Assembly (NCBI RefSeq): GCF_003610555.1
Contig: NZ_RAPQ01000009.1
Span: 372,001 to 436,000, forward strand
DNA length: 64,000 nucleotides
Reading direction: 5' to 3'
DNA from: Marinifilum flexuosum
Lineage (GTDB): Bacteria > Bacteroidota > Bacteroidia > Bacteroidales > Marinifilaceae
This document shows positions 1-64,000 of the stretch, in pieces (positions within the stretch are counted from its first letter, which is position 1; each line of letters opens with the position of its first letter). The position numbers were made by a program, and so were the translations under genes. Below the pieces are notes generated by a model. It was not told the DNA's origin. It saw only the letters and a program-made list of their open reading frames with translations, and ran no database searches.

Positions 1-360
1 TAAGACAACTTCGGAGCTATCAGGTAAAATGTGAACCAGGGTTTCTCCAGAATCGGTAGTTACAGTTGTCGATCGGAACATAAAGTATATGCCGAAAATT
101 ATTAAAACAGATGCTGCTAGCCCAGTCAACCAACTTGGCACAAGCTGTTTTGTTTTTCTTGCTGATTTAATTTCACCAAGTAATTTCCTGTAAGCCTTCT
201 CCTTATCATACTTTGGCATTACCAGGCTATCAGATGCTTCAGCAATCTTTTTATATTCATGATATTCATCCGACTTTTCAAAATCAGCAAGTTCCTTAGG
301 GTTCAATTTCCCATCTATCCAGCGTGCTAAAAATGTATTGTCTTTCTTATTGTCTTCCAT
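1..360 (-). CDS. FecR family anti-sigma factor, N-terminal part (runs off the window)
   Basis: The frame is open from an ATG at 360 to the window edge, giving about 120 residues. It begins with a short acidic/charged cytoplasmic region, followed by a basic stretch near residues 68-74 and one hydrophobic segment at about residues 76-96. The remainder (TTDSGETLVHILPDSSEVVL) matches the start of the periplasmic FecR domain. FecR proteins of Bacteroidota hold an ECF sigma factor at the inner membrane and receive a signal from a TonB-dependent transporter. The sigma gene lies 45 bases upstream on the same strand, so the two are probably co-transcribed. The C-terminal half, and any DUF4974 domain or SusC gene after it, is outside the window. 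Confidence 0.85.
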   Translation of the reverse strand, partial: MEDNKKDNTFLARWIDGKLNPKELADFEKSDEYHEYKKIAEASDSLVMPKYDKEKAYRKLLGEIKSARKTKQLVPSWLTGLAASVLIIFGIYFMFRSTTVTTDSGETLVHILPDSSEVVL

Positions 361-405
361 CACATCTTTTTCTATTATAACAGGATGTTACGCTTTTAAC
401 CTACC

Positions 406-906
406 TTAAATATGATTTTTTATTTCTTTTCTTAGATTCACCAATGCATTGTGCATTCTTTTTTCAACAGCCTTTTCAGAGATTCCAACAATCACAGCAA
501 TCTCCTTGTATGTTTTTTTATCGATTCTATTCAATAGAAAAACTTCCCTTTGTGCGGATGTCAAATTTGCTATTGCATTTTTGAGCTTTTGTTTGAACTC
601 CTCTTCCTCTATTATAAACTGTGGAGTTTCGGTATTCTGATCAATAGTTATCAATTTTCGATGCTGTAAAATGACTTTTTCATGCGCATAATCATTTAAG
701 AACAAATTATTCGCAACCGTAAAAAGAAATGATTTTGCTTTATCGAGTAACACTTTAGCACAATTGTTCCAAAGTTTTATGAAGGCTTCTTGAGTTAAAT
801 CTTCTGCTTTTTCCAAATCTCCACACTTGTAATAAATAAAATTCCTGATTGTTTCAGAATACTTATCGAAGACTCTTTTAAAAGTATTGGATTCACAAAT
901 AGACAT
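406..906 (-). CDS. ECF RNA polymerase sigma factor (sigma-70 family, FecI/RpoE-like)
   Basis: Region 2 is seen in the EKAEDLTQEAFIKLW stretch, and region 4 near the C-terminus as an HTH (TYKEIAVIVGISEKAVEKRM). The length, about 166 residues, is normal for Bacteroidota ECF factors. The frame could be extended to a TTG at 948. The ATG at 906 is preferred because it places the protein start just before the conserved region 2. The gene is followed by a FecR gene 45 bases downstream, the usual sigma / anti-sigma order. It is divergent from the exported-protein operon at 999, with only about 90 bases between them, so that gap must hold both promoters. Whether this sigma factor drives the divergent operon is not shown by the sequence. 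Confidence 0.9.
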   Translation of the reverse strand: MSICESNTFKRVFDKYSETIRNFIYYKCGDLEKAEDLTQEAFIKLWNNCAKVLLDKAKSFLFTVANNLFLNDYAHEKVILQHRKLITIDQNTETPQFIIEEEEFKQKLKNAIANLTSAQREVFLLNRIDKKTYKEIAVIVGISEKAVEKRMHNALVNLRKEIKNHI

Positions 907-998
907 TATAAAAAAAATTAATCCTTGGGTAGGGTAATCTAAAATCAAACTGTTTCACTGACAAACTAAAACAAATATATTAATTAAAGCAAACAGTT

Positions 999-1976
999 AT
1001 GAGAGCAATTTCAATTTTAAAATGGGTAGTGTTATTATGCATACTTACAACAACAATCATATCATGTAGCAAAGACGATGACCTAATTCCTGATGAACCA
1101 AAAAAGGAAGAAAAAAATAACAATGAGGATAAGGATCAGAATAATGAAGGATCAGAAGGCGAGTTAACCCTTTATGAAATAACTGAATCTAAACTAAAAA
1201 AACTCAAGGATTACACCGTTACAGGAAACCATTTAGAACTGCAAAAAGACACCAAGAAACATTATGAAATGTGGGATTTAGTGCTAAAAATAGTCCCTCC
1301 AAAATATAGAGTCATGATGAGTGAATTTCTGATTTTTGCAGGAGAAGAAAGTGGGACTGCTGGTTTTGTTGTTGAAACAAGTAGTGATTTATCGAAATGG
1401 AAAATGGGACTAGCAATTGATTTTGCTTACGAAGGAGGATTTAACAGTGGTGGAGAGTTTGCCTATACAATCATTCATGAGTTCGGCCACATTTTAACCC
1501 TCAATAAATCTCAAATTGACGCAAGCATATCTAAAGAAAACTGCCAGACATATTTTACAGGAGAAGGATGTGCACGTTCCAACTCATACATCTATAAATT
1601 GTATAAAAACTTTTGGGCCGACATTTACAGTGAATTTGAAAAGGCAAGCGATAATGAAGAAGCTCAAAATAAGTTCTATGAAAAATATAAAGATCGTTTC
1701 GTAACCAAATATGCTTCAACAAATCCTGGTGAAGACATTGCTGAAGTATTCGCCACTTTCATTACTCAGGAAAACAAACCAGAAGGTAAGACCATTGCAG
1801 AAAAGAAAATTCTTCTTTTATATGAACACGATGAACTTGTTGAACTACGAAACTTCATTAGAAACAATACCAAATCAAGAACGAAGAGTCGAAGATTGAT
1901 GTTGCCAGAGCCAGGATCCTGGAAACAAGCCAATAAGATAGGAGATCCAACAAAATCACACAATATCAGAAGGTAA
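999..1976 (+). CDS. Putative zinc metallopeptidase lipoprotein (HExxH)
   Basis: The first 23 residues form a lipoprotein signal peptide (hydrophobic core, then IISC, lipidated Cys at about residue 23). A long acidic and Asn/Glu-rich linker follows. His160-Glu161-x-x-His164 (HEFGH) is a gluzincin-type zinc site, and acidic residues around 245-249 (GEDIAE) could supply the third ligand, as in the zinc peptidases that accompany SusC/SusD systems. It is therefore probably a surface or periplasmic lipoprotein protease, though activity is an inference. It is the first gene of a rightward set of exported proteins. A strong hairpin follows its stop codon. The second metallopeptidase in this window (20650-21654) has the same general plan. 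Confidence 0.75.
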   Translation: MRAISILKWVVLLCILTTTIISCSKDDDLIPDEPKKEEKNNNEDKDQNNEGSEGELTLYEITESKLKKLKDYTVTGNHLELQKDTKKHYEMWDLVLKIVPPKYRVMMSEFLIFAGEESGTAGFVVETSSDLSKWKMGLAIDFAYEGGFNSGGEFAYTIIHEFGHILTLNKSQIDASISKENCQTYFTGEGCARSNSYIYKLYKNFWADIYSEFEKASDNEEAQNKFYEKYKDRFVTKYASTNPGEDIAEVFATFITQENKPEGKTIAEKKILLLYEHDELVELRNFIRNNTKSRTKSRRLMLPEPGSWKQANKIGDPTKSHNIRR

Positions 1977-1985
1977 TTTTCACTT

Positions 1986-2017
1986 GTGCTTGTTTCTTTT
2001 AAAAAGGAAACAAGCAC
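1986..2017 (+). terminator. Hairpin after the metallopeptidase gene
   Basis: Perfect 11-bp arms (1986-1996 and 2007-2017) enclose a loop of T4 and A5 that can pair further. It lies 9 bases after the stop at 1976 and before the next start at 2034. There is no T-tract after the right arm, so it may be a partial terminator or mRNA-stabilising hairpin rather than a full stop. Confidence 0.55.
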
Positions 2018-2033
2018 AACAATCATTCAAAGT

Positions 2034-2453
2034 ATGAAAGCAATACTAGGAATTGTTATAACGGTATTGGTTGTGTCTTTTTCCTGTAGTTCACAAAAAA
2101 ACAACAATGGACTTCTTTTACAAATAACAAAAAAAAGATGTTTGGGTAAATGTCCTGTTTATGACCTGTATCTCTATGAAAATGGCAAGGTGTTATTTGT
2201 AGGCATAGATCATGTCGAGAAAAAAGGAAAATTCACTTTCAACGCTAACATCCAACAGCTAAAGAAAATTAACAATCCACTGCAAGTCATTCACACTCAA
2301 AACAGTAGCTCTAAAAAATTCAAAAGAATCAGAGATCTTCCTGTTACTGTCTTTAGGTTTGATCATAGAAAAATGGAATTCCACAACCAGGACATTCCAA
2401 AAGAACTGAAACAAATCAACGAATATCTTGAAAAGATAGTATTTGAGAATTAA
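2034..2453 (+). CDS. DUF6438-like small lipoprotein
   Basis: The ATG at 2034 gives a 139-residue protein with a clean lipoprotein signal (VVSFSCSS; lipidated Cys near residue 17). A GTG at 1986 in the same frame lies inside the hairpin and is less likely. The mature part opens with LLLQITKKRCLGKCPVYDLYLY and continues with YENGKVLFVG. This Cys-x3-CPVY pattern followed by a G-x-V strand is the signature I associate with the DUF6438 family, whose function is unknown. It sits between the metallopeptidase and the Omp28-like gene, 33 bases before the latter, so it probably belongs to the same exported-protein operon. Confidence 0.65.
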   Translation: MKAILGIVITVLVVSFSCSSQKNNNGLLLQITKKRCLGKCPVYDLYLYENGKVLFVGIDHVEKKGKFTFNANIQQLKKINNPLQVIHTQNSSSKKFKRIRDLPVTVFRFDHRKMEFHNQDIPKELKQINEYLEKIVFEN

Positions 2454-2486
2454 GAGTACTCACAAGTAAAATCAAAATATCATCAT

Positions 2487-3359
2487 ATGAAAAGTACAAA
2501 AACTATTAAATCCTGGTCGTTTTACTTATTGCTAACAGTAATTTTAAGTGCTACATCATGTGGCAAAGGAGAAACTGAAGATATAACCCCTTCTAATCCC
2601 GATTCTTCCAATACAAGGAAAAATCCAAACGTAAGCCTAAGTAAGGAAGCTGCTCCAAGCTCTTTTAGTACAAAAATATTGTTAGAAGATTACACCGCTA
2701 CCTGGTGTGGTTATTGTCCAAGGGTAGGTCATGCCATAGAAGAGGCTATGAAAAAGAATAATAAAATTATCGGCATAGGAGTTCATGACGATAAAGAAAT
2801 GGGATTCTCAAAAGTGGAGAGTCTGATGAAGAAGTTTAATATTGGTGGTTTCCCAACTGCCATGTTGAACCGATCAACGGTATGGTCAGAGTCTTACACC
2901 CCATTGCAGAAAAAGTTATCGCAGACTTCATCAACGGGTATTGCAATTCAATCTTCCTTAACAGGTGACCAGGTGAAGGGAAAGCTTAAAATTGGGTTTA
3001 ATTCAAACCTATCCAAAAGCATTAACTATGCAATTTTATTAGTTGAAGATAAAGTTGTTGCTGCTCAAAAAAACTATTATAACGAGGACAAGGACTCGCC
3101 ATTTTACCAAAAGGGAGAAGTTATTGAAAACTTTCAGCATGTAAATGTACTTCGGAAATCAGCCACTGACATTTTTGGAGATATTGTACCTGAAGAGTAC
3201 ACCAAAAAAGGTAAAGTTTGCCAAGCTGATTTCGAGTTTAAACTAGATGGATACAAGTCTGAGAATTGCTATATCATCGCTTTTGTTGTTGAAAAAGATG
3301 GCAACAATGTATTAAATGTGCAAATGGCAAAAGTTGGTTCTAACAAAGATTTCGATTAG
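2487..3359 (+). CDS. Omp28-like lipoprotein with thioredoxin-type CxxC
   Basis: A lipoprotein signal peptide ends at SATSCGK (Cys about residue 25). A thioredoxin-fold segment follows, with the sequence LLEDYTATWCGYCPRV and active-site cysteines at residues 74 and 77 (CGYC). A cis-Pro-like GGFPT motif comes about 45 residues later. The remaining 170 residues are beta-rich and match the layout of Omp28-related outer membrane proteins. The likely role is a cell-surface or periplasmic thiol protein, but the redox partner is unknown. The following gene is another thioredoxin-fold protein 53 bases downstream, which suggests a thiol-linked function for the operon. Confidence 0.75.
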   Translation: MKSTKTIKSWSFYLLLTVILSATSCGKGETEDITPSNPDSSNTRKNPNVSLSKEAAPSSFSTKILLEDYTATWCGYCPRVGHAIEEAMKKNNKIIGIGVHDDKEMGFSKVESLMKKFNIGGFPTAMLNRSTVWSESYTPLQKKLSQTSSTGIAIQSSLTGDQVKGKLKIGFNSNLSKSINYAILLVEDKVVAAQKNYYNEDKDSPFYQKGEVIENFQHVNVLRKSATDIFGDIVPEEYTKKGKVCQADFEFKLDGYKSENCYIIAFVVEKDGNNVLNVQMAKVGSNKDFD

Positions 3360-3412
3360 TCCAATATTGAAATAATATCATTCATCCACTTAGTATAAAT
3401 ACATTTTTGAAT

Positions 3413-3910
3413 ATGAAAGAAAAACTTATCACTCTCCTACTTGCACTCACAGTTTCATTAGGGGTACAATCACAAAAAAAACTACCGAATGTTACACTCA
3501 AAAGCTTACATGGGAAAGAGGTCCTAACCTCAGACTTGAGCAATGATGGTAAGCCAATGATTATTAGCTTTTGGGCAACATGGTGCAAACCCTGCTTGAG
3601 CGAATTATCGGCCTTTAACGATGAGTATGAAGATTGGGTTGAAGAAACCGAGGTGAAAATAATTGCAATATCCATTGATGATGCAAGAACAAATGCAAGG
3701 GTTAAAAGTATGGTATTGGGCAATGACTGGCCCTTTGAAGTTTATCTTGATCCTAATCAGGATTTTAAGAGGGCATTAAATATTGTTAATGTTCCTCACA
3801 CCCTAGTTTTGAATGGAAAAGGTGAAGTTGTATGGGAACATTCAACCTATAATCCAGGAAGTGAAGAGGAAGTGATCACTCAGGTTCGTCACTTAGTAAA
3901 TAATCATTAA
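3413..3910 (+). CDS. TlpA-like periplasmic thioredoxin
   Basis: The ATG at 3413 gives a 165-residue protein. A TTG two codons upstream is a weaker start. A signal peptide (about residues 1-20, ending near VQSQ) precedes a TlpA/ResA-type fold. FWATWCKPC carries Cys58 and Cys61, and the cis-Pro region NVPHT sits near the end. TlpA-family proteins reduce or isomerise disulfides in exported proteins, often using electrons from a membrane partner. No DsbD/CcdA-like donor is present in the window. The stop at 3910 is 11 bases before the DUF6029 start, so these two genes are almost certainly co-transcribed. Confidence 0.85.
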   Translation: MKEKLITLLLALTVSLGVQSQKKLPNVTLKSLHGKEVLTSDLSNDGKPMIISFWATWCKPCLSELSAFNDEYEDWVEETEVKIIAISIDDARTNARVKSMVLGNDWPFEVYLDPNQDFKRALNIVNVPHTLVLNGKGEVVWEHSTYNPGSEEEVITQVRHLVNNH

Positions 3911-3921
3911 CACTTTATCGG

Positions 3922-5520
3922 ATGAAAAAAGTATTCATTATCCTAACGCTACTTTTCAGCTTTTGTTATGGTGATTTATTTGCGCAGGAAAAAGGTCGCT
4001 TATCGGGAAGCATAGAAAGTAACAATCAGATATATCGAGACGATAGTAAAATTGGTGCTAAGGCACCTAAAGATAAATTTGGATCCAATAATTATCTGAA
4101 CCTAAATTATTCATATGGAAATTTTCGGGCAGGCATTCAATACGAGGCATATTTTCCACCCTTATTAGGATACAGCTACAAGCTGGAAGATGAAGGAATC
4201 GTTCACAAATATGTTTCCTATGAAGATAAAAATTTAGCCATTACGGTTGGTAATTTCTACGAACAGTTTGGAAGTGGACTCCTTTTCAGGGCTTGGGAAG
4301 ACAGGCAATTAGGCTTAAACAATGCCTTGGAAGGTGTTAGTATTAAATTTCGCCCAACCAAATATATGAGTTTAAAAGCCGTGTATGGTAAACAGCGCAA
4401 ATATTTTGATACTGGAGATGGCAAAATAAGAGGCATTGATGGCGAGGTAAATATATTAGAGGGATTAAACATCGAAGGGAACACTGTGTTTATTCTTGGA
4501 GGTGGATACATAAACAGGTATCAGGAGTACACAGGACCTTTAGAAAACTATCCCAAGAGTGTAAATGCGTGGTCTGCCAGGGTAGATTTTACAAGCGGGA
4601 ATAGTGCTTTTCAAATTGAATACGTTAACAAGGGAAAAGATGGTAGTTCTCTCCCATCTCAGATTATTCCGGAAGGGAGCGCCTTACTGACTAATTATAG
4701 CTACACTCAAAATGGACTAGGTATTAATGCTTCATTTCGAAGGTTGGAGAATATGACATTCAGGTCGGAAAGAAATGCTGTTGACAACGAATTATTCATT
4801 AACTACTTACCCGCCAATACTAAGCAACACAAGTATAGTCTGCCCAATTTGTATCCATACTCTACCCAGGCGATGGGCGAAATAGGAGGACAAATTGACC
4901 TTGTATACACGATTAAAAAGAAAACTGCTTTAGGCGGAAAGTACGGAACACGAATCTCTTTTAACTATTCCCACTACAATAAGCTAGATGGAACATTAGT
5001 TGATGGTGTATTTTATAGCAGCAGTGATTTTTTAAGCCTCGATGGAGCTAAATTATACCGCGATTTTAATGTGGAAATCCAAAAGAAGTGGTCCAGGCGT
5101 ATAAAATCATACTTCACTTTTATGAATCTTGAATACAACAAAGGAATTATTGAAGGCGACAACAAGGGTATCGTGCAGGCAAAAGTATTTGTCGCAGACC
5201 TGTTATACAAGTTCAAAAAAGGAAAAGCTCTTCGTGGCGAAATTCAGTATTTAAATACCAGACAAGATATGAAAGACTGGATTGCTGGTAGCCTGGAATA
5301 TAATATTGGCAGCCGTTGGTCTTTCTTTTTTTCAGACATGTACAATTCAGGAAAAACAAAGATCCATTACATCAATTTTGGAGGCAGCTATGTAAAGAAT
5401 TCAACTCGCTTTTCCGTTAGCTATGGCAGACAAAAAGCCGGATTGCTTTGTGTTGGAGGAGTTTGTAGAATGGTTCCTGCGGCGAGTGGTTTAAGTTTTA
5501 GCTTGAGCAAAAAATTCTAG
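3922..5520 (+). CDS. DUF6029 family outer membrane beta-barrel protein
   Basis: The protein has 532 residues with a signal peptide of about 22 residues (ends DLFAQ). The mature part is made of alternating amphipathic strands rich in Tyr, Gly and Asn and ends in a C-terminal Phe (SLSKKF), as outer membrane barrels do. The N-terminal stretch with YGNFRAGIQYEAYFPPLLGY and VGNFYEQFGSGLLFRAWEDR is what I recognise from DUF6029 proteins. The precise function of the family is not established. It follows the TlpA-like gene by 11 bases, so the redox protein may act on this barrel or its cargo. It is the last gene of the rightward operon. A two-way terminator follows at 5685-5718. Confidence 0.7.
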   Translation: MKKVFIILTLLFSFCYGDLFAQEKGRLSGSIESNNQIYRDDSKIGAKAPKDKFGSNNYLNLNYSYGNFRAGIQYEAYFPPLLGYSYKLEDEGIVHKYVSYEDKNLAITVGNFYEQFGSGLLFRAWEDRQLGLNNALEGVSIKFRPTKYMSLKAVYGKQRKYFDTGDGKIRGIDGEVNILEGLNIEGNTVFILGGGYINRYQEYTGPLENYPKSVNAWSARVDFTSGNSAFQIEYVNKGKDGSSLPSQIIPEGSALLTNYSYTQNGLGINASFRRLENMTFRSERNAVDNELFINYLPANTKQHKYSLPNLYPYSTQAMGEIGGQIDLVYTIKKKTALGGKYGTRISFNYSHYNKLDGTLVDGVFYSSSDFLSLDGAKLYRDFNVEIQKKWSRRIKSYFTFMNLEYNKGIIEGDNKGIVQAKVFVADLLYKFKKGKALRGEIQYLNTRQDMKDWIAGSLEYNIGSRWSFFFSDMYNSGKTKIHYINFGGSYVKNSTRFSVSYGRQKAGLLCVGGVCRMVPAASGLSFSLSKKF

Positions 5521-5684
5521 TATTACTTCTTATACTTTCTTCTGAAAGGCAAAGAGATTGAATAAAGGAAATAAAAGAACAAATCAAACCCTTCTTTCCT
5601 TTGTGATAGGTAAAATTGTAATTGGATAAAATGATTGAGATTATAAAAAAGTAATTCTAGTAATCTAAAGTCTTTTCAAAATAA

Positions 5685-5718
5685 AAAAGGAGCAAGCCAC
5701 AAGCGGCTTGCTCCTTTT
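5685..5718. terminator. Bidirectional intrinsic terminator
   Basis: A 14-bp inverted repeat (5685-5698 with 5705-5718, six-base loop) has an A-run on its left and a T-run on its right. It can end transcription from the DUF6029 gene (+) and from the thioredoxin gene that stops at 5728 (-). The 160 bases before it, after 5520, hold nothing else I recognise. Confidence 0.85.
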
Positions 5719-5727
5719 GTTATGTAT

Positions 5728-6915
5728 CTATCTTTTTCGATACTTCGGCTTCATCTTTAACTCTAAAGGACGACTTGAGTATTCCTTTTTGCCAAGCTCA
5801 GGAGCTGCTTTGAAATTTTCAGGAACCTCTACCCCAGTTTTGGCGCTTCTCTCAAGCATCATTTCCAGAGCCAATGCATAATCGTAATGTATTCTGACAT
5901 CATCCCTTGTTGTATCATTATATGCAATATAACGCAAATACTCTACACACTTGTAAAACCACTCATCAGGATAATCTGTTCCGTAACGTTTGTTAAGCCT
6001 TACCATGAACTTTAATCGATCAATCACCTTTTGTTTGTTAAGCGTGGAATCGACTAACAATGCATCAATCGATTTTATAGCCTGCGTATAGTCTTTTTTG
6101 AAATAAATGTTATCAGAGATTTTCTTCAATCGAATATTAAACTCTTTTCCTTCAAAATCACATAAGGTGCTCATTACTTCTGCACTGCAATATTGTGTTT
6201 CTTTTGCCAATTTCTTATCTACCTCTTCTTTCCCGAATAGTTCAACAAACTTGTTGTAATTATCGGAAACCTCCTTCAAATATGGATTGTCATATCCTGA
6301 AATGCAATCATTATACAGTTTCCATATAACAAGTTCGGTTAATTTTCCACCATTTTTAATGATTTCATCGAAACCTGCCCTAAGCGCATCCCTTTTGTAA
6401 ATTGATGACATATACCTTACGTAAGAAATCATAAAATCCTGATCTCTATTCCCCTCATCATATTGCGATAGGATGTACTCCGATGTTGTTTGAGGTTGCA
6501 AGGCTGCTTTTCCCACGGTAATAAATTCCTCTGAAGATTTTCTTCCTCCACTTCTGTGCACAATTTTTTCGTTTACCGGATTAACAAATGCATAAGTTGG
6601 GTAAGATCTAACTGCATATTTCTTTGCCAGCAACTTACCTTCTCCTGTTTCTGCATCTATCTTCAGACAAACAAATTTACGATTGTAGAATTCCCCCACT
6701 TCGGGCAATACAAACACCGTTTTAGCCATATTCAAACACGGTCCGCACCATTGAGTGTAAAAATCTATGAACAGTAATTTATCTTCTTTTTGTGCTTTTA
6801 TCTTGGCCTCTTCCCAATTGCCATGAAAAAACTCAATTCCATCTGTTTTTTCAGCAAATAAACTAGTACTTACAAATAGCATCAAGGATATTTGCAATAT
6901 TTTTATTTTCACCAT
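5728..6915 (-). CDS. Thioredoxin-domain exported protein linked to SusC/SusD
   Basis: The protein has 395 residues with a signal peptide of about 21 residues (STSLFAE). A thioredoxin domain occupies roughly residues 25-140, with FYTQWCGPC giving Cys57 and Cys60, and a cis-Pro in VRSYPTYAF. The remaining 250 residues are helical and of no family I can name. They resemble the helical tail seen in many Bacteroidota thioredoxin-family proteins. It is the last gene of the sigma - FecR - SusC - SusD run, 152 bases after SusD with a hairpin in the gap. Its job may be to fold or reduce the imported substrate or the transporter lipoproteins; this is inference from position. Confidence 0.8.
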   Translation of the reverse strand: MVKIKILQISLMLFVSTSLFAEKTDGIEFFHGNWEEAKIKAQKEDKLLFIDFYTQWCGPCLNMAKTVFVLPEVGEFYNRKFVCLKIDAETGEGKLLAKKYAVRSYPTYAFVNPVNEKIVHRSGGRKSSEEFITVGKAALQPQTTSEYILSQYDEGNRDQDFMISYVRYMSSIYKRDALRAGFDEIIKNGGKLTELVIWKLYNDCISGYDNPYLKEVSDNYNKFVELFGKEEVDKKLAKETQYCSAEVMSTLCDFEGKEFNIRLKKISDNIYFKKDYTQAIKSIDALLVDSTLNKQKVIDRLKFMVRLNKRYGTDYPDEWFYKCVEYLRYIAYNDTTRDDVRIHYDYALALEMMLERSAKTGVEVPENFKAAPELGKKEYSSRPLELKMKPKYRKR

Positions 6916-7014
6916 TATCTCTCTGTTTTATTGCAATGATTCTCCCTATTTTTAGCAATATCTCCACCAGGAAATTAACTAATAAATACAGTCCATCTCC
7001 AGTCTAAAATAAGG

Positions 7015-7053
7015 ATAAGGTATGCAGTACTCTACTTAAACTGCATACCTTAT
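7015..7053 (-). other. Hairpin between susD and the thioredoxin gene
   Basis: A perfect 14-bp inverted repeat (7015-7028 with 7040-7053) has an 11-base loop. It lies 14 bases after the SusD stop and 100 bases before the thioredoxin start. No T-tract follows on the coding strand, so it is more likely an mRNA-stability or read-through element than a full terminator. Confidence 0.5.
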
Positions 7054-7067
7054 AACTGTTTGAATTC

Positions 7068-8513
7068 TTAATAACCAGGATTTTGCTCTACCGGATTACC
7101 ATTCGTTTCACTGGATGGAATTGAAGAAATTCTGAAATCTTCAATACGCTGACGGTATTGCGCTTCAGCATCGCTTCCCTGCGCAATGGCTTTATCTAAT
7201 GATTCTCTTAGAATATCATTTCTTTCCAACAATTTTTCTGCTCCAAAACGTCTTAAAGCGAAATATTCATGCCAGTTTTCAAATGACATTTCGATTAACC
7301 ACTCATTACAAATGGCTGTTTCTATTTCCTCTTGAGTTGCATGAGGAACAGGATTGGCCCCAGCACGAGCTCTAATTGCTGCAATTGGTGCGTAAGCATC
7401 TTCATAAGAACCTCCACTACGATAGATAGCCTCGGCTTTCATTAAATAAATTTCTGCTGTACGCAAATACATTAATGGCAAATTATTGGATGAATTAACA
7501 AGCTTTTTAACGGTTGGATTTTTATAAACCGTTCCCGATGATCCGTAACGATAATCAACCACTACAGTATCACCAATAATTGCATTGTACCTTGGATCAT
7601 CTCCCAATAAACTGATATAGTTTGATGATGGTCCCCATTTTCCAGAACTAAAAGAGGTAATTCGCGTTTCAAGACTGGAAGCATCTGAATCTCCAAATAC
7701 TCTACCAAAAAGTATTTCGCCAGTACTTTCCCAATCAGAGAAAATTGTAGAATAATCAGGTGCTAATGCATTTTCTGTATGAGCCAATACTTCATTTGCC
7801 ATGTTTATACAGTCGGAATATCTTTCCATCTGAAAAAGCACTCTTGCTTTTAAAGCTTTGGCAGCTACTTTTGAAGCTTGCGAACATTCTGAATATTCAG
7901 GACATTTATCTATTGCAATCTCCAACTCTTCCAAGATCATTTCATAACTCTCAGCAACCGTAGATCGGTCTTTCTTCACATTTTCAATTGACGGCAATTC
8001 GTTACGAATAATTAAACCCAACTTACTGTTCATATCCCAATGCTGTGTAAATCGTAATAGTAATCGCTCGTAGGCCAAGGCTTTTAAGAAATGTAATTCT
8101 CCAACAATTTCTTCTTTTCTGTTTCCTTCAAAATCATCAATTCCTTCAATAGCAGACAACAAAAAATTGGCATTCTTTATTAATCCATAATCAAATGACC
8201 ACTCATTACCTCCATTACCATACAATACCGGCCAGTAGCGTTCATAATACCAAACAGCATTTCCTCTTGTCCACCATTCCGGTTTTCTCATGGTACCTGC
8301 TTTAAAACTACCTTCAACCATTATATCTCTTGAATAATAGGCATCTGCAGATAAATTTGCATATACACCAATTAATGCCAATTCTACTGTATTAGCATTG
8401 GTGATGGCTCCATCCAAATCAGCCTCATACGGAGGTAACTTTTCTAAAAAATCATCTGTTGAACAACCAAACAGCAAAATACTGATTAGTAGTATATTTA
8501 TATATCGTTTCAT
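7068..8513 (-). CDS. SusD/RagB family nutrient-binding lipoprotein
   Basis: A lipoprotein signal ends in LFGCSTD (lipidated Cys at residue 17), and the mature protein begins DDFLEKLPPYEADLDGAITN, the usual SusD N-terminus. A TPR-like helical body follows. Near the C-terminus are LMYLRTAEIYLMKAEAIYRSGG and a WHEYFALRRFGAE segment, both typical of the SusD-RagB domain. The length (481 residues) is normal. The start is 12 bases after the SusC stop, so the pair is translated from one mRNA. SusD proteins act as the surface lid of the SusC channel and bind glycan or peptide. No carbohydrate enzymes are linked here, so the substrate cannot be assigned. Confidence 0.93.
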   Translation of the reverse strand: MKRYINILLISILLFGCSTDDFLEKLPPYEADLDGAITNANTVELALIGVYANLSADAYYSRDIMVEGSFKAGTMRKPEWWTRGNAVWYYERYWPVLYGNGGNEWSFDYGLIKNANFLLSAIEGIDDFEGNRKEEIVGELHFLKALAYERLLLRFTQHWDMNSKLGLIIRNELPSIENVKKDRSTVAESYEMILEELEIAIDKCPEYSECSQASKVAAKALKARVLFQMERYSDCINMANEVLAHTENALAPDYSTIFSDWESTGEILFGRVFGDSDASSLETRITSFSSGKWGPSSNYISLLGDDPRYNAIIGDTVVVDYRYGSSGTVYKNPTVKKLVNSSNNLPLMYLRTAEIYLMKAEAIYRSGGSYEDAYAPIAAIRARAGANPVPHATQEEIETAICNEWLIEMSFENWHEYFALRRFGAEKLLERNDILRESLDKAIAQGSDAEAQYRQRIEDFRISSIPSSETNGNPVEQNPGY

Positions 8514-8525
8514 AGAATTTGCTTT

Positions 8526-11500
8526 TTATAAGTTTAACTTCAATCCAACTGAATAAGTTCTAATTCCAGGATAACTGGTTTCATAATTTCCTCCAAAATT
8601 ACCATAAGCGTTAACAGTTGCCGGGTCGGTTCCCGGATAGGAAGTAATTGTGAATACATTCGTTCCCGACACATAGACTTGTCCACTTATCGGTAAACCT
8701 TTAATCTCTGGTATATCATACGAAATCCTCAAGTCCTGTAATCTAAAATAAGAAGCATCATGTAAACTCATTTTAGTCAATGCAGGAACTCCCTGTCCCA
8801 GATAAATTGCCGGAATATTAGCATCAGTATTCTCTGGTGACCAACGATTGTAAAGGTTATAATCAACCAGTCCGGCCAATTGGCTTGGCACATTCTGTAG
8901 TGTTTTACCATAATACTTCAAGCCTCCAATCTGAAAACCAAAATTAGCTGTTAATGACAAACGCTTGTATTTCATGTTGGCATACATTCCTCCAAACAAA
9001 TCAGGATCAGGATTTCCGATAATGGTCTTGTCTTTACTATCTACCTTCCCATCACCGTTTAAATCTGTTAATTCAAGATTACCTGGGTATAATGTTCCAT
9101 AATAGGAAGAGTGTCCATTGTCTACTGCATTTGCATTCAACTCATCAATTCTATCCTGATTTTGAATGATACCATTGTATTCATATCCAAAGAAAGAACC
9201 CATGGCATGTCCAACTGCCAACACCTGTGATCCTGTTCCCTGAACAATGGTTCCACTAGAATTCTCTACTGCCCCCTCTTCTTCCAGTTTTCGAATCTCA
9301 TTCTTATTGGTTGCCAGGTTTAGTCCCAAATCCAACACAAAATCCTTCCTGTCAATAAGCTTTGCTTTGATATTGAATTCAAATCCCTGATTTCTTACAC
9401 TACCAATATTGTAATACATATCGTTAACAGCCATACTCGATGGGAAAGAAAACTCACGAATCAAGTCTTCCGTATCTTTTCTGTAATAGCCTATGGATCC
9501 TGTCAATCGATAATTGAACAATGCAAAATCCAATCCAGCATCGTATTGAGTTGAAAGCTCCCATTGGATGTCTTTGTTACCAATCTGTGAATGCTCAATA
9601 CCAGGCTGATCGTTATATTTGGTAGCCCTGTACAAATCTCTGTTAGAATAACTATCTAAATTCTGAATACCGGTCTTACCAGCTGACACCTTTAATTTTA
9701 GGTCATTTATAAAGTCAAGATCATTTAAAAACTCCTCTTTGTTAATTCTCCAGGCAATTGCTCCCGATGGAAAGAATCCGTAACGATTGTTCTTTCCAAA
9801 CATAGAAGAACCATCGTAACGAGCAGTAACAGTGAAAAGATACTTATCCTTATACTTGTAATTTAAACGAGCAAATGAAGAAAACAGAGACCTTCCTCTC
9901 TTACTATCTGATGAACGATCAAACTCAGTTCCTGCAGAAACATTCGTATAGATCTCATCCATTGCAAAACCGCTCTTTGCAAGATAACCAGACTGGCTTT
10001 CAGAATCCTCGTAAGAAACACCACCAACAAAATCAATATCATGAACTTCATTAAATGTTTTTGCATAGCTCAAAGTATTATCAAGCACAGTATTAAAACC
10101 TCTGCTTTCAGCCTTGCTTGCCGATGCTTCATTGTACCAGCTCAAATAACTTGGTGAAAATTGATAATTGTAATTCATGTATTGATTCACCGAGAAACTG
10201 GTTTTAAACTTCAGGTCTTTCAATACTGTTAGTTCTCCGTAAAGATTACCGGATAGCCTGTATTCATCTGAGTTGTTGATCTCGTTTGATTCTGCTACTG
10301 GATTCACATCGTAATAAGAAACTCCATCCTCACCATATACAGGTAAATCAGGACGATGTCCCTGAGCTGAGAACATAGAGGTACCAGATCGGCTCTGATC
10401 TGTGTAAGACAAGTTGATTCTTGTCCCGATCTTAAATTTAGGATTGATATCAATATCCAAATTCACACGACCTGAATATCTTGTCAGATCATCATGAACC
10501 ACCATCCCCTTGTGATCCATTAAAGAACCGGAAATAAAATAAGAGATATCCTTACTTCCTCCGCGCACTGACAGGTCTACATTCTGTCTGTTTGCTGTTT
10601 GTTTTACCAAATCAAACCAATCGGTGTCTGCGTCACCAACATATCCACCATCCGGATCAAGAATGTTCTCTGCCGTTCTGTTTCCCGGATCTACTACCAA
10701 TGTTTGGTTGGCCAAATCAGTTAAAAAAGAACGGAACTCATCTCCGTTAAGCATCGAAAAATTTTTAATCTGAGAATCCGTAGAGTAATTGTAGGATACA
10801 GAAAATTTAGCTTTCTCATTCAATCTACCTCTTTTGGTAGTGATCATCAACACACCATTTGCAGCCCTTGATCCGTAAATAGCTGAAGCAGAAGCATCTT
10901 TCAACACATCAACCGAAGCTATATCAGACGGAGGAATGGAATTTAAAATCTCCGCATCATCTGTAGGTACACCATCAATCACGTACAATGGCTCATTACT
11001 ACCAGTAAGGGAAGTAGCACCACGAACTCTTACTCTTACCGTTTCACCCGGACGTCCTGTGTTTCCACTTACCATTACCCCTGCAGCCATATTCTGCAAC
11101 AAAGAAATAGAAGACGGAACGTTTTTCATTTCCAACTCTTTCTCAGAAACACGAGCTACCGAACCTGTAAAATCTCTAACTGCTGTTGTTCCATACCCTA
11201 CAACAACAACTTCTTCCATTTGCTCTGTATCTGCGGTTAAAGTAATATCTTGCACAACTTGTCCAGTATACTTAATTTCTTGTGGCAACATTCCAACAAA
11301 AGAGAAAATCAATACTGCATTTTTATCTTCCAATTCCAAAGTATAGTTCCCATTAATGTCGGTAGCAACACCCGTTGTGCTCCCCTTAATTACAACAGAT
11401 ACACCCGGTAAAGGCTCCCCATATTTATCGGTTACTCTTCCTTTTAGTTCTTTCTTTTCCTGCACTTCCTCTATAACGGGAACAGGATCCTGTTTGGTAA

Positions 11501-11840
11501 TGATTACAAAATCCTCAACAATTTCGTACTTTACCGGTGCTTGCTGACAAATTTCATTCAACACTTCTTCCAGACTGGCATCTTCCATATCCAGCTGAAC
11601 TTCAATCTCATCATCTATTTCATTTACATTGTACATGAAATAAGTACCAGTTTGATTATTCAGATCTTCCAACACATCAACCAATGATGTTTTAGCCTGA
11701 ACACTAACTTGTTGTCCGAGAAGAACAGATGCAGAAAGCTGCAAGCTGCCAACAAGAATTAAAATAAAACTTAGCTTCATAACAAGCAGGGTTTTTCGAA
11801 TGGTAGGTGACATACACCTCCACATAAGGTTTTTTTTCAT
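8526..11840 (-). CDS. SusC/RagA TonB-dependent transporter with STN domain
   Basis: The protein has 1104 residues. An extended signal region covers residues 1-43 and an STN domain about residues 48-115 (SLVDVLEDLNNQTGTYFMY), the signalling domain that talks to FecR anti-sigma factors. A carboxypeptidase-regulatory-like beta domain covers about 130-210 (GRVTDKYGEPLPGVSVVIKG), followed by the VVVVGYG box. The plug covers about 215-335, with LYVIDGVP and SIYGSRAANGVLMITTKRG. The rest is a 22-strand barrel ending in VGLKLNL. The STN domain plus the sigma and FecR genes directly upstream show trans-envelope signalling. The start ATG is at 11840, downstream of a 133-base gap that holds a hairpin facing the other way. 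Confidence 0.95.
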   Translation of the reverse strand: MKKNLMWRCMSPTIRKTLLVMKLSFILILVGSLQLSASVLLGQQVSVQAKTSLVDVLEDLNNQTGTYFMYNVNEIDDEIEVQLDMEDASLEEVLNEICQQAPVKYEIVEDFVIITKQDPVPVIEEVQEKKELKGRVTDKYGEPLPGVSVVIKGSTTGVATDINGNYTLELEDKNAVLIFSFVGMLPQEIKYTGQVVQDITLTADTEQMEEVVVVGYGTTAVRDFTGSVARVSEKELEMKNVPSSISLLQNMAAGVMVSGNTGRPGETVRVRVRGATSLTGSNEPLYVIDGVPTDDAEILNSIPPSDIASVDVLKDASASAIYGSRAANGVLMITTKRGRLNEKAKFSVSYNYSTDSQIKNFSMLNGDEFRSFLTDLANQTLVVDPGNRTAENILDPDGGYVGDADTDWFDLVKQTANRQNVDLSVRGGSKDISYFISGSLMDHKGMVVHDDLTRYSGRVNLDIDINPKFKIGTRINLSYTDQSRSGTSMFSAQGHRPDLPVYGEDGVSYYDVNPVAESNEINNSDEYRLSGNLYGELTVLKDLKFKTSFSVNQYMNYNYQFSPSYLSWYNEASASKAESRGFNTVLDNTLSYAKTFNEVHDIDFVGGVSYEDSESQSGYLAKSGFAMDEIYTNVSAGTEFDRSSDSKRGRSLFSSFARLNYKYKDKYLFTVTARYDGSSMFGKNNRYGFFPSGAIAWRINKEEFLNDLDFINDLKLKVSAGKTGIQNLDSYSNRDLYRATKYNDQPGIEHSQIGNKDIQWELSTQYDAGLDFALFNYRLTGSIGYYRKDTEDLIREFSFPSSMAVNDMYYNIGSVRNQGFEFNIKAKLIDRKDFVLDLGLNLATNKNEIRKLEEEGAVENSSGTIVQGTGSQVLAVGHAMGSFFGYEYNGIIQNQDRIDELNANAVDNGHSSYYGTLYPGNLELTDLNGDGKVDSKDKTIIGNPDPDLFGGMYANMKYKRLSLTANFGFQIGGLKYYGKTLQNVPSQLAGLVDYNLYNRWSPENTDANIPAIYLGQGVPALTKMSLHDASYFRLQDLRISYDIPEIKGLPISGQVYVSGTNVFTITSYPGTDPATVNAYGNFGGNYETSYPGIRTYSVGLKLNL

Positions 11841-11853
11841 AACTTTATGGTCT

Positions 11854-11938
11854 AGATTAATACTACCATTGACACAATTCTCAATGGTTTGTTATTTGTA
11901 AAACAGGGAATGTGGCCGCATTTCCTGTTTTTTTTATG
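11854..11938 (+). ncRNA. Candidate antisense RNA over the susC 5' leader
   Basis: On the strand opposite to susC, a TAnnTTTG-like box (TAACTTTA, 11840-11847) overlaps the susC start codon. About 55-60 bases downstream lies a hairpin (11900-11931) followed by eight Ts. Transcription starting near 11854 and ending at the T-tract would give an RNA of about 80 nt, complementary to the susC leader. The same arrangement occurs at the second Sus locus (26820-26915). DonS-type antisense RNAs of Bacteroides fragilis PULs are a known precedent. No good -33 box is visible, so this is a proposal. Confidence 0.35.
11900..11938 (+). terminator. Intrinsic terminator facing away from susC
   Basis: 13-bp arms (11900-11912 with 11919-11931, one G-T pair) have a GC-rich loop TGGCCG and an eight-T run on the plus strand (11928-11935). 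On the susC mRNA strand only four Us follow, so the stronger direction is antisense to susC. It lies in the FecR-SusC gap. Confidence 0.65.
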
Positions 11939-11973
11939 TGCTTTGGGGTGGCCGCCACAAAAGCACAATATCT

Positions 11974-13170
11974 TTATTCAGGTTTCCCTACAATAATTTT
12001 ATCATCTTTAATGGCAAACTGTACATCTGCCATCTTTTCTATCATTTCGAGTGTAAAGTTCAAGCTTTTGTTTTTCTTGGCTGCACCCGTAAATCGGTAC
12101 TCACGATATCTGTGATCGGTAAAGAAGAATTCAACATTGTACCATCGGCTTAACTGATGGCAAATTTCTTCCAATGACTGATCTTTATAACGGAACACTC
12201 CATCTTTCCAGGAGGTATACAAATTAGTATTTACCCTTTCTACCTTAAATCGATTGTCTCCTTTTTTTACAGTTGCCTGAAATCCTGGCTTCAACAACTC
12301 CTTATTCCCCAAACAGCTTAGCTCTACACTACCCTCAACCAAAGTAGTTGAAATGTGCTCCTCATCATGGTAAGCTGATACATTAAAACTTGTTCCCAGC
12401 ACCTTTATTTCGGTATCGTGCGATGCTATAATAAATGGCATATCTGGATTATGACTTACTTCGAAATAAGCTTCTCCAGTTAATTCCACTTTCCTTTTGT
12501 TTCCCACAAACTGCACAGGATATCTAAGGCTCGATTCCGAATTCAACCACACTTTTGTTCCATCGGCTAATACCAGCGAATACTCTCCTCCTCTTGGAAT
12601 TTCAATTTGATTGTAAATCACTCTGTCTTTAGCGGAAGAAGCATTATCATATATCAATTCGCTGTCAGCATTCTTTTGAATCAAAGTTCCATCTGCCTCA
12701 GTAATCAACTCCTTGTCATTTTCCTCAAGGTTCACTTTTTGTCCATTTTCAAGCGTAAGTACAGCCTTTTTTGAACCAATGCTCGATATTTCCGCAAAAT
12801 TATAATCCTTTCCAAAATCATAATCAGTTCTTACCTGCTCAATCATGAAATAGCCAACTGTAAATAAAACCACAACTGCTGCAGCATAAGGCAACCAAGT
12901 ATGTAATCTTCTTACTTTCGATTTCTTTTCAGGCTTCGACAGAGATTTGCTAATGTTCAACCATGCATCTTCTTTTTGAATTTGATCCAAATTGCTCAAA
13001 GCTCCACTCTCTTTAAAAAGAGCCAGGTATTGGGCAAACTCATCAGCATTGGCCTCATCTTCTTTCAGCCACTTCTGAAGTTTCTGAAATCCCTCTTCAG
13101 AAATTCTCCCTTGTTGATATTCTTGAATTAGTTCTATAATATGTTCTTGCGAAATGTTCATTTTCCCCAT
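11974..13170 (-). CDS. FecR family anti-sigma factor with DUF4974 C-terminus
   Basis: The protein has 398 residues. The N-terminal cytoplasmic helix bundle (about 1-88) binds the sigma factor, and one transmembrane segment lies at about 91-110 (PYAAAVVVLFTVGYFMI). The periplasmic FecR domain runs from about 195 to 290 (IPRGGEYSLVLADGTKVWLNSES, LTGEAYFEV, IKVLGTSFNVSAY). A C-terminal DUF4974 domain begins near 325 (SLEEICHQLSRWYNVEFFF). An ATG three codons downstream (13161) is a possible alternative start. The gene is 133 bases upstream of SusC and 433 bases downstream of its sigma gene. This is an unusually long sigma-to-FecR gap and is filled with palindromes. Confidence 0.93.
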   Translation of the reverse strand: MGKMNISQEHIIELIQEYQQGRISEEGFQKLQKWLKEDEANADEFAQYLALFKESGALSNLDQIQKEDAWLNISKSLSKPEKKSKVRRLHTWLPYAAAVVVLFTVGYFMIEQVRTDYDFGKDYNFAEISSIGSKKAVLTLENGQKVNLEENDKELITEADGTLIQKNADSELIYDNASSAKDRVIYNQIEIPRGGEYSLVLADGTKVWLNSESSLRYPVQFVGNKRKVELTGEAYFEVSHNPDMPFIIASHDTEIKVLGTSFNVSAYHDEEHISTTLVEGSVELSCLGNKELLKPGFQATVKKGDNRFKVERVNTNLYTSWKDGVFRYKDQSLEEICHQLSRWYNVEFFFTDHRYREYRFTGAAKKNKSLNFTLEMIEKMADVQFAIKDDKIIVGKPE

Positions 13171-13254
13171 TGTTTATAGCTATAAGTGTGTTTTTTGAAA
13201 ACGGGTGACAAGTTTTTTCAACTTTTTTAAAAATATCTTTTAAGGTAGTGAACA

Positions 13255-13603
13255 AAGGGTAATTAGCAATGAGTAATTAATAATGAATAATTAAAGGGAA
13301 GAGTAGCTTGAAGCTGAATGATATCTGCGGCGTTTCCGATAAGCAATACCACGGTGCACTGCACCTTTGGTTTCCACATGCTTGCAATCTGCAAATGCTT
13401 CGGTGCTATGCACCTTTATTTTAAACTCAAAACAAGCCACAGTGTGGCGCAGTATTTATAGCAAGAGGTTCAATTTTGATGTAAGGTGCAGCGCACCGGA
13501 GTATTCGGTTAATTTTGGGAAAGCATTATTTTTAAGCATGAGATCCCTCAATTCTTCGGGATGACTGCAAACTTAGAATGTACAGTTGATAACTGAAAAC
13601 TGA
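13255..13603. repeat. Non-coding spacer with four short 5-3-5 palindromes
   Basis: The 433-base gap between the sigma and FecR genes holds four 13-bp palindromes with three-base centres: GGTGC-act-GCACC (13353-13365), GGTGC-tat-GCACC (13402-13414), GCCAC-agt-GTGGC (13436-13448) and GGTGC-agc-GCACC (13485-13497). A palindrome-like patch, ATCCCTCaattcttCGGGAT, lies near 13543-13562. No gene with a start signal is seen. This resembles decayed interspersed palindromic repeats (REP-like), or a leader with many small hairpins. Confidence 0.55.
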
Positions 13604-14155
13604 TCAAGGTAGCAAGATCATCACCAATACATCCAAATTACTTCGCAACTGCTTTAAAGCTCTGGAGTAATGTGTTTTTACTGTATTGATGGATATGTCC
13701 ATATCTTCAGCAACTTCGGCATATTTCATTTTCTCGAAAGCTATGGCTTCAAAAACGGCTTTGCATTGGGCGGGCAAAAGAGCAATCTCTTTATATAGGC
13801 TTTCTTTTCTTTCTTCCAATTGCTGACTTTCGTAGTTGTCTTCGATGATATTGTAGGCCTTATTCTCCATTTCTTCGAATCGAAATTTTTGATCTTTTTT
13901 TATCTGATTGATGGAATTGTTGCGAACAATACTAAAAAGGTAAGATTTAATAGAACCAGTAAAATTAATCATTCTATTTTTCTCCCATAGGGTAATGAAA
14001 GCTTCCTGCACAATGTCTTCTGCTTTCTCGTAGGAATCGAAATATTTATAGGCAAATACACAAAGGGGTGTATAATACAAATCGAACAACATGCGAAGAC
14101 CTGTTTGATCTCCATTCTTGAATTTTTGAATGATATCTTGTTCGTATTGCTCCAT
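13604..14155 (-). CDS. ECF RNA polymerase sigma factor of the SusC/SusD locus
   Basis: The protein has 183 residues with an ATG at 14155. Region 2 is YEKAEDIVQEAFITLWEKN, and the C-terminal region 4 is MKYAEVAEDMDISINTVKTHYSRAL, the DNA-binding HTH. It belongs to the Bacteroidota family 1 ECF type that is paired with FecR and STN-bearing SusC. It heads the locus sigma - FecR - SusC - SusD - thioredoxin and should activate it when the SusC/FecR relay releases it. The 433-base gap to FecR suggests that FecR may also be made from its own promoter. Confidence 0.92.
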   Translation of the reverse strand: MEQYEQDIIQKFKNGDQTGLRMLFDLYYTPLCVFAYKYFDSYEKAEDIVQEAFITLWEKNRMINFTGSIKSYLFSIVRNNSINQIKKDQKFRFEEMENKAYNIIEDNYESQQLEERKESLYKEIALLPAQCKAVFEAIAFEKMKYAEVAEDMDISINTVKTHYSRALKQLRSNLDVLVMILLP

Positions 14156-14327
14156 ATTAACCGTGGTAAAAGTAAAAAAGCTTGTGGAAAATACAAAAAG
14201 CCTACGGAGTGGAGAAAATTCAAAAATACCAATTCAATCTTTATATATGATAAACTTAAATTACTACATTTTCAGGGATACCTAAGTCAGGATAACATCT
14301 CATTGGATATGTTGTGAAGTAAAAAAG

Positions 14328-14361
14328 AAAGGCCAACTCAAACAAACGAGTTAGCCTTTTT
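14328..14361 (-). terminator. Intrinsic terminator after the 207-aa orphan gene
   Basis: 12-bp arms (14328-14339 with 14348-14359, one mismatch) have a run of Ts on the minus strand. It lies 26 bases beyond the stop codon at 14387. Confidence 0.75.
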
Positions 14362-14386
14362 CAATTTCTATCAATCAGTCTTACCC

Positions 14387-15010
14387 TTAAAAGCTGAGCT
14401 TGTAAACATTCGATTCCTTCCCAACTTTGGTATCCTTAACAATGTAAAAGAAGGTATATTCTCTTAACTCATAAGACTGCTCATCTCTCTTCGCGCGAAC
14501 ATCGATGTATTTGGATCCATTGCAGGTATCCAAATACTTAAAATGGCCTTCCCCATTAATTCGACTGTAAATGCGAACTCCATCAGTTCCTTGTTTTGAA
14601 ATCCTAATGGTTGGATATCCACCTTGCATTTTCACTTTTACTTCCGGCTTCATATCTGCGGTATCCTGATTGGTATAGGTAATTTCAATTCCCAAATCGA
14701 CACCAATTGCCTTGGTATAATTGGGCTTAGCCATTAGTTCAACTCTTCTGTCACGCATATAAGGAGTCAATACACCTCTGGACTCATTGAGTTCCTCAAT
14801 TTTTGCACTGGCATTGGCTACTGCAATATCTTTGGCCTCTTTTTTTGCAATAACATCATCCATAATTGCAATATCCGCAGCAATTTCCTCATCTGTTAAA
14901 CCTAAAATGTCTTTATAGAGTGGAAGTTTCTTTTTGTAGACAGCGGCTTTATCAACATAAATATTCTCAGGCCCTGCGATAAAGTCGTGCCGTTTTTTAA
15001 GTATAGTCAT
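14387..15010 (-). CDS. Unrecognised 207-aa protein
   Basis: I do not recognise this family. The ATG at 15010 gives a protein with no signal peptide or membrane segment, so it is probably cytoplasmic or released without the Sec pathway. The N-terminal half is helical and Ala/Lys/Asp-rich (EEIAADIAIMDDVIAKKEAKDIAVANASAKI), with a likely short coiled coil at about 38-75. The C-terminal half (about 100-207) looks like one beta-sandwich or fibronectin-type module (GGYPTIRISKQGTDGVRIYSRI, then YELREYTFFYIVKDTKVGKESN). Its terminator is clear and it stands alone. Upstream is a 1.5 kb gap that holds the TGTGAGA array, about 730 bases from the start codon. It is a real gene on length and composition, with function unknown. 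Confidence 0.7.
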   Translation of the reverse strand: MTILKKRHDFIAGPENIYVDKAAVYKKKLPLYKDILGLTDEEIAADIAIMDDVIAKKEAKDIAVANASAKIEELNESRGVLTPYMRDRRVELMAKPNYTKAIGVDLGIEITYTNQDTADMKPEVKVKMQGGYPTIRISKQGTDGVRIYSRINGEGHFKYLDTCNGSKYIDVRAKRDEQSYELREYTFFYIVKDTKVGKESNVYKLSF

Positions 15011-15740
15011 AACTGTAAGATATTAATTCAACATTGGGGCAAGATCATAAACCATTTAGATTAGTCATTTCTTTTTTGAGCTTACCCCCTTAAAATCCAT
15101 CGTATAAAATAAATCTCTAAAAATTTATATCGATTTACATATTCAGAACGGAAAAAACTTCCATCCCAATGGTTGAACCAAATTGCAATGAGCTACAATT
15201 CTTATTGTTAGCACAACTTACTAAGAAGAGAATTGGTTTTGCGAAAAGCCAGAACGATTCAAGAATATAACAACCAATCCAATTCCATCAATTCAACGAG
15301 AATAAACTTTTCATTATTAAAGTTAAAAGAGAAGCACAAAAAAATAATCACAAATCAACAAAAAATTTCATTCAATTATTATGATTTACTCTCCTTCCTT
15401 TTATCAACCATTCTATACAATTGATAATACATTTTTATGACTACTAGAAGAAATGCGGAAATTTGAGAATCTCATTTTTCAAATTCGAAAACATTCATTT
15501 TCTCAAACAGAAACATAAAACAACAAGATATTTTCAAAAAAAGAATAGCACTCCAATTCCTTACAAACAGTACAAGACAGCCTCAAAACTTTTCATTGAT
15601 ATAACTTATCATCACAAAATCATTTCACTCATTCAATCCATCAAAAAAAAATTTTACATTCTAAGATAAGATCCAATTTATGTTAATTCATCTTAAGAAT
15701 ATCAGGCTCAATTATTTCCTTATGTGGTCATTTCTTGAAC
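15011..15740. other. AT-rich gap without a recognisable gene
   Basis: This is very A/T-rich, with only short open frames that lack start signals and look random. It should hold the promoter of the leftward 207-aa gene. I see no repeat or structured element until 15741, where the TGTGAGA array begins. Confidence 0.5.
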
Positions 15741-16090
15741 TGTGAGAGTGATTTTTTGGAGTGTTTTGTGGCAATTTTCGGGTGAAAATGTCCACAAAAA
15801 ACATGTGAGAGCAATTCTCACACTATATTCTGACGATTTTCAAATGTGAGAATCATCAAAAAACATATAAATACCCACTTTGAACATGAAAATCGCAATT
15901 TTCAAATGTGAGAATCGTCAAAAAATAGCTGAACTGAGGATTTTCACGTGTGAGACTCACTCTCACACATGTGAGAATGAGTCTCACACTCTAATCTGAG
16001 CATTTTTAAGTGTGAGAATTCACCAAAATAATGTGAGAATCACTCTCAAACCCTTTAATTTCGGGCTTTCTTGTAATTCTTACTCTCAAA
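15741..16090. repeat. Phased array of TGTGAGA / TCTCACA sites
   Basis: TGTGAGA occurs eight times on the plus strand, starting at 15741, 15804, 15845, 15907, 15949, 15970, 16011 and 16032. The intervals are 63, 41, 62, 42, 21, 41 and 21 bases, close to multiples of 20.8, or two turns of DNA. The complement TCTCACA follows after exactly five bases at 15816, 15961 and 15982, and as TCTCAAA at 16044. This makes four 19-bp dyads of the form TGTGAGA-N5-TCTCACA, plus half-sites. Two of them merge into a 42-nt near-perfect palindrome (15948-15989; outer arms 12 bp, inner arms 6 bp). A further hairpin lies at 15768-15795. It looks like a multi-site binding array for a dimeric protein (operator cluster, iteron set or partition-type site). 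Confidence 0.7.
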
Positions 16091-16488
16091 ACTGTTTTTG
16101 CACCCCCCTAAAACTTGCCCTCTATACATATATAAGGTATACAAATACTCTTGCCCTAATTTCCGCGAAGTTTCATTTGAACTATTTTATTGTTAATCAT
16201 TTTTCAGTCAACTTCTATTTTTATGAGCTTAAAAATTGATTTCATTTTAGAACAAAACGTCATGTTTTTTCGCTTTAGTCACTAAAAAAGATCAATTAAC
16301 AAACAAAAGTAACTAGTTTGCAATGGTAAATAATTGGTCCAAAATGAATATGGATAATATTAGATTACAGTACCGAGATAAATAGATATTTATAAAGTTT
16401 AGACCTGCTTAAGCTTGAAAGAGGCTGTAAAATAGGTGGAGTTTCCGAAAACCAAAATAAAAGAACAAGCAGCAAAACTGTAACAAAA
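16091..16488. other. AT-rich gap without a recognisable gene
   Basis: About 400 bases between the array and the terminator of the next leftward gene. No gene, repeat or clear promoter is recognised. Short open frames here have no supporting start signal. Confidence 0.45.
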
Positions 16489-16521
16489 AACGCCCCTCCA
16501 ATGTTACATTGGAGGGGCGTT
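16489..16521 (-). terminator. Strong intrinsic terminator of the 125-aa gene
   Basis: A perfect 15-bp GC-rich stem (16489-16503 with 16507-16521) has a three-base loop. On the minus strand the stem is followed by a U-run. It lies 31 bases after the stop at 16553. Confidence 0.9.
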
Positions 16522-16552
16522 AATTTTAAAGCGGGATATTACTACTAATCAA

Positions 16553-16930
16553 TTATCTATATATCGGAAAATTAAACAACCTGTTCTTCTCATTATTTCG
16601 CACCTCAGCTTTAATGCTATTCTTTTCACTAATGATTGTATCTCCTATCTCTATAAAATCATAAAACTCATAATCATTAGAATGAAAATAAAACTTATAT
16701 AAATCATCATTAGAATCCTTCAAAACAAAGGTTGGATTAAGGCGAAAAACAGAATCAACATATTTATCCTCAACAATACCATAAACATCAAACTTTGTCC
16801 TTCCAAGAGAGAAATGGCTTTCAAAATATTTCTCATATGGCTCCATTGGTTCCATTACTAAGTTTAAAATTAGAAGAGTCAGTAGTCCTCCTCCAATGAA
16901 CACAATTTTCAATTTATTTTTCCAACTCAT
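16553..16930 (-). CDS. Unrecognised small membrane-anchored protein
   Basis: The protein has 125 residues from an ATG at 16930. One transmembrane segment at about residues 8-26 (IVFIGGGLLTLLILNLV), after a Lys-rich start, points to an inner-membrane anchor with the C-terminal part outside. The outer part is rich in aromatic and acidic residues, and the segment about 50-110 (FDVYGIVEDKYVD ... YEFYDFIEIGDTIISEKNS) reads as a small beta-barrel or OB-like domain. I cannot name the family. It is a single-gene unit with its own strong terminator, and its promoter must lie in the 174 bases before 17105. Confidence 0.6.
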   Translation of the reverse strand: MSWKNKLKIVFIGGGLLTLLILNLVMEPMEPYEKYFESHFSLGRTKFDVYGIVEDKYVDSVFRLNPTFVLKDSNDDLYKFYFHSNDYEFYDFIEIGDTIISEKNSIKAEVRNNEKNRLFNFPIYR

Positions 16931-17015
16931 ATCATCCTTTCATGGAAGATTAAATATTAATTTAAAGCTAATCAACTCAAAAGAGAAAGAATTTCTTCCT
17001 CTACTTGAAACAAAA

Positions 17016-17048
17016 AAACTGTGCCTTCAATACCTGAAGACACAGTTT
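17016..17048 (-). terminator. Terminator of the FISUMP / Sus locus
   Basis: An 8-bp outer stem (17016-17023 with 17041-17048) and a 5-bp inner stem are separated by a single mismatch, with a seven-U tail on the minus strand. It closes the second Sus operon after the stop at 17105. Confidence 0.85.
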
Positions 17049-17104
17049 ACTGAGCCACTAACTAATATATTATCCTCTAGTGAGGAAACTGAATAAAATA
17101 CTTT

Positions 17105-19081
17105 CTAATTGTCTTTTACAAGACGAATGTACATTCTGTATGTACTTGGTTTGGTACTTCCTCTGTTTACACCAGCTTTTGAACCTGAAAGTGCTCTGTT
17201 CCAGTACGACTTACCTCCAGTAAAAATATTTGTCTTGTAAGAGTTGGTCCAGAAATAAGTATATGAACCTTCACCTTTGTCTTCAACAGTTTTATTGTAT
17301 CCACCAGGAAGGGCGTTAAATTTCAATTCGTTTGTTGCTTCAGGTGTGCTATTCCAGGTAGTACTTAAGAACTTGTGAGTTGTGTTTCCGCGGTATCCTG
17401 TATAATCAACATCATTCTCATCCATACCACTAAATCTTTCCAGCTCTTTCCACTCCTCGTCGGTTGCTACGTGCCATCCTTCAGGAGCAACATCATCAAG
17501 ATAGTATGCACTGTACATTACACCATACTTGCCGTAGTTTTCGTGAGCCTTAGCTTCTGCTACTGTTGGCATAACAAAATCGCTTTGTCCGAATCCAGCA
17601 ACAATTGGCAATCCATAAACCGAACATTTGTTCTCATCGTTATCAGGATCTACAAAGAAAGGAAGGTATGCATAGTTCTCAGCCAACCAGGTCTTGCCAT
17701 TAATGGTTACTGTCTTATAAACCTTACCATCTCTTGTATCGGTCCATGTACCTTCAGCAATACCTGTTTCGCTGCCTCTGGTTGTGAAGTTAATTACATT
17801 ACTTTCTACAACTGCACCAGTTTCATCCTTGGTTTTAAGCATTGCGTAGTAAGCAGTCTCGAACTCCAAACCTTCCACAACAAACGTCAATTCTTCAATA
17901 TCTGCCTGCTTTAAATCTGCAGCATCAAAAGAATCATCTGTGCTTACGTAAAGGTCGTAAACCAATTTTTCAGGCTGCAATTTTCCTTCACTATCTTTTT
18001 TCTTGTCAGGATCGGTTGAAGCCTCCCACGATAGCTCTACATTCAACTTGTCATCCTTAATCGATTCTGTAATTTCATCGTTTAAAACTGCAGCTGTTGG
18101 AGGTGTGTTGTCGGTGCTAAATGAGAATACATCACTTGATGTTTTTCCACCTTCACTATCTACAGCAACAATCTTCCAGAAGTAAGTTGCATTTCCTCTA
18201 AGGTTATTTAAAGTAAACTCAGTTACTGTCAAATCTTTCTTGTATGGGAAATTCTCATTGATTTCCTTATTGGTTCCGTAGTAAATGGTATAAGTTACGG
18301 CATCATTATCAGCATCAGTTGCTTCCGACCAGCTAATTTTAACTGTCTTAACAACACCGGTATGCTCATTTGCAGGAGTTTTAAGATCAACTTTTGATGG
18401 CAATGAGTTCAAGGTAGTAAAGCTTGCTACATCACTGGCTACACTTTCGCCTTCAGTATCTACTACAACCACTTTCCAGAAATACTGAGTATGTCCATCC
18501 AACTCTACAGCATACTCTGTTGCTGTAATATCTTTTGCAACAATATCACTTTCAGTTAATTCTTCAGATTTTCCAAGGTAGATATTGTACTTCAATTCAT
18601 CTCCATCCAAATCTTCTGCTGTCCATTTCATTGTGATGTTCTTCTCAACATCCACAGCTTCGTTTAATGGAAATTCCAGACCTGAAACTGTTGGTGCAGA
18701 GTTTTTGGTTGTGAATGACCAAACTTCCGATTCAGCGCTACCTCCATTATCATCGTCGGCAACCACTTTCCAAAAATATTCAGTATGTGGCTTTAAGGCT
18801 GTTTTAAGAGTAAATGTATTTTCCGAAATGCCTTTTGCTACTTTATCATCAGCTATAAACTCCTTTGTTTCCGAAACATACAAATCATATTTTACCATGT
18901 CGTTGTCCGGATCAAGGCTTTTCTCCCAATTGAAAGCAGGTTTTACTTCCATATCTTTAGCCTCATTAACAGGAGTCGTTAATTTCGCTGCTGATGGCAA
19001 ACTGTTTTCATCATCATCCTCGCACGAAAACATTGATAAAAGCCCCAAAGAGATGAGTGCAATTTTAAAAAAATTTTTCAT
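17105..19081 (-). CDS. Lipoprotein with fibronectin-type repeats and a C-terminal FISUMP domain
   Basis: The protein has 658 residues. A lipoprotein signal ends in SMFSCEDDD (Cys at residue 20). Four similar modules of about 95-100 residues follow (about 33-435). Each begins with a P-x-NEA-like start, has DPDND/DLDGD before a YDLYV-type strand, and ends in a TEYFWKVVAxD ... FTT strand; these are fibronectin type III-like. From about residue 443 the protein is a FISUMP domain (GTWTDTRDGKVYKTVTINGK, WLAENYAYLP, GWHVATDEEWKELE). FISUMP domains are common on surface proteins of Bacteroidota and Fibrobacter; their role is unclear, with adhesion suspected. It is the last gene of the second Sus locus and is preceded by a hairpin-bearing 146-base gap. 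Confidence 0.88.
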   Translation of the reverse strand: MKNFFKIALISLGLLSMFSCEDDDENSLPSAAKLTTPVNEAKDMEVKPAFNWEKSLDPDNDMVKYDLYVSETKEFIADDKVAKGISENTFTLKTALKPHTEYFWKVVADDDNGGSAESEVWSFTTKNSAPTVSGLEFPLNEAVDVEKNITMKWTAEDLDGDELKYNIYLGKSEELTESDIVAKDITATEYAVELDGHTQYFWKVVVVDTEGESVASDVASFTTLNSLPSKVDLKTPANEHTGVVKTVKISWSEATDADNDAVTYTIYYGTNKEINENFPYKKDLTVTEFTLNNLRGNATYFWKIVAVDSEGGKTSSDVFSFSTDNTPPTAAVLNDEITESIKDDKLNVELSWEASTDPDKKKDSEGKLQPEKLVYDLYVSTDDSFDAADLKQADIEELTFVVEGLEFETAYYAMLKTKDETGAVVESNVINFTTRGSETGIAEGTWTDTRDGKVYKTVTINGKTWLAENYAYLPFFVDPDNDENKCSVYGLPIVAGFGQSDFVMPTVAEAKAHENYGKYGVMYSAYYLDDVAPEGWHVATDEEWKELERFSGMDENDVDYTGYRGNTTHKFLSTTWNSTPEATNELKFNALPGGYNKTVEDKGEGSYTYFWTNSYKTNIFTGGKSYWNRALSGSKAGVNRGSTKPSTYRMYIRLVKDN

Positions 19082-19106
19082 TGTTAATATATTTTAAAGG
19101 GTTAGA

Positions 19107-19149
19107 GCAAGGTGTACAATCCCTGGTACAAAGCAATGTAACACCTTGC
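19107..19149 (-). other. Intergenic hairpin between the DUF4302 and FISUMP genes
   Basis: 9-bp perfect arms (19107-19115 with 19141-19149) enclose a 25-base loop. It sits in the leader of the FISUMP gene, 26 bases before its start codon, and has no T-tract. It may set the expression ratio of the two flanking genes. Confidence 0.4.
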
Positions 19150-19227
19150 ATACAAATTAATTCTAAGAAATTTTCAGGGTAAATCCTTCTTGCTGTGATT
19201 TGGTTAGGAGCACCCTTTAATAATCAG

Positions 19228-20622
19228 TTATTCTAATCTTGTAATAAAAAAGTCCTTTGGATTATCTTGGGAAATAAAATCCCAATCAATTAAACCATAT
19301 TCAACAGTTCTTTTAATGTACCATCCTCCATCATTACACAAGTAGTCCACCAATTCGTTGAACTCTTTGTTGTTTTTAATGGCTTCTCCAACACTTGGGT
19401 CTTCATTGTCTTTGGTACAAAACTCACCTGTCAATCGCTTCATTTTAATACGATCTTCCTGCAATTTTACCATTTCCAAAGGCACAAAATAAAAGTAGAA
19501 CTGGTTGTATCTTTCAAAAGAGAACAACAAACCTTCTCCGAGATGTTTTCCAAATTCATAGTCATGATTGTATACCTCATCAAGCACAGGGTTTCCATCT
19601 TCATCAAACAAAGGAATTCTCTGTTTGTAATCAGTTACCACTACCATACTCTTAATTACAGGATTGGCTTTTTTCATAGCAATATACTTGTCCCATGCCT
19701 GCCCGAAACTACTTCTCAATTTCAGACTGTAATGATTCATAAATTCATCATATACACCAGGCACATAATACATTGGCAAGTCAGTACAATACAAATAACC
19801 TTCCAAATCAGAGTTTGCCAATTCGTATCTTTTCTTCTCCTCATTATAGGTGAAATACTGAATTTCAGATTCCTCAACTGTAATTGGAGTGCTTAATCCC
19901 ATTCCATCATGGTCGAAATACAACATCTTTCTACCTGAATAGAATTCTCCTTTATAATTGTAATTGTAATCGCAAGCACTAGCCATCGAACTCAAATCCA
20001 TTCCCAATACAACCGGATTTTCTTCACTAGCACCCAAGCCTGAAGTAATGGCCAGGTTCATGTGTCTTTTAGTGCGTTGCTCACCCAGCAGGTTTACAAA
20101 TTTTTGGACAGGAGCAAAATCCGAAAGGTCACGGTCCGCCTTCTGTAATTTCAATTTTCCTTTGTACACTTTCCCTTCCAGAATAATTTCTGTTTTGTCT
20201 TCAGAAATGGAAACGAAATTGTATTCAATGTCTCCACCCATTCCATCAGGAGCAGTTTCCCCCGGGTAGCTCAAAGGCGTAAAATTATCATTGTAGGTAT
20301 TGAATACCAATTCCATATCCGCTTCAGACATGATTTTGTACTCACTAACTGCCGGATCTTCCAAAGTATTGGATTTAAGACTTAAAGTATTGTCTTCATT
20401 AAAATGTGCCACATTGTAAAGCACGTATTCAAACTCTCCATTTACAGAGCAGGTAAATTTCCAGCCAAACTCTGAATCAGTCAGAATTTTCTTGTATTCC
20501 TTAATGGTAGATTGCATTCTTGCATCTGGAAGCTCATCAAACTTATTCTCAAAATCATTCTTATCGCAAGAAGTCATGCCTAATGCAAGAAAGATGAACA
20601 ATATGATATATTTAAATTTCAT
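19228..20622 (-). CDS. DUF4302 family lipoprotein
   Basis: The protein has 464 residues with a lipoprotein signal (LGMTSCDKND, Cys at residue 19). The mature start, FENKFDELPDARMQSTIKEYKKILTDSEFGWKFTC, is the typical DUF4302 opening. After it come beta-rich segments about a partly conserved nucleus (LVFNTYNDNFTPLSYP). The family is Bacteroidota-specific and regularly occurs with SusC/SusD and a zinc metallohydrolase lipoprotein. Its biochemical role is unknown, and it may be an accessory surface lipoprotein of the transporter. It starts 27 bases after the metallohydrolase stop at 20650, consistent with one operon. Confidence 0.8.
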   Translation of the reverse strand: MKFKYIILFIFLALGMTSCDKNDFENKFDELPDARMQSTIKEYKKILTDSEFGWKFTCSVNGEFEYVLYNVAHFNEDNTLSLKSNTLEDPAVSEYKIMSEADMELVFNTYNDNFTPLSYPGETAPDGMGGDIEYNFVSISEDKTEIILEGKVYKGKLKLQKADRDLSDFAPVQKFVNLLGEQRTKRHMNLAITSGLGASEENPVVLGMDLSSMASACDYNYNYKGEFYSGRKMLYFDHDGMGLSTPITVEESEIQYFTYNEEKKRYELANSDLEGYLYCTDLPMYYVPGVYDEFMNHYSLKLRSSFGQAWDKYIAMKKANPVIKSMVVVTDYKQRIPLFDEDGNPVLDEVYNHDYEFGKHLGEGLLFSFERYNQFYFYFVPLEMVKLQEDRIKMKRLTGEFCTKDNEDPSVGEAIKNNKEFNELVDYLCNDGGWYIKRTVEYGLIDWDFISQDNPKDFFITRLE

Positions 20623-20649
20623 TTGGATTTCCTTTTAATAAATTAAAGA

Positions 20650-21654
20650 TTATTCCTCGCTGTTTTCAAGAATTAATTCATTGGTTGCAATCTCTATTTT
20701 GCCTTGCAATTCAAACAAATCAATTCCCCACTCAGTTTTATAATATTCAGTAATAATATCAATCTTCTTAAGCATGATAGATAAACCAATAGGTCCGGCT
20801 TGATCCTGCTGAAGTGTTAATGATCCGTCTTTATTTTGAACAATACCAATTCCAAACATGTACAGCTTCATCTGGAAATCTGATAATACCTTTTGAGTCA
20901 AATTTCCGGTAACCATACCATATTGATCTTTTTCAGGAACTACTCTTTCAATTGGCATATTACTGTTTTGAACTGTGGATAATATGGTTGCTACAATCTC
21001 AACGAAATCTTCATGATCATTGGACATACCATATGGTGTAATAAAACCTAAGGTATTGGCTTTTATATCACTAAAGTTGTACCAAGCTCCTGTATAATTT
21101 CCTTTAGACAATTCCTTAAATGCTACCGGATAGTGAATTTTCTGGTGTAAAATGTGAGAAAACTCATGATGCATGGTATGAAAGGCTTTAGCCATTCCCT
21201 GAAGATCAAGATGATCAAATGCATCCACATCGAACACAGTCACCTTTCTTCCGCCTTCAGCTAAACCTAAGGTCATGGTTCCATCATCGTTGTACTGAGG
21301 AGTTCCCACCAAATAGATCAATTTAGGAACATAGGTTTTAATGAACTCTTCTCCTCCGACTTCTTCATAAGGCTTAATCCAAATTTTATGCAGTGCCTTC
21401 ATGAATTGCTCAGCCTTCTCCTTACGAGGAGGGGTTACATGAAAATTGTTATCTACCTCACCATCTTCCCATTTCCATTTTATTTCCATATTATATGGAA
21501 CGGTAAAGGTTTCGTACAACCACTTATCGAATTCACTCTCGTGAACTTCATCTACATAAATAACTGATTCTTCTCTCAAATCATCCTCATTATCACAAGA
21601 ATAAAAAGCAAACAGAGAAAGAACACAACAGAATTTTATTAGTATATTTTTCAT
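20650..21654 (-). CDS. SusC/SusD-associated zinc metallohydrolase lipoprotein
   Basis: With the ATG at 21654 the protein has 334 residues and begins with a clean lipoprotein signal (FAFYSCDNED). Start codons further upstream overlap the SusD gene and would bury that signal. His163-Glu164-x-x-His167 (HEFSH) is the zinc site, and a downstream acidic segment (NDHEDFVEIVATIL) can supply a third ligand. This matches the putative zinc-binding metallopeptidases that Bacteroidota encode beside SusC/SusD and DUF4302. The substrate is unknown; release of a peptide or an ester before import is plausible. It starts 10 bases after the SusD stop. Confidence 0.85.
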   Translation of the reverse strand: MKNILIKFCCVLSLFAFYSCDNEDDLREESVIYVDEVHESEFDKWLYETFTVPYNMEIKWKWEDGEVDNNFHVTPPRKEKAEQFMKALHKIWIKPYEEVGGEEFIKTYVPKLIYLVGTPQYNDDGTMTLGLAEGGRKVTVFDVDAFDHLDLQGMAKAFHTMHHEFSHILHQKIHYPVAFKELSKGNYTGAWYNFSDIKANTLGFITPYGMSNDHEDFVEIVATILSTVQNSNMPIERVVPEKDQYGMVTGNLTQKVLSDFQMKLYMFGIGIVQNKDGSLTLQQDQAGPIGLSIMLKKIDIITEYYKTEWGIDLFELQGKIEIATNELILENSEE

Positions 21655-21664
21655 CGTCTTCAAC

Positions 21665-23173
21665 TTATCTAGGGTTAGCTTCAATACCTTGTGCCTGCGC
21701 ATTTAGTGGTATCTGCAATTGTTTTCTCGGATCTTTTTCAGACAGGTAAGCAACATCGCCATTTACAAAATAGTGTCTCACCTTTGTGTTGAATCTTTTG
21801 TGATCGAACCATCTGTTTCCTGTGTAGTAATACTCTTTTCTACGCAAATCATAAAGGCAATTCATATACACACGTTGGGTTTCATCTAATTCGTAAAATG
21901 GACTCAAGCCATACTCATAGTTTGACTCCTTGTACTCTTTTTCCATTTTCGTGAAATCCACCTTGTGAGTTGTACCATTGTAAGCACGTAATCTTCTGCT
22001 CATATAAGAATCCATATCAGTATGAACTGCAGTATAGTTTTTCAACATGGCATTGGCTTCCATACGAAGTAACAGTGCCTCTTCCACATCAACCAGTACA
22101 TTCATAATCATGTAGTAACCAATATCGCTGTTCAGACCCGTTTTTTTGGTATGATATCCCCACTTCACGAAGAAAATATCAGGATCACCACCGTATAAAT
22201 CCCAAATCCAATCCCCACCAACAAAACTTTTTCTGTAAACAAAATCGTAGAATTCCTTGCTCATGGCATATTGGTAACTTCCATGGAAATATACGAACCA
22301 GCTACTGTACTGAGGTGTAACCAACAAATTTGCTTTCTCATCTGTCTTTCCCCATTGAATAATGGCTTCGTTGATATCCATTTTGCTGTATTCACCGTTA
22401 AGATCTCTTAACTGCTCTGCAGGATCGCTTGCAAGTACAAGATCTGTGTGTTCCAGCACTTTCTGAAAATTGCCTTTCCAGCTGTAAAAACGAGCTGCAA
22501 ATGTATGTGCGGCTTTAAAATTCCAATGAAGAATTTTATTGCCGTAAGCATTATCATCAATGTATTTTAATCCTTCAACAATATCCTTTTCAAGATTTTC
22601 ATACACATCAGCTACAGTCCCTCTGTGGTACTGGGTTAACACGTTAGTTTCCGGCTTAGTAACATATGGTATCCCAAGATCGCTATCTGCTGTTGCAGGA
22701 TCATAAGTCGGACTCCATAGGTTCACCAACATGAAATGACAATAAGCTCTTGCAATCAATGCTTCCCCATAAAACGGTTTCACATCATCACTCATCTCAC
22801 CATTGCGTTTGCTTTTCTCAATGGCATCCAAAGCATGATTTGCCTGCTTTATGGCTGAATAACAACCTGTCCAGTATGAATCAGGCGAATCCTGAGTCGT
22901 CAATCTAAAATCAAGCCAATTGTAGGCATCGCTGTTGATTTCATTTTTTCTTGAACTTTTTGGTTTCTCAGTTGCATTGTCACTCATCGCGTAGCAAAAC
23001 ATCTGGTGGTTCTGTTCAGGATAAGCGAATGTTAGCAACTCTCCTATTTTTTCAGGAGAATCAATTACAGTTCTATCATCTGGCATTTCGTCAAGAAAAC
23101 TGCTGCATGAAGTAAATGCAAGCAATAAGGCCGCCAGTAAGATGTTAATATTATTTCTCATTAGGTTTTTCAT
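21665..23173 (-). CDS. SusD/RagB family nutrient-binding lipoprotein
   Basis: The protein has 502 residues with a lipoprotein signal ending LAFTSCSSFLDEMPDDRT. The Cys-SSFLDEMP start is typical of SusD. The body is helical and the C-terminal half carries RVYMNCLYDLRRKEYYYTGNRWFDHKRFN, the conserved RRKEYYxxGxRWFD element of the family. The ATG at 23173 shares one base with the stop codon of SusC (TAATG), so translation of the two is coupled. It pairs with the SusC at 23173-26820. Since no glycan enzymes are linked and a metallohydrolase follows, a peptide or modified-peptide substrate is possible. Confidence 0.93.
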   Translation of the reverse strand: MKNLMRNNINILLAALLLAFTSCSSFLDEMPDDRTVIDSPEKIGELLTFAYPEQNHQMFCYAMSDNATEKPKSSRKNEINSDAYNWLDFRLTTQDSPDSYWTGCYSAIKQANHALDAIEKSKRNGEMSDDVKPFYGEALIARAYCHFMLVNLWSPTYDPATADSDLGIPYVTKPETNVLTQYHRGTVADVYENLEKDIVEGLKYIDDNAYGNKILHWNFKAAHTFAARFYSWKGNFQKVLEHTDLVLASDPAEQLRDLNGEYSKMDINEAIIQWGKTDEKANLLVTPQYSSWFVYFHGSYQYAMSKEFYDFVYRKSFVGGDWIWDLYGGDPDIFFVKWGYHTKKTGLNSDIGYYMIMNVLVDVEEALLLRMEANAMLKNYTAVHTDMDSYMSRRLRAYNGTTHKVDFTKMEKEYKESNYEYGLSPFYELDETQRVYMNCLYDLRRKEYYYTGNRWFDHKRFNTKVRHYFVNGDVAYLSEKDPRKQLQIPLNAQAQGIEANPR

Positions 23174-26100
23174 TATAGGTTCAATCTTAAGCTTAGGGTA
23201 TATTGGCGAGATACCGGAAGTGCAACTCCACCGTTACCGAAGAATTCAGGATCCTGACCGTTTAAAGCTTTGTCTGAATACAACAGGAACAGATTGGTTC
23301 CCTGCGCTTTAATAGAAACATTGCCAATTCCAAACTTACTTGTCAGTTTTTTTGGAAGTGAATAAGAAATTGACAATTCTTTTAATCTGACAAAATCACC
23401 TTTAGCTACACGTTGATCAGAGTAGTTGAAAGCGTTATAGGTTGCTTCAAGACCAGAACCAAATTCCTCATAGATTCTCTTACTGGCAATTGCCGGAATA
23501 TTGGTAATCTGCTCATCGCCCGATTTCATCCACCTGTTCTTCATGTCCTGAGGCATAGCATCCAAATCACTGTATTTAGCATGGAAACTTGGATACAAAC
23601 GAATAACATTCCCGAATTGATAGGTACAGAATAGATTCACCGACAAATTCTTGTATTTGAATCTGTTTGAAATACCACCTGTTACCTTTGGATCGATACT
23701 ACCTTCGTATTTCAGGTGAGCAACATCGGTATCCTGGAAATAGATGTTCTTGGTTACATTTCCTTCCTTGTCATAGTAAGTTGGCAAACCTCTGTTATCC
23801 AATCCTGCAAAGGGAATCGAGAACAAACCTCTAACGGCACCTCCAAGAGTAGCTGCTCCTTCAGCTTTGGTCAGACTTAGGATGTTAGGCTGTCCATACA
23901 ATTTTGTAATTTCATTCTTATTGTAGGCAAAAGTCAGGTTTGTATCCCAGCTAAAGTCATTCATTTTGATGTTCTTCGTATTTAAACTAAACTCAAAACC
24001 TTTTGACTCCATATCTGCATAGTTAGCTAACTTCCATAACTCACCACCAATACCTGATGTTTTAATGGCTGCAATTAAATCAAAACCATCTCTTTTATAC
24101 ATATCAGCACTAATGCTCACTCTGTTGTTCCAAAGACCAAGGTCAAAACCAAAGTTGGTTTCGTATTGTTTCTCCCAAGTCAATTCTGAATTCATCAAAC
24201 TAGAAACTTTCAATCCATTCTGAACTTCATTTGGAAAAGGTGCAACAGATAATCCTGACCTAAAAACAGCTCGGCTATTAGTTGCCGGTCCCATACTTGC
24301 AGTTAAACCATATGTTCCTCTAAAGCTTAGATGTGATAACCATTTAACATCCATAAGGAAAGGCTCTTCTGTAGCATTCCACTTAGCACTCACATTCCAA
24401 GTTGGCAACCATCTGGCATCTTTTGAATCTCCCAAACGGTTACTTCCATCAACACGAACAGTAGTGTTTAAGGTATACTTACCTGACAAGCTGTAAGCCA
24501 TATTGGCAAAAAATGCTACTGATCGATCTTTTGAAGTAGCGGTTCCAAAATAAGGGAAACCAGCCTGAGTTAATTTCTTGATCATATTAGGATCTGTGAA
24601 AACAGTATTTCCTTTGTCATACTGAATACCGTAACCATCAAAGCCTGTAGCTTCGCGATCTGACGATTTCATGTCCTGACCAAGCATTACATTCACCAAG
24701 TGTTTATCGTTAAATGTATTGTTGTAGTTAATTACATTACGGAAATAAAAGTTTCTCAACATATTATCTTCCCTGTTGTAAAATCCTCCTTTTGGTAAAA
24801 CAACCATTGGTCTCTGATTTGGATTTTCAGGATCACTCCACAGATATTTGTTTGCATCCTCAATGGTAGCATCATCTGCAGCGCGATATGCATTTGCAAC
24901 ATTTGAATGCTCCGTCATTTTGTGTTCCGAAGTGGACTTTACATATCGGATATTACCTACAAAATTATAGGACAAGTGATTGTTGAACTTATAATCAAGA
25001 TTTGCCTGAATATTTAAATCCAGCACATTCAAATCAATGTAATTGTTCTTGAATTCCTCAAAAATGTTGAATGGAGCATAATTCATGCGGTTGTAACGAT
25101 GTGATCCATCTTCTTCATAAGGAACAATGGTTCTACTTGTATTTAAGGCATAAGAGAATGGATTAATGTCAAATTCTCGACTGTAATCACCATTTACAGC
25201 ATCTGAAGTTCTGCTGAAAGTTCCAGGTGCTTGCTGATCACGAAAGCTACCTTTTGTTGACATCCCAACCGATAATTTGTCAGTTAATTTAAAATCTCCC
25301 TTCATATTAATGGTATAACGATCAACCTTATCGGCAATGGTCCAACCATCATCATGCAAAAAACTTGAAGAAACATAGAAACTAGCTGTTTCAGATCCAC
25401 CGCTCAAACTTACTGAATGATTTTGCATTAAACTGTTTCGAAAAAGAAGATCAAACCAATCTGTATTTGCCTTCTCGTACTTGCTCAAATATTCAGCTCT
25501 GGCCTTTGGTGTATTTTCCAAGCCATATTTTCCGTTCTCATAAGTATTAATGGCATCATACATTTGGTAGTACACACCGCCATCCTTACTTCGCATCATC
25601 TCAGCATGTCCAAGCCAGCCTTTTCTTTCCATTTCACGGAATACCGACATTTGATCCTGGGAGTTCATTATGTCATATTGTGCGTAATTTGGTTTAGACT
25701 TTACTGTAAATTCTGAAGTTACATTCACTTTGGATTTCCCCTTCTTACCTTTCTTGGTATTGATTACAATCACACCATTCATGGCTCTTGCGCCATACAA
25801 AGCAGTGGCTGAAGCATCTTTCAAAATCTGGAAATCTGCAATATCTTCTGCATTAATACCAGCAACCGAACTACTAATAAGTGTAGCTACATCACCAGAA
25901 GACAATTGATCAGGGCTAACATCAACAACGTCTTCCAATACAACACCATCAACAACCCAAAGAGGTTTGGTATCACCATAGATAGAAGATGCACCACGCA
26001 CACGAATTTTTGGTGCTGCACCAAAAGTTCCAGACACATTCTGAACGCTTACACCGGCAACCTTACCTTCCATCATTCTACCAACATCAGTAATACCTGC

Positions 26101-26820
26101 TACTTTGGCATCTTCAGCCTTTAGCTTGGTAGCTGATCCAGCAAATAACTTTCTATCAATTTTCTGATAACCTGTTGTTACAATAACTTCACTCAACTGT
26201 TCTGCCGAAGATTTAAGAACAATGTCAAGATGTGTTTGATCAGTCACAAGTATCTCTTGGGTTTCCATTCCAATAAACGACACTTGCAAAATATCATTAT
26301 CCGTTGGTGTATAAGAAAGTTCAAATTGTCCATCGAAATTGGTAGAAACCCCCACGGTTGTGCCTTTGAACACGACCGATACACCAGGTATTGGTAACTT
26401 TTGATCATCAAGTACAACCCCTGTTAATTTTTTCTTATTTTGTACGAGAGCTGAAGTAGGTAATGGCTTTAAAAGAATCGTATTGTTTGCCAACTCATAT
26501 TCAATTCCCGTATTCATTAATACTTGCTCAAGAATTACCTCTACAGATTCGTTTTCATGACTCACCGTAATATCATTGATATCTTTTAAATCATTGGCAT
26601 TATATAGAAAACCCAAATCAGTTTGCAATTCTATCTGTTGAATCAAATCTTCCAGACTGGAATTTTCCAAATCAACATTTATTCTACTTTGCGAAAGAAT
26701 CGTTGCATTAGCCTGAATGCCAAACAACAATATTAAAACGATAACATTTCTCATAGTTCGTAACATTCTTACCCACCGAATAAAAGCGGCAGATGAGTCC
26801 CGAAAAAAGATTTTTTTCAT
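23173..26820 (-). CDS. SusC/RagA TonB-dependent transporter with STN domain
   Basis: With the ATG at 26820 the protein has 1215 residues; an upstream start would add 12 residues without improving the signal region. After a long signal segment come an STN domain (about residues 50-100, SLEDLIQQIELQTDLGFLYN) and a carboxypeptidase-regulatory-like domain (GVVLDDQKLPIPGVSVVFKG). The plug follows, with LWVVDGVVLEDVVD and TALYGARAMNGVIVINTKKGKKG, and then a large barrel ending in LSLRLNL. The STN domain fits signalling to the FecR protein encoded 93 bases upstream. SusD overlaps its stop codon by one base. The hairpin in the FecR-SusC gap faces the opposite strand. Confidence 0.95.
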   Translation of the reverse strand: MKKIFFRDSSAAFIRWVRMLRTMRNVIVLILLFGIQANATILSQSRINVDLENSSLEDLIQQIELQTDLGFLYNANDLKDINDITVSHENESVEVILEQVLMNTGIEYELANNTILLKPLPTSALVQNKKKLTGVVLDDQKLPIPGVSVVFKGTTVGVSTNFDGQFELSYTPTDNDILQVSFIGMETQEILVTDQTHLDIVLKSSAEQLSEVIVTTGYQKIDRKLFAGSATKLKAEDAKVAGITDVGRMMEGKVAGVSVQNVSGTFGAAPKIRVRGASSIYGDTKPLWVVDGVVLEDVVDVSPDQLSSGDVATLISSSVAGINAEDIADFQILKDASATALYGARAMNGVIVINTKKGKKGKSKVNVTSEFTVKSKPNYAQYDIMNSQDQMSVFREMERKGWLGHAEMMRSKDGGVYYQMYDAINTYENGKYGLENTPKARAEYLSKYEKANTDWFDLLFRNSLMQNHSVSLSGGSETASFYVSSSFLHDDGWTIADKVDRYTINMKGDFKLTDKLSVGMSTKGSFRDQQAPGTFSRTSDAVNGDYSREFDINPFSYALNTSRTIVPYEEDGSHRYNRMNYAPFNIFEEFKNNYIDLNVLDLNIQANLDYKFNNHLSYNFVGNIRYVKSTSEHKMTEHSNVANAYRAADDATIEDANKYLWSDPENPNQRPMVVLPKGGFYNREDNMLRNFYFRNVINYNNTFNDKHLVNVMLGQDMKSSDREATGFDGYGIQYDKGNTVFTDPNMIKKLTQAGFPYFGTATSKDRSVAFFANMAYSLSGKYTLNTTVRVDGSNRLGDSKDARWLPTWNVSAKWNATEEPFLMDVKWLSHLSFRGTYGLTASMGPATNSRAVFRSGLSVAPFPNEVQNGLKVSSLMNSELTWEKQYETNFGFDLGLWNNRVSISADMYKRDGFDLIAAIKTSGIGGELWKLANYADMESKGFEFSLNTKNIKMNDFSWDTNLTFAYNKNEITKLYGQPNILSLTKAEGAATLGGAVRGLFSIPFAGLDNRGLPTYYDKEGNVTKNIYFQDTDVAHLKYEGSIDPKVTGGISNRFKYKNLSVNLFCTYQFGNVIRLYPSFHAKYSDLDAMPQDMKNRWMKSGDEQITNIPAIASKRIYEEFGSGLEATYNAFNYSDQRVAKGDFVRLKELSISYSLPKKLTSKFGIGNVSIKAQGTNLFLLYSDKALNGQDPEFFGNGGVALPVSRQYTLSLRLNL

Positions 26821-26833
26821 AAATTTGTATGTG

Positions 26834-26915
26834 GATAGTAAAACATTGAATACCACGCCAGGTATTCATTATCTATTTAGAATCGAAAAATGCGCCAACA
26901 TTTTTCGATTTTTTT
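26834..26915 (+). ncRNA. Candidate antisense RNA over the second susC 5' leader
   Basis: The box TAAATTTG (26820-26827, an exact TAnnTTTG) lies on the strand opposite to susC and begins at its start codon. About 54 bases further is a perfect 12-bp hairpin (26881-26910) followed by Ts. An RNA of about 80 nt from near 26834 would be complementary to the susC leader. The layout repeats that at 11840-11938. No clear -33 box is visible. Confidence 0.4.
26881..26915 (+). terminator. Intrinsic terminator facing away from susC
   Basis: Perfect 12-bp arms (26881-26892 with 26899-26910) have loop CGCCAA, followed by further Ts to 26915 on the plus strand. In the susC direction no U-run follows. It abuts the FecR stop codon. 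Confidence 0.65.
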
Positions 26916-28086
26916 ATTTATTCGATATTAAAATAGTTTGTTCAGTGTGTTCAATTTTCACACCTGATATTTTTTCTATCATCTCAGTAATAACAGAAAA
27001 GTTATCAAAACGATATAGCTTACCTGTCAAGCGTTTGCCTTTCAATGCTGATTGCTGATAGAGTATTTTCACATCGTACCAACGGGAAATTGTTTTCATT
27101 AAATCTTCCAATTTTTGATTCTCAAACCTAAAATAACCATCAACCCAGCTCGTATATAAATTCACATCAACTTCTCTGGAACTAAGAATGCCCAAGCTTT
27201 TGTTCCAACCTGATTGCTTGCCCGGCGACAGGTCCAAACTTTCACTTTTTCCTTCAGCATTTACAAATACTCTTACCTTACCGCTAACCAATGTGGTCTG
27301 AACGCTTTCTTCATCCTGGTAAGCCATAACATTAAACTTTGTACCCAATACCTTCACTGCCATATCATCAACCTGAACAATGAATGGCTTTCCATTTTTT
27401 CTGACATCAAAATAGGCTTCACCTTTCAACTGCACTCTTCTCTCATCGGCACCAAAAGCAACCGGGTATTTCAATTCCGAATCACAATTCAAATGAACCA
27501 TGGTTCCATCTGCCAGTTCAAGCTGATACTCTCCTCCCTTTGCTGTTTTTAGTGTATTGTAAGCTAACTGCTCATTTGCTACTGATGCAATATTTTCATA
27601 TTTCAAACCCGATTCATTGTTTCTTCTGATCACAACACCCGACTGGTCGTTTATTTGTAAAAACTCATCGGCTTTCAATTCATGAGTCTCCCCATTTGAT
27701 GTAATCAGAACTGCCTGGTTTTTTATTACGGGCATCTCAAGCTGACTTTTGGTCAATTTAGCCAGCTGCTCATTCTTCTCGATAGTTGACTTTAGAAACA
27801 CACCAGTCGCCACTAATAAAGGAAGCATGATTACTGCAGCATAGCTTTGTACACGGTCAATAAATAGTCTTCTCCTTTTGGTTTGTAGTCTTGATATGAA
27901 TTGATCCAAATGATCAGGAACCTCTTGAAGTTCCTCCTCACTTTTCTCATAGAATTGAATCACCTTCTGATAATAATCGCGATGTGACTCAGAACCCTGT
28001 AACCAATTCTCTAGTTTTATTTCATCTTGCTTGGAAATACTACCATTCACTTTTCGATAGATTATTTCCCAGTCTATTTTTTGCAT
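26914..28086 (-). CDS. FecR family anti-sigma factor with DUF4974 C-terminus
   Basis: The protein has 390 residues from an ATG at 28086. The cytoplasmic part covers about 1-78 and the transmembrane segment about 80-101 (YAAVIMLPLLVATGVFL). The FecR domain has AKGGEYQLELADGTMVHLNCDS, LKGEAYFDVR and VKVLGTKFNVMAY. A C-terminal DUF4974 domain begins near 315 (KLEDLMKTISRWYDVKILY). It has the same plan as the FecR at 11974-13170 and is clearly a paralogue. The gene lies 217 bases downstream of its sigma gene and 93 bases upstream of the SusC start, and should relay the SusC STN signal to the sigma factor. Confidence 0.93.
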   Translation of the reverse strand: MQKIDWEIIYRKVNGSISKQDEIKLENWLQGSESHRDYYQKVIQFYEKSEEELQEVPDHLDQFISRLQTKRRRLFIDRVQSYAAVIMLPLLVATGVFLKSTIEKNEQLAKLTKSQLEMPVIKNQAVLITSNGETHELKADEFLQINDQSGVVIRRNNESGLKYENIASVANEQLAYNTLKTAKGGEYQLELADGTMVHLNCDSELKYPVAFGADERRVQLKGEAYFDVRKNGKPFIVQVDDMAVKVLGTKFNVMAYQDEESVQTTLVSGKVRVFVNAEGKSESLDLSPGKQSGWNKSLGILSSREVDVNLYTSWVDGYFRFENQKLEDLMKTISRWYDVKILYQQSALKGKRLTGKLYRFDNFSVITEMIEKISGVKIEHTEQTILISNK

Positions 28087-28303
28087 TCCCTTATAAAAAG
28101 TAATTTATATTCATCAACCTCTCCTACCTGATACAGGAAAGTGCCCCTAAGACGGAGTTTAAAAAATAAGGTTAACAAGATTTCTACTTTTTTTTGAAAA
28201 AAAAACATATCAGATACAAGCAAAAGAAAATAACAACCTATTAGCCTTAACATTACAACAACAAATAAATTTCAACTTTTTAGGGTGATAAAATATGAAG
28301 TGC

Positions 28304-28885
28304 CTAGTTTTTTCTCCATTTATAGATACTGGAGAAAAGAAGTAATAATTCACGAAGATGCATCAGTTTTTTTCTTAATCCTTTTTTTGCTCTAAACACC
28401 TGTACTTTGACCGAATCAATTGAAATATCTAATTCTTCTGCAATCTCTGCATGCTTCAGCCCATCATACACCGACATTTTATAGACCTCTTTACATTGAT
28501 CCGGCAATTCCTCTATGGCTTTCTTAATTTGGCGCGTAATACCTTCATCTAAGCTAAGATCTACTGAATCTGATAAAACCAGAGCCTCCATGAGCTTCAA
28601 TTTTCTCTTATCCTCCACTTTTACCGTTCGCAAATAATCAATACACCTATTACGAACCATAGAAAACAAGTAAGCTTTCAAAGATCTGTTAATAGAACCA
28701 ATACGTTCTTCCCACATTTTAATGAAAACATCCTGTACGATATCTTCAGCTATTCCGGGGCAACATACATATGATTCCGCAAAACGAAATAAAGGGGCAT
28801 GATAGGTCTCATACAATAACCTAAAGCTAGATTGATTTCTATCTTCAATCCCCTTTAGTAATATTTTTTCATTGATTCTTTGCAC
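28304..28885 (-). CDS. ECF RNA polymerase sigma factor of the second SusC/SusD locus
   Basis: The protein has 193 residues. Region 2 is GIAEDIVQDVFIKMWEE, and region 4 is LKHAEIAEELDISIDSVKVQVFRAKK. The start is most likely the GTG at 28885, because the frame has no ATG before the conserved part and a purine-rich stretch (AAGAAAGG) lies just upstream of it. It heads the operon sigma - FecR - SusC - SusD - metallohydrolase - DUF4302 - FISUMP and is divergent from the tricorn-like protease gene. The C-terminal tail (LLLLFSSIYKWRKN) is somewhat longer and more hydrophobic than usual. Confidence 0.9.
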   Translation of the reverse strand: MQRINEKILLKGIEDRNQSSFRLLYETYHAPLFRFAESYVCCPGIAEDIVQDVFIKMWEERIGSINRSLKAYLFSMVRNRCIDYLRTVKVEDKRKLKLMEALVLSDSVDLSLDEGITRQIKKAIEELPDQCKEVYKMSVYDGLKHAEIAEELDISIDSVKVQVFRAKKGLRKKLMHLRELLLLFSSIYKWRKN

Positions 28886-29304
28886 CTTTCTTCGCTACCT
28901 TTTAAAATTATTGAAGTGGAATGTGCGAAGATAAAAATTTTAATGAATTGTCTAAGAATGAATACACGCCTTCCTGATGAAATGCAGTTTTTTTTATTAA
29001 AAAAAATATTAGGTATCTAAACTATCCTTAAAATACAGAAGCATAAGTTTTTTCATTATGTTGTTTTAAATCACATTATACTTGTTCTTTCAAAAAAGCA
29101 CAAATTCCACTCTCAATATCAACAATTATACTTATGTTTGTGATGTGCATACACCAGCACAACTTTTACACCAAAGGAAACCTCTAATATTTCTGTTAAG
29201 ATCAAATCTTAGGTATAATTTTTTACCTATTTTTACCACCCCTAAGAAAATTTAACAATACCGGTGCTTTTGCATCATTTTTTAAACAACAAGTACATTA
29301 ACTA
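28886..29304. other. Divergent promoter gap
   Basis: A 419-base AT-rich gap lies between the leftward sigma gene and the rightward tricorn gene. It contains a TAnnTTTG-type box on the plus strand (TATGTTTG, 29133-29140) but no matching -33 box, so the promoter assignment is weak. No gene or repeat is seen. Confidence 0.4.
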
Positions 29305-32300
29305 ATGAAGAAATTATTTATTTTCTTAATGGCTGTGTTATGTAATGCTTATGCATTTGCCAATGGCAATTCTGAATGGATTCGTTACGCAGCAATTTCA
29401 CCAGATGGAGAACAAATTGTTTTCACCAACAGAGGAGATTTGTATCTGGTATCGAGTAAAGGTGGCGAAGCTCGCCCATTAACCTTTCATAAGGCTCACG
29501 ATTATATGCCTGTTTGGAGCCACGATGGAAGCAAAATTGCTTTCGCGTCGAATCGTTTTGGCAATTTCGATGTGTACATCATGGATGCCAAAGGAGGTGC
29601 TGCAATCCGTTTGACTTATCATTCGAACAACGAAGTGCCTTACACATTTACCCGCGACAATAAAAATATCTTATTTGGAGGTATTCGTTTGGATGATGCA
29701 AATCACAGACAGTATCCACATCGTTCGCAAACAGAATTGTACCAGGTTCCTGTAAATGGAGGTCGTGTTGATCAAGTTTTTACAATTCCTGCTGAAGATA
29801 TAAAAATCAGCAAAGATGGAAAACAGATGATTTATCATGATGTTAAAGGTGGCGAAGATGAATTTCGCAAGCACCATGTTTCATCAGTAACAAGAGATAT
29901 CTGGACCTATGATGTGGTAAGTGACAAACACCAAATGATTAGCTCATTTAAAGGTGAAGACAGAAATCCTGTTTACAGTACTGATGAAAAAAGCATTTAC
30001 TACCTAAGCGAAGAAAGTGGGTGTTTTAATGTGCACAAAATGGACCTTGCTACACCTAAGAAAAACACTCAGGTTACAAGCTTCAAAATGCACCCGGTTC
30101 GTTACCTAAGCATGGCTAAGAATGGAACACTTTGCTATACTCACAATGGAGAATTGTTTACCATGACCAATGGCAAACAAGAAAAAGTGAATGTAAATGT
30201 TCGTACTGAAGACAAAGCCAATAACGAGCAAATTATTTCGGTTCGTGGTAATGTAAAAGAAATGGCTATCTCGCCTGACGGAAAAGAAGTTGCCTATATT
30301 GTTAGAGGTGAGGTTTTTGTTTCTTCGGTTGAAGGTAAAATGACCAAAAGAATTACAACAACTCCTGCTCAGGAAAGATTTGTAAGCTTCTCGCCTGACG
30401 GAAAAAGCATTCTTTATGCAAGCGAAAGAAATGCAAAATGGGGAATCTACGCAAGTAAAAAAGTAAGCGATACAGAACCTTATTTCTATGCTTCAACTCT
30501 AATTAAAGAAGAGCCAGTAATTGTTAATAACAACGACAACTACGAGCCTGAATATTCTCCTGACGGAAAAGAGATTGCTTTTATTGAAAACAGAAGTTCA
30601 TTGAAGATTTTCAATATCAAAAGCAAAAAGATCCGTACCATTATGAATGGCGATCAATTGTTTTATATGGGTGAAGGAGATCAGTATTTTACCTGGAGTC
30701 CTGATAGCAAATGGTTGTTGGTTGATTACTCTCCTGTATTGGCAAATGGCGAAGTTGTAATGATTTCGGCTGATGGCAAACAGAAAATGATTAACCTTAC
30801 CGAAAGTGGTTATGGCGACAGCTACGCCAAATGGGTAAACAAAGGGAAGCAAATGTTGTGGTTTAGTGATCGTCATGGATTACGTTCATATGCCAACAGC
30901 GGTTCTCGCCAGATGGATGTATATACCATGTTCTTCACAAAAGATTCATGGGATCGTTTCAACATGAGCAAAGATGACTACGCTCTTCTGAAGGAAATTG
31001 AAAAGAAGGAAAAAGAAGAGAAAGAAAAAGCTAAAAAAGAAGCCGATAAGAAAGACAAGAAAAAATCGAAGAAGGACAAATCTAAAAAGGAAGAAGCTAA
31101 AAAAGACAGCTTGCTGATTTTTGATTGGGATGGCATGAAAGATCGCAAGAAAAGATTGACCATTCACTCTTCCAGATTGAGTGATGCTGTTCTTTCTAAA
31201 GATGGTGAGACTTTATATTACATTGCAAAATTCGATAAAGGATATAGCATTTGGAGTACCAAACTACGTACAAAAGAAACCAAGAAATTAATTCCTATCG
31301 GATCCAGAGGTGGAAGCTTGCTTTGGGATAAAGAGATGAAAAAGTTGTTCTTGTTATCAGGGGGAACAATGTCGAAAGTTGACTTGGCAGGAAAATCTAC
31401 AAAAGCAATTTCTGTGAATAGCGAAATGATTTTGGATGTTGCTGCAGAACGTCAGCAGATGTTCGATCATGTTTATGCTCGAAACAAAGGCATGTTCTAC
31501 ATTTCGGATTACCACGGAGTTGATTGGGATGCTTTAAGAGATAACTATGAGCCTAAACTAAAATCGCTTAGTAACGATTTTGAATTTGCTCAATTGCTTT
31601 CTGAAATGTTAGGTGAATTGAATGTTTCACACTCTGGTGCACGTTACTACGGAGGAATTTACAATGGTGACAAAACCGCTTCTTTGGGAATCTTTATCGA
31701 TTACAAACACAAAGGAGATGGTATCAAGATTGCTGAAATCATTAAGAATGGTCCATTGGATAAGAAAAAATTCAATGTAAAAGCAGGTATGATTATCGAG
31801 CAAATTGATGGAATCAAAATTGGTAAAGATGTTGATTTTGCGAAATTCTTAAATCGTAAAGCTGGTAAATTTACTGCTCTTCACATTTTCGATCCTTCTG
31901 CAAAAAAATATCAAGACATAACGGTAAAACCTGTTTCATTAGGTACCGAGTCAGACTTGATCTACAAGCGTTGGGTGAAAAAGAATGAGGAGGAAGTTGA
32001 CCGTTTGAGTAATGGTAAACTTGCCTATGTTCACATTCCTGGAATGAACGATGGTGCTTACCGTAACACTTACGAAAAAGTAATGGGTAAATACTACGAC
32101 CGCGATGGTATCATTATCGATACTCGTTTTAATGGTGGTGGTGATTTGGTTGGTGACATTACCATGTTCCTGACTGGTGAAACTTTTATGGAATATGCCA
32201 TTGAAGATCGTACAGTTGGTTACGAACCTGGTTACCGTTGGACCAAGCCTTCTGTAGCGATGATCAATGAATCAAACTACAGTGATGGTCACTGTTTCTC

Positions 32301-32571
32301 ATGCGCTTACAAAGACTTAGGTATTGGTAAACTAATTGGTATGCCTGTTCCTGGAACTTGTAGTTTTGCTGGTTGGGAAATGCTTCAGAACGATCGCGTA
32401 CTATGGGGATCAATTCCTGTAAGTGCGAAGAACAAAGCAGGAGAATGGTTGGAAAACAATCAGACTGTTCCTGATATTCAGGTTAAAAACATGCCTAAAA
32501 CCATTACCAAAGGTGAAGACGAACAGCTGGAAGCAGCTGTTAAAGCCTTAATGGAAGAATGTACTGAATAA
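29305..32571 (+). CDS. Tricorn-like S41 protease
   Basis: The protein has 1088 residues with a signal peptide (about 1-19, AYAFA). The N-terminal two thirds carry beta-propeller repeats (SPDGEQIVF, WSHDGSKIAFAS, SPDGKSILYAS, SPDGKEIAFIE). A strongly charged Lys/Glu linker lies at about 562-603. The tricorn core begins around 715 (MFDHVYARNKGMFYISDYHGVDWD, His737) and a PDZ domain covers about 790-880. The S41 catalytic part follows, with RFNGGGDLVGDI and NESNYSDG; Ser993 is the nucleophile, and Glu1025 (GWEM) is a candidate for the remaining catalytic position. Tricorn-type enzymes degrade peptides, and this one is exported and therefore probably periplasmic. It is a single-gene unit with its own terminator. 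Confidence 0.92.
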   Translation: MKKLFIFLMAVLCNAYAFANGNSEWIRYAAISPDGEQIVFTNRGDLYLVSSKGGEARPLTFHKAHDYMPVWSHDGSKIAFASNRFGNFDVYIMDAKGGAAIRLTYHSNNEVPYTFTRDNKNILFGGIRLDDANHRQYPHRSQTELYQVPVNGGRVDQVFTIPAEDIKISKDGKQMIYHDVKGGEDEFRKHHVSSVTRDIWTYDVVSDKHQMISSFKGEDRNPVYSTDEKSIYYLSEESGCFNVHKMDLATPKKNTQVTSFKMHPVRYLSMAKNGTLCYTHNGELFTMTNGKQEKVNVNVRTEDKANNEQIISVRGNVKEMAISPDGKEVAYIVRGEVFVSSVEGKMTKRITTTPAQERFVSFSPDGKSILYASERNAKWGIYASKKVSDTEPYFYASTLIKEEPVIVNNNDNYEPEYSPDGKEIAFIENRSSLKIFNIKSKKIRTIMNGDQLFYMGEGDQYFTWSPDSKWLLVDYSPVLANGEVVMISADGKQKMINLTESGYGDSYAKWVNKGKQMLWFSDRHGLRSYANSGSRQMDVYTMFFTKDSWDRFNMSKDDYALLKEIEKKEKEEKEKAKKEADKKDKKKSKKDKSKKEEAKKDSLLIFDWDGMKDRKKRLTIHSSRLSDAVLSKDGETLYYIAKFDKGYSIWSTKLRTKETKKLIPIGSRGGSLLWDKEMKKLFLLSGGTMSKVDLAGKSTKAISVNSEMILDVAAERQQMFDHVYARNKGMFYISDYHGVDWDALRDNYEPKLKSLSNDFEFAQLLSEMLGELNVSHSGARYYGGIYNGDKTASLGIFIDYKHKGDGIKIAEIIKNGPLDKKKFNVKAGMIIEQIDGIKIGKDVDFAKFLNRKAGKFTALHIFDPSAKKYQDITVKPVSLGTESDLIYKRWVKKNEEEVDRLSNGKLAYVHIPGMNDGAYRNTYEKVMGKYYDRDGIIIDTRFNGGGDLVGDITMFLTGETFMEYAIEDRTVGYEPGYRWTKPSVAMINESNYSDGHCFSCAYKDLGIGKLIGMPVPGTCSFAGWEMLQNDRVLWGSIPVSAKNKAGEWLENNQTVPDIQVKNMPKTITKGEDEQLEAAVKALMEECTE

Positions 32572-32589
32572 GCAATATAAGATAAAAGT

Positions 32590-32615
32590 AAAGCCGCTGA
32601 ACATTCAGCGGCTTT
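32590..32615 (+). terminator. Intrinsic terminator of the tricorn-like gene
   Basis: An 11-bp GC-rich stem (32590-32600 with 32605-32615) has a four-base loop and a seven-T run, starting 18 bases after the stop codon. Confidence 0.92.
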
Positions 32616-32759
32616 TTTTATACCACATATATGGCTCTCCAAGAAAAACAAACATTTAATAAAAACTTTGGTTCCCACTATCATTTGGTATTAATCTAAC
32701 TGATATTAAAGATGAAAAGCAATTCTTTATAGATTTGTACAGATCAAATTTCAACTTCG

Positions 32760-33827
32760 ATGAAACAGGTAACATTCCAAATAATTTTTTTAATCATGCT
32801 TTTCTCATCCTGCAGCAAAAATGAGAATGAAACAAATTTTCCAATACAGGAAGATGATTTTATAAAAGGAGCAGATTTGTCTTTTTTACCACAATTGGAA
32901 GGTCTATCTATTCCATTCTATGATGAAGGAATACAATCAGACGTTGTGAGCATCCTTAAAAAACATGGTATGAATACAGTTCGAATAAGATTATGGCATA
33001 CTCCTAATACCCAAAGCTCTTCCTTTAATGAGGTTAAGAAGTTTGCCGAACAAATTAACAAACAAAATCTCAATGTTTGGTTAAGCATTCATTACTCCAA
33101 TACTTGGGCAGATCCTGCACATCAACAAATACCAGAAGCTTGGAAAAACTTAAGCTTCGAGAAACTTAAGGATAGTGTATATAATTACACTTCAAAAATA
33201 GTTAGCGAAATAGAACCTAAATACGTGCAAATTGGAAATGAAATTAATCCTGGTTTTTTACTTCCTGTTGGAGATCGATTCGAACAAATAGAGCAATTTA
33301 AAGAATTATTAAGTATAGGAATTAACGCTGTACGTGATACTGATCCCAATTGCAAAATTATGATTCATCATGCAGGTTATTCCAATGCCTTATCTTTTTT
33401 TAATGATTTAAAACAAATTGACTTTGATATTATGGCACTCTCTTACTATCCAATTTGGCACGGTAAAAATCTTTCAGAATTAAAATCAAGTATAAACCAT
33501 TTACAAACTCAATTTTCAAAGCCAGTTGTTATTGCCGAAACAGCCTATCCTTTTACTCTTGATTGGAACGATTGGACCAATAATATTGTGGGTCAGGATA
33601 ATCAACTAATTCTGCCTGATTATCCTGCAACACCCGGAGGACAAAAGAGTTTTCTACTCAAAATAAAAGATATTTGTGATGAAGTAGATGCTTTAGGATT
33701 TTGCTACTGGGGTGCAGAATATGTGGCATTTGATGGTAATGAATCAAAAAATGGATCAAGTTGGGAAAACCAAGCGTTATTCGATTTTAATAATGAATTA
33801 CTACCTGCTGCTGAGGTATTCTATTAA
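32760..33827 (+). CDS. Glycosyl hydrolase family 53 lipoprotein (endo-beta-1,4-galactanase)
   Basis: The protein has 355 residues with a lipoprotein signal (MLFSSCSKNE). The GH53 signatures are present in order: FIKGADLSFLPQLE at the start, MNTVRIRLWHTP, the HYSNTWADPAHQ motif, and YVQIGNEINPG with acid/base Glu161. VIAETAYPF follows with nucleophile Glu260, and FCYWGAEYVA lies near the end. The family cleaves beta-1,4-galactan or arabinogalactan side chains of pectin. As a lipoprotein it is likely at the cell surface or in the periplasm. It is not next to a SusC/SusD pair and stands alone, which is unusual for a glycan enzyme in this phylum. Confidence 0.92.
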   Translation: MKQVTFQIIFLIMLFSSCSKNENETNFPIQEDDFIKGADLSFLPQLEGLSIPFYDEGIQSDVVSILKKHGMNTVRIRLWHTPNTQSSSFNEVKKFAEQINKQNLNVWLSIHYSNTWADPAHQQIPEAWKNLSFEKLKDSVYNYTSKIVSEIEPKYVQIGNEINPGFLLPVGDRFEQIEQFKELLSIGINAVRDTDPNCKIMIHHAGYSNALSFFNDLKQIDFDIMALSYYPIWHGKNLSELKSSINHLQTQFSKPVVIAETAYPFTLDWNDWTNNIVGQDNQLILPDYPATPGGQKSFLLKIKDICDEVDALGFCYWGAEYVAFDGNESKNGSSWENQALFDFNNELLPAAEVFY

Positions 33828-33923
33828 AAATAATAAAATTCTATATTCAGGTTTAGCATTCTAAATAAGGAATAAAACACAAATAAAGACTCATTTGTCT
33901 TATTTAAGAGCTATTTTTATCAC

Positions 33924-33941
33924 GTCTAAATTAAATTAGAC
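33924..33941. promoter_or_regulatory. Dyad upstream of the acyl-CoA dehydrogenase gene
   Basis: GTCTAA-N6-TTAGAC (33924-33929 with 33936-33941) lies 23 bases before the start codon. It would be a reasonable operator for a dimeric repressor, but nothing in the window identifies one. Confidence 0.35.
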
Positions 33942-33964
33942 CTATAAAAAGAAGATTGAATAAG

Positions 33965-35455
33965 ATGATTAAGAATTTTTCTGAGTACCTGAAAGAGTTT
34001 GAGCAAACCCTTAAGTCAGTATTTTACGAACGAGACGACATTAACAAATTCAGCCTGAATAGAGGATTCCCTCCATTGGTAATGCGTGAGATAATGGCCG
34101 GTGCTCCTTTATCGGTTGCCATTCCTGAGAACTATGGAGGAAGAGGAGCTAAAGTGAAGGAATGTTTAGGCATACTCTCTTCTGCTGCATATGAATCATT
34201 GCCACTGGCATTAACATTGGGTATTAATATCGCACTATTCCTTGAACCTGTGGCCAAATATGCGAACAACACTGTTAAAGGAGGTATCTTCAAGCGCTTT
34301 TTGGAAAAACAACAAATGGGTGGTTTAATGATTACCGAACCTGATTTTGGTAGCGATGCTTTAAACATGCAAACTCATTATACCCAAAAAGATGACCTAT
34401 ACCATATTAAAGGGACTAAGCATTGGCAAGGTTTAACAGGATTGGCAGATTTTTGGTTGATCACCTCAAGACAGAAACATGAGCAAGGCAAATTGGATCG
34501 TGATATCGATTTTTTTATTTGCGATGTAACTCAAAAAAACCAAAAAGTTGTGGTCGAAGAGTATTTCGATAATCTAGGCCTATACATGATTCCTTATGGC
34601 ACCAACAAACTTGATGTGCAAATACCAAAGGAATATAAATTAACTCCTGAAAGTACCGGGGTTAAAATGATGCTTGACATTCTTCACCGTAGCAGAATGC
34701 AGTTCCCAGGCATGGGGTTGGGATTTATTAAAAGACTGATGGATGAAGCTATTGACCAATGTAAAAGCAGAATTGTAGGAGGAAAAAGTTTACTCTCGTT
34801 TGATCAGGTTCAGCACCAAATCTCAAAAATGCAAAGTGCTTACACCATATGTTCTGCTCTTTGCGTGAGAAGTAGCGATAAAAGTGGATTGGAAAACAAT
34901 TTGGCAAGCGATGGTGTTGAGGCCAACAGCATAAAAACTGTGGTTACCGATTTAATGCAGGAGTCGGCTCAAACCCTGGTTCAACTATCCGGAGCCAAAG
35001 GTTACCGATTAAGTCATATTGGAGGGCGCGGAATCGTGGATAGTCGTCCATTCCAGATATTCGAAGGAGCAAATGAAATGCTTTATACTCAAATTTCGGA
35101 TATGATTCTGAAGTTGATGAAGAAGAAAAAAGAAAGCAACCTTTTTCAATTTTTGAAAGATTTTAATCTAACAGAAAAAGCATCTGAATATTTCAAGAAG
35201 GAAATTAATTTCTCAATTGATTTTAATCTTCCGCAGCGCAAACAAGTTGATTTGGGAAAAGCTTTAAGTAGAATTGTATCGGCTGGTTTCGTTCTAAACC
35301 TGGAAGAAAAAGGTTTTAGAAAAGATTTGATAAGCAACTGCATCAAGTCTTTACAACATGATATCAGCAACCTGATTAACTCCTTTCAAATCAACAAAAG
35401 AGTATCAAGCATTGAAGATTATCAGGACGGAAGCTCTTGGTTAGAAATGGCATAG
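33965..35455 (+). CDS. Acyl-CoA dehydrogenase family flavoprotein
   Basis: The ATG at 33965 gives a protein of 496 residues. The N-terminal helical domain contains PLSVAIPENYGGRG. The middle domain has GGLMITEPDFGSD and the flavin-site segment KGTKHWQGLTGLADFWLITSR. The C-terminal domain has FQIFEGANEMLYTQI, whose EGANE element holds the catalytic Glu region of this superfamily. The protein is about 100 residues longer than short-chain acyl-CoA dehydrogenases, with an extra C-terminal helical part after 390. The substrate chain is not predictable. It is a single-gene unit with a nearby upstream dyad and a downstream terminator. Confidence 0.88.
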   Translation: MIKNFSEYLKEFEQTLKSVFYERDDINKFSLNRGFPPLVMREIMAGAPLSVAIPENYGGRGAKVKECLGILSSAAYESLPLALTLGINIALFLEPVAKYANNTVKGGIFKRFLEKQQMGGLMITEPDFGSDALNMQTHYTQKDDLYHIKGTKHWQGLTGLADFWLITSRQKHEQGKLDRDIDFFICDVTQKNQKVVVEEYFDNLGLYMIPYGTNKLDVQIPKEYKLTPESTGVKMMLDILHRSRMQFPGMGLGFIKRLMDEAIDQCKSRIVGGKSLLSFDQVQHQISKMQSAYTICSALCVRSSDKSGLENNLASDGVEANSIKTVVTDLMQESAQTLVQLSGAKGYRLSHIGGRGIVDSRPFQIFEGANEMLYTQISDMILKLMKKKKESNLFQFLKDFNLTEKASEYFKKEINFSIDFNLPQRKQVDLGKALSRIVSAGFVLNLEEKGFRKDLISNCIKSLQHDISNLINSFQINKRVSSIEDYQDGSSWLEMA

Positions 35456-35476
35456 GATGTACCAAATATTACTTCA

Positions 35477-35502
35477 AAACCACCTTCATTATAAGGTGGT
35501 TT
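35477..35502 (+). terminator. Intrinsic terminator after the acyl-CoA dehydrogenase gene
   Basis: A perfect 10-bp stem (35477-35486 with 35493-35502) has a six-base loop and a T-rich tail, 21 bases after the stop. Confidence 0.85.
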
Positions 35503-35637
35503 ATTTTATCCCTCTATTTACATTCATTATATTTTACGAAATAAATCGTACTTCATATAAATATATCATAAGTATTATTTAAATTTGATAGGATTCATAT
35601 TCAAAAAGAATAAATTACCAATTGCCACCTATTCATC

Positions 35638-36729
35638 ATGAAGAATCTTATCTGTATCATATCCTGCTTATTAGTAATTACCACAAGCATTCATGCTCAA
35701 AATAAACAACAACAAATATCAGGAAAAGTGGTCGACTCAAAAACAAAAACACCACTAATAAATGTCGAAGTTTTTGTTTCGGGAACTACCATTGGAACTA
35801 CAACGAACGATAAAGGAGAATTTAAACTGAATTCACCTGTAGTTCCATGTCATATCGGCTTGTTACATGTTGCCTATCAACCATTAGTCTTAACCATTTC
35901 AGATAATTCGTTTTTAAATATTGAACTCTCTAAAAAAACAAGAAATATTCATGAAGTTCAGGTAAAGGCAAAAAACAAGCGACGAGCAAACCTTAGGATA
36001 TTTAATAAGTACTTCTTGTACCATGCCGAAAAATCGCAAGTAAAGATTTTAAACGATAGTGTTCTTCGGTTTAAAAAAGATGAATATGATTTTCATGCTT
36101 TCTGCAACTCACCACTTATTATCGAAAACAAACATTTGGGCTATCAGATTAAAATACTAATTAAAGATTTTCATGTTTGTAAAAAAGATAAGGTTGGAGG
36201 CAAAAAAATTAGTTTAAATAAATTTACCGAGAATGCTCTTTTTAAACTACAAGCCTTTTATTACTATCAGGATATAAATACAAGAGATACAATTGAACGA
36301 ACTTTAATTAAAAAGAATCGTCGTAAACATTATTATGGTTCATTAAGACATTTCCTTGGTTCTCTTTACTCTAACGAACTTGGGAAAAACGGATTTAGCC
36401 TACAAAGTATTCCAAATTCTGGTAAAGATGCATTCACTCTAACATCGGGAAATGATCAATTGAAGCGATATAAATTCATGGCAGAGAAGGTAAAGGTAAC
36501 TTATCATGAAGATTTTGCGCATCGCCCAGTACATCCGGAACAAATTCAAGGAAGCTATGCAACTTGGCCAACCACTTTTATTTCTTTGGGTCACGAGTTT
36601 GAAATACGTCCTAATGGCACATCAACCAATTTGAACTTTGAAATACATGGTTCAATGGGGCAAAGATCCTTAGCTAATACATTGCCAGATAATTATATTC
36701 CAGAATCGAACCCAGACTTTAACTTATAA
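35638..36729 (+). CDS. Carboxypeptidase-regulatory-like domain protein
   Basis: The protein has 363 residues with a signal peptide (about 1-20, SIHAQ). A carboxypeptidase D regulatory-like beta domain covers about residues 26-105 (ISGKVVDSKTKTPLINVEVFVSGTTIGTTTNDKGEFKL), the module that precedes the plug in SusC proteins. The remaining 260 residues have no TonB plug or barrel signature and are of unknown function. The layout is like the protein at 60440-61666, though the two are not close. It lies 41 bases before the TlpA-like gene and is likely co-transcribed with it. It is probably periplasmic or attached to the outer membrane. Confidence 0.75.
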   Translation: MKNLICIISCLLVITTSIHAQNKQQQISGKVVDSKTKTPLINVEVFVSGTTIGTTTNDKGEFKLNSPVVPCHIGLLHVAYQPLVLTISDNSFLNIELSKKTRNIHEVQVKAKNKRRANLRIFNKYFLYHAEKSQVKILNDSVLRFKKDEYDFHAFCNSPLIIENKHLGYQIKILIKDFHVCKKDKVGGKKISLNKFTENALFKLQAFYYYQDINTRDTIERTLIKKNRRKHYYGSLRHFLGSLYSNELGKNGFSLQSIPNSGKDAFTLTSGNDQLKRYKFMAEKVKVTYHEDFAHRPVHPEQIQGSYATWPTTFISLGHEFEIRPNGTSTNLNFEIHGSMGQRSLANTLPDNYIPESNPDFNL

Positions 36730-36770
36730 CAACAATTCAATTATAAATATGAACCTTTAAAAATCCAGAA

Positions 36771-37586
36771 ATGAAATTCAAAATTACAATCCTATTAATC
36801 CTTTCTTTTCTAACAGTATTTGGAACTTTTGCTCAACAAAAAAAAGTAATCAAGCCTGAAACCATTTATATCGTAGATAACGAGATCGTAAGCCTAGAGT
36901 TTGTAAAAAAACTAAATACTTCTCACATTAAGGAAATGAAAATGGGAGTATCAGGTAAAGAAAAAGAAGCACTTATAAAAAAGTATGGCGAATCAATAGA
37001 GGATAACCAAATTATTGTTTTTGTAATGAAAACAGAGAAGGAAATCAAAAACACCAATGACTCCAAAACAATAACACCTGAAGAGGCGGCAGAAATAAAT
37101 CGCAAAAATGCTGAAGAGCGTGCTAAAAAAATAAAAGAATCTACCTTGGTAAATAGCGGCGATATGTCTAAAGATTTCTCCTTAGAAATGCTTGATGGAT
37201 CAAAGGTTAAATTATCCGATTTTAAAGGTAAAGTAGTTTTAATCAACTTTTGGGCAACCTGGTGTGCTCCTTGCATGAAAGAACTTTATGAATTTCCAGA
37301 AAGAATTATCGAACCATTTGCTGACAAGGATTTTGTTTTGCTGGCAATCTCTCGAGGGGAAAAAGAAGATGTAGTTCGTAAAAAAATGGATAAGCTAAAA
37401 AGTAGAGGCGTTGAGTTTAATGCTGGATTAGATCCAAAGGAAGAAATTTACAAGCTATATGCTACCAACTTAATTCCTCGCAACTTCTTGATCGATCAAA
37501 ATGGGAAAGTGGTGTATACCTCGGTTGGTTACTCGGATGAAAAATTAAACGAATTGGTAAATAAGATTGAGGAATTATTGAAATAG
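36771..37586 (+). CDS. TlpA family thiol-disulfide protein with an N-terminal extension
   Basis: The protein has 271 residues with a signal peptide (about 1-21, FGTFAQ). Residues 22-125 form a mixed alpha/beta extension (ETIYIVDNEIVSLEFVKKL ... ITPEEAAEINRKNAEERAKKI) that I do not recognise, with a charged helix at its end. From about 130 it is a standard AhpC/TlpA fold: SLEMLDGSKVKLSDFKGKVV, then NFWATWCAPC with Cys165 and Cys168, and LIPRNFLIDQNGKVV. It probably keeps a periplasmic client reduced or isomerised. It follows the regulatory-like domain gene by 41 bases. Confidence 0.88.
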   Translation: MKFKITILLILSFLTVFGTFAQQKKVIKPETIYIVDNEIVSLEFVKKLNTSHIKEMKMGVSGKEKEALIKKYGESIEDNQIIVFVMKTEKEIKNTNDSKTITPEEAAEINRKNAEERAKKIKESTLVNSGDMSKDFSLEMLDGSKVKLSDFKGKVVLINFWATWCAPCMKELYEFPERIIEPFADKDFVLLAISRGEKEDVVRKKMDKLKSRGVEFNAGLDPKEEIYKLYATNLIPRNFLIDQNGKVVYTSVGYSDEKLNELVNKIEELLK

Positions 37587-37636
37587 AAATACAATCGAAT
37601 GTCTATGTAGTAATTGAAAAAAATATAAATACCTTA

Positions 37637-37663
37637 AAACAGGACCTTAAAGAGGTTCTGTTT
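37637..37663 (+). terminator. Intrinsic terminator after the TlpA gene
   Basis: An 11-bp stem with one G-T pair (37637-37647 with 37653-37663) is followed by a T-rich tail. The next 200 bases up to 37868 hold no recognisable gene. Confidence 0.75.
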
Positions 37664-37868
37664 TTGTTTTAACAGCATATTATACAAAAAACACACATGT
37701 TTGTGGAACTTACTCGAGACACTTATCTAACTACCTAAAGCAAGTTAGTAGACCTACTTAAGGCACTTAACCAAGTTAACACCCCACTCTAAATAATAAT
37801 ATGATGCCTTAAAAGGAATGATTGTTTTGTACGAAGCACTACAAGATGAAAGATTCCATAAAATGCAC

Positions 37869-39209
37869 CTAAAAATTATAGCGAATCCCAGTGTGTAAAC
37901 CAATTGAGTATGGTTTATAATCAAATCGTCCACTCTTGTTAATGGAATTCAGGTAATATTTAAAACTAGGTTCAAGACCAATTCTTACTTTAGGACTTAA
38001 CTGATATTCGAATCCCAAACCAAATAAGGAGCTAAAATTGGTAGTTCTTAAATTCTCTATTTCACCAATTTTTTGTCTAGACCCTGAAGTGCGATAAACA
38101 CCATTCTCAACAATCCAGTTGGCACCAATACCTCCACTAAAATAAACGCCCAATCTCTTTTGTGTTAAATTGTATCGTAGTAAAATTGGTACCTCTATGG
38201 TTTCGAAGCTTTGCATTAAATCATCCGATGAACTGTAGGTAGAAGCAACCATATATTCAGCATTGGTTTTATCTTCTATATTCCCTACTGTATACCTAAT
38301 GTTACCGGCAGATGTATGCGATGGTAGAAATGTTCTCTCTTGTCTGTTAATGTCATTTGTTTCACCTTCTCCTATAGGATCTGCAAATGCCATGTTCATA
38401 CTTGAACCACCCATGTCCTGACCAACCCGATTATACATGAATCCGGTTTGCAAAGCCAACTTCTCACCCAAAGCATAGTTCACTTTTACTCCTCCTCCAA
38501 AACTTACAATTCCGCTATTTGCACTTGATGCCGATTCTTCGTTAGAGTAAGCTGAAGAGATTTGCCCAATTATAGCCCAACGATTCTTTCTTAACTCATC
38601 CTTTTTAGATTGTTCCATTGCCAGAAGATTATTCATAACAATCAAATCTTCAGCACTTAGTTGGATGGCTTTTGATTTTTCAGCCTGTTGATATTGCAAT
38701 CTCTCAGGAACTTGATTGGCCCCGTTAAGTAATAGTTTAATTCCTTCTGGTATGCTATTCAATAAAGATTCTTTCTCAAACTTGATCTCTTTGCTGGTTA
38801 TTACTGGTTGAACGATATTCTTTGCAAAATTTGATGCATTTTCAGCAATAAATACACCATTCCCCTTCTTCTCGCTAATTATTTTATTTTCAGTGGCATT
38901 GTTTTCCCTAATATCACCCAATGTTTCTGTCTGATTCAATCGATTAACTGATGAAGTATTATCGCTCAATTGTTCGATATGAACACTTCCGGGTTCAGAA
39001 TTAAACAAGCTACGATTTGCAATTCCAAAAAATAACAGCACCGAAGCCGCTAATGCAGTAGAAACAAAAATGATTACTCCTCTCCTTTTTCTACGAGCAG
39101 CTGCCATCTTTCCATTAATTGCATTCCAGACTTCAGGATTTGGTTCAACACTCATTCCTTTCAACCCATCGGCAAACAGACTATCGATATGTTTGTTCTC
39201 GTCTAGCAT
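37869..39209 (-). CDS. Membrane protein with N-terminal TM and C-terminal barrel-like domain, partner of the adjacent sigma factor
   Basis: The protein has 446 residues. Residues 1-43 are soluble and end in a basic patch (AAARRKRRG), with one transmembrane segment at about 44-64 (VIIFVSTALAASVLLFFGIA). A low-complexity linker with many Ser/Asn/Glu follows, and from about residue 210 there is a PorT-like outer membrane beta-barrel pattern (WAIIGQISSAYSNEE, KLALQTGFMYNRVGQDMGG, IPILLRYNLTQKRLGVYFSGGIGANW) ending in YNF. It overlaps the end of the sigma gene by seven bases. The N-terminal plan is like an anti-sigma factor, so it may act as one. I cannot name the family with certainty. Confidence 0.7.
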   Translation of the reverse strand: MLDENKHIDSLFADGLKGMSVEPNPEVWNAINGKMAAARRKRRGVIIFVSTALAASVLLFFGIANRSLFNSEPGSVHIEQLSDNTSSVNRLNQTETLGDIRENNATENKIISEKKGNGVFIAENASNFAKNIVQPVITSKEIKFEKESLLNSIPEGIKLLLNGANQVPERLQYQQAEKSKAIQLSAEDLIVMNNLLAMEQSKKDELRKNRWAIIGQISSAYSNEESASSANSGIVSFGGGVKVNYALGEKLALQTGFMYNRVGQDMGGSSMNMAFADPIGEGETNDINRQERTFLPSHTSAGNIRYTVGNIEDKTNAEYMVASTYSSSDDLMQSFETIEVPILLRYNLTQKRLGVYFSGGIGANWIVENGVYRTSGSRQKIGEIENLRTTNFSSLFGLGFEYQLSPKVRIGLEPSFKYYLNSINKSGRFDYKPYSIGLHTGIRYNF

Positions 39210-39772
39210 ATTTTCAGCTTGTTCTCTTTTTCACTTAAATAATCATTCACTTTTTGTTTTAAAATTGCTCTTCCCCGAGCCAGATTCGATTTTGAAGTTC
39301 CTACGGAAATATCCATTACCTCAGAAATCTCGTTATGGGTGTATCCATCTAAAACATATAAACTAAACACCATTTGGTACCTATCGGGCAAACCCTGAAT
39401 CATCTGCAAAAGAACTTCCAATGGGATGTCTGAGTTTTGAATTGATTCATCGGGTTCTGAATCAGGATCAGGTTCCCAAACCTCATCAACCACTTGCATA
39501 TTTTTCGATTTGCGGAACTTTTCCAAAGCCGTATTAACCATTATTCTACGTATCCAACCTTCGAATGATCCTTTGAACTGATAAGATTTAATACTTTGAA
39601 AAACCTTAATAAATCCATCCTGCAAATTATCCTCGGCCTCATTTAAATCATTGGAATACCTCAAGCACACCCCTAACATTTTGGGTGCAAACTCCCGATA
39701 AAGCAATTCTTGCGCTTTAGATTTACCTTTCGAGCAGTCTTTTACTATTTGTTCTAATTCTCGGTTTTCCAA
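39203..39772 (-). CDS. ECF RNA polymerase sigma factor
   Basis: The protein has 189 residues. Region 2 contains NEAEDNLQDGFIKVFQSI, and region 4 is YTHNEISEVMDISVGTSKSNLARGR. The best start is the TTG at 39772. The frame has no upstream ATG before a stop, and the conserved part begins soon after. It is of a different ECF type from the three FecR-linked factors, closer to the RpoE-like type often found with an unusual barrel-bearing partner protein. The gene overlaps its neighbour 37869-39209 by seven bases, so both are translated together. A promoter should lie within 39773-39970. Confidence 0.88.
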   Translation of the reverse strand: MENRELEQIVKDCSKGKSKAQELLYREFAPKMLGVCLRYSNDLNEAEDNLQDGFIKVFQSIKSYQFKGSFEGWIRRIMVNTALEKFRKSKNMQVVDEVWEPDPDSEPDESIQNSDIPLEVLLQMIQGLPDRYQMVFSLYVLDGYTHNEISEVMDISVGTSKSNLARGRAILKQKVNDYLSEKENKLKIC

Positions 39773-39971
39773 AGTGGTTAACGTCTTTTACGATCCTGAT
39801 TTATTAAATAGTTGTACAAAGTGCGATAAGGTTGCGCTAAAATTACAACTTTTTTATTTGACATTTAAAATACACTGATTCTAAGACAAATAGAAAATTC
39901 ATTATTAAAAATTTATAAAATTAAAGCAACCATTTCAAAGTTTCATCATCAAGCAATTGTAAAACTTTTAA

Positions 39972-39997
39972 AGAGACATACCCGGGATTTTGTCTCT
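39972..39997. repeat. REP-like palindrome
   Basis: AGAGACA (39972-39978) pairs with TGTCTCT (39991-39997), with CCCGGG near the loop centre. The right end, GTCTCTACA, is shared with a second palindrome near 61718. It is probably a small interspersed palindromic repeat. Confidence 0.4.
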
Positions 39998-40048
39998 ACA
40001 ATTTATTAAAACAGAAAAATCAGTATTACTGATAAAAACTAAAAACAA

Positions 40049-40759
40049 ATGAAGAATTTAAAAAGCATAGGGGCATTGCTAATTTTAGCAGTAAGTATTG
40101 TGGCATGTGATAGTAGTGTTGACAACACACCAAATTTACAAGCAATTGGTGATGTTTATGTAAGGGTGAAAAAAAGTGGTGATGATACAGTTTATGCACC
40201 GGTATTTTACACCTATTCAAATTTCTCGATGAGCAAAGTTGATGTAGAAGGCCCAACCGATAGCAATATTGAAAAGGACTTAAGCGATTATAATGATAAA
40301 ATGGCTTTTAGAGCAATTCCTTCCGAAGATGATTTTACAACAGAGGACATAGAGAATGGAATTTATCAATTTGACATTACTGCCGAAGATCTTGAAACCT
40401 ACACAGTAAGCGATAAATTACTAGAAGCTAGACTTGAGCCAGTTAAAATTACAGAATTTAACTACGATAAAACAACACACTCTATCGATATTGACTGGGA
40501 TGATGTAGATGACAAAGATGTTTATGTAGTAAAAATTCACAATGAAATGGATGGAGAAATCATTTATGTTTCCGATAGAATGCTTTCATCAAATCATAAA
40601 GTAATTGAAGATGGTACTAACAACTGGTCTGATTTTGATACTGAAGAAGGTGCAACTTATGTTGTTGGGGTTTATGCCTACAAATTTGAACTTCCTTCCG
40701 CAACATCTGGCTACGATATCAACTGTGAATCGGTTGAGTACCGCGAGATTGAATGGTAA
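40049..40759 (+). CDS. Lipoprotein of unknown function
   Basis: The protein has 236 residues with a lipoprotein signal (SIVACDSSVDN, Cys at residue 20). The middle part is acidic, and the C-terminal 100 residues (EPVKITEFNYDKTTHSIDIDWDDVDDKDVYVVKIHNE) read as one fibronectin-type-III-like module with the usual D-W-D and Y-V-V-K strands. I do not know the family. It converges with the outer membrane protein gene at 40955-41677 and shares a two-way terminator with it. Nothing in the neighbourhood points to a role. Confidence 0.7.
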   Translation: MKNLKSIGALLILAVSIVACDSSVDNTPNLQAIGDVYVRVKKSGDDTVYAPVFYTYSNFSMSKVDVEGPTDSNIEKDLSDYNDKMAFRAIPSEDDFTTEDIENGIYQFDITAEDLETYTVSDKLLEARLEPVKITEFNYDKTTHSIDIDWDDVDDKDVYVVKIHNEMDGEIIYVSDRMLSSNHKVIEDGTNNWSDFDTEEGATYVVGVYAYKFELPSATSGYDINCESVEYREIEW

Positions 40760-40852
40760 TTAAAGTTGTTTATTAAATGATTAAGATACAAGCATTATTA
40801 ATGCTGAAAACTTACTATCTGGCAGATAGCTACAGAACAATTTTCAACGAAA

Positions 40853-40882
40853 AAACTCGCTCTTCTTTCGAAGAGCGAGTTT
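40853..40882. terminator. Bidirectional intrinsic terminator
   Basis: A perfect 13-bp stem (40853-40865 with 40870-40882) has a four-base loop, with an A-run before it and Ts after it. It serves the converging genes at 40759 (+) and 40955 (-). Confidence 0.88.
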
Positions 40883-40954
40883 AATCGCTAATAATAGAAC
40901 TAGATGTTCTGCTTTTATGGAAATTAATGCAAAGGTTTAATCAAACATTGATGA

Positions 40955-41677
40955 TTAAAAACCAATACCTAAAATTAGGTTCGCAGTTTCTGCTTGTGGG
41001 TTAATCGCAACTTTAGCCCAAGCATTTAAAGAAAAACTCTCTGTAATTTTAATCTCTCTGGTAGCTGTAGCTCCGATATTTACAAAACCAAAACTCTCAC
41101 CATAAACCTGATCTTCGAAAGCATTTAAGCCTGCGAATAAAGAAATCTTTTCTCCACCAATGGTTACTGGATATCCAAACTCAACGTAAGTTGAATAGTT
41201 TTGGTCACCATTCTCATCTAAATCGCGACCATAAAGCATAGTGCTTACCGAAAGACTTAAAGGAAATTTCTCAGTAAAATAGAAGTTAAAACTTGCATCA
41301 ATCAAGTGATTCGTTGTAGCTCTATCTAAATCAAGATAGTTGTAATCATCAATTGAAGCTCTATCGCGGTTTGCAAATAAGTCCCAAACTGCTATGTTAA
41401 AATGATCGTTAAACTTATATCCTACATGAAAATCGAACTCTGAATATGTATTATCGAATGCATATCCACCCCATGCACCAAAAGTAAAGTTGTTATTGGT
41501 ATAAGCAAGGTCCATTTCGAAATTGGCAGTGTTACTTACCATGATACCTCTCCAGTAATGGCGAGTGGTTACCGATGGACTAACTGTTACTTTTCCTTGT
41601 GCATTTACGTTCATATTCGACGCAAATAATATTATAAGAGTAAATAATACTGATAGTTTTAAAACTGATTTTTTCAT
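40955..41677 (-). CDS. TorF-like outer membrane protein next to glpF
   Basis: The protein has 240 residues with a signal peptide of about 26 residues (NMNVNAQ). The start of the mature protein (GKVTVSPSVTTRHYWRGIMVSNTANFEMDLAYTNNNFTFGAWGGYAF) is like the TorF / CHP02001 putative porins. Strands alternate to a C-terminal Phe (LILGIGF). It lies 165 bases downstream of glpF on the same strand and ends the glpD - glpK - glpF run, so it may pass glycerol or a related small solute across the outer membrane. Substrate is an inference from position only. Confidence 0.65.
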   Translation of the reverse strand: MKKSVLKLSVLFTLIILFASNMNVNAQGKVTVSPSVTTRHYWRGIMVSNTANFEMDLAYTNNNFTFGAWGGYAFDNTYSEFDFHVGYKFNDHFNIAVWDLFANRDRASIDDYNYLDLDRATTNHLIDASFNFYFTEKFPLSLSVSTMLYGRDLDENGDQNYSTYVEFGYPVTIGGEKISLFAGLNAFEDQVYGESFGFVNIGATATREIKITESFSLNAWAKVAINPQAETANLILGIGF

Positions 41678-41842
41678 TAGATTAATATTTTATGGGCTGT
41701 AGAGATCCTGAAGGTCTCAATTTCAAGATCTCCACAGGGTTTAAAAATGTAGTCGTGTTATTTAATTCTAAGCGTAGCTTAGATCTACTATCGAAAACCT
41801 TTCAAGCATAAACTTGTTATTGGCAGATAGCTTTAGGTTTAT

Positions 41843-42577
41843 TTATAAGCTCATAAACAAGAAGGCTGCAACTGCTGCTCCTACGATAGGTGCAATAACC
41901 GGAACCAAAGAGTATCCCCAGTCGCTACCACCTTTGTTGTTCATAGGAAGAATAGCATGCATAATTCTTGGACCAAGATCTCTTGCTGGGTTAATCGCAT
42001 AACCAGTAGTTCCTCCTAAAGAAAGTCCAATAGCAACTACTAACAGAGCAACTGGCAAAGCACCTAAAGTACCCAATCCAACCTTGGCACCCTCAACACC
42101 AGCAGCTTCGAAAGAAGGACCTGCCAAATAGAAGATTACAAACATCAATACAAATGTTCCGATAACTTCGCTGATTACATTGCTTCCAAAGTTACGGATA
42201 GCAGGACCAGTAGAGAAACATGCTAATTTCGCTCCACCATCTTCAGTAGAATTAAAGTGATCGCGATACATTAACCACACAAGGAATGCTCCGAATGCAG
42301 CTCCTGCCATTTGAGCAACGATAAAAAGACCTACCTTTGACCATGCAAACATACCTGCTAACGCCAATCCTACGGTTACAGCGGGGTTAATATGAGCTCC
42401 AGAAATTGGGCCTGCAACAGCTACTGCTGTAAATACTGCTAATCCCCATCCCATTGTGATTACGATCCAACCACTGTTATTTCCTTTGGTATTATTCAAT
42501 ACAACGTTTGCAACTACTCCATTACCTAAAAGGATTAGTAACATTGTTCCTATAAATTCTGCAATAAATTCACTCAT
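41843..42577 (-). CDS. glpF: Glycerol uptake facilitator (MIP/aquaporin family)
   Basis: The protein has 244 residues with six transmembrane helices and the two half-helix NPA motifs at about 64-66 (GAHINPAVT) and 196-198 (GYAINPARD). The Asp after the second NPA-Arg is a feature of glycerol-conducting members. It passively conducts glycerol across the inner membrane, where GlpK traps it as glycerol-3-phosphate. The gene is 149 bases downstream of glpK1, in the usual glpK-glpF pairing. Confidence 0.95.
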   Translation of the reverse strand: MSEFIAEFIGTMLLILLGNGVVANVVLNNTKGNNSGWIVITMGWGLAVFTAVAVAGPISGAHINPAVTVGLALAGMFAWSKVGLFIVAQMAGAAFGAFLVWLMYRDHFNSTEDGGAKLACFSTGPAIRNFGSNVISEVIGTFVLMFVIFYLAGPSFEAAGVEGAKVGLGTLGALPVALLVVAIGLSLGGTTGYAINPARDLGPRIMHAILPMNNKGGSDWGYSLVPVIAPIVGAAVAAFLFMSL

Positions 42578-42726
42578 GACTTTATGGTTTATTTAGTAAT
42601 TGTTAATAAAAGAATGCCGGAATCCATTCTCCTTCCGTTCCTTCATCTCATTTCCGGCATTGGTTTAAAAATATTAAACCCGAGATCAATCCTACCAACC
42701 AATCTCAGGTTGTTAGATATTGAAAA

Positions 42727-44226
42727 TTAAGCTTCTGTATCCCAATCTTTCGAACGACCAAGGGCTTTATCCCAACCTTTAATCATCTTCTCAGATTTTT
42801 CTTTAGGCATTTCTGGCTCGAACTTGCGATCCATTGCCCACTGGCTTTTAATTTCATCAACACTATCCCAATATCCAACTGCTAAACCTGCCAAGTATGC
42901 AGCACCTAGTGCAGTAGTTTCAAGAGTTTTCGGGCGATAAACTGGTGCATCTAATACATCCGACTGGAATTGCATTAATAAGTTGTTAATTGCAGCACCA
43001 CCATCAACACGTAATTCGTTAATTTCTATTCCAGCATCAGCTTCCATAGCTTTCAATACGTCTCTGGTTTGGAAAGCGATACCTTCTAAAGCAGCTCTTG
43101 CGATATGAGCAGAAGTTGATCCTCTTGTTAAACCAACAATTGTACCTCTTGCATACTGATCCCAATGTGGAGCTCCTAAACCTGTTAATGCAGGCACAAG
43201 GAATACACCCCCATTATCTTCTACCGAACCAGCCAATTCTTCTACTTCCGGAGACGACTTGATAATTCCTAATCCATCGCGTAACCATTGTACAATAGCT
43301 CCTCCCATGAAAATACTTCCTTCCAAACAGTAAGTAGTTTCACCATTAATTTGCCATCCAATGGTAGTTAATAAGTTGTTGTTTGATTTTACTGGCGTAG
43401 TTCCGGTATTACAAAGCATGAAACATCCTGTTCCATATGTGTTCTTCACCGAACCTGGCTTAATACACATCTGGCCGAAAGTAGCAGCTTGCTGGTCACC
43501 TGCAATACCCGCGATAGGTACCTCGTGAGCGAAAAGAGTAGTTACCGTATGTCCATATACTTCTGAAGAAGATTTAACCTCAGGAAGAATACTGGCAGGA
43601 ATGTCAAGAAGTTCCAACATATCCTTATCCCACTCCAAAGTTTTGATGTTGTATAGTAAAGTTCTACTTGCGTTGGTAACATCTGTTACGTGTACTTTTC
43701 CTTGAGTCAATTTCCAGATTAACCAGCTATCGATAGTACCAAATGCCAATTTACCTGCTTCTGCTTTTTCGCGAGCTCCTTCAACATTATCGAGAATCCA
43801 CTTTACTTTAGTTCCCGAGAAGTAAGAATCGATAATCAAACCAGTCTTATCCTGAATCATATCAGCATGACCTTGTGCTTTTAATTCATCGCAGTATTTA
43901 GATGTACGACGATCTTGCCAAACGATTGCGTTGTAAATTGGTTCGTTGGTTTCGCGGTCCCAAACAACTGTTGTCTCTCTCTGGTTAGTGATACCAATCC
44001 CCGCGATGTTTTTACCGTTAGCTCCAGCCTGAGTAATCGCTTCAGCTGCTACACCTGCTTGTGTAGACCAAATCTCGTTCGCATCATGCTCTACCCATCC
44101 TGGCTGAGGGAATATTTGGGTAAATTCCTTCTGTGCCACGCTCACCATCTCGCCTTTTTTGTTGAAAACGATTGCTCTCGAACTTGTAGTTCCCTGGTCT
44201 AAAGCTAAAATAAACTTGTCTTCCAT
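42727..44226 (-). CDS. glpK: Glycerol kinase
   Basis: The protein has 499 residues, the normal FGGY glycerol kinase length. The phosphate loop [10 protein letters not shown] is canonical (residues 9-18). The substrate site NQRET (Arg-Glu pair) and the GDQQAA motif with its catalytic Asp are present, as is the nucleotide motif [11 protein letters not shown] with Asp-Gly-Gly intact. It converts glycerol and ATP to glycerol-3-phosphate. It lies between glpD (345 bases upstream) and glpF. The second glycerol kinase in this window (51337-52833) has lost several of these residues, so this copy is the likely main enzyme. Confidence 0.96.
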
Positions 44227-44292
44227 AATTCAATTAATTTGGGTTATTGTGTTATTAAAATTATAGTCTTTCCGAGTACTCAATTGCTATTA

Positions 44293-44307
44293 TTTACAAA
44301 TTGTAAA
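44293..44307. promoter_or_regulatory. Palindrome upstream of glpK
   Basis: TTTACAA-A-TTGTAAA is a perfect 15-bp palindrome 66 bases before the glpK start, a possible operator. It shares TTACAA with the dyad at the padR promoter, but its half-site spacing differs. Confidence 0.4.
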
Positions 44308-44422
44308 CGATTGCAATTTTGCGATAAAAAATTTTTAATCCTTCGGATTAAACGCACAAATCCATATTTATACAGATTTGATTAGGGTTTTAGGTAGTAT
44401 TTAACACATCACATTAAATAGA

Positions 44423-44569
44423 AAATGTAGGACTATGCGAGCAAGGCAATATCGTGCCAAAACTAACAAATTGATTAATAATATTGTAACAATTAATAAA
44501 ATCAGTAGTTATAAATAACAGACTAAGAACTACCTTTAATAAAACTCTTGCTCAATTTGTCCTACATTT
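44423..44569. repeat. 147-bp element with imperfect terminal inverted repeats
   Basis: The 23-bp ends 44423-44445 and 44547-44569 are inverted repeats with 18 matches: 11-bp and 7-bp blocks either side of a five-base mismatch (AAATGTAGGAC, GAGCAAG). They enclose 101 AT-rich bases, and the right end abuts the glpD stop codon. This could be a MITE-like remnant or a large stem-loop in the glpD-glpK message. No target duplication or transposase is visible. Confidence 0.4.
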
Positions 44570-44571
44570 CT

Positions 44572-46134
44572 TTATTTCAATATGTACTGGGCTGCCAAAT
44601 CATTAAATTTATTTATCTGATCATCCTCCCATTGTTTATCGTATTTAAGCTCTTTTGCCATTAATTCAGCAACTTTTGGAGCCATTCTAACACTTTCTTT
44701 TGCATCAAGAAGTAAAGCCCTGGTTCTACGCGATAAAAAATCTTCTACCGTCCTGGCCATTTCATTTCTGACTGCCCAAACAACCTGTGCGTTCAATACT
44801 TGAAGCTCTTCACTTAAATATTCGTTTAAGCCATTTTCTTGCTTTGCCAAATCCAAAATCTTCTCCTCATCCGAGCCATAGAAATACATCGGATTGCTTA
44901 AATCCGGATTTTCTTTATATCCGTGAATTCGTAAGTTTCTTGTTACTGATTTTTTTTGTTCCAAACCGGCAGTCTTAGCAACAGTATTCATTACATCTTC
45001 AGCCATTTGGCGATAGGTTGTCCATTTTCCACCTGTTAAAGTCACCATACCTGATTCAGATACAACAATCTTATGTCCTCTTGAAATCTCTTTGGTCTTC
45101 GCCCCATCTTGAGTTGGAGCTGCTAAAGGTCTTAATCCAGCAAATACACTTCTTACATCTGATCTTTTAGGTGGTTTTTCAAGGAACCTACCTGCAGTTT
45201 CCAATATAAAATCAACTTCCTCTTCCAACGCCTTCGGTTCTAGTTCTGCTTTATCTTTGTGTACATCAGTAGTACCAACCACTACTTTGTTGTGCCATGG
45301 TACTGCAAATAACACACGGCCATCACTTGTTTTAGGAATCATTACAGCATAGTCGCCAGGAACAAATTCCTTATCCAATACCAAGTGAACACCCTGACTC
45401 ACCCTTACGATATCTTTCGCTTTAGGTTCGTCCATTTTGATAATTTCATCAACAAAAACGCCTGTGGCATTTAAAACAGCCTCTCCTTCAATGGTATAAG
45501 TTTCATTATTTTCAAGGTCAGTAGCCTTTACTGCAGTGATTTTGCCATTATTTTTAACCACTCCAGTAACTTTCATATAATTGATAGCCACTCCTCCATT
45601 TTCTACAAATGTTTGACACATGTTTATTGCCAATCGGGAGTCATCAAACTGTCCATCATGATAAACTACTCCACCACTAAGCTTTTCACTTTTAAGAGTT
45701 GGTATGTATTTAAGTGTTCTTTTCTTTGAAAATGGTAAAGATCTTCCATAACCTAACTTTCCTGCCATTAAATCATAGAGAGTTAATCCTAAAGTATAAT
45801 ATGGAGTTCCCCACCAAGTATAATTTGGAATAATAAAGGATTGATCTTTTACCAAGTGAGGAGCATTCTTTTTTAATAAGCCTCTCTCACGTAAAGCTTC
45901 AAGAACCAATGAGATATTTCCTTGAGCAAGATATCTTACGCCACCATGAACCAATTTTGTACTTCTGCTTGAAGTACCTTTAGCGAAATCATCCTGTTCA
46001 AGAAGAAGGGTTTTGTAACCACGTGTCGAAGACTCAATGGCTGCGCCCAACCCCGATGCACCACCACCAACAATAATCACATCCCATTTCTGTTTTGCAC
46101 TCTTAACTTCTCTAAGCATCTTTCCTCTATCCAT
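44572..46134 (-). CDS. glpD: Glycerol-3-phosphate dehydrogenase, FAD-dependent
   Basis: With the ATG at 46134 the protein has 520 residues. An in-frame TTG further upstream would overlap the small gene before it and is unlikely. The Rossmann FAD motif is VIIVGGGASGLGAAIESS (about residues 18-35), followed by LLLEQDDFAKGTSSRSTKLVHGGVRYL, the hallmark of the GlpD/GlpA family. A DAO-type oxidase fold follows, and a C-terminal helical domain begins near 420. It oxidises sn-glycerol-3-phosphate to dihydroxyacetone phosphate and passes electrons to quinone at the inner membrane. It starts 23 bases after the 48-codon gene at 46158-46304, which is probably its operon leader gene. Confidence 0.93.
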   Translation of the reverse strand: MDRGKMLREVKSAKQKWDVIIVGGGASGLGAAIESSTRGYKTLLLEQDDFAKGTSSRSTKLVHGGVRYLAQGNISLVLEALRERGLLKKNAPHLVKDQSFIIPNYTWWGTPYYTLGLTLYDLMAGKLGYGRSLPFSKKRTLKYIPTLKSEKLSGGVVYHDGQFDDSRLAINMCQTFVENGGVAINYMKVTGVVKNNGKITAVKATDLENNETYTIEGEAVLNATGVFVDEIIKMDEPKAKDIVRVSQGVHLVLDKEFVPGDYAVMIPKTSDGRVLFAVPWHNKVVVGTTDVHKDKAELEPKALEEEVDFILETAGRFLEKPPKRSDVRSVFAGLRPLAAPTQDGAKTKEISRGHKIVVSESGMVTLTGGKWTTYRQMAEDVMNTVAKTAGLEQKKSVTRNLRIHGYKENPDLSNPMYFYGSDEEKILDLAKQENGLNEYLSEELQVLNAQVVWAVRNEMARTVEDFLSRRTRALLLDAKESVRMAPKVAELMAKELKYDKQWEDDQINKFNDLAAQYILK

Positions 46135-46157
46135 GACTGCACAACCTATTGATTCTT

Positions 46158-46304
46158 CTACAATTCTTTTTCCCAATACTCCCAAATACTTCCTTTCGCT
46201 TCTTCTTCATCCTGAGTAGCCAATTCTTTTTGTCCAGACAAAATGTCTAAGAAAAAAGAATAAAGGCGATTTCCCATTTGCATATCAAATCTTACATCTT
46301 CCAT
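46158..46304 (-). CDS. 48-aa small protein, member of a two-copy family (leads glpD)
   Basis: A 49-codon frame from ATG 46304 to a TAG at 46158 gives a 48-residue acidic protein. The N-terminal part (MEDVRFDMQ ... LYSFF) and the end (SIWEYWEKEL) match the equally long protein at 50873-51019: 20 of 48 residues are identical and no gap is needed. Both genes carry the same type of promoter and leader and each precedes a glycerol-phosphate gene. The conserved pattern is DVxFD, LY-S/T-FF and SIW-E/D-Y/F-WExEL. There is no signal peptide or membrane segment. It may be a leader peptide, an adaptor or a regulator of the enzymes; I know of no family. Confidence 0.75.
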   Translation of the reverse strand: MEDVRFDMQMGNRLYSFFLDILSGQKELATQDEEEAKGSIWEYWEKEL

Positions 46305-46431
46305 AGTAGTATTAAAATATAAATCTGAATACACAGTACATTGCTTTGCTATGTACCTTTATCAAAAAAAACGGAAGCATTCTTCCTATCAATTACCAAG
46401 TTTAATAAAGTTGTTTCAAACTTGATACTTA

Positions 46432-46484
46432 CAAAGCTAAATAAAATACTTAGTATTGCAAGGTGTTTTGCAAAGAAATAGTCT
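46432..46484 (-). promoter_or_regulatory. Promoter with dyad operator of the small-protein - glpD unit
   Basis: The minus strand carries TAGCTTTG (46432-46439, a TAnnTTTG -7 box) and a TTG (46459-46461), 19 bases apart. The second half-site dyad TTGCAAGGTGTTTTGCAA (46456-46473) overlaps the -33 region. The block aligns with that at the padR promoter (TTACAAGATATCTTGCAA) with shared flanks TAGT and ATAGTCT. A conserved leader dyad, TACAT-N9-ATGTA, is at 46337-46355, 33 bases before the start codon. Confidence 0.65.
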
Positions 46485-46586
46485 GTTTTAATTTAGTCTA
46501 AAATACAAAAACCTCACACAAAGACTATTTTTACTGATAAAGGAGAGTATCAGTATTTTTGAAAGATCAAAGAAAAAAAAATAAAA

Positions 46587-46620
46587 AAAGAGACCTATTT
46601 CACTTAGAAATGGTCTCTTT
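46587..46620 (-). terminator. Intrinsic terminator, second of two after the porin gene
   Basis: A 9-bp outer stem (46587-46595 with 46612-46620) and a 4-bp inner stem are present, with a U-run on the minus strand. With the hairpin at 46676-46706 it isolates the small-protein - glpD unit from the porin gene. Confidence 0.8.
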
Positions 46621-46675
46621 TAATTAAAAAAATCTATTTAAACAGGTCTGATATTTCCCTTAGATTTTATACAGA

Positions 46676-46706
46676 AAAACTTGCTTAATTATAGCAAGCA
46701 AGTTTT
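46676..46706 (-). terminator. Intrinsic terminator of the porin gene
   Basis: A 10-bp stem (46676-46685 with 46697-46706), 22 bases after the porin stop at 46728. The U-run on the minus strand is short, which may be why a second terminator follows. Confidence 0.7.
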
Positions 46707-46727
46707 TCCTATATAATATGTAATCTC

Positions 46728-48068
46728 TTAAAAATTAACTTGAATTCTTCCTTTAAGAACTCCAATGTTTTTATCTAATGGGTGTTTCTGATTATCAACA
46801 TCCATATAGTCATAATTCAAGCGGAACATTACATTAGAACTTACGTAGTAATTTACAGCCAAGCTATAAGTATCAGCTTTTCCACCTTGAATACTCATGT
46901 TACCAGCTCCACCCAAAGCAGCATTTAAATCTGCAGGACCATAAGCTCCGTTAAAATAAGTACCATCAATATCGTTCAAATCTGTATGATCGTAACGAAC
47001 AAGGAATTCAAAAGCACCAGCTTTAGGTCTTTTAATGTATGCAGTTGATGAGTTGTACTTGTAGTTGTCTCCTAATAAGAACCCAGCTTGTACATAGTAT
47101 GCTTTGGTTTCGATATCACGAAGCTCACCATACCAATCAGGATAATCCTGAGGTTTTACAGGCCATGCATAAGTAACGTAATACAATGGACCGTCTTTCA
47201 TTAATCTTGACACATAATCATCATCACGAGTTACTTTTGCTTGAGTATATTCAGCTTGTAACATGAAAGGGCCTTTTAATGCCAAAGTTTGGAAGTTAAA
47301 TCTCATATCAGACTGTGCTCCATTCATTGTAGCATTTAAAAATTTGTGTTCAGGACCAGCTGCAAATTCAACTACACGATTGTAATCATCATCGTTAAAA
47401 CTTTCGTTAAAACCATTAGCTTCAGGCTTTCTATAGGTAAATGATCCTCCTACCTGGAATACGAAATCATCGTTTTGAATTGGAGTATAAGCAACTTTAG
47501 AAGTCGTAGAAAAACCTTGATCACCTTTACTGTTATTATCAACAGAACCAGCAAAAATACCAGTTGAACCATAGAATTTCTGAGTATAGTAAGTATATCC
47601 CAAACCTACTCCACGACCAATACCCATAGCTTGAGTTGTATTGGAAGCACCAATAAATCTAAGGTTTTTGCTTGATTCAGCAGCCTCAATTCCGAATGGC
47701 TCAAAGAAGTTACCCACGGTAAAAGTACTGTTCTTTTTGTGGTGATATCTTAAAAATGCATCCTTAATTTTCACTTCATCATTACCAAAACCAACATTCA
47801 CTTTAGCGCTCCACTTTCCCCATCTTACGCTTGTTCCGAAGCGAATATCACTTACTGAAACATCAGAACTTAAATCAGTAACATCATCGAAATAATGTAC
47901 ACCATCCATGTAAATTCTACCATTAATACTTACCTGGTATTCTTTATCAGCAGAAGTCAATTTAATTCCTCCATTCGAATTATCTACTGAAATTTTATTT
48001 TCCTGAGCATTTGCTCCTGAAGCTAACACTCCCGTTAATAAGGCAGCTATATATAATTTTTTAAACAT
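46728..48068 (-). CDS. Porin O/P family outer membrane protein (phosphate- or phosphodiester-type channel)
   Basis: The protein has 446 residues with a signal peptide of about 21 residues (SGANAQ). The mature start (VDNSNGGIKLTSADKEYQVSINGRIYMDGVHYFDD) and the WSAKVNVGFGNDEVKIKDAFLRY segment are typical of the OprO/OprP family (Porin_O_P). The protein ends in Phe (RIQVNF). OprO/P members favour phosphate or polyphosphate anions. Its place after glpT and the GDPD gene suggests entry of glycerophosphodiesters or G3P. The gene starts 36 bases after the GDPD stop, so they form one unit, closed by two terminators. Confidence 0.82.
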   Translation of the reverse strand: MFKKLYIAALLTGVLASGANAQENKISVDNSNGGIKLTSADKEYQVSINGRIYMDGVHYFDDVTDLSSDVSVSDIRFGTSVRWGKWSAKVNVGFGNDEVKIKDAFLRYHHKKNSTFTVGNFFEPFGIEAAESSKNLRFIGASNTTQAMGIGRGVGLGYTYYTQKFYGSTGIFAGSVDNNSKGDQGFSTTSKVAYTPIQNDDFVFQVGGSFTYRKPEANGFNESFNDDDYNRVVEFAAGPEHKFLNATMNGAQSDMRFNFQTLALKGPFMLQAEYTQAKVTRDDDYVSRLMKDGPLYYVTYAWPVKPQDYPDWYGELRDIETKAYYVQAGFLLGDNYKYNSSTAYIKRPKAGAFEFLVRYDHTDLNDIDGTYFNGAYGPADLNAALGGAGNMSIQGGKADTYSLAVNYYVSSNVMFRLNYDYMDVDNQKHPLDKNIGVLKGRIQVNF

Positions 48069-48104
48069 ATTACTTTTGCTTAATAATTTGTAAATAGAAA
48101 TTGA

Positions 48105-49415
48105 TTAGTATCCTAAAGCGTCTAATACTTCTTGAGCAGTACCAACTACTTCACGCTTCTGGTAATTCATAGAAAGGTCTGTTAAGTTCGTAAATCCACC
48201 ATCGATAAACATGTTTGAGTTTACATCGTAATTAAAGTTTCCTTGTACAGTTCTATTTGGGTCTTCGAAACGTGATACTCCACCGTAAAAGTAATCTCCA
48301 TTATACTTTCTTAATTGATCTTCAGTATCGAATGAGTATGCATGAACAAGCATTCCAGCTCTGTGATACATTTCACACATCCATGGTTCTGTAAGGTCTG
48401 GATATTTATTAGGCTTACCTTCGATTGAAGGACCTGCAATATGACAATTGTACTCTACTGAGAAATTAATGAATTCAGCTAAAGACTCAATTGTATTAGA
48501 TGGTCTTACATATGAAGCACTTTCATCTTCCCATAATAACATACATTTTGGTACACCTGGTAATTCTTTTTCAAGATTAACGATTGATTGTCTTGAAAAA
48601 GACTGTAAAATGAATCGTCCATTTGTGTTCGCTACATCAACTTTTCCTGGGGTTGTAGGAATTGTTTTTGGAGAAGCAGTAACATTCCATCCTTCAGCAG
48701 TTAAGAATTTTGCCAAGTCACCTTCCATTCCTGAGAACAGGTAAGGCTCTTTGGTTTCTGCATAAACACCTGGGCGGTTACCATTGTCTTGTGGGTCCAC
48801 TTCAAATTCATAATATCCTACCCATTCACCAGCTTCATTAAGTCTGGTCATATCTTTTACAGGCTCACCATTTACATCTCTTTTGATTCTGAATCCTTCT
48901 GCAATTTTCATTACTTCTTCAAGAGTAGAAATTTTCTCTCCTACAAATGCCTCTCTTGCATTTTCTGGTACATCAACATTAAACCAAGCACCTGCATCAA
49001 GTTTTCTCAATTCAGCCAATGTAAAGTAACTTACTGGATAATCTTCTTTACCTGGGAAAACACTCTCAATATTTGATGTTCTTCTTAAGTTATTATCATG
49101 AAGAGCTAACAAAACACCATCTTTTGTTCTTTGTAAATCAATTTCAAGATAATCTGCACCCATATTTCTTGCCCAACGGAAAGCTGCTTCTGTTTCTTCC
49201 GGAGCCCAGAAAGTTGACCCTCTGTGTGCAATCACGATATCTTTCTTAACGTAATCTCTAACTATCTTAGCTTCTGCACTTAATTCTTTAAGTGGATAAG
49301 TTTTGTAGTAGTTAAATTCATTGTAATCTGGTGTATCATCTTCACACCCTGCTAAGCCTATAGAACATAAGGCCATCGCACCTAATAATAGGTTCTTAAG
49401 ATTAAATTTTTCCAT
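48105..49415 (-). CDS. glpQ: Glycerophosphodiester phosphodiesterase lipoprotein
   Basis: The protein has 436 residues with a lipoprotein signal (SIGLAGCEDD, Cys at residue 24). The GDPD TIM barrel begins DIVIAHRG with His64 and Arg65, then Glu91 and Asp93 in YLEIDLQRTKDG, then His106-Asp107 in LALHDNN; these are the metal and catalytic residues of the family. It cleaves glycerophosphodiesters to G3P and an alcohol at the cell surface or in the periplasm. An insertion of roughly 90 residues follows the first barrel half, longer than in E. coli GlpQ. It lies between glpT (57 bases upstream) and the porin gene, so product and transporter are encoded together. Confidence 0.9.
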   Translation of the reverse strand: MEKFNLKNLLLGAMALCSIGLAGCEDDTPDYNEFNYYKTYPLKELSAEAKIVRDYVKKDIVIAHRGSTFWAPEETEAAFRWARNMGADYLEIDLQRTKDGVLLALHDNNLRRTSNIESVFPGKEDYPVSYFTLAELRKLDAGAWFNVDVPENAREAFVGEKISTLEEVMKIAEGFRIKRDVNGEPVKDMTRLNEAGEWVGYYEFEVDPQDNGNRPGVYAETKEPYLFSGMEGDLAKFLTAEGWNVTASPKTIPTTPGKVDVANTNGRFILQSFSRQSIVNLEKELPGVPKCMLLWEDESASYVRPSNTIESLAEFINFSVEYNCHIAGPSIEGKPNKYPDLTEPWMCEMYHRAGMLVHAYSFDTEDQLRKYNGDYFYGGVSRFEDPNRTVQGNFNYDVNSNMFIDGGFTNLTDLSMNYQKREVVGTAQEVLDALGY

Positions 49416-49472
49416 ATTATTTAAATTTTGAAGGTTAATTTCTATTTATGATTAAATCTTTACTTCCGAATT

Positions 49473-50810
49473 TTAATGATGAATTCCATTGTGTCCTCTT
49501 ATTTCTTGTATCCACGAAACGGCAATAAAAAGAATCGATAACACACAAGCTCCAAGAAGAACCATAAATCCACCTGTCCAACTCCATTTGTCAACAACCG
49601 CGCCCATTGCAATATTTGCAAAAAGAGCACCTCCCATATATCCAAACAAGCCAGTTAAACCAGCAGCTGTACCAGCAGCTTTTTTAGGTACCAAATCAAG
49701 AGCATGAACACCAATAAGCATTACCGGACCATAGATTAAGAAACCAATACATACTAATGCGATTGAATTTGCTACAATAGAGTCACTAGTCCAGTACATG
49801 AATACTGAGACAGTTACAAGCACCATATAAATAATACTTACAGGAGCACGTTTCCCCTTAAATACACTATCACTTAAATATCCACACAAAAGAGTTCCAG
49901 GTATTCCTGCCCATTCGTAAGCAAAATATGCCCAACCAGTTTCTTCAATAGAGAAGCCTTTAGCCTCTTCAAGGTATAATGGAGCCCAATCTAAAACACC
50001 GTAACGTACCAGATAAACAAAAGCATTTGCGATTGCAATCATCCACAAAAGTCTGTTCTTAAGAATGTATTCAAGAAAAATTTGCTTTGCAGACATTTCT
50101 TCTTCAAACTTTTCTGAATATGAATCAGGATAATCATCTTTATATTTTTCGATGTTTGGTAAACCACATGATTGAGGTGTATCTCTTATTAATAGCCAGG
50201 CTATAAATGCAACAAGCAATGCTACCAAGCCAGGGAAATACAATTTGGCCTGCCAGTCAACAAAAATTGCTACACCTAAAATTGCCAAAGGACCAATAAT
50301 ACCTCCACCAACATTATGAGCTACATTCCAAACAGACATTTTTGTTCCACGCTCTCGAATAGAGAACCAATGCACCATTACACGGCCACAAGGAGGCCAT
50401 CCCATTCCCTGAAACCATCCGTTCAATAATAAAAGAACAAACATGATGGCTATTGACGATGTTGCAACTGGCAGTATCCCCATAGCAATCATTGTAATTG
50501 CTGACAATACCAACCCAAGAGTTAAGAAACGACGAGCATTACTTCTATCCGAAACATTACCCATTATGAACTTACTCAATCCATATGCAATAGATACTCC
50601 TGATAATGCAAATCCTAACTCAGTTTTAGAATATCCCAAATTCACCAAATCAGGCATTGCTAATGAGAATACCTTTCTAACAAGGTAATAACCTGCATAC
50701 CCCAAGAATATCCCTAAAAACACTTGCAGACGCAATCGTTTGTAAACTGGGTCAATTTTGTTCTCAGGCAGCATCTCTTTATGAGCAGCTGGCTTTAAAA
50801 ATCCAATCAT
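49473..50810 (-). CDS. glpT: Glycerol-3-phosphate transporter (MFS, OPA family)
   Basis: The protein has 445 residues with 12 predicted transmembrane helices. The [17 protein letters not shown] start of helix 1 is the organophosphate:Pi antiporter signature, with the Arg that helps bind the phosphate. [26 protein letters not shown] and [20 protein letters not shown] continue the GlpT/UhpT pattern. It exchanges G3P for inorganic phosphate. It is preceded by the 48-codon gene at 50873-51019 (62 bases) and followed by the GDPD gene (57 bases), so these probably form one operon. Confidence 0.92.
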
Positions 50811-50872
50811 TTTAAAATAAATTTATGGTTATTGTAATTTTGAATATTATTATTTCCTACACGTGTATTATT

Positions 50873-51019
50873 TTATAACTCACACTCCCAGAAATCCCAA
50901 ATACTTTTATAAACAGCATTTTCATGTTTTATTGATATACTTTTATTCGAGTCAATTATCTCTGAAAAAAATGTATATAAACAATCCTCTAGTTGTTCAT
51001 CAAATTTGACATCTTTCAT
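50873..51019 (-). CDS. 48-aa small protein, member of a two-copy family (leads glpT)
   Basis: A 49-codon frame from ATG 51019 to a TAA at 50873 gives a 48-residue protein (MKDVKFDEQ ... LYTFF ... SIWDFWECEL) that aligns without gaps to the protein at 46158-46304, with 20 identities in 48. The conserved FD-x-Q, LYxFF and SIWxxWExEL residues fall in the same register. There is no signal or membrane segment, and it is acidic. It is too short to have been called as a gene by normal cut-offs. Identical length and conserved register over two diverged copies argue for a translated, selected protein. It lies 62 bases before glpT. Confidence 0.75.
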   Translation of the reverse strand: MKDVKFDEQLEDCLYTFFSEIIDSNKSISIKHENAVYKSIWDFWECEL

Positions 51020-51153
51020 AGTAGCATTGAAAAATAAATCCTAATACAAAGCACATTGCTTAACTATGTATATAGTGTAAAAAAAATGTTCACTCCAAAT
51101 CTCTAAATTAACTTTTATTACCCGTATGTTAATTTAACACTAGGTGAATGCGA

Positions 51154-51195
51154 CAAAACTAAATAAAATACTTAGCAATGCAATGTGCATAGTTA
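51154..51195 (-). promoter_or_regulatory. Promoter of the small-protein - glpT unit
   Basis: On the minus strand TAGTTTTG (51154-51161, TAnnTTTG) is 19 bases from a TTG (51181-51183), the same spacing as at the glpD-side promoter, with shared flanking bases. A dyad ATGCA-N3-TGCAT (51178-51190) overlaps the -33 region. The leader dyad CACAT-N9-ATGTA (51052-51070) is again 33 bases before the start codon. Confidence 0.65.
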
Positions 51196-51282
51196 AAAAA
51201 GATACTATTTATAACTATTCCAAAATACCTTACCATCATAACAACCTATACTACAAATCAATACATATATCTAAAAAAAAAT

Positions 51283-51318
51283 AAAAAGGGTCATTTCAAA
51301 TATGAAATAACCCTTTTT
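51283..51318 (-). terminator. Intrinsic terminator of the padR-glpK2 unit
   Basis: A 9-bp outer and a 6-bp inner stem (51283-51298 with 51303-51318, one mismatch) have a four-base loop and a U-run on the minus strand. It is 19 bases after the glpK2 stop at 51337. Confidence 0.88.
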
Positions 51319-51336
51319 ATTTTTAATTATACTTTT

Positions 51337-52833
51337 TTATTCATCCGCATCTATCCAATTTTGAGATCTGCTAACAGCCTTCTCCCAATATTTTTTATGA
51401 TGCTTCACTATTTCTTCATCCATTTTCACTTCATATTCTTTGTCCAGTTTCCAATGATCTTGGATCTCTTCTACACTATTCCAAAACCCTACACCTAAAC
51501 CAGCCAAATAAGCTGCTCCAACAGCGGTAATTTCTTTAATTTCCGGTCGTACAATTGGTATACCTAAAAAATCGGCTTGATATTGAAGCAAGGTATCGTT
51601 TGCCATTAATCCTCCACCCCTTAATTGCTCTACTTTTATACCAGAGTCAGCCTCCATGGTTTTCAAAACATCAGATGATCGATGAGCGATACATTCTAAC
51701 GATGCACGCGCAATATGTCCAATGCTAGTGCCCATATTTAATCCCCAGAAAGTACCTCTTGCATATTGATCCCAGTAAGGTGCGCCTAATCCAGTAAAAG
51801 AAGGAACAATGTAAACTCCTCCATTATCTTTTTCCGTTAGTGCAAGTAATTCAATTTCCTCAATGGAGTGTATTAGGTTTAAACTATCGCGTAACCATTG
51901 CACTACAGCTCCTCCAATAAAAACACTCCCTTCCAATGCATAGGTAGGTTTATCACCAATTCCCCAGGCTATTGTCGTAATCAAATCGTTTTTTGACTCT
52001 ACAGGCTCATCACCTGTATTCATCAACATAAAACATCCTGTATTGTAGGTGTTTTTCACCATCCCTTTTTCGAAACACGCTTGTCCAAAAAGTGCTGCCT
52101 GCTGATCACCACAAATCCCGGAAATTGGAATCTCCTCACCAAACATTGACCTGCGTGTATGTCCATAAATCTCACTAGATGAGCAAACTTTTGGAAGAAT
52201 TGATTCCGGAATATCAAGTAGTTCCAACAATTCTTTATCCCAACACAAGTCATAGATATTATAAAGCATTGTACGACTGGCATTCGAAACATCTGTAATA
52301 TGAAGCTCTCCTTTGGTCAACTTCCAAATCAACCAGCTATCAACAGTTCCAAATGCAAGCTTACCCTGCTCTGCTTTTTCTCTGGCTCCTTCAATATTAT
52401 TTAGTAACCACTGTATTTTAGTTGCAGAAAAGAAGGCATCTAAAATCAGTCCTGTCTTCTCTTTGATCTTTTGTGAATATCCTTGCTCCTTTAATTTATC
52501 ACAAAGGTGTGATGTTCTTCTATCCTGCCAAACTATTGCATTGTTAATTGGTTCTCCTGTTTCTCTATCCCAAATAATTGTTGTTTCTCTTTGGTTGGTG
52601 ATCCCAATACCTGCAATATCTTTTCCTGTCAGTCCGGTTTTTGTCAATACCTCCTCAGCCACTGATGCCTGTGAATACCAAATTTCCTTGGCATCTTGCT
52701 CAATCCAACCTGGCTTAGGATAATATTGCTCATATTCTTTCTGAACTTGAGCAATTATTTCGCCTTTCTTATTAAATAAAATAGCTTTTGAAATTGACGT
52801 CCCTTGATCTAAGGATAAAATATAATCTCTCAT
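51337..52833 (-). CDS. Second, diverged glycerol kinase paralogue
   Basis: The start ATG 52833 gives 498 residues and MRDYILSLDQGTSISKA, aligned with the main GlpK. An ATG 21 bases earlier is possible but less like the family. The NQRET and GDQQAA motifs that hold glycerol and the catalytic base are kept. The phosphate loop is changed from QGTTSSRA to QGTSISKA, and the nucleotide motif VDGG-A is changed to GGG-L with loss of Asp and one residue (LRGGGLMANDTLL). The fold is otherwise intact over the full length, so it is not a decayed gene. It lies 30 bases after padR and forms a separate unit from glpK1. It may have altered nucleotide affinity, a different substrate or a regulatory role. Confidence 0.8.
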   Translation of the reverse strand: MRDYILSLDQGTSISKAILFNKKGEIIAQVQKEYEQYYPKPGWIEQDAKEIWYSQASVAEEVLTKTGLTGKDIAGIGITNQRETTIIWDRETGEPINNAIVWQDRRTSHLCDKLKEQGYSQKIKEKTGLILDAFFSATKIQWLLNNIEGAREKAEQGKLAFGTVDSWLIWKLTKGELHITDVSNASRTMLYNIYDLCWDKELLELLDIPESILPKVCSSSEIYGHTRRSMFGEEIPISGICGDQQAALFGQACFEKGMVKNTYNTGCFMLMNTGDEPVESKNDLITTIAWGIGDKPTYALEGSVFIGGAVVQWLRDSLNLIHSIEEIELLALTEKDNGGVYIVPSFTGLGAPYWDQYARGTFWGLNMGTSIGHIARASLECIAHRSSDVLKTMEADSGIKVEQLRGGGLMANDTLLQYQADFLGIPIVRPEIKEITAVGAAYLAGLGVGFWNSVEEIQDHWKLDKEYEVKMDEEIVKHHKKYWEKAVSRSQNWIDADE

Positions 52834-52863
52834 TCCTCTGGTAATTAATTGCATTTAACAGTT

Positions 52864-53217
52864 TTACGCATTCTCCTTTATCCTTGTGATAGATAGATTT
52901 AAGGAATCCACATACTCTCGCATAATTTCCAAGTGCGAAGCACCTTCTTTAGTAAGTTTGTAGTATTTTCTTGGAATACCTGTATCCATTTCCGCCCACT
53001 CTGAAGTAACCAACTTCTCTTTCTTAAGTCGATTCAATAGCGGATAAATTGTACCTTCCGCAATTTCCAGGGAAGTAAATTGATTCATTTCACTAATTAA
53101 TTCGTAACCATAACATGGTTTCGATCTTAGCAACAGGAGGATAATGTATTCCAACAGTCCCTTTTTAAATTGAGACTTCCATTTTGTTATAAAGTATTCG
53201 TTGATTTCGTGATTCAT
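52864..53217 (-). CDS. PadR family transcriptional regulator
   Basis: The protein has 117 residues. The PadR winged helix is clear: LEYIILLLLRSKPCYGYELISEMNQFTSLEIAEGTIYPLLNRLKKEKLV, then TSEWAEMDTGIPRKYYKLTKEG for the wing. A C-terminal helix supports dimerisation. PadR proteins are usually repressors of nearby genes that respond to a small ligand. It is co-directional with glpK2 (30 bases to the ATG at 52833), and a dyad overlapping its own -33 box suggests autoregulation. The same type of dyad is present at the glpD-side promoter and partly at the glpT-side one, so it may control the whole glycerol-3-phosphate region. Confidence 0.92.
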   Translation of the reverse strand: MNHEINEYFITKWKSQFKKGLLEYIILLLLRSKPCYGYELISEMNQFTSLEIAEGTIYPLLNRLKKEKLVTSEWAEMDTGIPRKYYKLTKEGASHLEIMREYVDSLNLSITRIKENA

Positions 53218-53224
53218 GGTGTAA

Positions 53225-53280
53225 CAAACATATAAAAAAATACATAGTTTTACAAGATATCTTGCAAGAGTATAGTCTTA
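53225..53280 (-). promoter_or_regulatory. padR promoter with operator-like dyad
   Basis: On the minus strand, TATGTTTG (53225-53232) matches TAnnTTTG and lies about 20 bases from a TTG within the dyad TTACAAGATATCTTGCAA (53250-53267; core CAAGATATCTTG, 53253-53264, perfect). The start codon at 53217 follows the -7 box so closely that the mRNA has almost no leader. Confidence 0.65.
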
Positions 53281-53313
53281 AGGTGTACAAGGATTTTCCA
53301 AAATATATGCTAA

Positions 53314-55509
53314 CTACTTAATAGATACCTCTACTCTGAATTTTGGCTTTTTTTGTTGATCAGAAAGATTTCTTAAATCTGCAGTTTTTACAATAAAATT
53401 ATCCTGAGGAACTTGCAAACTATCCAATAAGTAACTCGTTATTTCTTTATTCCTCTCTTTAATCAGTGAATCAAGCATTTGATTAGCTTTCACATTACCT
53501 ATTTTTTCAAAACAAAGTTCTACCAAACTTTTTGACACTTCTGTACTATCCTTAACAAGATAATTTCTAAACTCTGAAGATTGATTTGCCCAATTTTCTA
53601 ATTTCTTACTTTTCAAATTTGGCATTTCTTCAGACCTTGATTTAAAGTAATCATTAACACAATCTTCAAGAATCAAATAATTCCGTTCTTGTTTGGTATC
53701 TGTTTCTTGTGTAAAAGAGAAGACCAATTCATTCTTCTTCTGTAAGATCTCTGAAATATCTTTTAAAGTTGATTTTTCTTTATCATCAAGTGAAACACTC
53801 GTATAATTTAATTGAATTGTTTCAATATCTTCAGGGTTTGTACCAGTGATACTTCCAAGAATACCAAATGGTTTAGCTGCAGTCTTTACCAGGAAATTCA
53901 TTAAAGTTTTCCAAATAATCCTACCCAGCTTAAAATCTGGTTCATTTGGGTTACCTGATACTGGTAAATCGAATTGAATGATATCATTTTGATCTTTTAG
54001 TAGATACAGTGCTAATCTAACCGGCGCCTTTATTGTGTTTGGATCCTTTGTCTTCTTACCAAAATCAAACTCAGAAATTTTAATATTATTTTGATTATCC
54101 ATATGATCTGGCTTCATATCAATACTACAATGGTAATTAAAGGTTCCTTGGGTTATAGGTCTTGCGATGTAGAATTCTGTATATGGAGAAAAACTCATCA
54201 ATTCCAATCCGGTAAGTCTTGCTCTTAAATTAAAATCGTGAACTTCCTGCAAATTGAAATTCAAGCTTCCTTTCAACTTTCCTCCTCCATTTAAGTTCAT
54301 CGAATAACTTAAAGGCACATTATCTGAAGTTTCCGTTAGTCTACCAAGATTCAGAGCAATGTCTTTAATATCGTAAACAAAGTCACGATTTAAAGTTTTA
54401 TCGGAAAATTGCAACAAACCACCTTTAACAATTACGCTATCAATAGCATAAAATAAGGCCTGATCCTGCTTTAAAGAATCTTGCTCAACTTTGGCTAATT
54501 CAGCTGTATCAACAATCATTACAGGTTCGAATATCCTTTCAAAATTGGTATTCTCTTTAAAAAGAGTAGCATAAATTTCAGGCTCTTCCATTACAATCTT
54601 TCCAATTTCGTATTGTGATGTACCAATGTTTAATGAATCGAGATTTACATTTGTTGATTTTGCAGCAAGAAATCTTTTGCCTTCCAAATCATTTAATGAA
54701 AAATCCTGCAAGCTGGTACTTCCTTTAACAAATACATCCATAAAATCGATCATGCTTCCATTAATTTTTAGAGACGTATTCATTTTCCCCTCCATACTTG
54801 AGATCTTTATATAATCCTTAATATAAGCCATAAAAGGTTTAATATTGATATCTGTAACCTTTAAGTCAATCATATACCTTTCGGTAGCATGATCTACATT
54901 TGCATTTATACCAACATTACCTTCTCCTCCTATGGAAAAATCTACTCCCATTTCCGACTTCTGATTGTCCCAAGCAATCAATGGTAGGTCCAGATTTATA
55001 TTTTTTAAATCAAGTAAATTGTCCTTCTGCTTATCAAAGTATGCGATGTAGCCATTTTTTATTTCAATATCATATATAGAAAATTTAGTGGTTTTGCTCT
55101 CTTGATTAGCCTGAACTGTGTCAGGTATTTCTTCTTCGCTAACCAACAAATCATCAAAATTGAATCCAACACTATCTTGAATAATTGACACATTTAATCC
55201 ATCCAAGTAAATTTGCGAAACCGAATATTCACCAGAAATCAACTTCCAGGGCGAAATATTAACATACAATTCGTTGAATGATACAAATTGATCGGCATCA
55301 TTACTTTCATACAAACATAATCCATTCACCCGAACCGATACTTCCGCATAATTAAAGTGTAATTCTGCAATTTCTAGCTTTCTTCCGATAAGTTCTTCAG
55401 AATGATTAACAAGGTAGTTTTTCACTATTGTTGATAGGAAAAAGAATAACAATATAATTACCGTAAGTATCGACAATAATATGATCTTCTTTTTGGATAA
55501 TCGTTTCAT
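53314..55509 (-). CDS. DUF748 (AsmA-like) envelope protein
   Basis: The protein has 731 residues. A single N-terminal membrane anchor lies at about 10-29 (IILLSILTVIILLFFFLSTIV). A long repetitive beta-strand region follows, of the AsmA/DUF748 type (ELIGRKLEIAELHFNYAEVSVRVNGL, VNISPWKLISGEYSVSQIYLDGLN). Such proteins form long grooves in the periplasm that are linked to lipid movement or outer membrane integrity. The Porin-like final part contains NLQEVHDFNLRARLTGLELMSFSPY and a C-terminal helical tail from about residue 610. It is a single-gene unit; the following MscS gene lies upstream on the same strand. Confidence 0.8.
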   Translation of the reverse strand: MKRLSKKKIILLSILTVIILLFFFLSTIVKNYLVNHSEELIGRKLEIAELHFNYAEVSVRVNGLCLYESNDADQFVSFNELYVNISPWKLISGEYSVSQIYLDGLNVSIIQDSVGFNFDDLLVSEEEIPDTVQANQESKTTKFSIYDIEIKNGYIAYFDKQKDNLLDLKNINLDLPLIAWDNQKSEMGVDFSIGGEGNVGINANVDHATERYMIDLKVTDINIKPFMAYIKDYIKISSMEGKMNTSLKINGSMIDFMDVFVKGSTSLQDFSLNDLEGKRFLAAKSTNVNLDSLNIGTSQYEIGKIVMEEPEIYATLFKENTNFERIFEPVMIVDTAELAKVEQDSLKQDQALFYAIDSVIVKGGLLQFSDKTLNRDFVYDIKDIALNLGRLTETSDNVPLSYSMNLNGGGKLKGSLNFNLQEVHDFNLRARLTGLELMSFSPYTEFYIARPITQGTFNYHCSIDMKPDHMDNQNNIKISEFDFGKKTKDPNTIKAPVRLALYLLKDQNDIIQFDLPVSGNPNEPDFKLGRIIWKTLMNFLVKTAAKPFGILGSITGTNPEDIETIQLNYTSVSLDDKEKSTLKDISEILQKKNELVFSFTQETDTKQERNYLILEDCVNDYFKSRSEEMPNLKSKKLENWANQSSEFRNYLVKDSTEVSKSLVELCFEKIGNVKANQMLDSLIKERNKEITSYLLDSLQVPQDNFIVKTADLRNLSDQQKKPKFRVEVSIK

Positions 55510-55589
55510 ACTTCTTATTTAATTTGATATATCAAAACTAACAATTAGTTTATGATTTATTAAGCCTCCTTCAAATTTTCGATAAAAAA

Positions 55590-55607
55590 AGGAGGCTTTT
55601 GCCTCCT
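55590..55607 (-). terminator. Intrinsic terminator of the mscS gene
   Basis: A perfect 7-bp GC-rich stem (55590-55596 with 55601-55607) has a TTTT loop and a seven-U tail on the minus strand. A competing longer hairpin joins the same left arm sequence to 55562-55571. Confidence 0.85.
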
Positions 55608-55629
55608 CCTCATTTTTTAAACCAGATTA

Positions 55630-56451
55630 TTAATGATTATAAACGTGAATATCTCTTTGCGGGAAAGGAATTCCAATATCGTTCTTATCAAACTCCTTCT
55701 TCACAGTTTCTTGCATGTAAAAGAATACTTCCCAGTAATCTGCCGCATTCACCCATGCTCTTACTGTGAAATTCACCGAACTATCAGCTAACTCTAAAAC
55801 TGCAATAAAATGCACAGGATCTTTTAACACCTTGGGATGATTGGCTAATAATCCTTCAAGAATTCCTTTTGCTTTGTCAATATCATCAGAATAACCAATT
55901 CCAAATGTCATATCGACTCTTCGAGTAGATTGAGTTGAATAATTAATCATTGATCCGGTAGACAAACCTCCATTAGGAATAATAATGGTTTTATTATCGA
56001 GCGAAAGTAAAATGGTGTTGAATAGCTGAATTTCCTTAACTACACCAAGGTAGCCTTGCGCTTCTAACAAATCTCCAACCTTAAATGGCTTAAATATAAG
56101 GATCATAACTCCTCCTGCAAAGTTTTGCAATGTTCCCGATAAAGCCATTCCCACTGCCAAACCTGCAGCACCTAAAATTGCAATAAAGGAAGTCATCTGT
56201 ACACCAACCATTCCTACAACAGCAATGAAAAGCATAATCTTTAGCAAAATGGAAAGCATACTAACAATGAATGGTTTTAAAGTAGGATCCAATTCATTCT
56301 TATCCATCAATTTCGCAATTCCCTTGGTTATCATTTTAACAATCCATAAACCGATTATCAACGTAAGAATAGCCAACAATAATTTTGGCGCATATTCCAA
56401 AGCCATTGTCCACAATTGATCCGATTTCTCAAACATTTTATTCAAATCCAT
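55630..56451 (-). CDS. Small-conductance mechanosensitive channel (MscS family)
   Basis: The protein has 273 residues with an N-terminal transmembrane region of three helices. The pore helix is AILGAAGLAVGMALSGTLQNFAGGVMILIFKPFKVGDLLEA, the classic MscS signature with Gly/Ala packing. The cytoplasmic beta domain has LLSLDNKTIIIPNGGLSTGSMINYSTQSTRRVDMTFGIGY, and the C-terminal alpha/beta domain ends in FPQRDIHVYNH. It opens on hypo-osmotic shock to release solutes at the inner membrane. The length equals the short E. coli MscS type. It is a single-gene unit, closed by a terminator. Confidence 0.95.
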   Translation of the reverse strand: MDLNKMFEKSDQLWTMALEYAPKLLLAILTLIIGLWIVKMITKGIAKLMDKNELDPTLKPFIVSMLSILLKIMLFIAVVGMVGVQMTSFIAILGAAGLAVGMALSGTLQNFAGGVMILIFKPFKVGDLLEAQGYLGVVKEIQLFNTILLSLDNKTIIIPNGGLSTGSMINYSTQSTRRVDMTFGIGYSDDIDKAKGILEGLLANHPKVLKDPVHFIAVLELADSSVNFTVRAWVNAADYWEVFFYMQETVKKEFDKNDIGIPFPQRDIHVYNH

Positions 56452-56767
56452 AATTAATAGTTTTTTTGTATAAATAATCTCTTAATAGTAGCCAAACTAT
56501 AACGGCTAAGCATAAAAAAAATTCCAAATGGAATTTCATAGATTAAATTTAAATAAAAATTAGCGTAAATTAAAACCTATATATCTTTAATTAATTGTGA
56601 ATTGTTAGAAACAATAAATGTAAATTTTATTTAGCTTTTCTTAAACAATATAATACAACAAAGAAATTAATCACATAATACATTCATAATTAAAGAAATA
56701 ATCTCCTGTTGAACAGGAATGATTTTTTGCACTTGAAGATTAAAAACATGTGCAAAAAAAAAGAGGC
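56452..56767 (-). other. Promoter region of mscS with a hairpin
   Basis: A 316-base AT-rich gap. A perfect 7-bp hairpin (56519-56536, arms AAATTCC / GGAATTT, loop AAAT) has a U-run on the minus strand and probably ends read-through from the helicase gene. The mscS promoter must lie after it. Nothing else is recognised. Confidence 0.5.
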
Positions 56768-56779
56768 TTATGCCTCTTT
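56760..56779 (-). terminator. Intrinsic terminator overlapping the helicase stop codon
   Basis: A perfect 8-bp stem (56760-56767 with 56772-56779) has a TTAT loop and is followed on the minus strand by a U-run. The stop codon (56768-56770) lies in the loop, so the 3' stem half directly follows the coding end. Confidence 0.85.
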
Positions 56780-58543
56780 TCTCCTTCTATCAGAATATCT
56801 TTTTCCATCGCCTTTTCCTCTGCGATCTTTTGAGGAATCTTTTCTGTATCCTCTATCGCCACGGTCTCTGCGATCTCTTCGGTCTCCTCTGTCACGATCT
56901 CCTCGTGAACGCCCTTTACGAGGACTTCCACTCTCACTTGGTCGATCACCTGATACTTCGATTCTGATTTTTCTACCACCAATTACAGCGCCAGCAAATC
57001 CTTTAATTATATCATCGGTAAATCCTTTTTCAACATCAAAGAATGAGAAAACACCTTTCAAATCAACTCTACCAACGTTTTTACCACGAACACCACATTG
57101 TTTGTGAATCAAATTCAACAAACGAGGTACATCAATCCCATCTTTCTTACCAATATTGATAAACATACGGTCCTCGCCCTTGTTGCCTTCTTTTTTATTT
57201 CTACGCTGAGTAGTTGATTTTAGATTCAAATCATCTGCATTCTTGTAATATTCCCAAAAACGGCTGAATTCCAATGAAACAAAACGCTTAATTAAATCTT
57301 CACGACTCAAAGCTTCCAGTTCCTCGTTAATTCCATCGATAAATGGTGCAATTTCTTCCTCTTCAACCTCAACTTGGTTTACGCGTTGCATAAAATTCAT
57401 CAATTGTCTTTCGCAAACCTCTTTTCCGACAGGAATTTTTACCTGTTCGAAATCAGTTTTTAATCTTCTTGAAAGATCTTTTACCTTGCGCTCCTCTCTT
57501 GGAGTTACCAAAGCAATGGAGATACCTTTCTTTCCTGCACGAGCCGTACGACCGCTTCGGTGAGTATAGAATTCCAACTCATCAGGCAAGTTGTAATGAA
57601 TTACGTGAGAAAGATCATCCACATCTATACCACGAGCAGCAACATCGGTAGCAACCAATAATTGCAATGAACGATTTTTAAAATTACGCATTACTCTGTC
57701 GCGCTGTACCTGGGTTAAATCTCCATGTAAAGCATCGGCATTGTAACCATCTTTCATTAATAATTCGGCAACTTCCTGAGTTTCCTTTCGGGTTCTACAG
57801 AAAATAATACCGTAAATGTCTGGGAAGAAATCTACAACACGTTTCAAAACATTGTAACGGTCGCGATTATTCAACATGTAATATTGATGAGAAATATTCT
57901 TGTTGGTTGTATTTGCTTTTCCTACAGTTACCTCAGTAGGATCTGTCATATAGTTTTTAGAGATTCGTCGAACTTCTGGTGGCATAGTTGCTGAGAACAA
58001 CCAAGTCACTTTTTCTTCGGAAGTAGCAGACAAGATGGCATCAATGTCTTCTTTAAATCCCATGTTCAACATTTCATCTGCCTCATCAAGAATTAAATAT
58101 TCAACAGCAGATAAATTAACAGCCTTCCTTCTAATTAAATCAAGAAGACGCCCTGGGGTAGCCACAATTACGTGTGCTCCTCTTTTCAGTTTTCGAATTT
58201 GCTCTTCGATACTTGCACCCCCGTACACATTCACAACGTTCAGGTTTAAGATATTCTTTGAGAATGTCTTAAGATCGTCTGCAATTTGGATTCCCAATTC
58301 TCTTGTTGGAGATAGAATCAAAGCTTGCGGTATTTTTACCTGTGGCTCGATAAGCTCAAGCAAAGGTAAACCGAAAGCCGCCGTTTTTCCTGTTCCGGTC
58401 TGAGCCAATCCCACAAAATCAGATCTTCCGTCGAGAAGAACTGGGATAGCTTGTTCTTGGATAGGAGTTGGGGTTTCGAAGCCTAATTCAGAAATAGCTT
58501 CTAGTATGGCCTTTGATAGACCAAGATTTTCAAATGAATTCAT
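56768..58543 (-). CDS. DEAD-box RNA helicase with DbpA-type RNA-binding domain (CsdA/DeaD-like)
   Basis: The protein has 591 residues. Helicase motifs are seen in order: Q motif (ENLGLSKAILEAISELGFETPTPIQ), motif I AQTGTGKT, Ia PTRELGIQ, Ib TPGR, II DEAD (ILDEADEML), III SAT, and VI HRSGRTARAG. After the two RecA domains come a linker and a DbpA-type RRM (MFINIGKKDGIDVPRLLNLIHKQCGVRG, about 465-540). A C-terminal tail of Arg, Gly and Asp repeats resembles an RGG-like RNA-binding tail. It probably helps ribosome assembly or mRNA turnover, especially in the cold. It is a single-gene unit. Confidence 0.95.
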   Translation of the reverse strand: MNSFENLGLSKAILEAISELGFETPTPIQEQAIPVLLDGRSDFVGLAQTGTGKTAAFGLPLLELIEPQVKIPQALILSPTRELGIQIADDLKTFSKNILNLNVVNVYGGASIEEQIRKLKRGAHVIVATPGRLLDLIRRKAVNLSAVEYLILDEADEMLNMGFKEDIDAILSATSEEKVTWLFSATMPPEVRRISKNYMTDPTEVTVGKANTTNKNISHQYYMLNNRDRYNVLKRVVDFFPDIYGIIFCRTRKETQEVAELLMKDGYNADALHGDLTQVQRDRVMRNFKNRSLQLLVATDVAARGIDVDDLSHVIHYNLPDELEFYTHRSGRTARAGKKGISIALVTPREERKVKDLSRRLKTDFEQVKIPVGKEVCERQLMNFMQRVNQVEVEEEEIAPFIDGINEELEALSREDLIKRFVSLEFSRFWEYYKNADDLNLKSTTQRRNKKEGNKGEDRMFINIGKKDGIDVPRLLNLIHKQCGVRGKNVGRVDLKGVFSFFDVEKGFTDDIIKGFAGAVIGGRKIRIEVSGDRPSESGSPRKGRSRGDRDRGDRRDRRDRGDRGYRKDSSKDRRGKGDGKRYSDRRRKEA

Positions 58544-58816
58544 TCTATAATTTTTATGAGCCGCAAAGGTAGCAATTAAAATAGGAAGTAAAGCGTATTT
58601 TGAATAGAATGATACAAATTAAATTTCAATAGTTAATTTTCTGATTTTTAAAGAGAAAGAATCAGATCATTTATCTGTCAACTACTCTATTTTTTCTTTA
58701 ATTAATATGATGTATTATAACGGTAGTAATTCTTGCTACAATGCAACATTTCATCACTTCATATTAATGTTCAAAAATAGAGTCTAATATAGTGTTGGGA
58801 AATAATTTACACAAAA
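58544..58816. other. Promoter region of the DEAD-box helicase gene
   Basis: About 270 AT-rich bases between the helicase start and the terminator of the 131-aa gene. No gene, repeat or clear promoter box is recognised. Confidence 0.4.
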
Positions 58817-58843
58817 AAGCCGCCTCGCAATACGAAACGGCTT
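58817..58843 (-). terminator. Intrinsic terminator of the 131-aa membrane protein gene
   Basis: AAGCCG (58817-58822) pairs with CGGCTT (58838-58843), with a further short CG-rich inner stem, and the minus strand has six Us. It lies 23 bases after the stop at 58866. Confidence 0.75.
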
Positions 58844-58865
58844 GTATCTATTTTTGTTGATTTCT

Positions 58866-59261
58866 TTATTTTACCAGCATAAAAACCACTTCTGATTTTA
58901 TTGCTGATGGCAATTCAATTTTACGAAGTTCCAAACTTCTCATCCAGCCTGCAATTTCTTTTTCTTTCAAACTGTATAGTACTTCGCGAAATTCATCAAT
59001 CTGATCGTCGTTGTAATCATTTTCTTCGAAGTTTTTATAAACATCCAATTCCTCATCTTCATAATAGATGATCTCCTCAGACATTTTATTCAAAATATCG
59101 GTTTCACAAATTTCATGTGCACCACAACATTCTTCCATTGGTTCCGCAACCTCTGGCTCTTCTTCTATCTCCCCTTTACGCGCTCTCAGCTTTTGTCCAA
59201 TCCAAGTAGAAAGGAATGCAATTGCGGCAATCACTACAAGTGATATCAATAAAACTTTCAT
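58866..59261 (-). CDS. Membrane-anchored acidic protein with a CCGxHxxC motif
   Basis: The protein has 131 residues. One transmembrane segment lies at about 4-20 (LLISLVVIAAIAFLSTWIG), then a short basic patch (QKLRARKG). The rest is strongly acidic and cytoplasmic by the positive-inside rule. Residues 45-51 are CCGAHEIC, a possible metal or Fe-S site. The C-terminal half (residues 60-131) is helical, with an acidic Tyr-rich segment and LKEKEIAGWMRSLELRKIELPSA. The family is Bacteroidota-wide as far as I recall, but I cannot name it. It is a single-gene unit with its own terminator. Confidence 0.65.
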   Translation of the reverse strand: MKVLLISLVVIAAIAFLSTWIGQKLRARKGEIEEEPEVAEPMEECCGAHEICETDILNKMSEEIIYYEDEELDVYKNFEENDYNDDQIDEFREVLYSLKEKEIAGWMRSLELRKIELPSAIKSEVVFMLVK

Positions 59262-59354
59262 GAGTGCAAAACTAAAAATTAAGATCTATTAAATCAAGAT
59301 ATCTAGATATACTTTTTAACACAAGGCTCTCCTATCTCAATCCATAAAAAAACA

Positions 59355-59395
59355 AAACCATGAATTACAAGATCAAATCCAGTAATTCATGGTTT
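59355..59395 (-). terminator. Intrinsic terminator of the coiled-coil lipoprotein gene
   Basis: A perfect 14-bp stem (59355-59368 with 59382-59395) has a 13-base loop; an A-rich left flank gives Us on the minus strand. It is 19 bases after the stop at 59415. Confidence 0.8.
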
Positions 59396-59414
59396 GTTTT
59401 TAAGGATTTCCAAA

Positions 59415-60104
59415 CTATTTTTTTCCGGTAGCCTTTTCGTATTGTTTTTTGAAAAGATTTCTTTGATTGGTCATGAACTCAAGTTTTTCTTCCAATTCCT
59501 TCTTCTCTCCTTCCAATCTATTTATCTCTTTACGAAGCCATCCTAGCTTACCATCTTTTTCTTTGATCTGATTATCTTTTACTGCAATAGCTTCAATTGA
59601 TTTTTGTTTCTCCGTTTCTAACTTTTTCTTGTCCCACTCAGCCTCAACACTTGCTGTTTTCAATTCTTGAGCCAGCTTTGTAGAATCTGTCTTTAAAGTT
59701 TGGATTTGTCTTTTCAAATCAGCTATTGCTCCTTCATTATTGCTATTCTGATTAATCAGGTCGTTATATTTGGTAAGCGTTTCATGCAATCGTGATTTTA
59801 AAGCTGTTGTATCCGATGCCAATCCCATCAGTTCGGTACTTAACTCATCAATTTCTGTATTCTTTTTGGCATTGCTTTCAGCCATACTATTTTTCATCTC
59901 GTTATATTCTGCCAAAGTCTTATCCAGCTTAGAGTTTAACTGAGTGATTTGCTTTTTCTTTTTTGAGTTCTCCTTATCTAAGGCAGATACTTTTGCATCG
60001 CTTCTTCGCTTTGCATATTCAAGTTCTTCGTATTTTTTCTTTGAAACAACACATGATGTTAGCATTAAGGATGCCAAAGACAGAACAAGCAATTTAATTT
60101 TCAT
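59415..60104 (-). CDS. Coiled-coil lipoprotein
   Basis: The protein has 229 residues with a lipoprotein signal ending MLTSCVVSKKKYEEL (Cys at residue 18). From about residue 22 to 220 it is an almost uninterrupted coiled coil rich in Lys, Glu and Leu heptads. It resembles the periplasmic coiled-coil stalk that in many Bacteroidota precedes an OmpA-like domain, but no OmpA domain is present here. It probably links the outer membrane to a periplasmic partner, or acts as a structural spacer. It is a single-gene unit, divergent from the carboxypeptidase-regulatory-like gene at 60440. Confidence 0.75.
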   Translation of the reverse strand: MKIKLLVLSLASLMLTSCVVSKKKYEELEYAKRRSDAKVSALDKENSKKKKQITQLNSKLDKTLAEYNEMKNSMAESNAKKNTEIDELSTELMGLASDTTALKSRLHETLTKYNDLINQNSNNEGAIADLKRQIQTLKTDSTKLAQELKTASVEAEWDKKKLETEKQKSIEAIAVKDNQIKEKDGKLGWLRKEINRLEGEKKELEEKLEFMTNQRNLFKKQYEKATGKK

Positions 60105-60361
60105 CTGTTATAATTTTAGTTTTTAGGTCAGATGGAACTCTCGATGAATTTTAGTCACACTTTTGAATAGTGTAGTATGCTAAAAATCATGTTCGTTTCA
60201 TAGGACTTATATTTTAATTTCGTAATTGATAATTTTATATCTATAACTGAATTACAAGCGAAGATATTTTTTATTCAACAAAAAATAAATATTTCTGACT
60301 AAAATTAACATTTTTTAAATGGATTCTCGTAAGAATCGCTTTTCTAGCACTTATATTAACA

Positions 60362-60400
60362 TATCTTTGTATATCATGATTGCCAAATGCAAATTGGCAA
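60362..60400 (+). promoter_or_regulatory. Promoter and leader hairpin of the gene at 60440
   Basis: TATCTTTG (60362-60369) is an exact TAnnTTTG box, with a T-rich -33 region around 60339-60343. Just after the expected start of transcription is a perfect 7-bp hairpin TTGCCAA-N7-TTGGCAA (60380-60400), 39 bases before the start codon. The rest of the 335-base divergent gap is AT-rich and holds nothing recognised. Confidence 0.55.
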
Positions 60401-60439
60401 AGAATTTGAATAACAGAAAAAGAAACAATCCTACATATC

Positions 60440-61666
60440 ATGCAAAAATTTAGATTATTGCTTGTAATGCTATGTGCATTCTCACTTACAGTTTTTTCTC
60501 AAGAAAACGAAAGCAAAGAAGATAATTCAGATATCATCAGAATTGTTGGTAAACTAACCAACAAACAAAATAACGAGCCAATACCATTTGCCAATGTTGG
60601 TGTTATTGGATCTTATATTGGTGCTGCATCTAATTTGGATGGAATTTTTGAATTTAAAATTCCTGGGAAATATAATGAAAGAATGATTCAAGCTTCTGCT
60701 GTTGGTTTTTCAACTTTTACAGCAAAGGTTTCTGAATGTACTCAAGTAGATACCCTTGAGATAATATTGACACCAAAAAACTACAATATTGGTGAAGTTG
60801 AAGTAATGGCCGAATCGCTAGTTCTACAAAAAAGAATTAAAACTGCACTTGAAAAAATCCCTGAAAACTACCTTCAAACTCCTTTCAACTACGATGTTTA
60901 TTACCGATCGGAAAAGTTTGAAAATGACAAATTAAACAGACTTCGAGAAGCTGCTGTTAGAATTTATGACGACAAAGGTTATCAACGCGCAGATGCCTAC
61001 CAGGTTTTCAAAGAGCGTGGATACAGGTTCCTGCAGGTACGCAAAAACTTCGAACCTGCCTCATTGGCTGATGGTTCAACCTTTTTAGACGAATTGCTTG
61101 AAATGGATATCGTAAGAAGTCGTGGAAATGTTTTAAACGGAAACCACATCAGCTTCTACGATTTAAAATTGGATCAAATCACCGAATATGAGAATGATTC
61201 AATTTGGGTAATTAGCTATAAAAGCAAACGTCCGATGCTAAGTAATACAGGTGATTACTATGCAAAAAGTTATTCTGGTAAATTGTACATTAAAACCAAA
61301 GATTACGCAGTAATTAAGAATGAAACACATGTTGTTGCTACGAATTACTCGCCTCAAGGAAGAAGTTTCTATGTGAATGAGAACAGACAAAAATGGCAAC
61401 CTTTAAAAATCGAATATGATTTTAGCGTGACTTACAAACAACACTCAGGTAGATATTACCTAAGTTACGTAACTTATAAGCGTCATCACGAATTGAAAGA
61501 AAAAGAAACTGGTATTCCAAAATCACTTGACATCAATACGGAAATGCTTATCACAAAAATTAACACTGAAAATCCGGAGATTATTGAAAAAAGAGCATAC
61601 TACGAAAATATGCCTTTCGATAAGAAGTTCTGGGATTCCTACAATATTATATTTGATGGAGAATAG
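60440..61666 (+). CDS. Carboxypeptidase-regulatory-like outer membrane-associated protein
   Basis: The protein has 408 residues with a signal peptide of about 20 residues (LTVFSQ). A carboxypeptidase-regulatory-like beta domain covers about 30-112 (IVGKLTNKQNNEPIPFANVGVIGSYIGAASNLDGIFEF). A long beta-rich region follows, of the type seen in DUF5686 / CarboxypepD_reg-like proteins but without a full barrel (NYNIGEVEVMAESLVLQKRIKTALEKI). Strands such as LYIKTKDYAVIKNETHVVATNYSPQG suggest an outer membrane protein or an associated periplasmic one. Function is unknown. A strong terminator follows at once. Confidence 0.75.
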   Translation: MQKFRLLLVMLCAFSLTVFSQENESKEDNSDIIRIVGKLTNKQNNEPIPFANVGVIGSYIGAASNLDGIFEFKIPGKYNERMIQASAVGFSTFTAKVSECTQVDTLEIILTPKNYNIGEVEVMAESLVLQKRIKTALEKIPENYLQTPFNYDVYYRSEKFENDKLNRLREAAVRIYDDKGYQRADAYQVFKERGYRFLQVRKNFEPASLADGSTFLDELLEMDIVRSRGNVLNGNHISFYDLKLDQITEYENDSIWVISYKSKRPMLSNTGDYYAKSYSGKLYIKTKDYAVIKNETHVVATNYSPQGRSFYVNENRQKWQPLKIEYDFSVTYKQHSGRYYLSYVTYKRHHELKEKETGIPKSLDINTEMLITKINTENPEIIEKRAYYENMPFDKKFWDSYNIIFDGE

Positions 61667-61668
61667 AG

Positions 61669-61696
61669 AAAGAGGCGAAAGCCTCTTTTTTTTTTT
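61669..61696 (+). terminator. Intrinsic terminator after the gene at 60440
   Basis: A perfect 8-bp stem (61669-61676 with 61681-61688) has a GAAA tetraloop and an eleven-T run. Confidence 0.93.
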
Positions 61697-61717
61697 CTAA
61701 CATGAAACACATTACAA

Positions 61718-61738
61718 AGACGTAGCGATGCTACGTCT
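61718..61738. repeat. REP-like palindrome AGACGTAGC-GAT-GCTACGTCT
   Basis: Perfect 9-bp arms with a three-base centre, between two converging genes. It ends GTCTCTACA, like the palindrome at 39972-39997. This type of small palindrome is common between Bacteroidota genes. Confidence 0.55.
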
Positions 61739-61746
61739 CTACAGAA

Positions 61747-62271
61747 TCATATTCTTACAATGACATAAACCAATTGATCCATAAATTGCCCATTCTTATA
61801 GATTGCTGATTTTTGGATTGATTCCAATTCAAAACCAGCCTTTTCCAAAACTATCGTCGAGGCTTTATTCCCAGAGAAGACATATGCATACAATCGAACA
61901 ATTGGAAAGTTCTGAAATGCCAATTCAACCATCTCTTTCACCACATTGGTCATTATACCCTTGTTCCAGTATTCCTCGCCTAGCCAATAACCCAATTCAG
62001 CAGATTTTCTATAAACATCCTTTTGTCTTTCTACACCAATTGCACCAATTACTTCCTCGTTAAGAGTTATTGCCAGGTTATAAGAATCAATGGTTCTGTT
62101 CGCAAAACGCACCCAATTAACGGCATCCGAGTAAGTATATGGTTTTGGAAAGCTATCTTTTAAAAATTTAGCTACAGCATCATTGTCAGCATATTTCACC
62201 AAGCTATCTTCGTCACCTTTTTGCCATTTCCTTAGCACCACATTTTGTACTTCAAGCTTTACTGATTCCAT
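61747..62271 (-). CDS. GNAT family N-acetyltransferase (RimJ/RimL type)
   Basis: The protein has 174 residues. The N-terminal strand VQNVVLRKWQKGDEDSLVKYADN and the acetyl-CoA-binding segment AELGYWLGEEYWNKGIMTNVVKEMVELAFQN (Q/R-x-x-G-x-G/A-like loop) match the RimJ/RimL branch of GNAT. VRLYAYVFSGNKASTIVLEKAGFELES completes it. The acceptor substrate is not predictable. It is a single-gene unit that converges with the gene at 60440 and shares no promoter with its neighbours. The region upstream of its start holds the 41-bp tandem repeat, beginning about 170 bases away. Confidence 0.88.
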   Translation of the reverse strand: MESVKLEVQNVVLRKWQKGDEDSLVKYADNDAVAKFLKDSFPKPYTYSDAVNWVRFANRTIDSYNLAITLNEEVIGAIGVERQKDVYRKSAELGYWLGEEYWNKGIMTNVVKEMVELAFQNFPIVRLYAYVFSGNKASTIVLEKAGFELESIQKSAIYKNGQFMDQLVYVIVRI

Positions 62272-62441
62272 AACACGTGTATTTAAAATTGAACATCAAT
62301 CGATTACTTACAAACAAGTTCTTGAAAATATCGTTTCGGCGCAATATTTTAACACGATATATGTATTAGAAAATGCATTACTAGTTGAAAAGACTTTAAA
62401 ACAAGGCAGATTAAACCATTCCTCTTCATTCAATAAGGATT
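62272..62441. other. Upstream region of the GNAT gene
   Basis: 170 AT-rich bases. Its minus strand must hold the GNAT promoter. No element is recognised before the tandem repeat. Confidence 0.4.
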
Positions 62442-62880
62442 CTTCCGCCAACGGACGAGCTTCTCAAAAAAATAATTGATTACTTCCGCCAACGGACGAG
62501 CTTCCCAAAAAATTAATTGATCACTTCCGCCAACGGACGAGCTTCCCAAAAAAATAATTGATCACTTCCGCCAACGGACGAGCTTCTCAAAAAAATAATT
62601 GATCACTTCCGCCAACGGACGAGCTTCTCAAAAAAATAATTGATCACTTCCGCCAACGGACGAGCTTCCCAAAAAAATAATTGATTACTTCCGCCAACGG
62701 ACGAGCTTCTCAAAAAAATAATTGATCACTTCCGCCAACGGACGAGCTTCTCAAAAAAATAATTGATCACTTCCGCCAACGGACGAGCTTCTCAAAAAAA
62801 TAATTGATTACTTCCACCAACGGACGAGCTTCTCAAAAAATTAATTGATCGCTTCCGCCAACGGGTGAGCTCTTCCATAA
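62442..62880. repeat. 41-bp tandem repeat, 11 copies
   Basis: The unit begins CTTCCGCCAACGGACGAGCT and continues with TC-T/C-C, an A-run and TAATTGAT-C/T-A. Copies start at 62442, 62483, 62524, 62565, 62606, 62647, 62688, 62729, 62770, 62811 and 62852, exactly 41 bases apart; the tenth has ACC for GCC and the last is truncated and diverged. Each unit can form a small hairpin TCCG-CCAA-CGGA and GAG-CTT-CTC. There are no unique spacers, so it is not CRISPR. It lies between two leftward genes and holds no open frame with a start. It is a minisatellite-like array of recent expansion. Confidence 0.9.
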
Positions 62881-62917
62881 ATAAAACTTAACACACACAA
62901 TTCCAATTCGCACAAAA

Positions 62918-62943
62918 AAACCGCCTTAAAACTAAGGCGGTTT
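62918..62943 (-). terminator. Intrinsic terminator of the DUF5606 gene
   Basis: A perfect 11-bp stem (62918-62928 with 62933-62943) has a four-base loop and an A-run on its left, giving Us on the minus strand. Confidence 0.9.
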
Positions 62944-62965
62944 GCAAATTATTTAGAATTGAAAA

Positions 62966-63382
62966 TTACTCTTCAGTATTTTCAACTTCTTCCTCTTTAT
63001 CAAGATCTTCAAGAAGATTGTACTCTTGTAGCAAATTATACCACTGGAATATTTTCTTCATATCCGACACATACACTCTATCTTCGTCGTAGTTAGGCAA
63101 TACTTCACCCATATATCCTTTCAATTCATTTCCTGAAGCTTTATGGCTAATTGCCTTTCCTCCGTTTTCTTTCTCTTTAATATTTTTGAAAACGTCAGCC
63201 AATGGCACATCTCCTTCATCTGTAAAAATTGCGATATCTTCCAATGCGCTAATTTTTGAAGTTGCATAAGCTGGCATGCGTTTCTTATCAACCAACGATT
63301 CAACAATCAAAGCATTTTTTGCATTCGATACCATTTTAAAAAGACCCGAATGTCCTGATATAGCTAATATTCCTTTCAACAT
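62966..63382 (-). CDS. DUF5606 family protein
   Basis: The ATG at 63382 gives 138 residues beginning MLKGILAISGHSGLFKMVSN, the typical DUF5606 start; an in-frame GTG nine codons upstream is less likely. The body contains ALIVESLVDKKRMPAYATSKISALEDIAIFTDEGDVPL, and the tail is acidic (DLDKEEEVENTEE). The family is confined to Bacteroidota and its function is unknown; small SH3-like or RNA-linked roles have been supposed only on fold grounds. The next gene upstream on the same strand is the TerB/DnaJ gene, 92 bases away. Confidence 0.85.
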   Translation of the reverse strand: MLKGILAISGHSGLFKMVSNAKNALIVESLVDKKRMPAYATSKISALEDIAIFTDEGDVPLADVFKNIKEKENGGKAISHKASGNELKGYMGEVLPNYDEDRVYVSDMKKIFQWYNLLQEYNLLEDLDKEEEVENTEE

Positions 63383-63473
63383 ATTTTCAAATTTTAATTT
63401 TGGAAGCACAAATTTATAATTCCATAGTATTATACAAAACTATTTGGCAAAAAATAGTTTAAAAGCTTTTGTT

Positions 63474-64000
63474 TTATGCAAAGCCGCGCTCTTTCTTAAT
63501 CTTCTCGAAAGCTTCATTTACTTTCTGAAACTTCTCTTTTGCAGCTTCTTGAACATCTTCACCAAGGTAACTTACCTTATCGGGATGATATTTTACAGCC
63601 ATTTTTTTATAGGCTTTTTTCACTTCTTCGTCAGTAGCTTCTTTAGTTAAGCCAAGAATCTTATAACTCGAGTCAGTATCCTGCACAAACATGGACTTGA
63701 TAGAGGAATAATCATTTCCTTGAATTCCCAAATAGTATGATATCTTATCGATAATTGCCTGCTCTGAACTTGAAATCGATCCATCGGCCTGAGCTATTCC
63801 AAACAAGAAGTGCATCAACTGCAATCTCGAAGAATAATCAAGGTTAGCCTGAACCTGTCTGCAAACTTCTTCAACAGGAATATTTTGCTTTAAAATGTCT
63901 TTGAGCATTCCAACTGCTTCAGTAGCACGCGCGGCACCGAAACTTTTCACCAAATTGGCCTTTACGTAATCCAGTTCCGAACGAAGCACCTTACCATCAG
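63474..64000 (-). CDS. TerB-like / DnaJ domain co-chaperone (DjlA-like), 5' end outside the window
   Basis: The frame stays open to the window edge, so the N-terminus is missing; a GTG at 63989 lies inside the conserved domain and is not the true start. The visible part has a TerB-like helical region (DGKVLRSELDYVKANLV, then FLFGIAQADGSISSSEQAII) and a C-terminal J domain with SSYKILGLTKEATDEEVKKAYKKMAVKYHPDK, including the His-Pro-Asp motif that triggers the DnaK ATPase. This domain order is that of DjlA-type co-chaperones, which are membrane-anchored by an N-terminal helix. That helix would be beyond the window. Confidence 0.9.
   Translation of the reverse strand, partial: DGKVLRSELDYVKANLVKSFGAARATEAVGMLKDILKQNIPVEEVCRQVQANLDYSSRLQLMHFLFGIAQADGSISSSEQAIIDKISYYLGIQGNDYSSIKSMFVQDTDSSYKILGLTKEATDEEVKKAYKKMAVKYHPDKVSYLGEDVQEAAKEKFQKVNEAFEKIKKERGFA

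Follow-up and report, generated by a model that had tools for sequence, protein, structure and literature searches.

What do the two short frames that stand before the glycerol-3-phosphate genes glpD and glpT of Marinifilum flexuosum encode, and what might their products do there? In the stretch of 64,000 nucleotides analysed here (the window), the original prediction had placed two frames of 48 codons plus a stop, one heading the glpD unit and the other the glpT-gdpd-porin unit. Both are found as described; they lie on the minus strand, which the prediction did not state, and a plus-strand reading of the same intervals contains stops. The prediction also held them to be too short for usual gene calling, but 48 codons are within the range of ordinary gene callers. 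The frames and their neighbours are the following:

44572-46134, minus strand: glpD, encoding an FAD-dependent glycerol-3-phosphate dehydrogenase of 520 aa (sub-cut-off matches to NCBIfam glpD models)
46158-46304, minus strand: sORF1 (P0001), 48 aa, translated from 46304 to 46158, before glpD, as are its orthologues
46728-48068, minus strand: Porin_O_P outer-membrane porin (PF07396)
48105-49415, minus strand: glycerophosphodiester phosphodiesterase (PF03009)
49473-50810, minus strand: glpT, glycerol-3-phosphate transporter (TIGR00712, over cut-off)
50873-51019, minus strand: sORF2 (P0002), 48 aa, translated from 51019 to 50873, paralogue before glpT
51337-52854, minus strand: glpK2, FGGY kinase (PF00370, PF02782; glpK name from likeness to a second copy)
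52864-53217, minus strand: PadR-family regulator, 117 aa (PF03551)

The stop of sORF1 is 23 nt upstream of the glpD ATG (46134), and that of sORF2 is 62 nt upstream of the glpT ATG (50810). The two proteins align without gaps at 20 identities in 48, as predicted, and the ungapped BLOSUM62 score of 114 is far above that of 20,000 shuffles (-41 ± 15, largest 25); they are indeed two diverged copies. A search of the 5.17-Mb genome with P0001, at E up to 10, returned only two places, sORF1 (2.1e-28) and sORF2 (3.8e-8).

Both frames are protein-coding genes under purifying selection

The claim that selection acts on a protein is supported by the substitution pattern of the homologues, which is coding rather than non-coding. 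In a codon model of 13 distinct copy-1 sequences, omega is 0.13, and the free fit (lnL -745.0) is 49 log-likelihood units better than that at omega = 1 (lnL -794.2); omega is 0.15 once three copy-2 sequences join. The dN/dS, codon-model and tree runs omit both copies of strain D714, copy 2 of M. fragile and identical sequences. Between the M. flexuosum copy 1 and that of M. breve, seven codons differ, all at the third position and all synonymously. Between the genomes G006 and G009 of genus g2, the glpD-type frame differs at seven codons, all synonymously, and the porin-type frame at eight synonymous and two other codons; the glpD-type frame has 49 codons here, of which alignments A3 and A4 use the first 48. 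The only indel among intact main-clade copies is one whole codon (G040_c1, 47 aa). Synonymous change does not dominate in some close pairs: it accounts for 4 of 9 codons between the M. flexuosum and M. fragile copy 1, 2 of 5 between G005 and G008, and 5 of 18 between the M. flexuosum and M. breve copy 2.

The prediction knew of no family for these proteins, and database searches agree: neither window protein matches NCBIfam or Pfam (E up to 10), 16 family members match nothing in Pfam (E up to 1), and the family profile matches nothing in the PDB (E up to 10). The four members examined are acidic, with net charges of -7 to -4. AlphaFold2 predicts mainly one helix (residues 8-47) in a low-confidence model (pLDDT 72.9, pTM 0.38); a lone helix says little, and for three of four members shuffled sequences reach a hydrophobic moment not clearly lower than that of the protein. 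No match in structure, sequence or literature points to a target.

The family is linked to glpD within one GTDB family

So far, all members of the small-protein family come from a single GTDB family, in which they occur in Marinifilum, Labilibaculum and genera close to these; the samples searched do not extend it over Bacteroidota. Of 56 genomes searched in that GTDB family, 33 bear glpD. A relative stands directly before a glpD in all 20 genomes whose GlpD is at least 71% identical, and no credible relative was found in the 13 that have only a distant GlpD (54-59% identity). A profile scan of the 500 nt upstream of glpD matched in 18 of the 20 clade-type loci that were fetched (it missed the first of two glpD genes in G006 and in G009) and in none of 10 distant-type loci of the family (one with only 309 nt) or 23 loci of other families. 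A second, 51%-identical glpD in G049 has no adjoining sORF. Weak matches in the family sample were left uncounted; they include those in G007 (E 0.0033) and in G018 (E 0.016), the latter interrupted by a stop. The order and class samples gave nothing credible (weak matches only, best E 0.0025 in the order and 0.0052 among four in the class); since at most 17 candidates were scored in most of these genomes, very diverged relatives could be missed. Glp genes were absent beside the weak order-level matches in 29 fetched loci, and no viral contig searched carries the g2 protein.

The expected linkage to glycerol genes is supported, with glpD as the usual neighbour, and the glpT position is restricted to few genomes: the glpT copy, apparently a paralogue specific to this lineage, was encountered in genus g12 and in five genomes of Marinifilum (not in M. 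caeruleilacunae), and nowhere else. A further paralogue heads a porin unit in three genomes of genus g2, about 250-320 nt before the porin. All intact members have 47-49 codons, except one of 40 (the porin-type frame of G008, g2). Of the motifs claimed as conserved, the C-terminal SIWxxWExEL is not family-wide: the C-terminus differs between clades, and in genus g2 the N-terminal RxYxxFSxxL core is all that is retained. The main clade has conserved residues directly before the stop.

Three of the 13 Marinifilum and g12 copies read are broken. Two are among the six glpT-type rows (M. fragile and D714), and below both the glpT gene is full-length (97.5 and 98.9% identical). In strain D714 both copies are damaged, copy 1 by a stop at codon 2 and copy 2 by a frameshift; thus, the protein may be dispensable in this strain.

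A shared leader with two dyads

The prediction had described matching promoters, with the frames at the same position relative to them. Both units do share a TTG-N19-TAnnTTTG promoter and, below it, a leader dyad that starts 50 nt before the start codon; since this neighbouring regulatory DNA is conserved too, the two units resemble each other partly in their regulation. TAnnTTTG is the consensus of the -7 element in promoters of the Bacteroidota type. The leader features are as follows:

46338-46354, minus strand: O2 dyad ACATAG-N5-CAATGT in the glpD 5' leader, which could also act as an RNA hairpin
46373-46386, minus strand: terminator-like hairpin GGAAG-AATG-CTTCC followed by a T-run, glpD leader
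46432-46439, minus strand: -7 element TAGCTTTG in the promoter of sORF1-glpD
46448-46464, minus strand: O1 dyad ACCTTG-N5-CTAAGT, overlapping the promoter spacer of the glpD unit
51053-51069, minus strand: O2 dyad ACATAG-N5-CAATGT, glpT leader
51154-51161, minus strand: -7 element TAGTTTTG in the promoter of sORF2-glpT
51170-51186, minus strand: O1 dyad ACATTG-N5-CTAAGT, glpT unit
53242-53258, minus strand: O1-like dyad ATCTTG-N5-CTATGT, padR promoter

This layout, in which a 17-bp dyad overlaps a Bacteroidota-type promoter and another dyad follows in the leader, is present in all 29 glpD- and glpT-type leader rows, which include genomes fetched twice and are therefore not 29 independent cases. 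The frame lies 23-39 nt before glpD and 52-62 nt before glpT in these rows. The terminator-like hairpin is found in 23 of 23 main-clade glpD-type rows and 0 of 6 glpT-type rows (g2 rows left out of the count), and it lies upstream of the sORF1 frame, not downstream. Around the frame stop and the next start, no consistent RNA structure was seen when the 29 rows were folded singly and read by eye. Rfam gave four matches in window positions 40000-56000, all below gathering scores and none overlapping the frames or leaders.

The exact sequence ACATAG-N5-CAATGT occurs genome-wide only in the two leaders. Allowing one mismatch raises the count to 27, with 25 for the reversed control, and a search with the looser ACHTWG pattern finds 24 sites where the control has 31; we therefore draw no genome-wide regulon from these counts. 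One perfect dyad (L148) was discarded as an O2-like site, being by eye part of a terminator. DNA looping between O1 and O2 was also considered: the spacing (87-129 bp, 12 distinct values) is not phased with the helix, the resultant length being 0.28 for a 10.5-bp repeat and 0.23 for one of 11 bp, so strict looping is unsupported. No earlier description of this double-dyad leader was found in the open-access literature searched.

Possible functions of the small protein

We propose, as a tentative first choice with nearly even prospects, that this small acidic protein, predicted to be helical, acts in trans on the glycerol-phosphate pathway, whether as partner or as regulator, and most likely on GlpD. 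The sORF is the first frame of its glp transcripts, and from this position the protein should appear when glycerol-3-phosphate use is switched on. It might then act on the pathway, with GlpD as the probable target, since glpD follows the sORF in 20 of 20 sORF-bearing family genomes; the paralogue before glpT would be redundant in part. Coding selection, linkage, the common leader layout and damage to some copies are observed, and from them we infer co-induction, action in trans, GlpD as the target and the direction of effect. A narrower version, in which the small protein, made first from a transcript induced by G3P, has a direct tuning effect on GlpD (or GlpT) or on the repressor of the regulon, is possible and rather doubtful. 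Were it true, glycerol-phosphate flux would be under feedback by a peptide, in a loop that arose within one marine Bacteroidota family and was re-used before glpT and porin genes. Action in trans is favoured by the first glpD of G006 and G009, which has no recognisable sORF, by the broken glpT-type copies and by the g2 porin-type paralogue, which lies far from its porin; against the proposal stand the close pairs in which synonymous change does not dominate, the damage to both copies in D714, and the frame's first place in the transcript, as for a cis-acting leader ORF.

Such a leader ORF is the main rival, and a somewhat unlikely one: translation of the frame would set downstream translation or stability, by coupling or by a metabolite-sensing nascent peptide, and the peptide would have no role elsewhere. 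This would suit the constant place of the frame below the conserved O2 block and a short way before the gene, its near-constant length despite a clade-specific C-terminus, and the main-clade residues kept before the stop. It fits poorly with the amino-acid constraint over the frame, the lack of consistent structure around the stop, a hairpin before the frame and not after it, the full-length glpT below two broken frames, the distance of the g2 frame from its porin and the absence of the C-terminal motif in g2. Among the functions proposed originally, that of a stalling or attenuation peptide has the least support: the frame is not followed by any consistent structure, and two broken glpT-type copies each precede a full-length glpT. 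That the frames are not genes, but chance frames held open by conserved regulatory DNA, is highly improbable; the leader DNA is indeed conserved as well and some frames are broken, but the low omega, third-position substitutions, codon-sized indel and paralogue alignment already contradict it.

Another rival, which we consider unlikely, is that the protein acts on the transcription factor reading O1 and O2, with the adjacent PadR as candidate, as an anti-repressor or co-repressor in regulon feedback; here we infer the link of PadR to the dyads and the glp leaders. Consistent with this, padR-glpK2 lies upstream in 14 fetched loci that extend far enough, no other frame precedes the sORF in the 29 leader rows with O1 and O2, and 11 of 15 padR rows have an O1-like block in the promoter of padR (three meet the scanned pattern; eight, with CTAGGT or CCAGGT for CTATGT, were matched by eye). 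On the other hand, O2 reads ACAT-N9-ATGT, unlike the PadR site form ATGT-N8-10-ACAT (PMC3506622). Four g2 rows have a different palindrome in the padR promoter although glpD keeps O1, each of G006 and G009 has one unit, that of its first glpD, with both O1 and O2 and no recognisable sORF (the second glpD has one), and the g2 porin-type sORF stands without O1/O2. All the same, action in trans on the pathway itself is the reading we prefer.

Comparison with known systems

Leader peptides of attenuation or stalling systems, such as TnaC and trpL, are short frames in the leader before structural genes, and the sORFs share this arrangement. In contrast to them, the sORFs lack, as judged by eye, any stretch of repeated control codons, are under selection over the frame and show no consistent hairpin between frame and gene.

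In Bacillus subtilis, GlpP controls glpD by antitermination at a terminator in the glpD leader (PMC9604022). The glpD leader here likewise holds a terminator-like hairpin, and the pathway genes glpD, glpF, glpK, glpQ and glpT are common to both. Unlike that system, the glpT leaders here have no hairpin, and the hairpin precedes a protein frame; no GlpP (PF04309) is found in this genome over the Pfam cut-off (best 24.1 bits against 27, E 6.5e-5, over a 41-position stretch). The cluster also resembles autoregulated operons of the PadR family in having padR within it and a dyad in the promoter of padR itself, but the O1 and O2 dyads, judged by eye from their form, differ from the operator form given in PMC3506622.

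There is also a likeness to lineage-restricted small-protein families, which are likewise short, conserved, without a Pfam domain and limited to related genera; the GMSC catalogue reports that over half of its families with at least three members are genus-specific (PMC11364881). Unlike these, the present family has a fixed context in the glp regulon, its paralogues head different units, and its leader architecture is described. Our analysis adds a small-protein family, apparently undescribed, whose genomic context is unusually firm in that several paralogues and a common leader belong to a single pathway; this firmness makes a test of function straightforward. It also brings to light, for the glycerol-phosphate genes of this bacterial group, a leader with two conserved dyads.

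Constraint on the two small frames

Each of two glp units in the window opens with a short frame:

46304 to 46158, minus strand: sORF1 (copy 1), 48 codons plus stop, before glpD
51019 to 50873, minus strand: sORF2 (copy 2), 48 codons plus stop, before glpT

The original prediction took these for diverged copies of one protein, and the alignment bears this out: the two proteins are identical at 20 of 48 positions without gaps, with a score far beyond that of shuffled sequences. The frames precede the glp genes as described, sORF1 ending 23 nt and sORF2 62 nt ahead of the ATG of glpD and glpT, respectively. Unit 1 comprises sORF1-glpD, then glpK1 and glpF; unit 2 is sORF2-glpT-gdpd-porin, and padR and glpK2 lie upstream of both. 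A search of the whole M. flexuosum genome found no third copy. The protein is acidic, shows by eye no signal peptide or membrane span, and is predicted with modest confidence to form one helix.

Selection on the protein, which had been claimed from the two copies alone, is also seen among relatives. A codon model (MG, kappa 1) gives an omega of 0.13 over 13 distinct copy-1 sequences and 0.15 with three copy-2 sequences added; the likelihood difference between free omega and omega 1 is indicative and not a formal nested test, because each model had its own re-estimated tree. Copy 1 looks more constrained than copy 2.

Synonymous changes among changed codons in pairwise comparisons (own, M. flexuosum; G0xx, genomes; g2, g12 and similar, genus labels assigned by the search tool)
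Copy 1, own and M. breve: 7/7
Copy 1, own and M. caeruleilacunae: 10/12
Copy 1, own and M. fragile: 4/9
Copy 1, own and G030: 8/20
Copy 1, M. breve and M. caeruleilacunae: 8/10
Copy 1, L. filiforme and L. euxinus: 6/9
Copy 1, L. filiforme and MAG11: 13/18
Copy 1, L. euxinus and G031: 6/9
Copy 2, own and M. breve: 5/18
Copy 2, own and G040: 9/28
g2, G009 and G006: glpD-type 7/7, porin-type 8/10
g2, G005 and G008: 2/5
g2, G005 and G009: 3/18

Of six Marinifilum rows, five have an intact copy 1, and of six Marinifilum/g12 rows, four have an intact copy 2. In strain D714, copy 1 is interrupted by a stop at its second codon and copy 2 is frameshifted. In M. fragile, neither the ATG nor the frame of copy 2 is preserved, possibly through assembly error, since the same record has a frame break in glpK1; that gene (locus L036, 8079-9574) is split between two frames, by real damage or an assembly error.

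Distribution and locus history

Strong relatives (E <1e-9, profile of genus copies) occur in 16 of 56 family genomes, and in 20 of 56 once g2 is included; glpD is present in 33 (E up to 1e-100). The expected neighbourhood is conserved: a small gene lies immediately upstream of a glpD in 20/20 family genomes with GlpD at least 71% identical (clade-type), and none of the 13 genomes with only 54-59% identical GlpD (distant-type) has a credible sORF (best E 0.016, internal stops). When up to 500 nt upstream of glpD were scanned with a profile, 18 of 20 fetched clade-type loci matched, as did 0/10 distant-type family loci and 0/23 loci from other families of the order, the dyad described below being absent from those 23 too. 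The two unmatched clade-type loci come from G006 and G009, which each have two glpD; in both it is the first that gave no match. In these two g2 genomes (loci L154, L155) about 2.2 kb separate the glpD genes, and the leader of the first keeps the dyads but has no recognisable small frame. A named-genome scan gave 12 loci, from Marinifilum, Labilibaculum and one Marinifilaceae MAG. Outside the family, samples of the order (393 genomes) and class (395) held no credible match in a search that, for most genomes, scored no more than 17 candidates.

The order padR-glpK2-sORF1-glpD-glpK1-glpF is found in M. caeruleilacunae, genus g10 and Labilibaculum (loci of sufficient length), whereas an additional block, sORF2-glpT-gdpd-porin, separates glpK2 from sORF1 in five further Marinifilum genomes and in genus g12. 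The sORF2 proteins form one tree group with weak support (87/47). In g2 the order is sORF-glpD-glpT-gdpd, with porin next in two loci, and downstream of the glp cluster three g2 genomes (L169, L170, L171) have a further paralogue at the head of a second porin unit. The N-terminal core is preserved in the g2 proteins, but the SIWxxWExEL end is not; the homology of these proteins rests partly on position, because the profile comparison with the main set reaches 88.5% probability over 16 columns.

Leader DNA

A motif scan places paired 17-bp dyads in both leaders, and the glpD leader has a hairpin between them:

46448-46464, minus strand: O1, glpD promoter spacer
46373-46386, minus strand: terminator-like hairpin and T-run, glpD leader
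46338-46354, minus strand: O2, glpD leader
51170-51186, minus strand: O1, glpT promoter spacer
51053-51069, minus strand: O2, glpT leader

A TAnnTTTG element is found in each of the 29 glpD/glpT-type leader rows (counting duplicates); O1 starts 25 nt above the first base of this element and O2 47-61 nt upstream of the start codon. Both dyads also occur in four g2 glpD leaders, with a single change in O2 in two of the four. The dyad pattern occurs five times in the window against 0.24 expected, four times in the glpD/glpT leaders; genome-wide counts show no excess over controls. A perfect dyad, ACGTAGCGATGCTACGT, lies outside the glp cluster at 61720-61736. The GGAAG...CTTCC hairpin and T-run are present in 23/23 main-clade glpD-type rows, and glpT-type rows keep the T-run alone (hairpin 0/6). 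The glpD and glpT leaders both conserve a block like CTGTGTATTCAGATTTA below O2 (46318-46354, minus strand), and some single folds pair it with the left arm of O2 to give an alternative hairpin.

Discussion

We propose that the small protein would act in trans, with GlpD as its likeliest target. Trans action is favoured by the adjacency to glpD in 20/20 genomes, by the frame preceding just one of the glpD pair in G006 and in G009, and by full-length glpT behind broken copies. The last of these also weighs against the reading of the frame as a cis-acting leader ORF, which its place in the leader would suit and which we hold possible but rather unlikely.

It is also conceivable, though unlikely, that the small protein is a partner of the PadR-type regulator. 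The window padR promoter carries an O1-like dyad; among 15 padR rows, three fit the pattern, eight come close to it by eye and four (g2) have a different palindrome. The g2 palindrome (L154-L157) reads ATCTC...GAGAT and so differs from the O1-like block seen in Marinifilum and Labilibaculum.

For the small protein, we found no described family among the matches listed in the open-access literature (titles and abstract openings). No protein in the M. flexuosum genome scored over the cut-off for GlpP; the terminator-like hairpin of its glpD leader is similar to the B. subtilis glpD arrangement, as described in PMC9604022.
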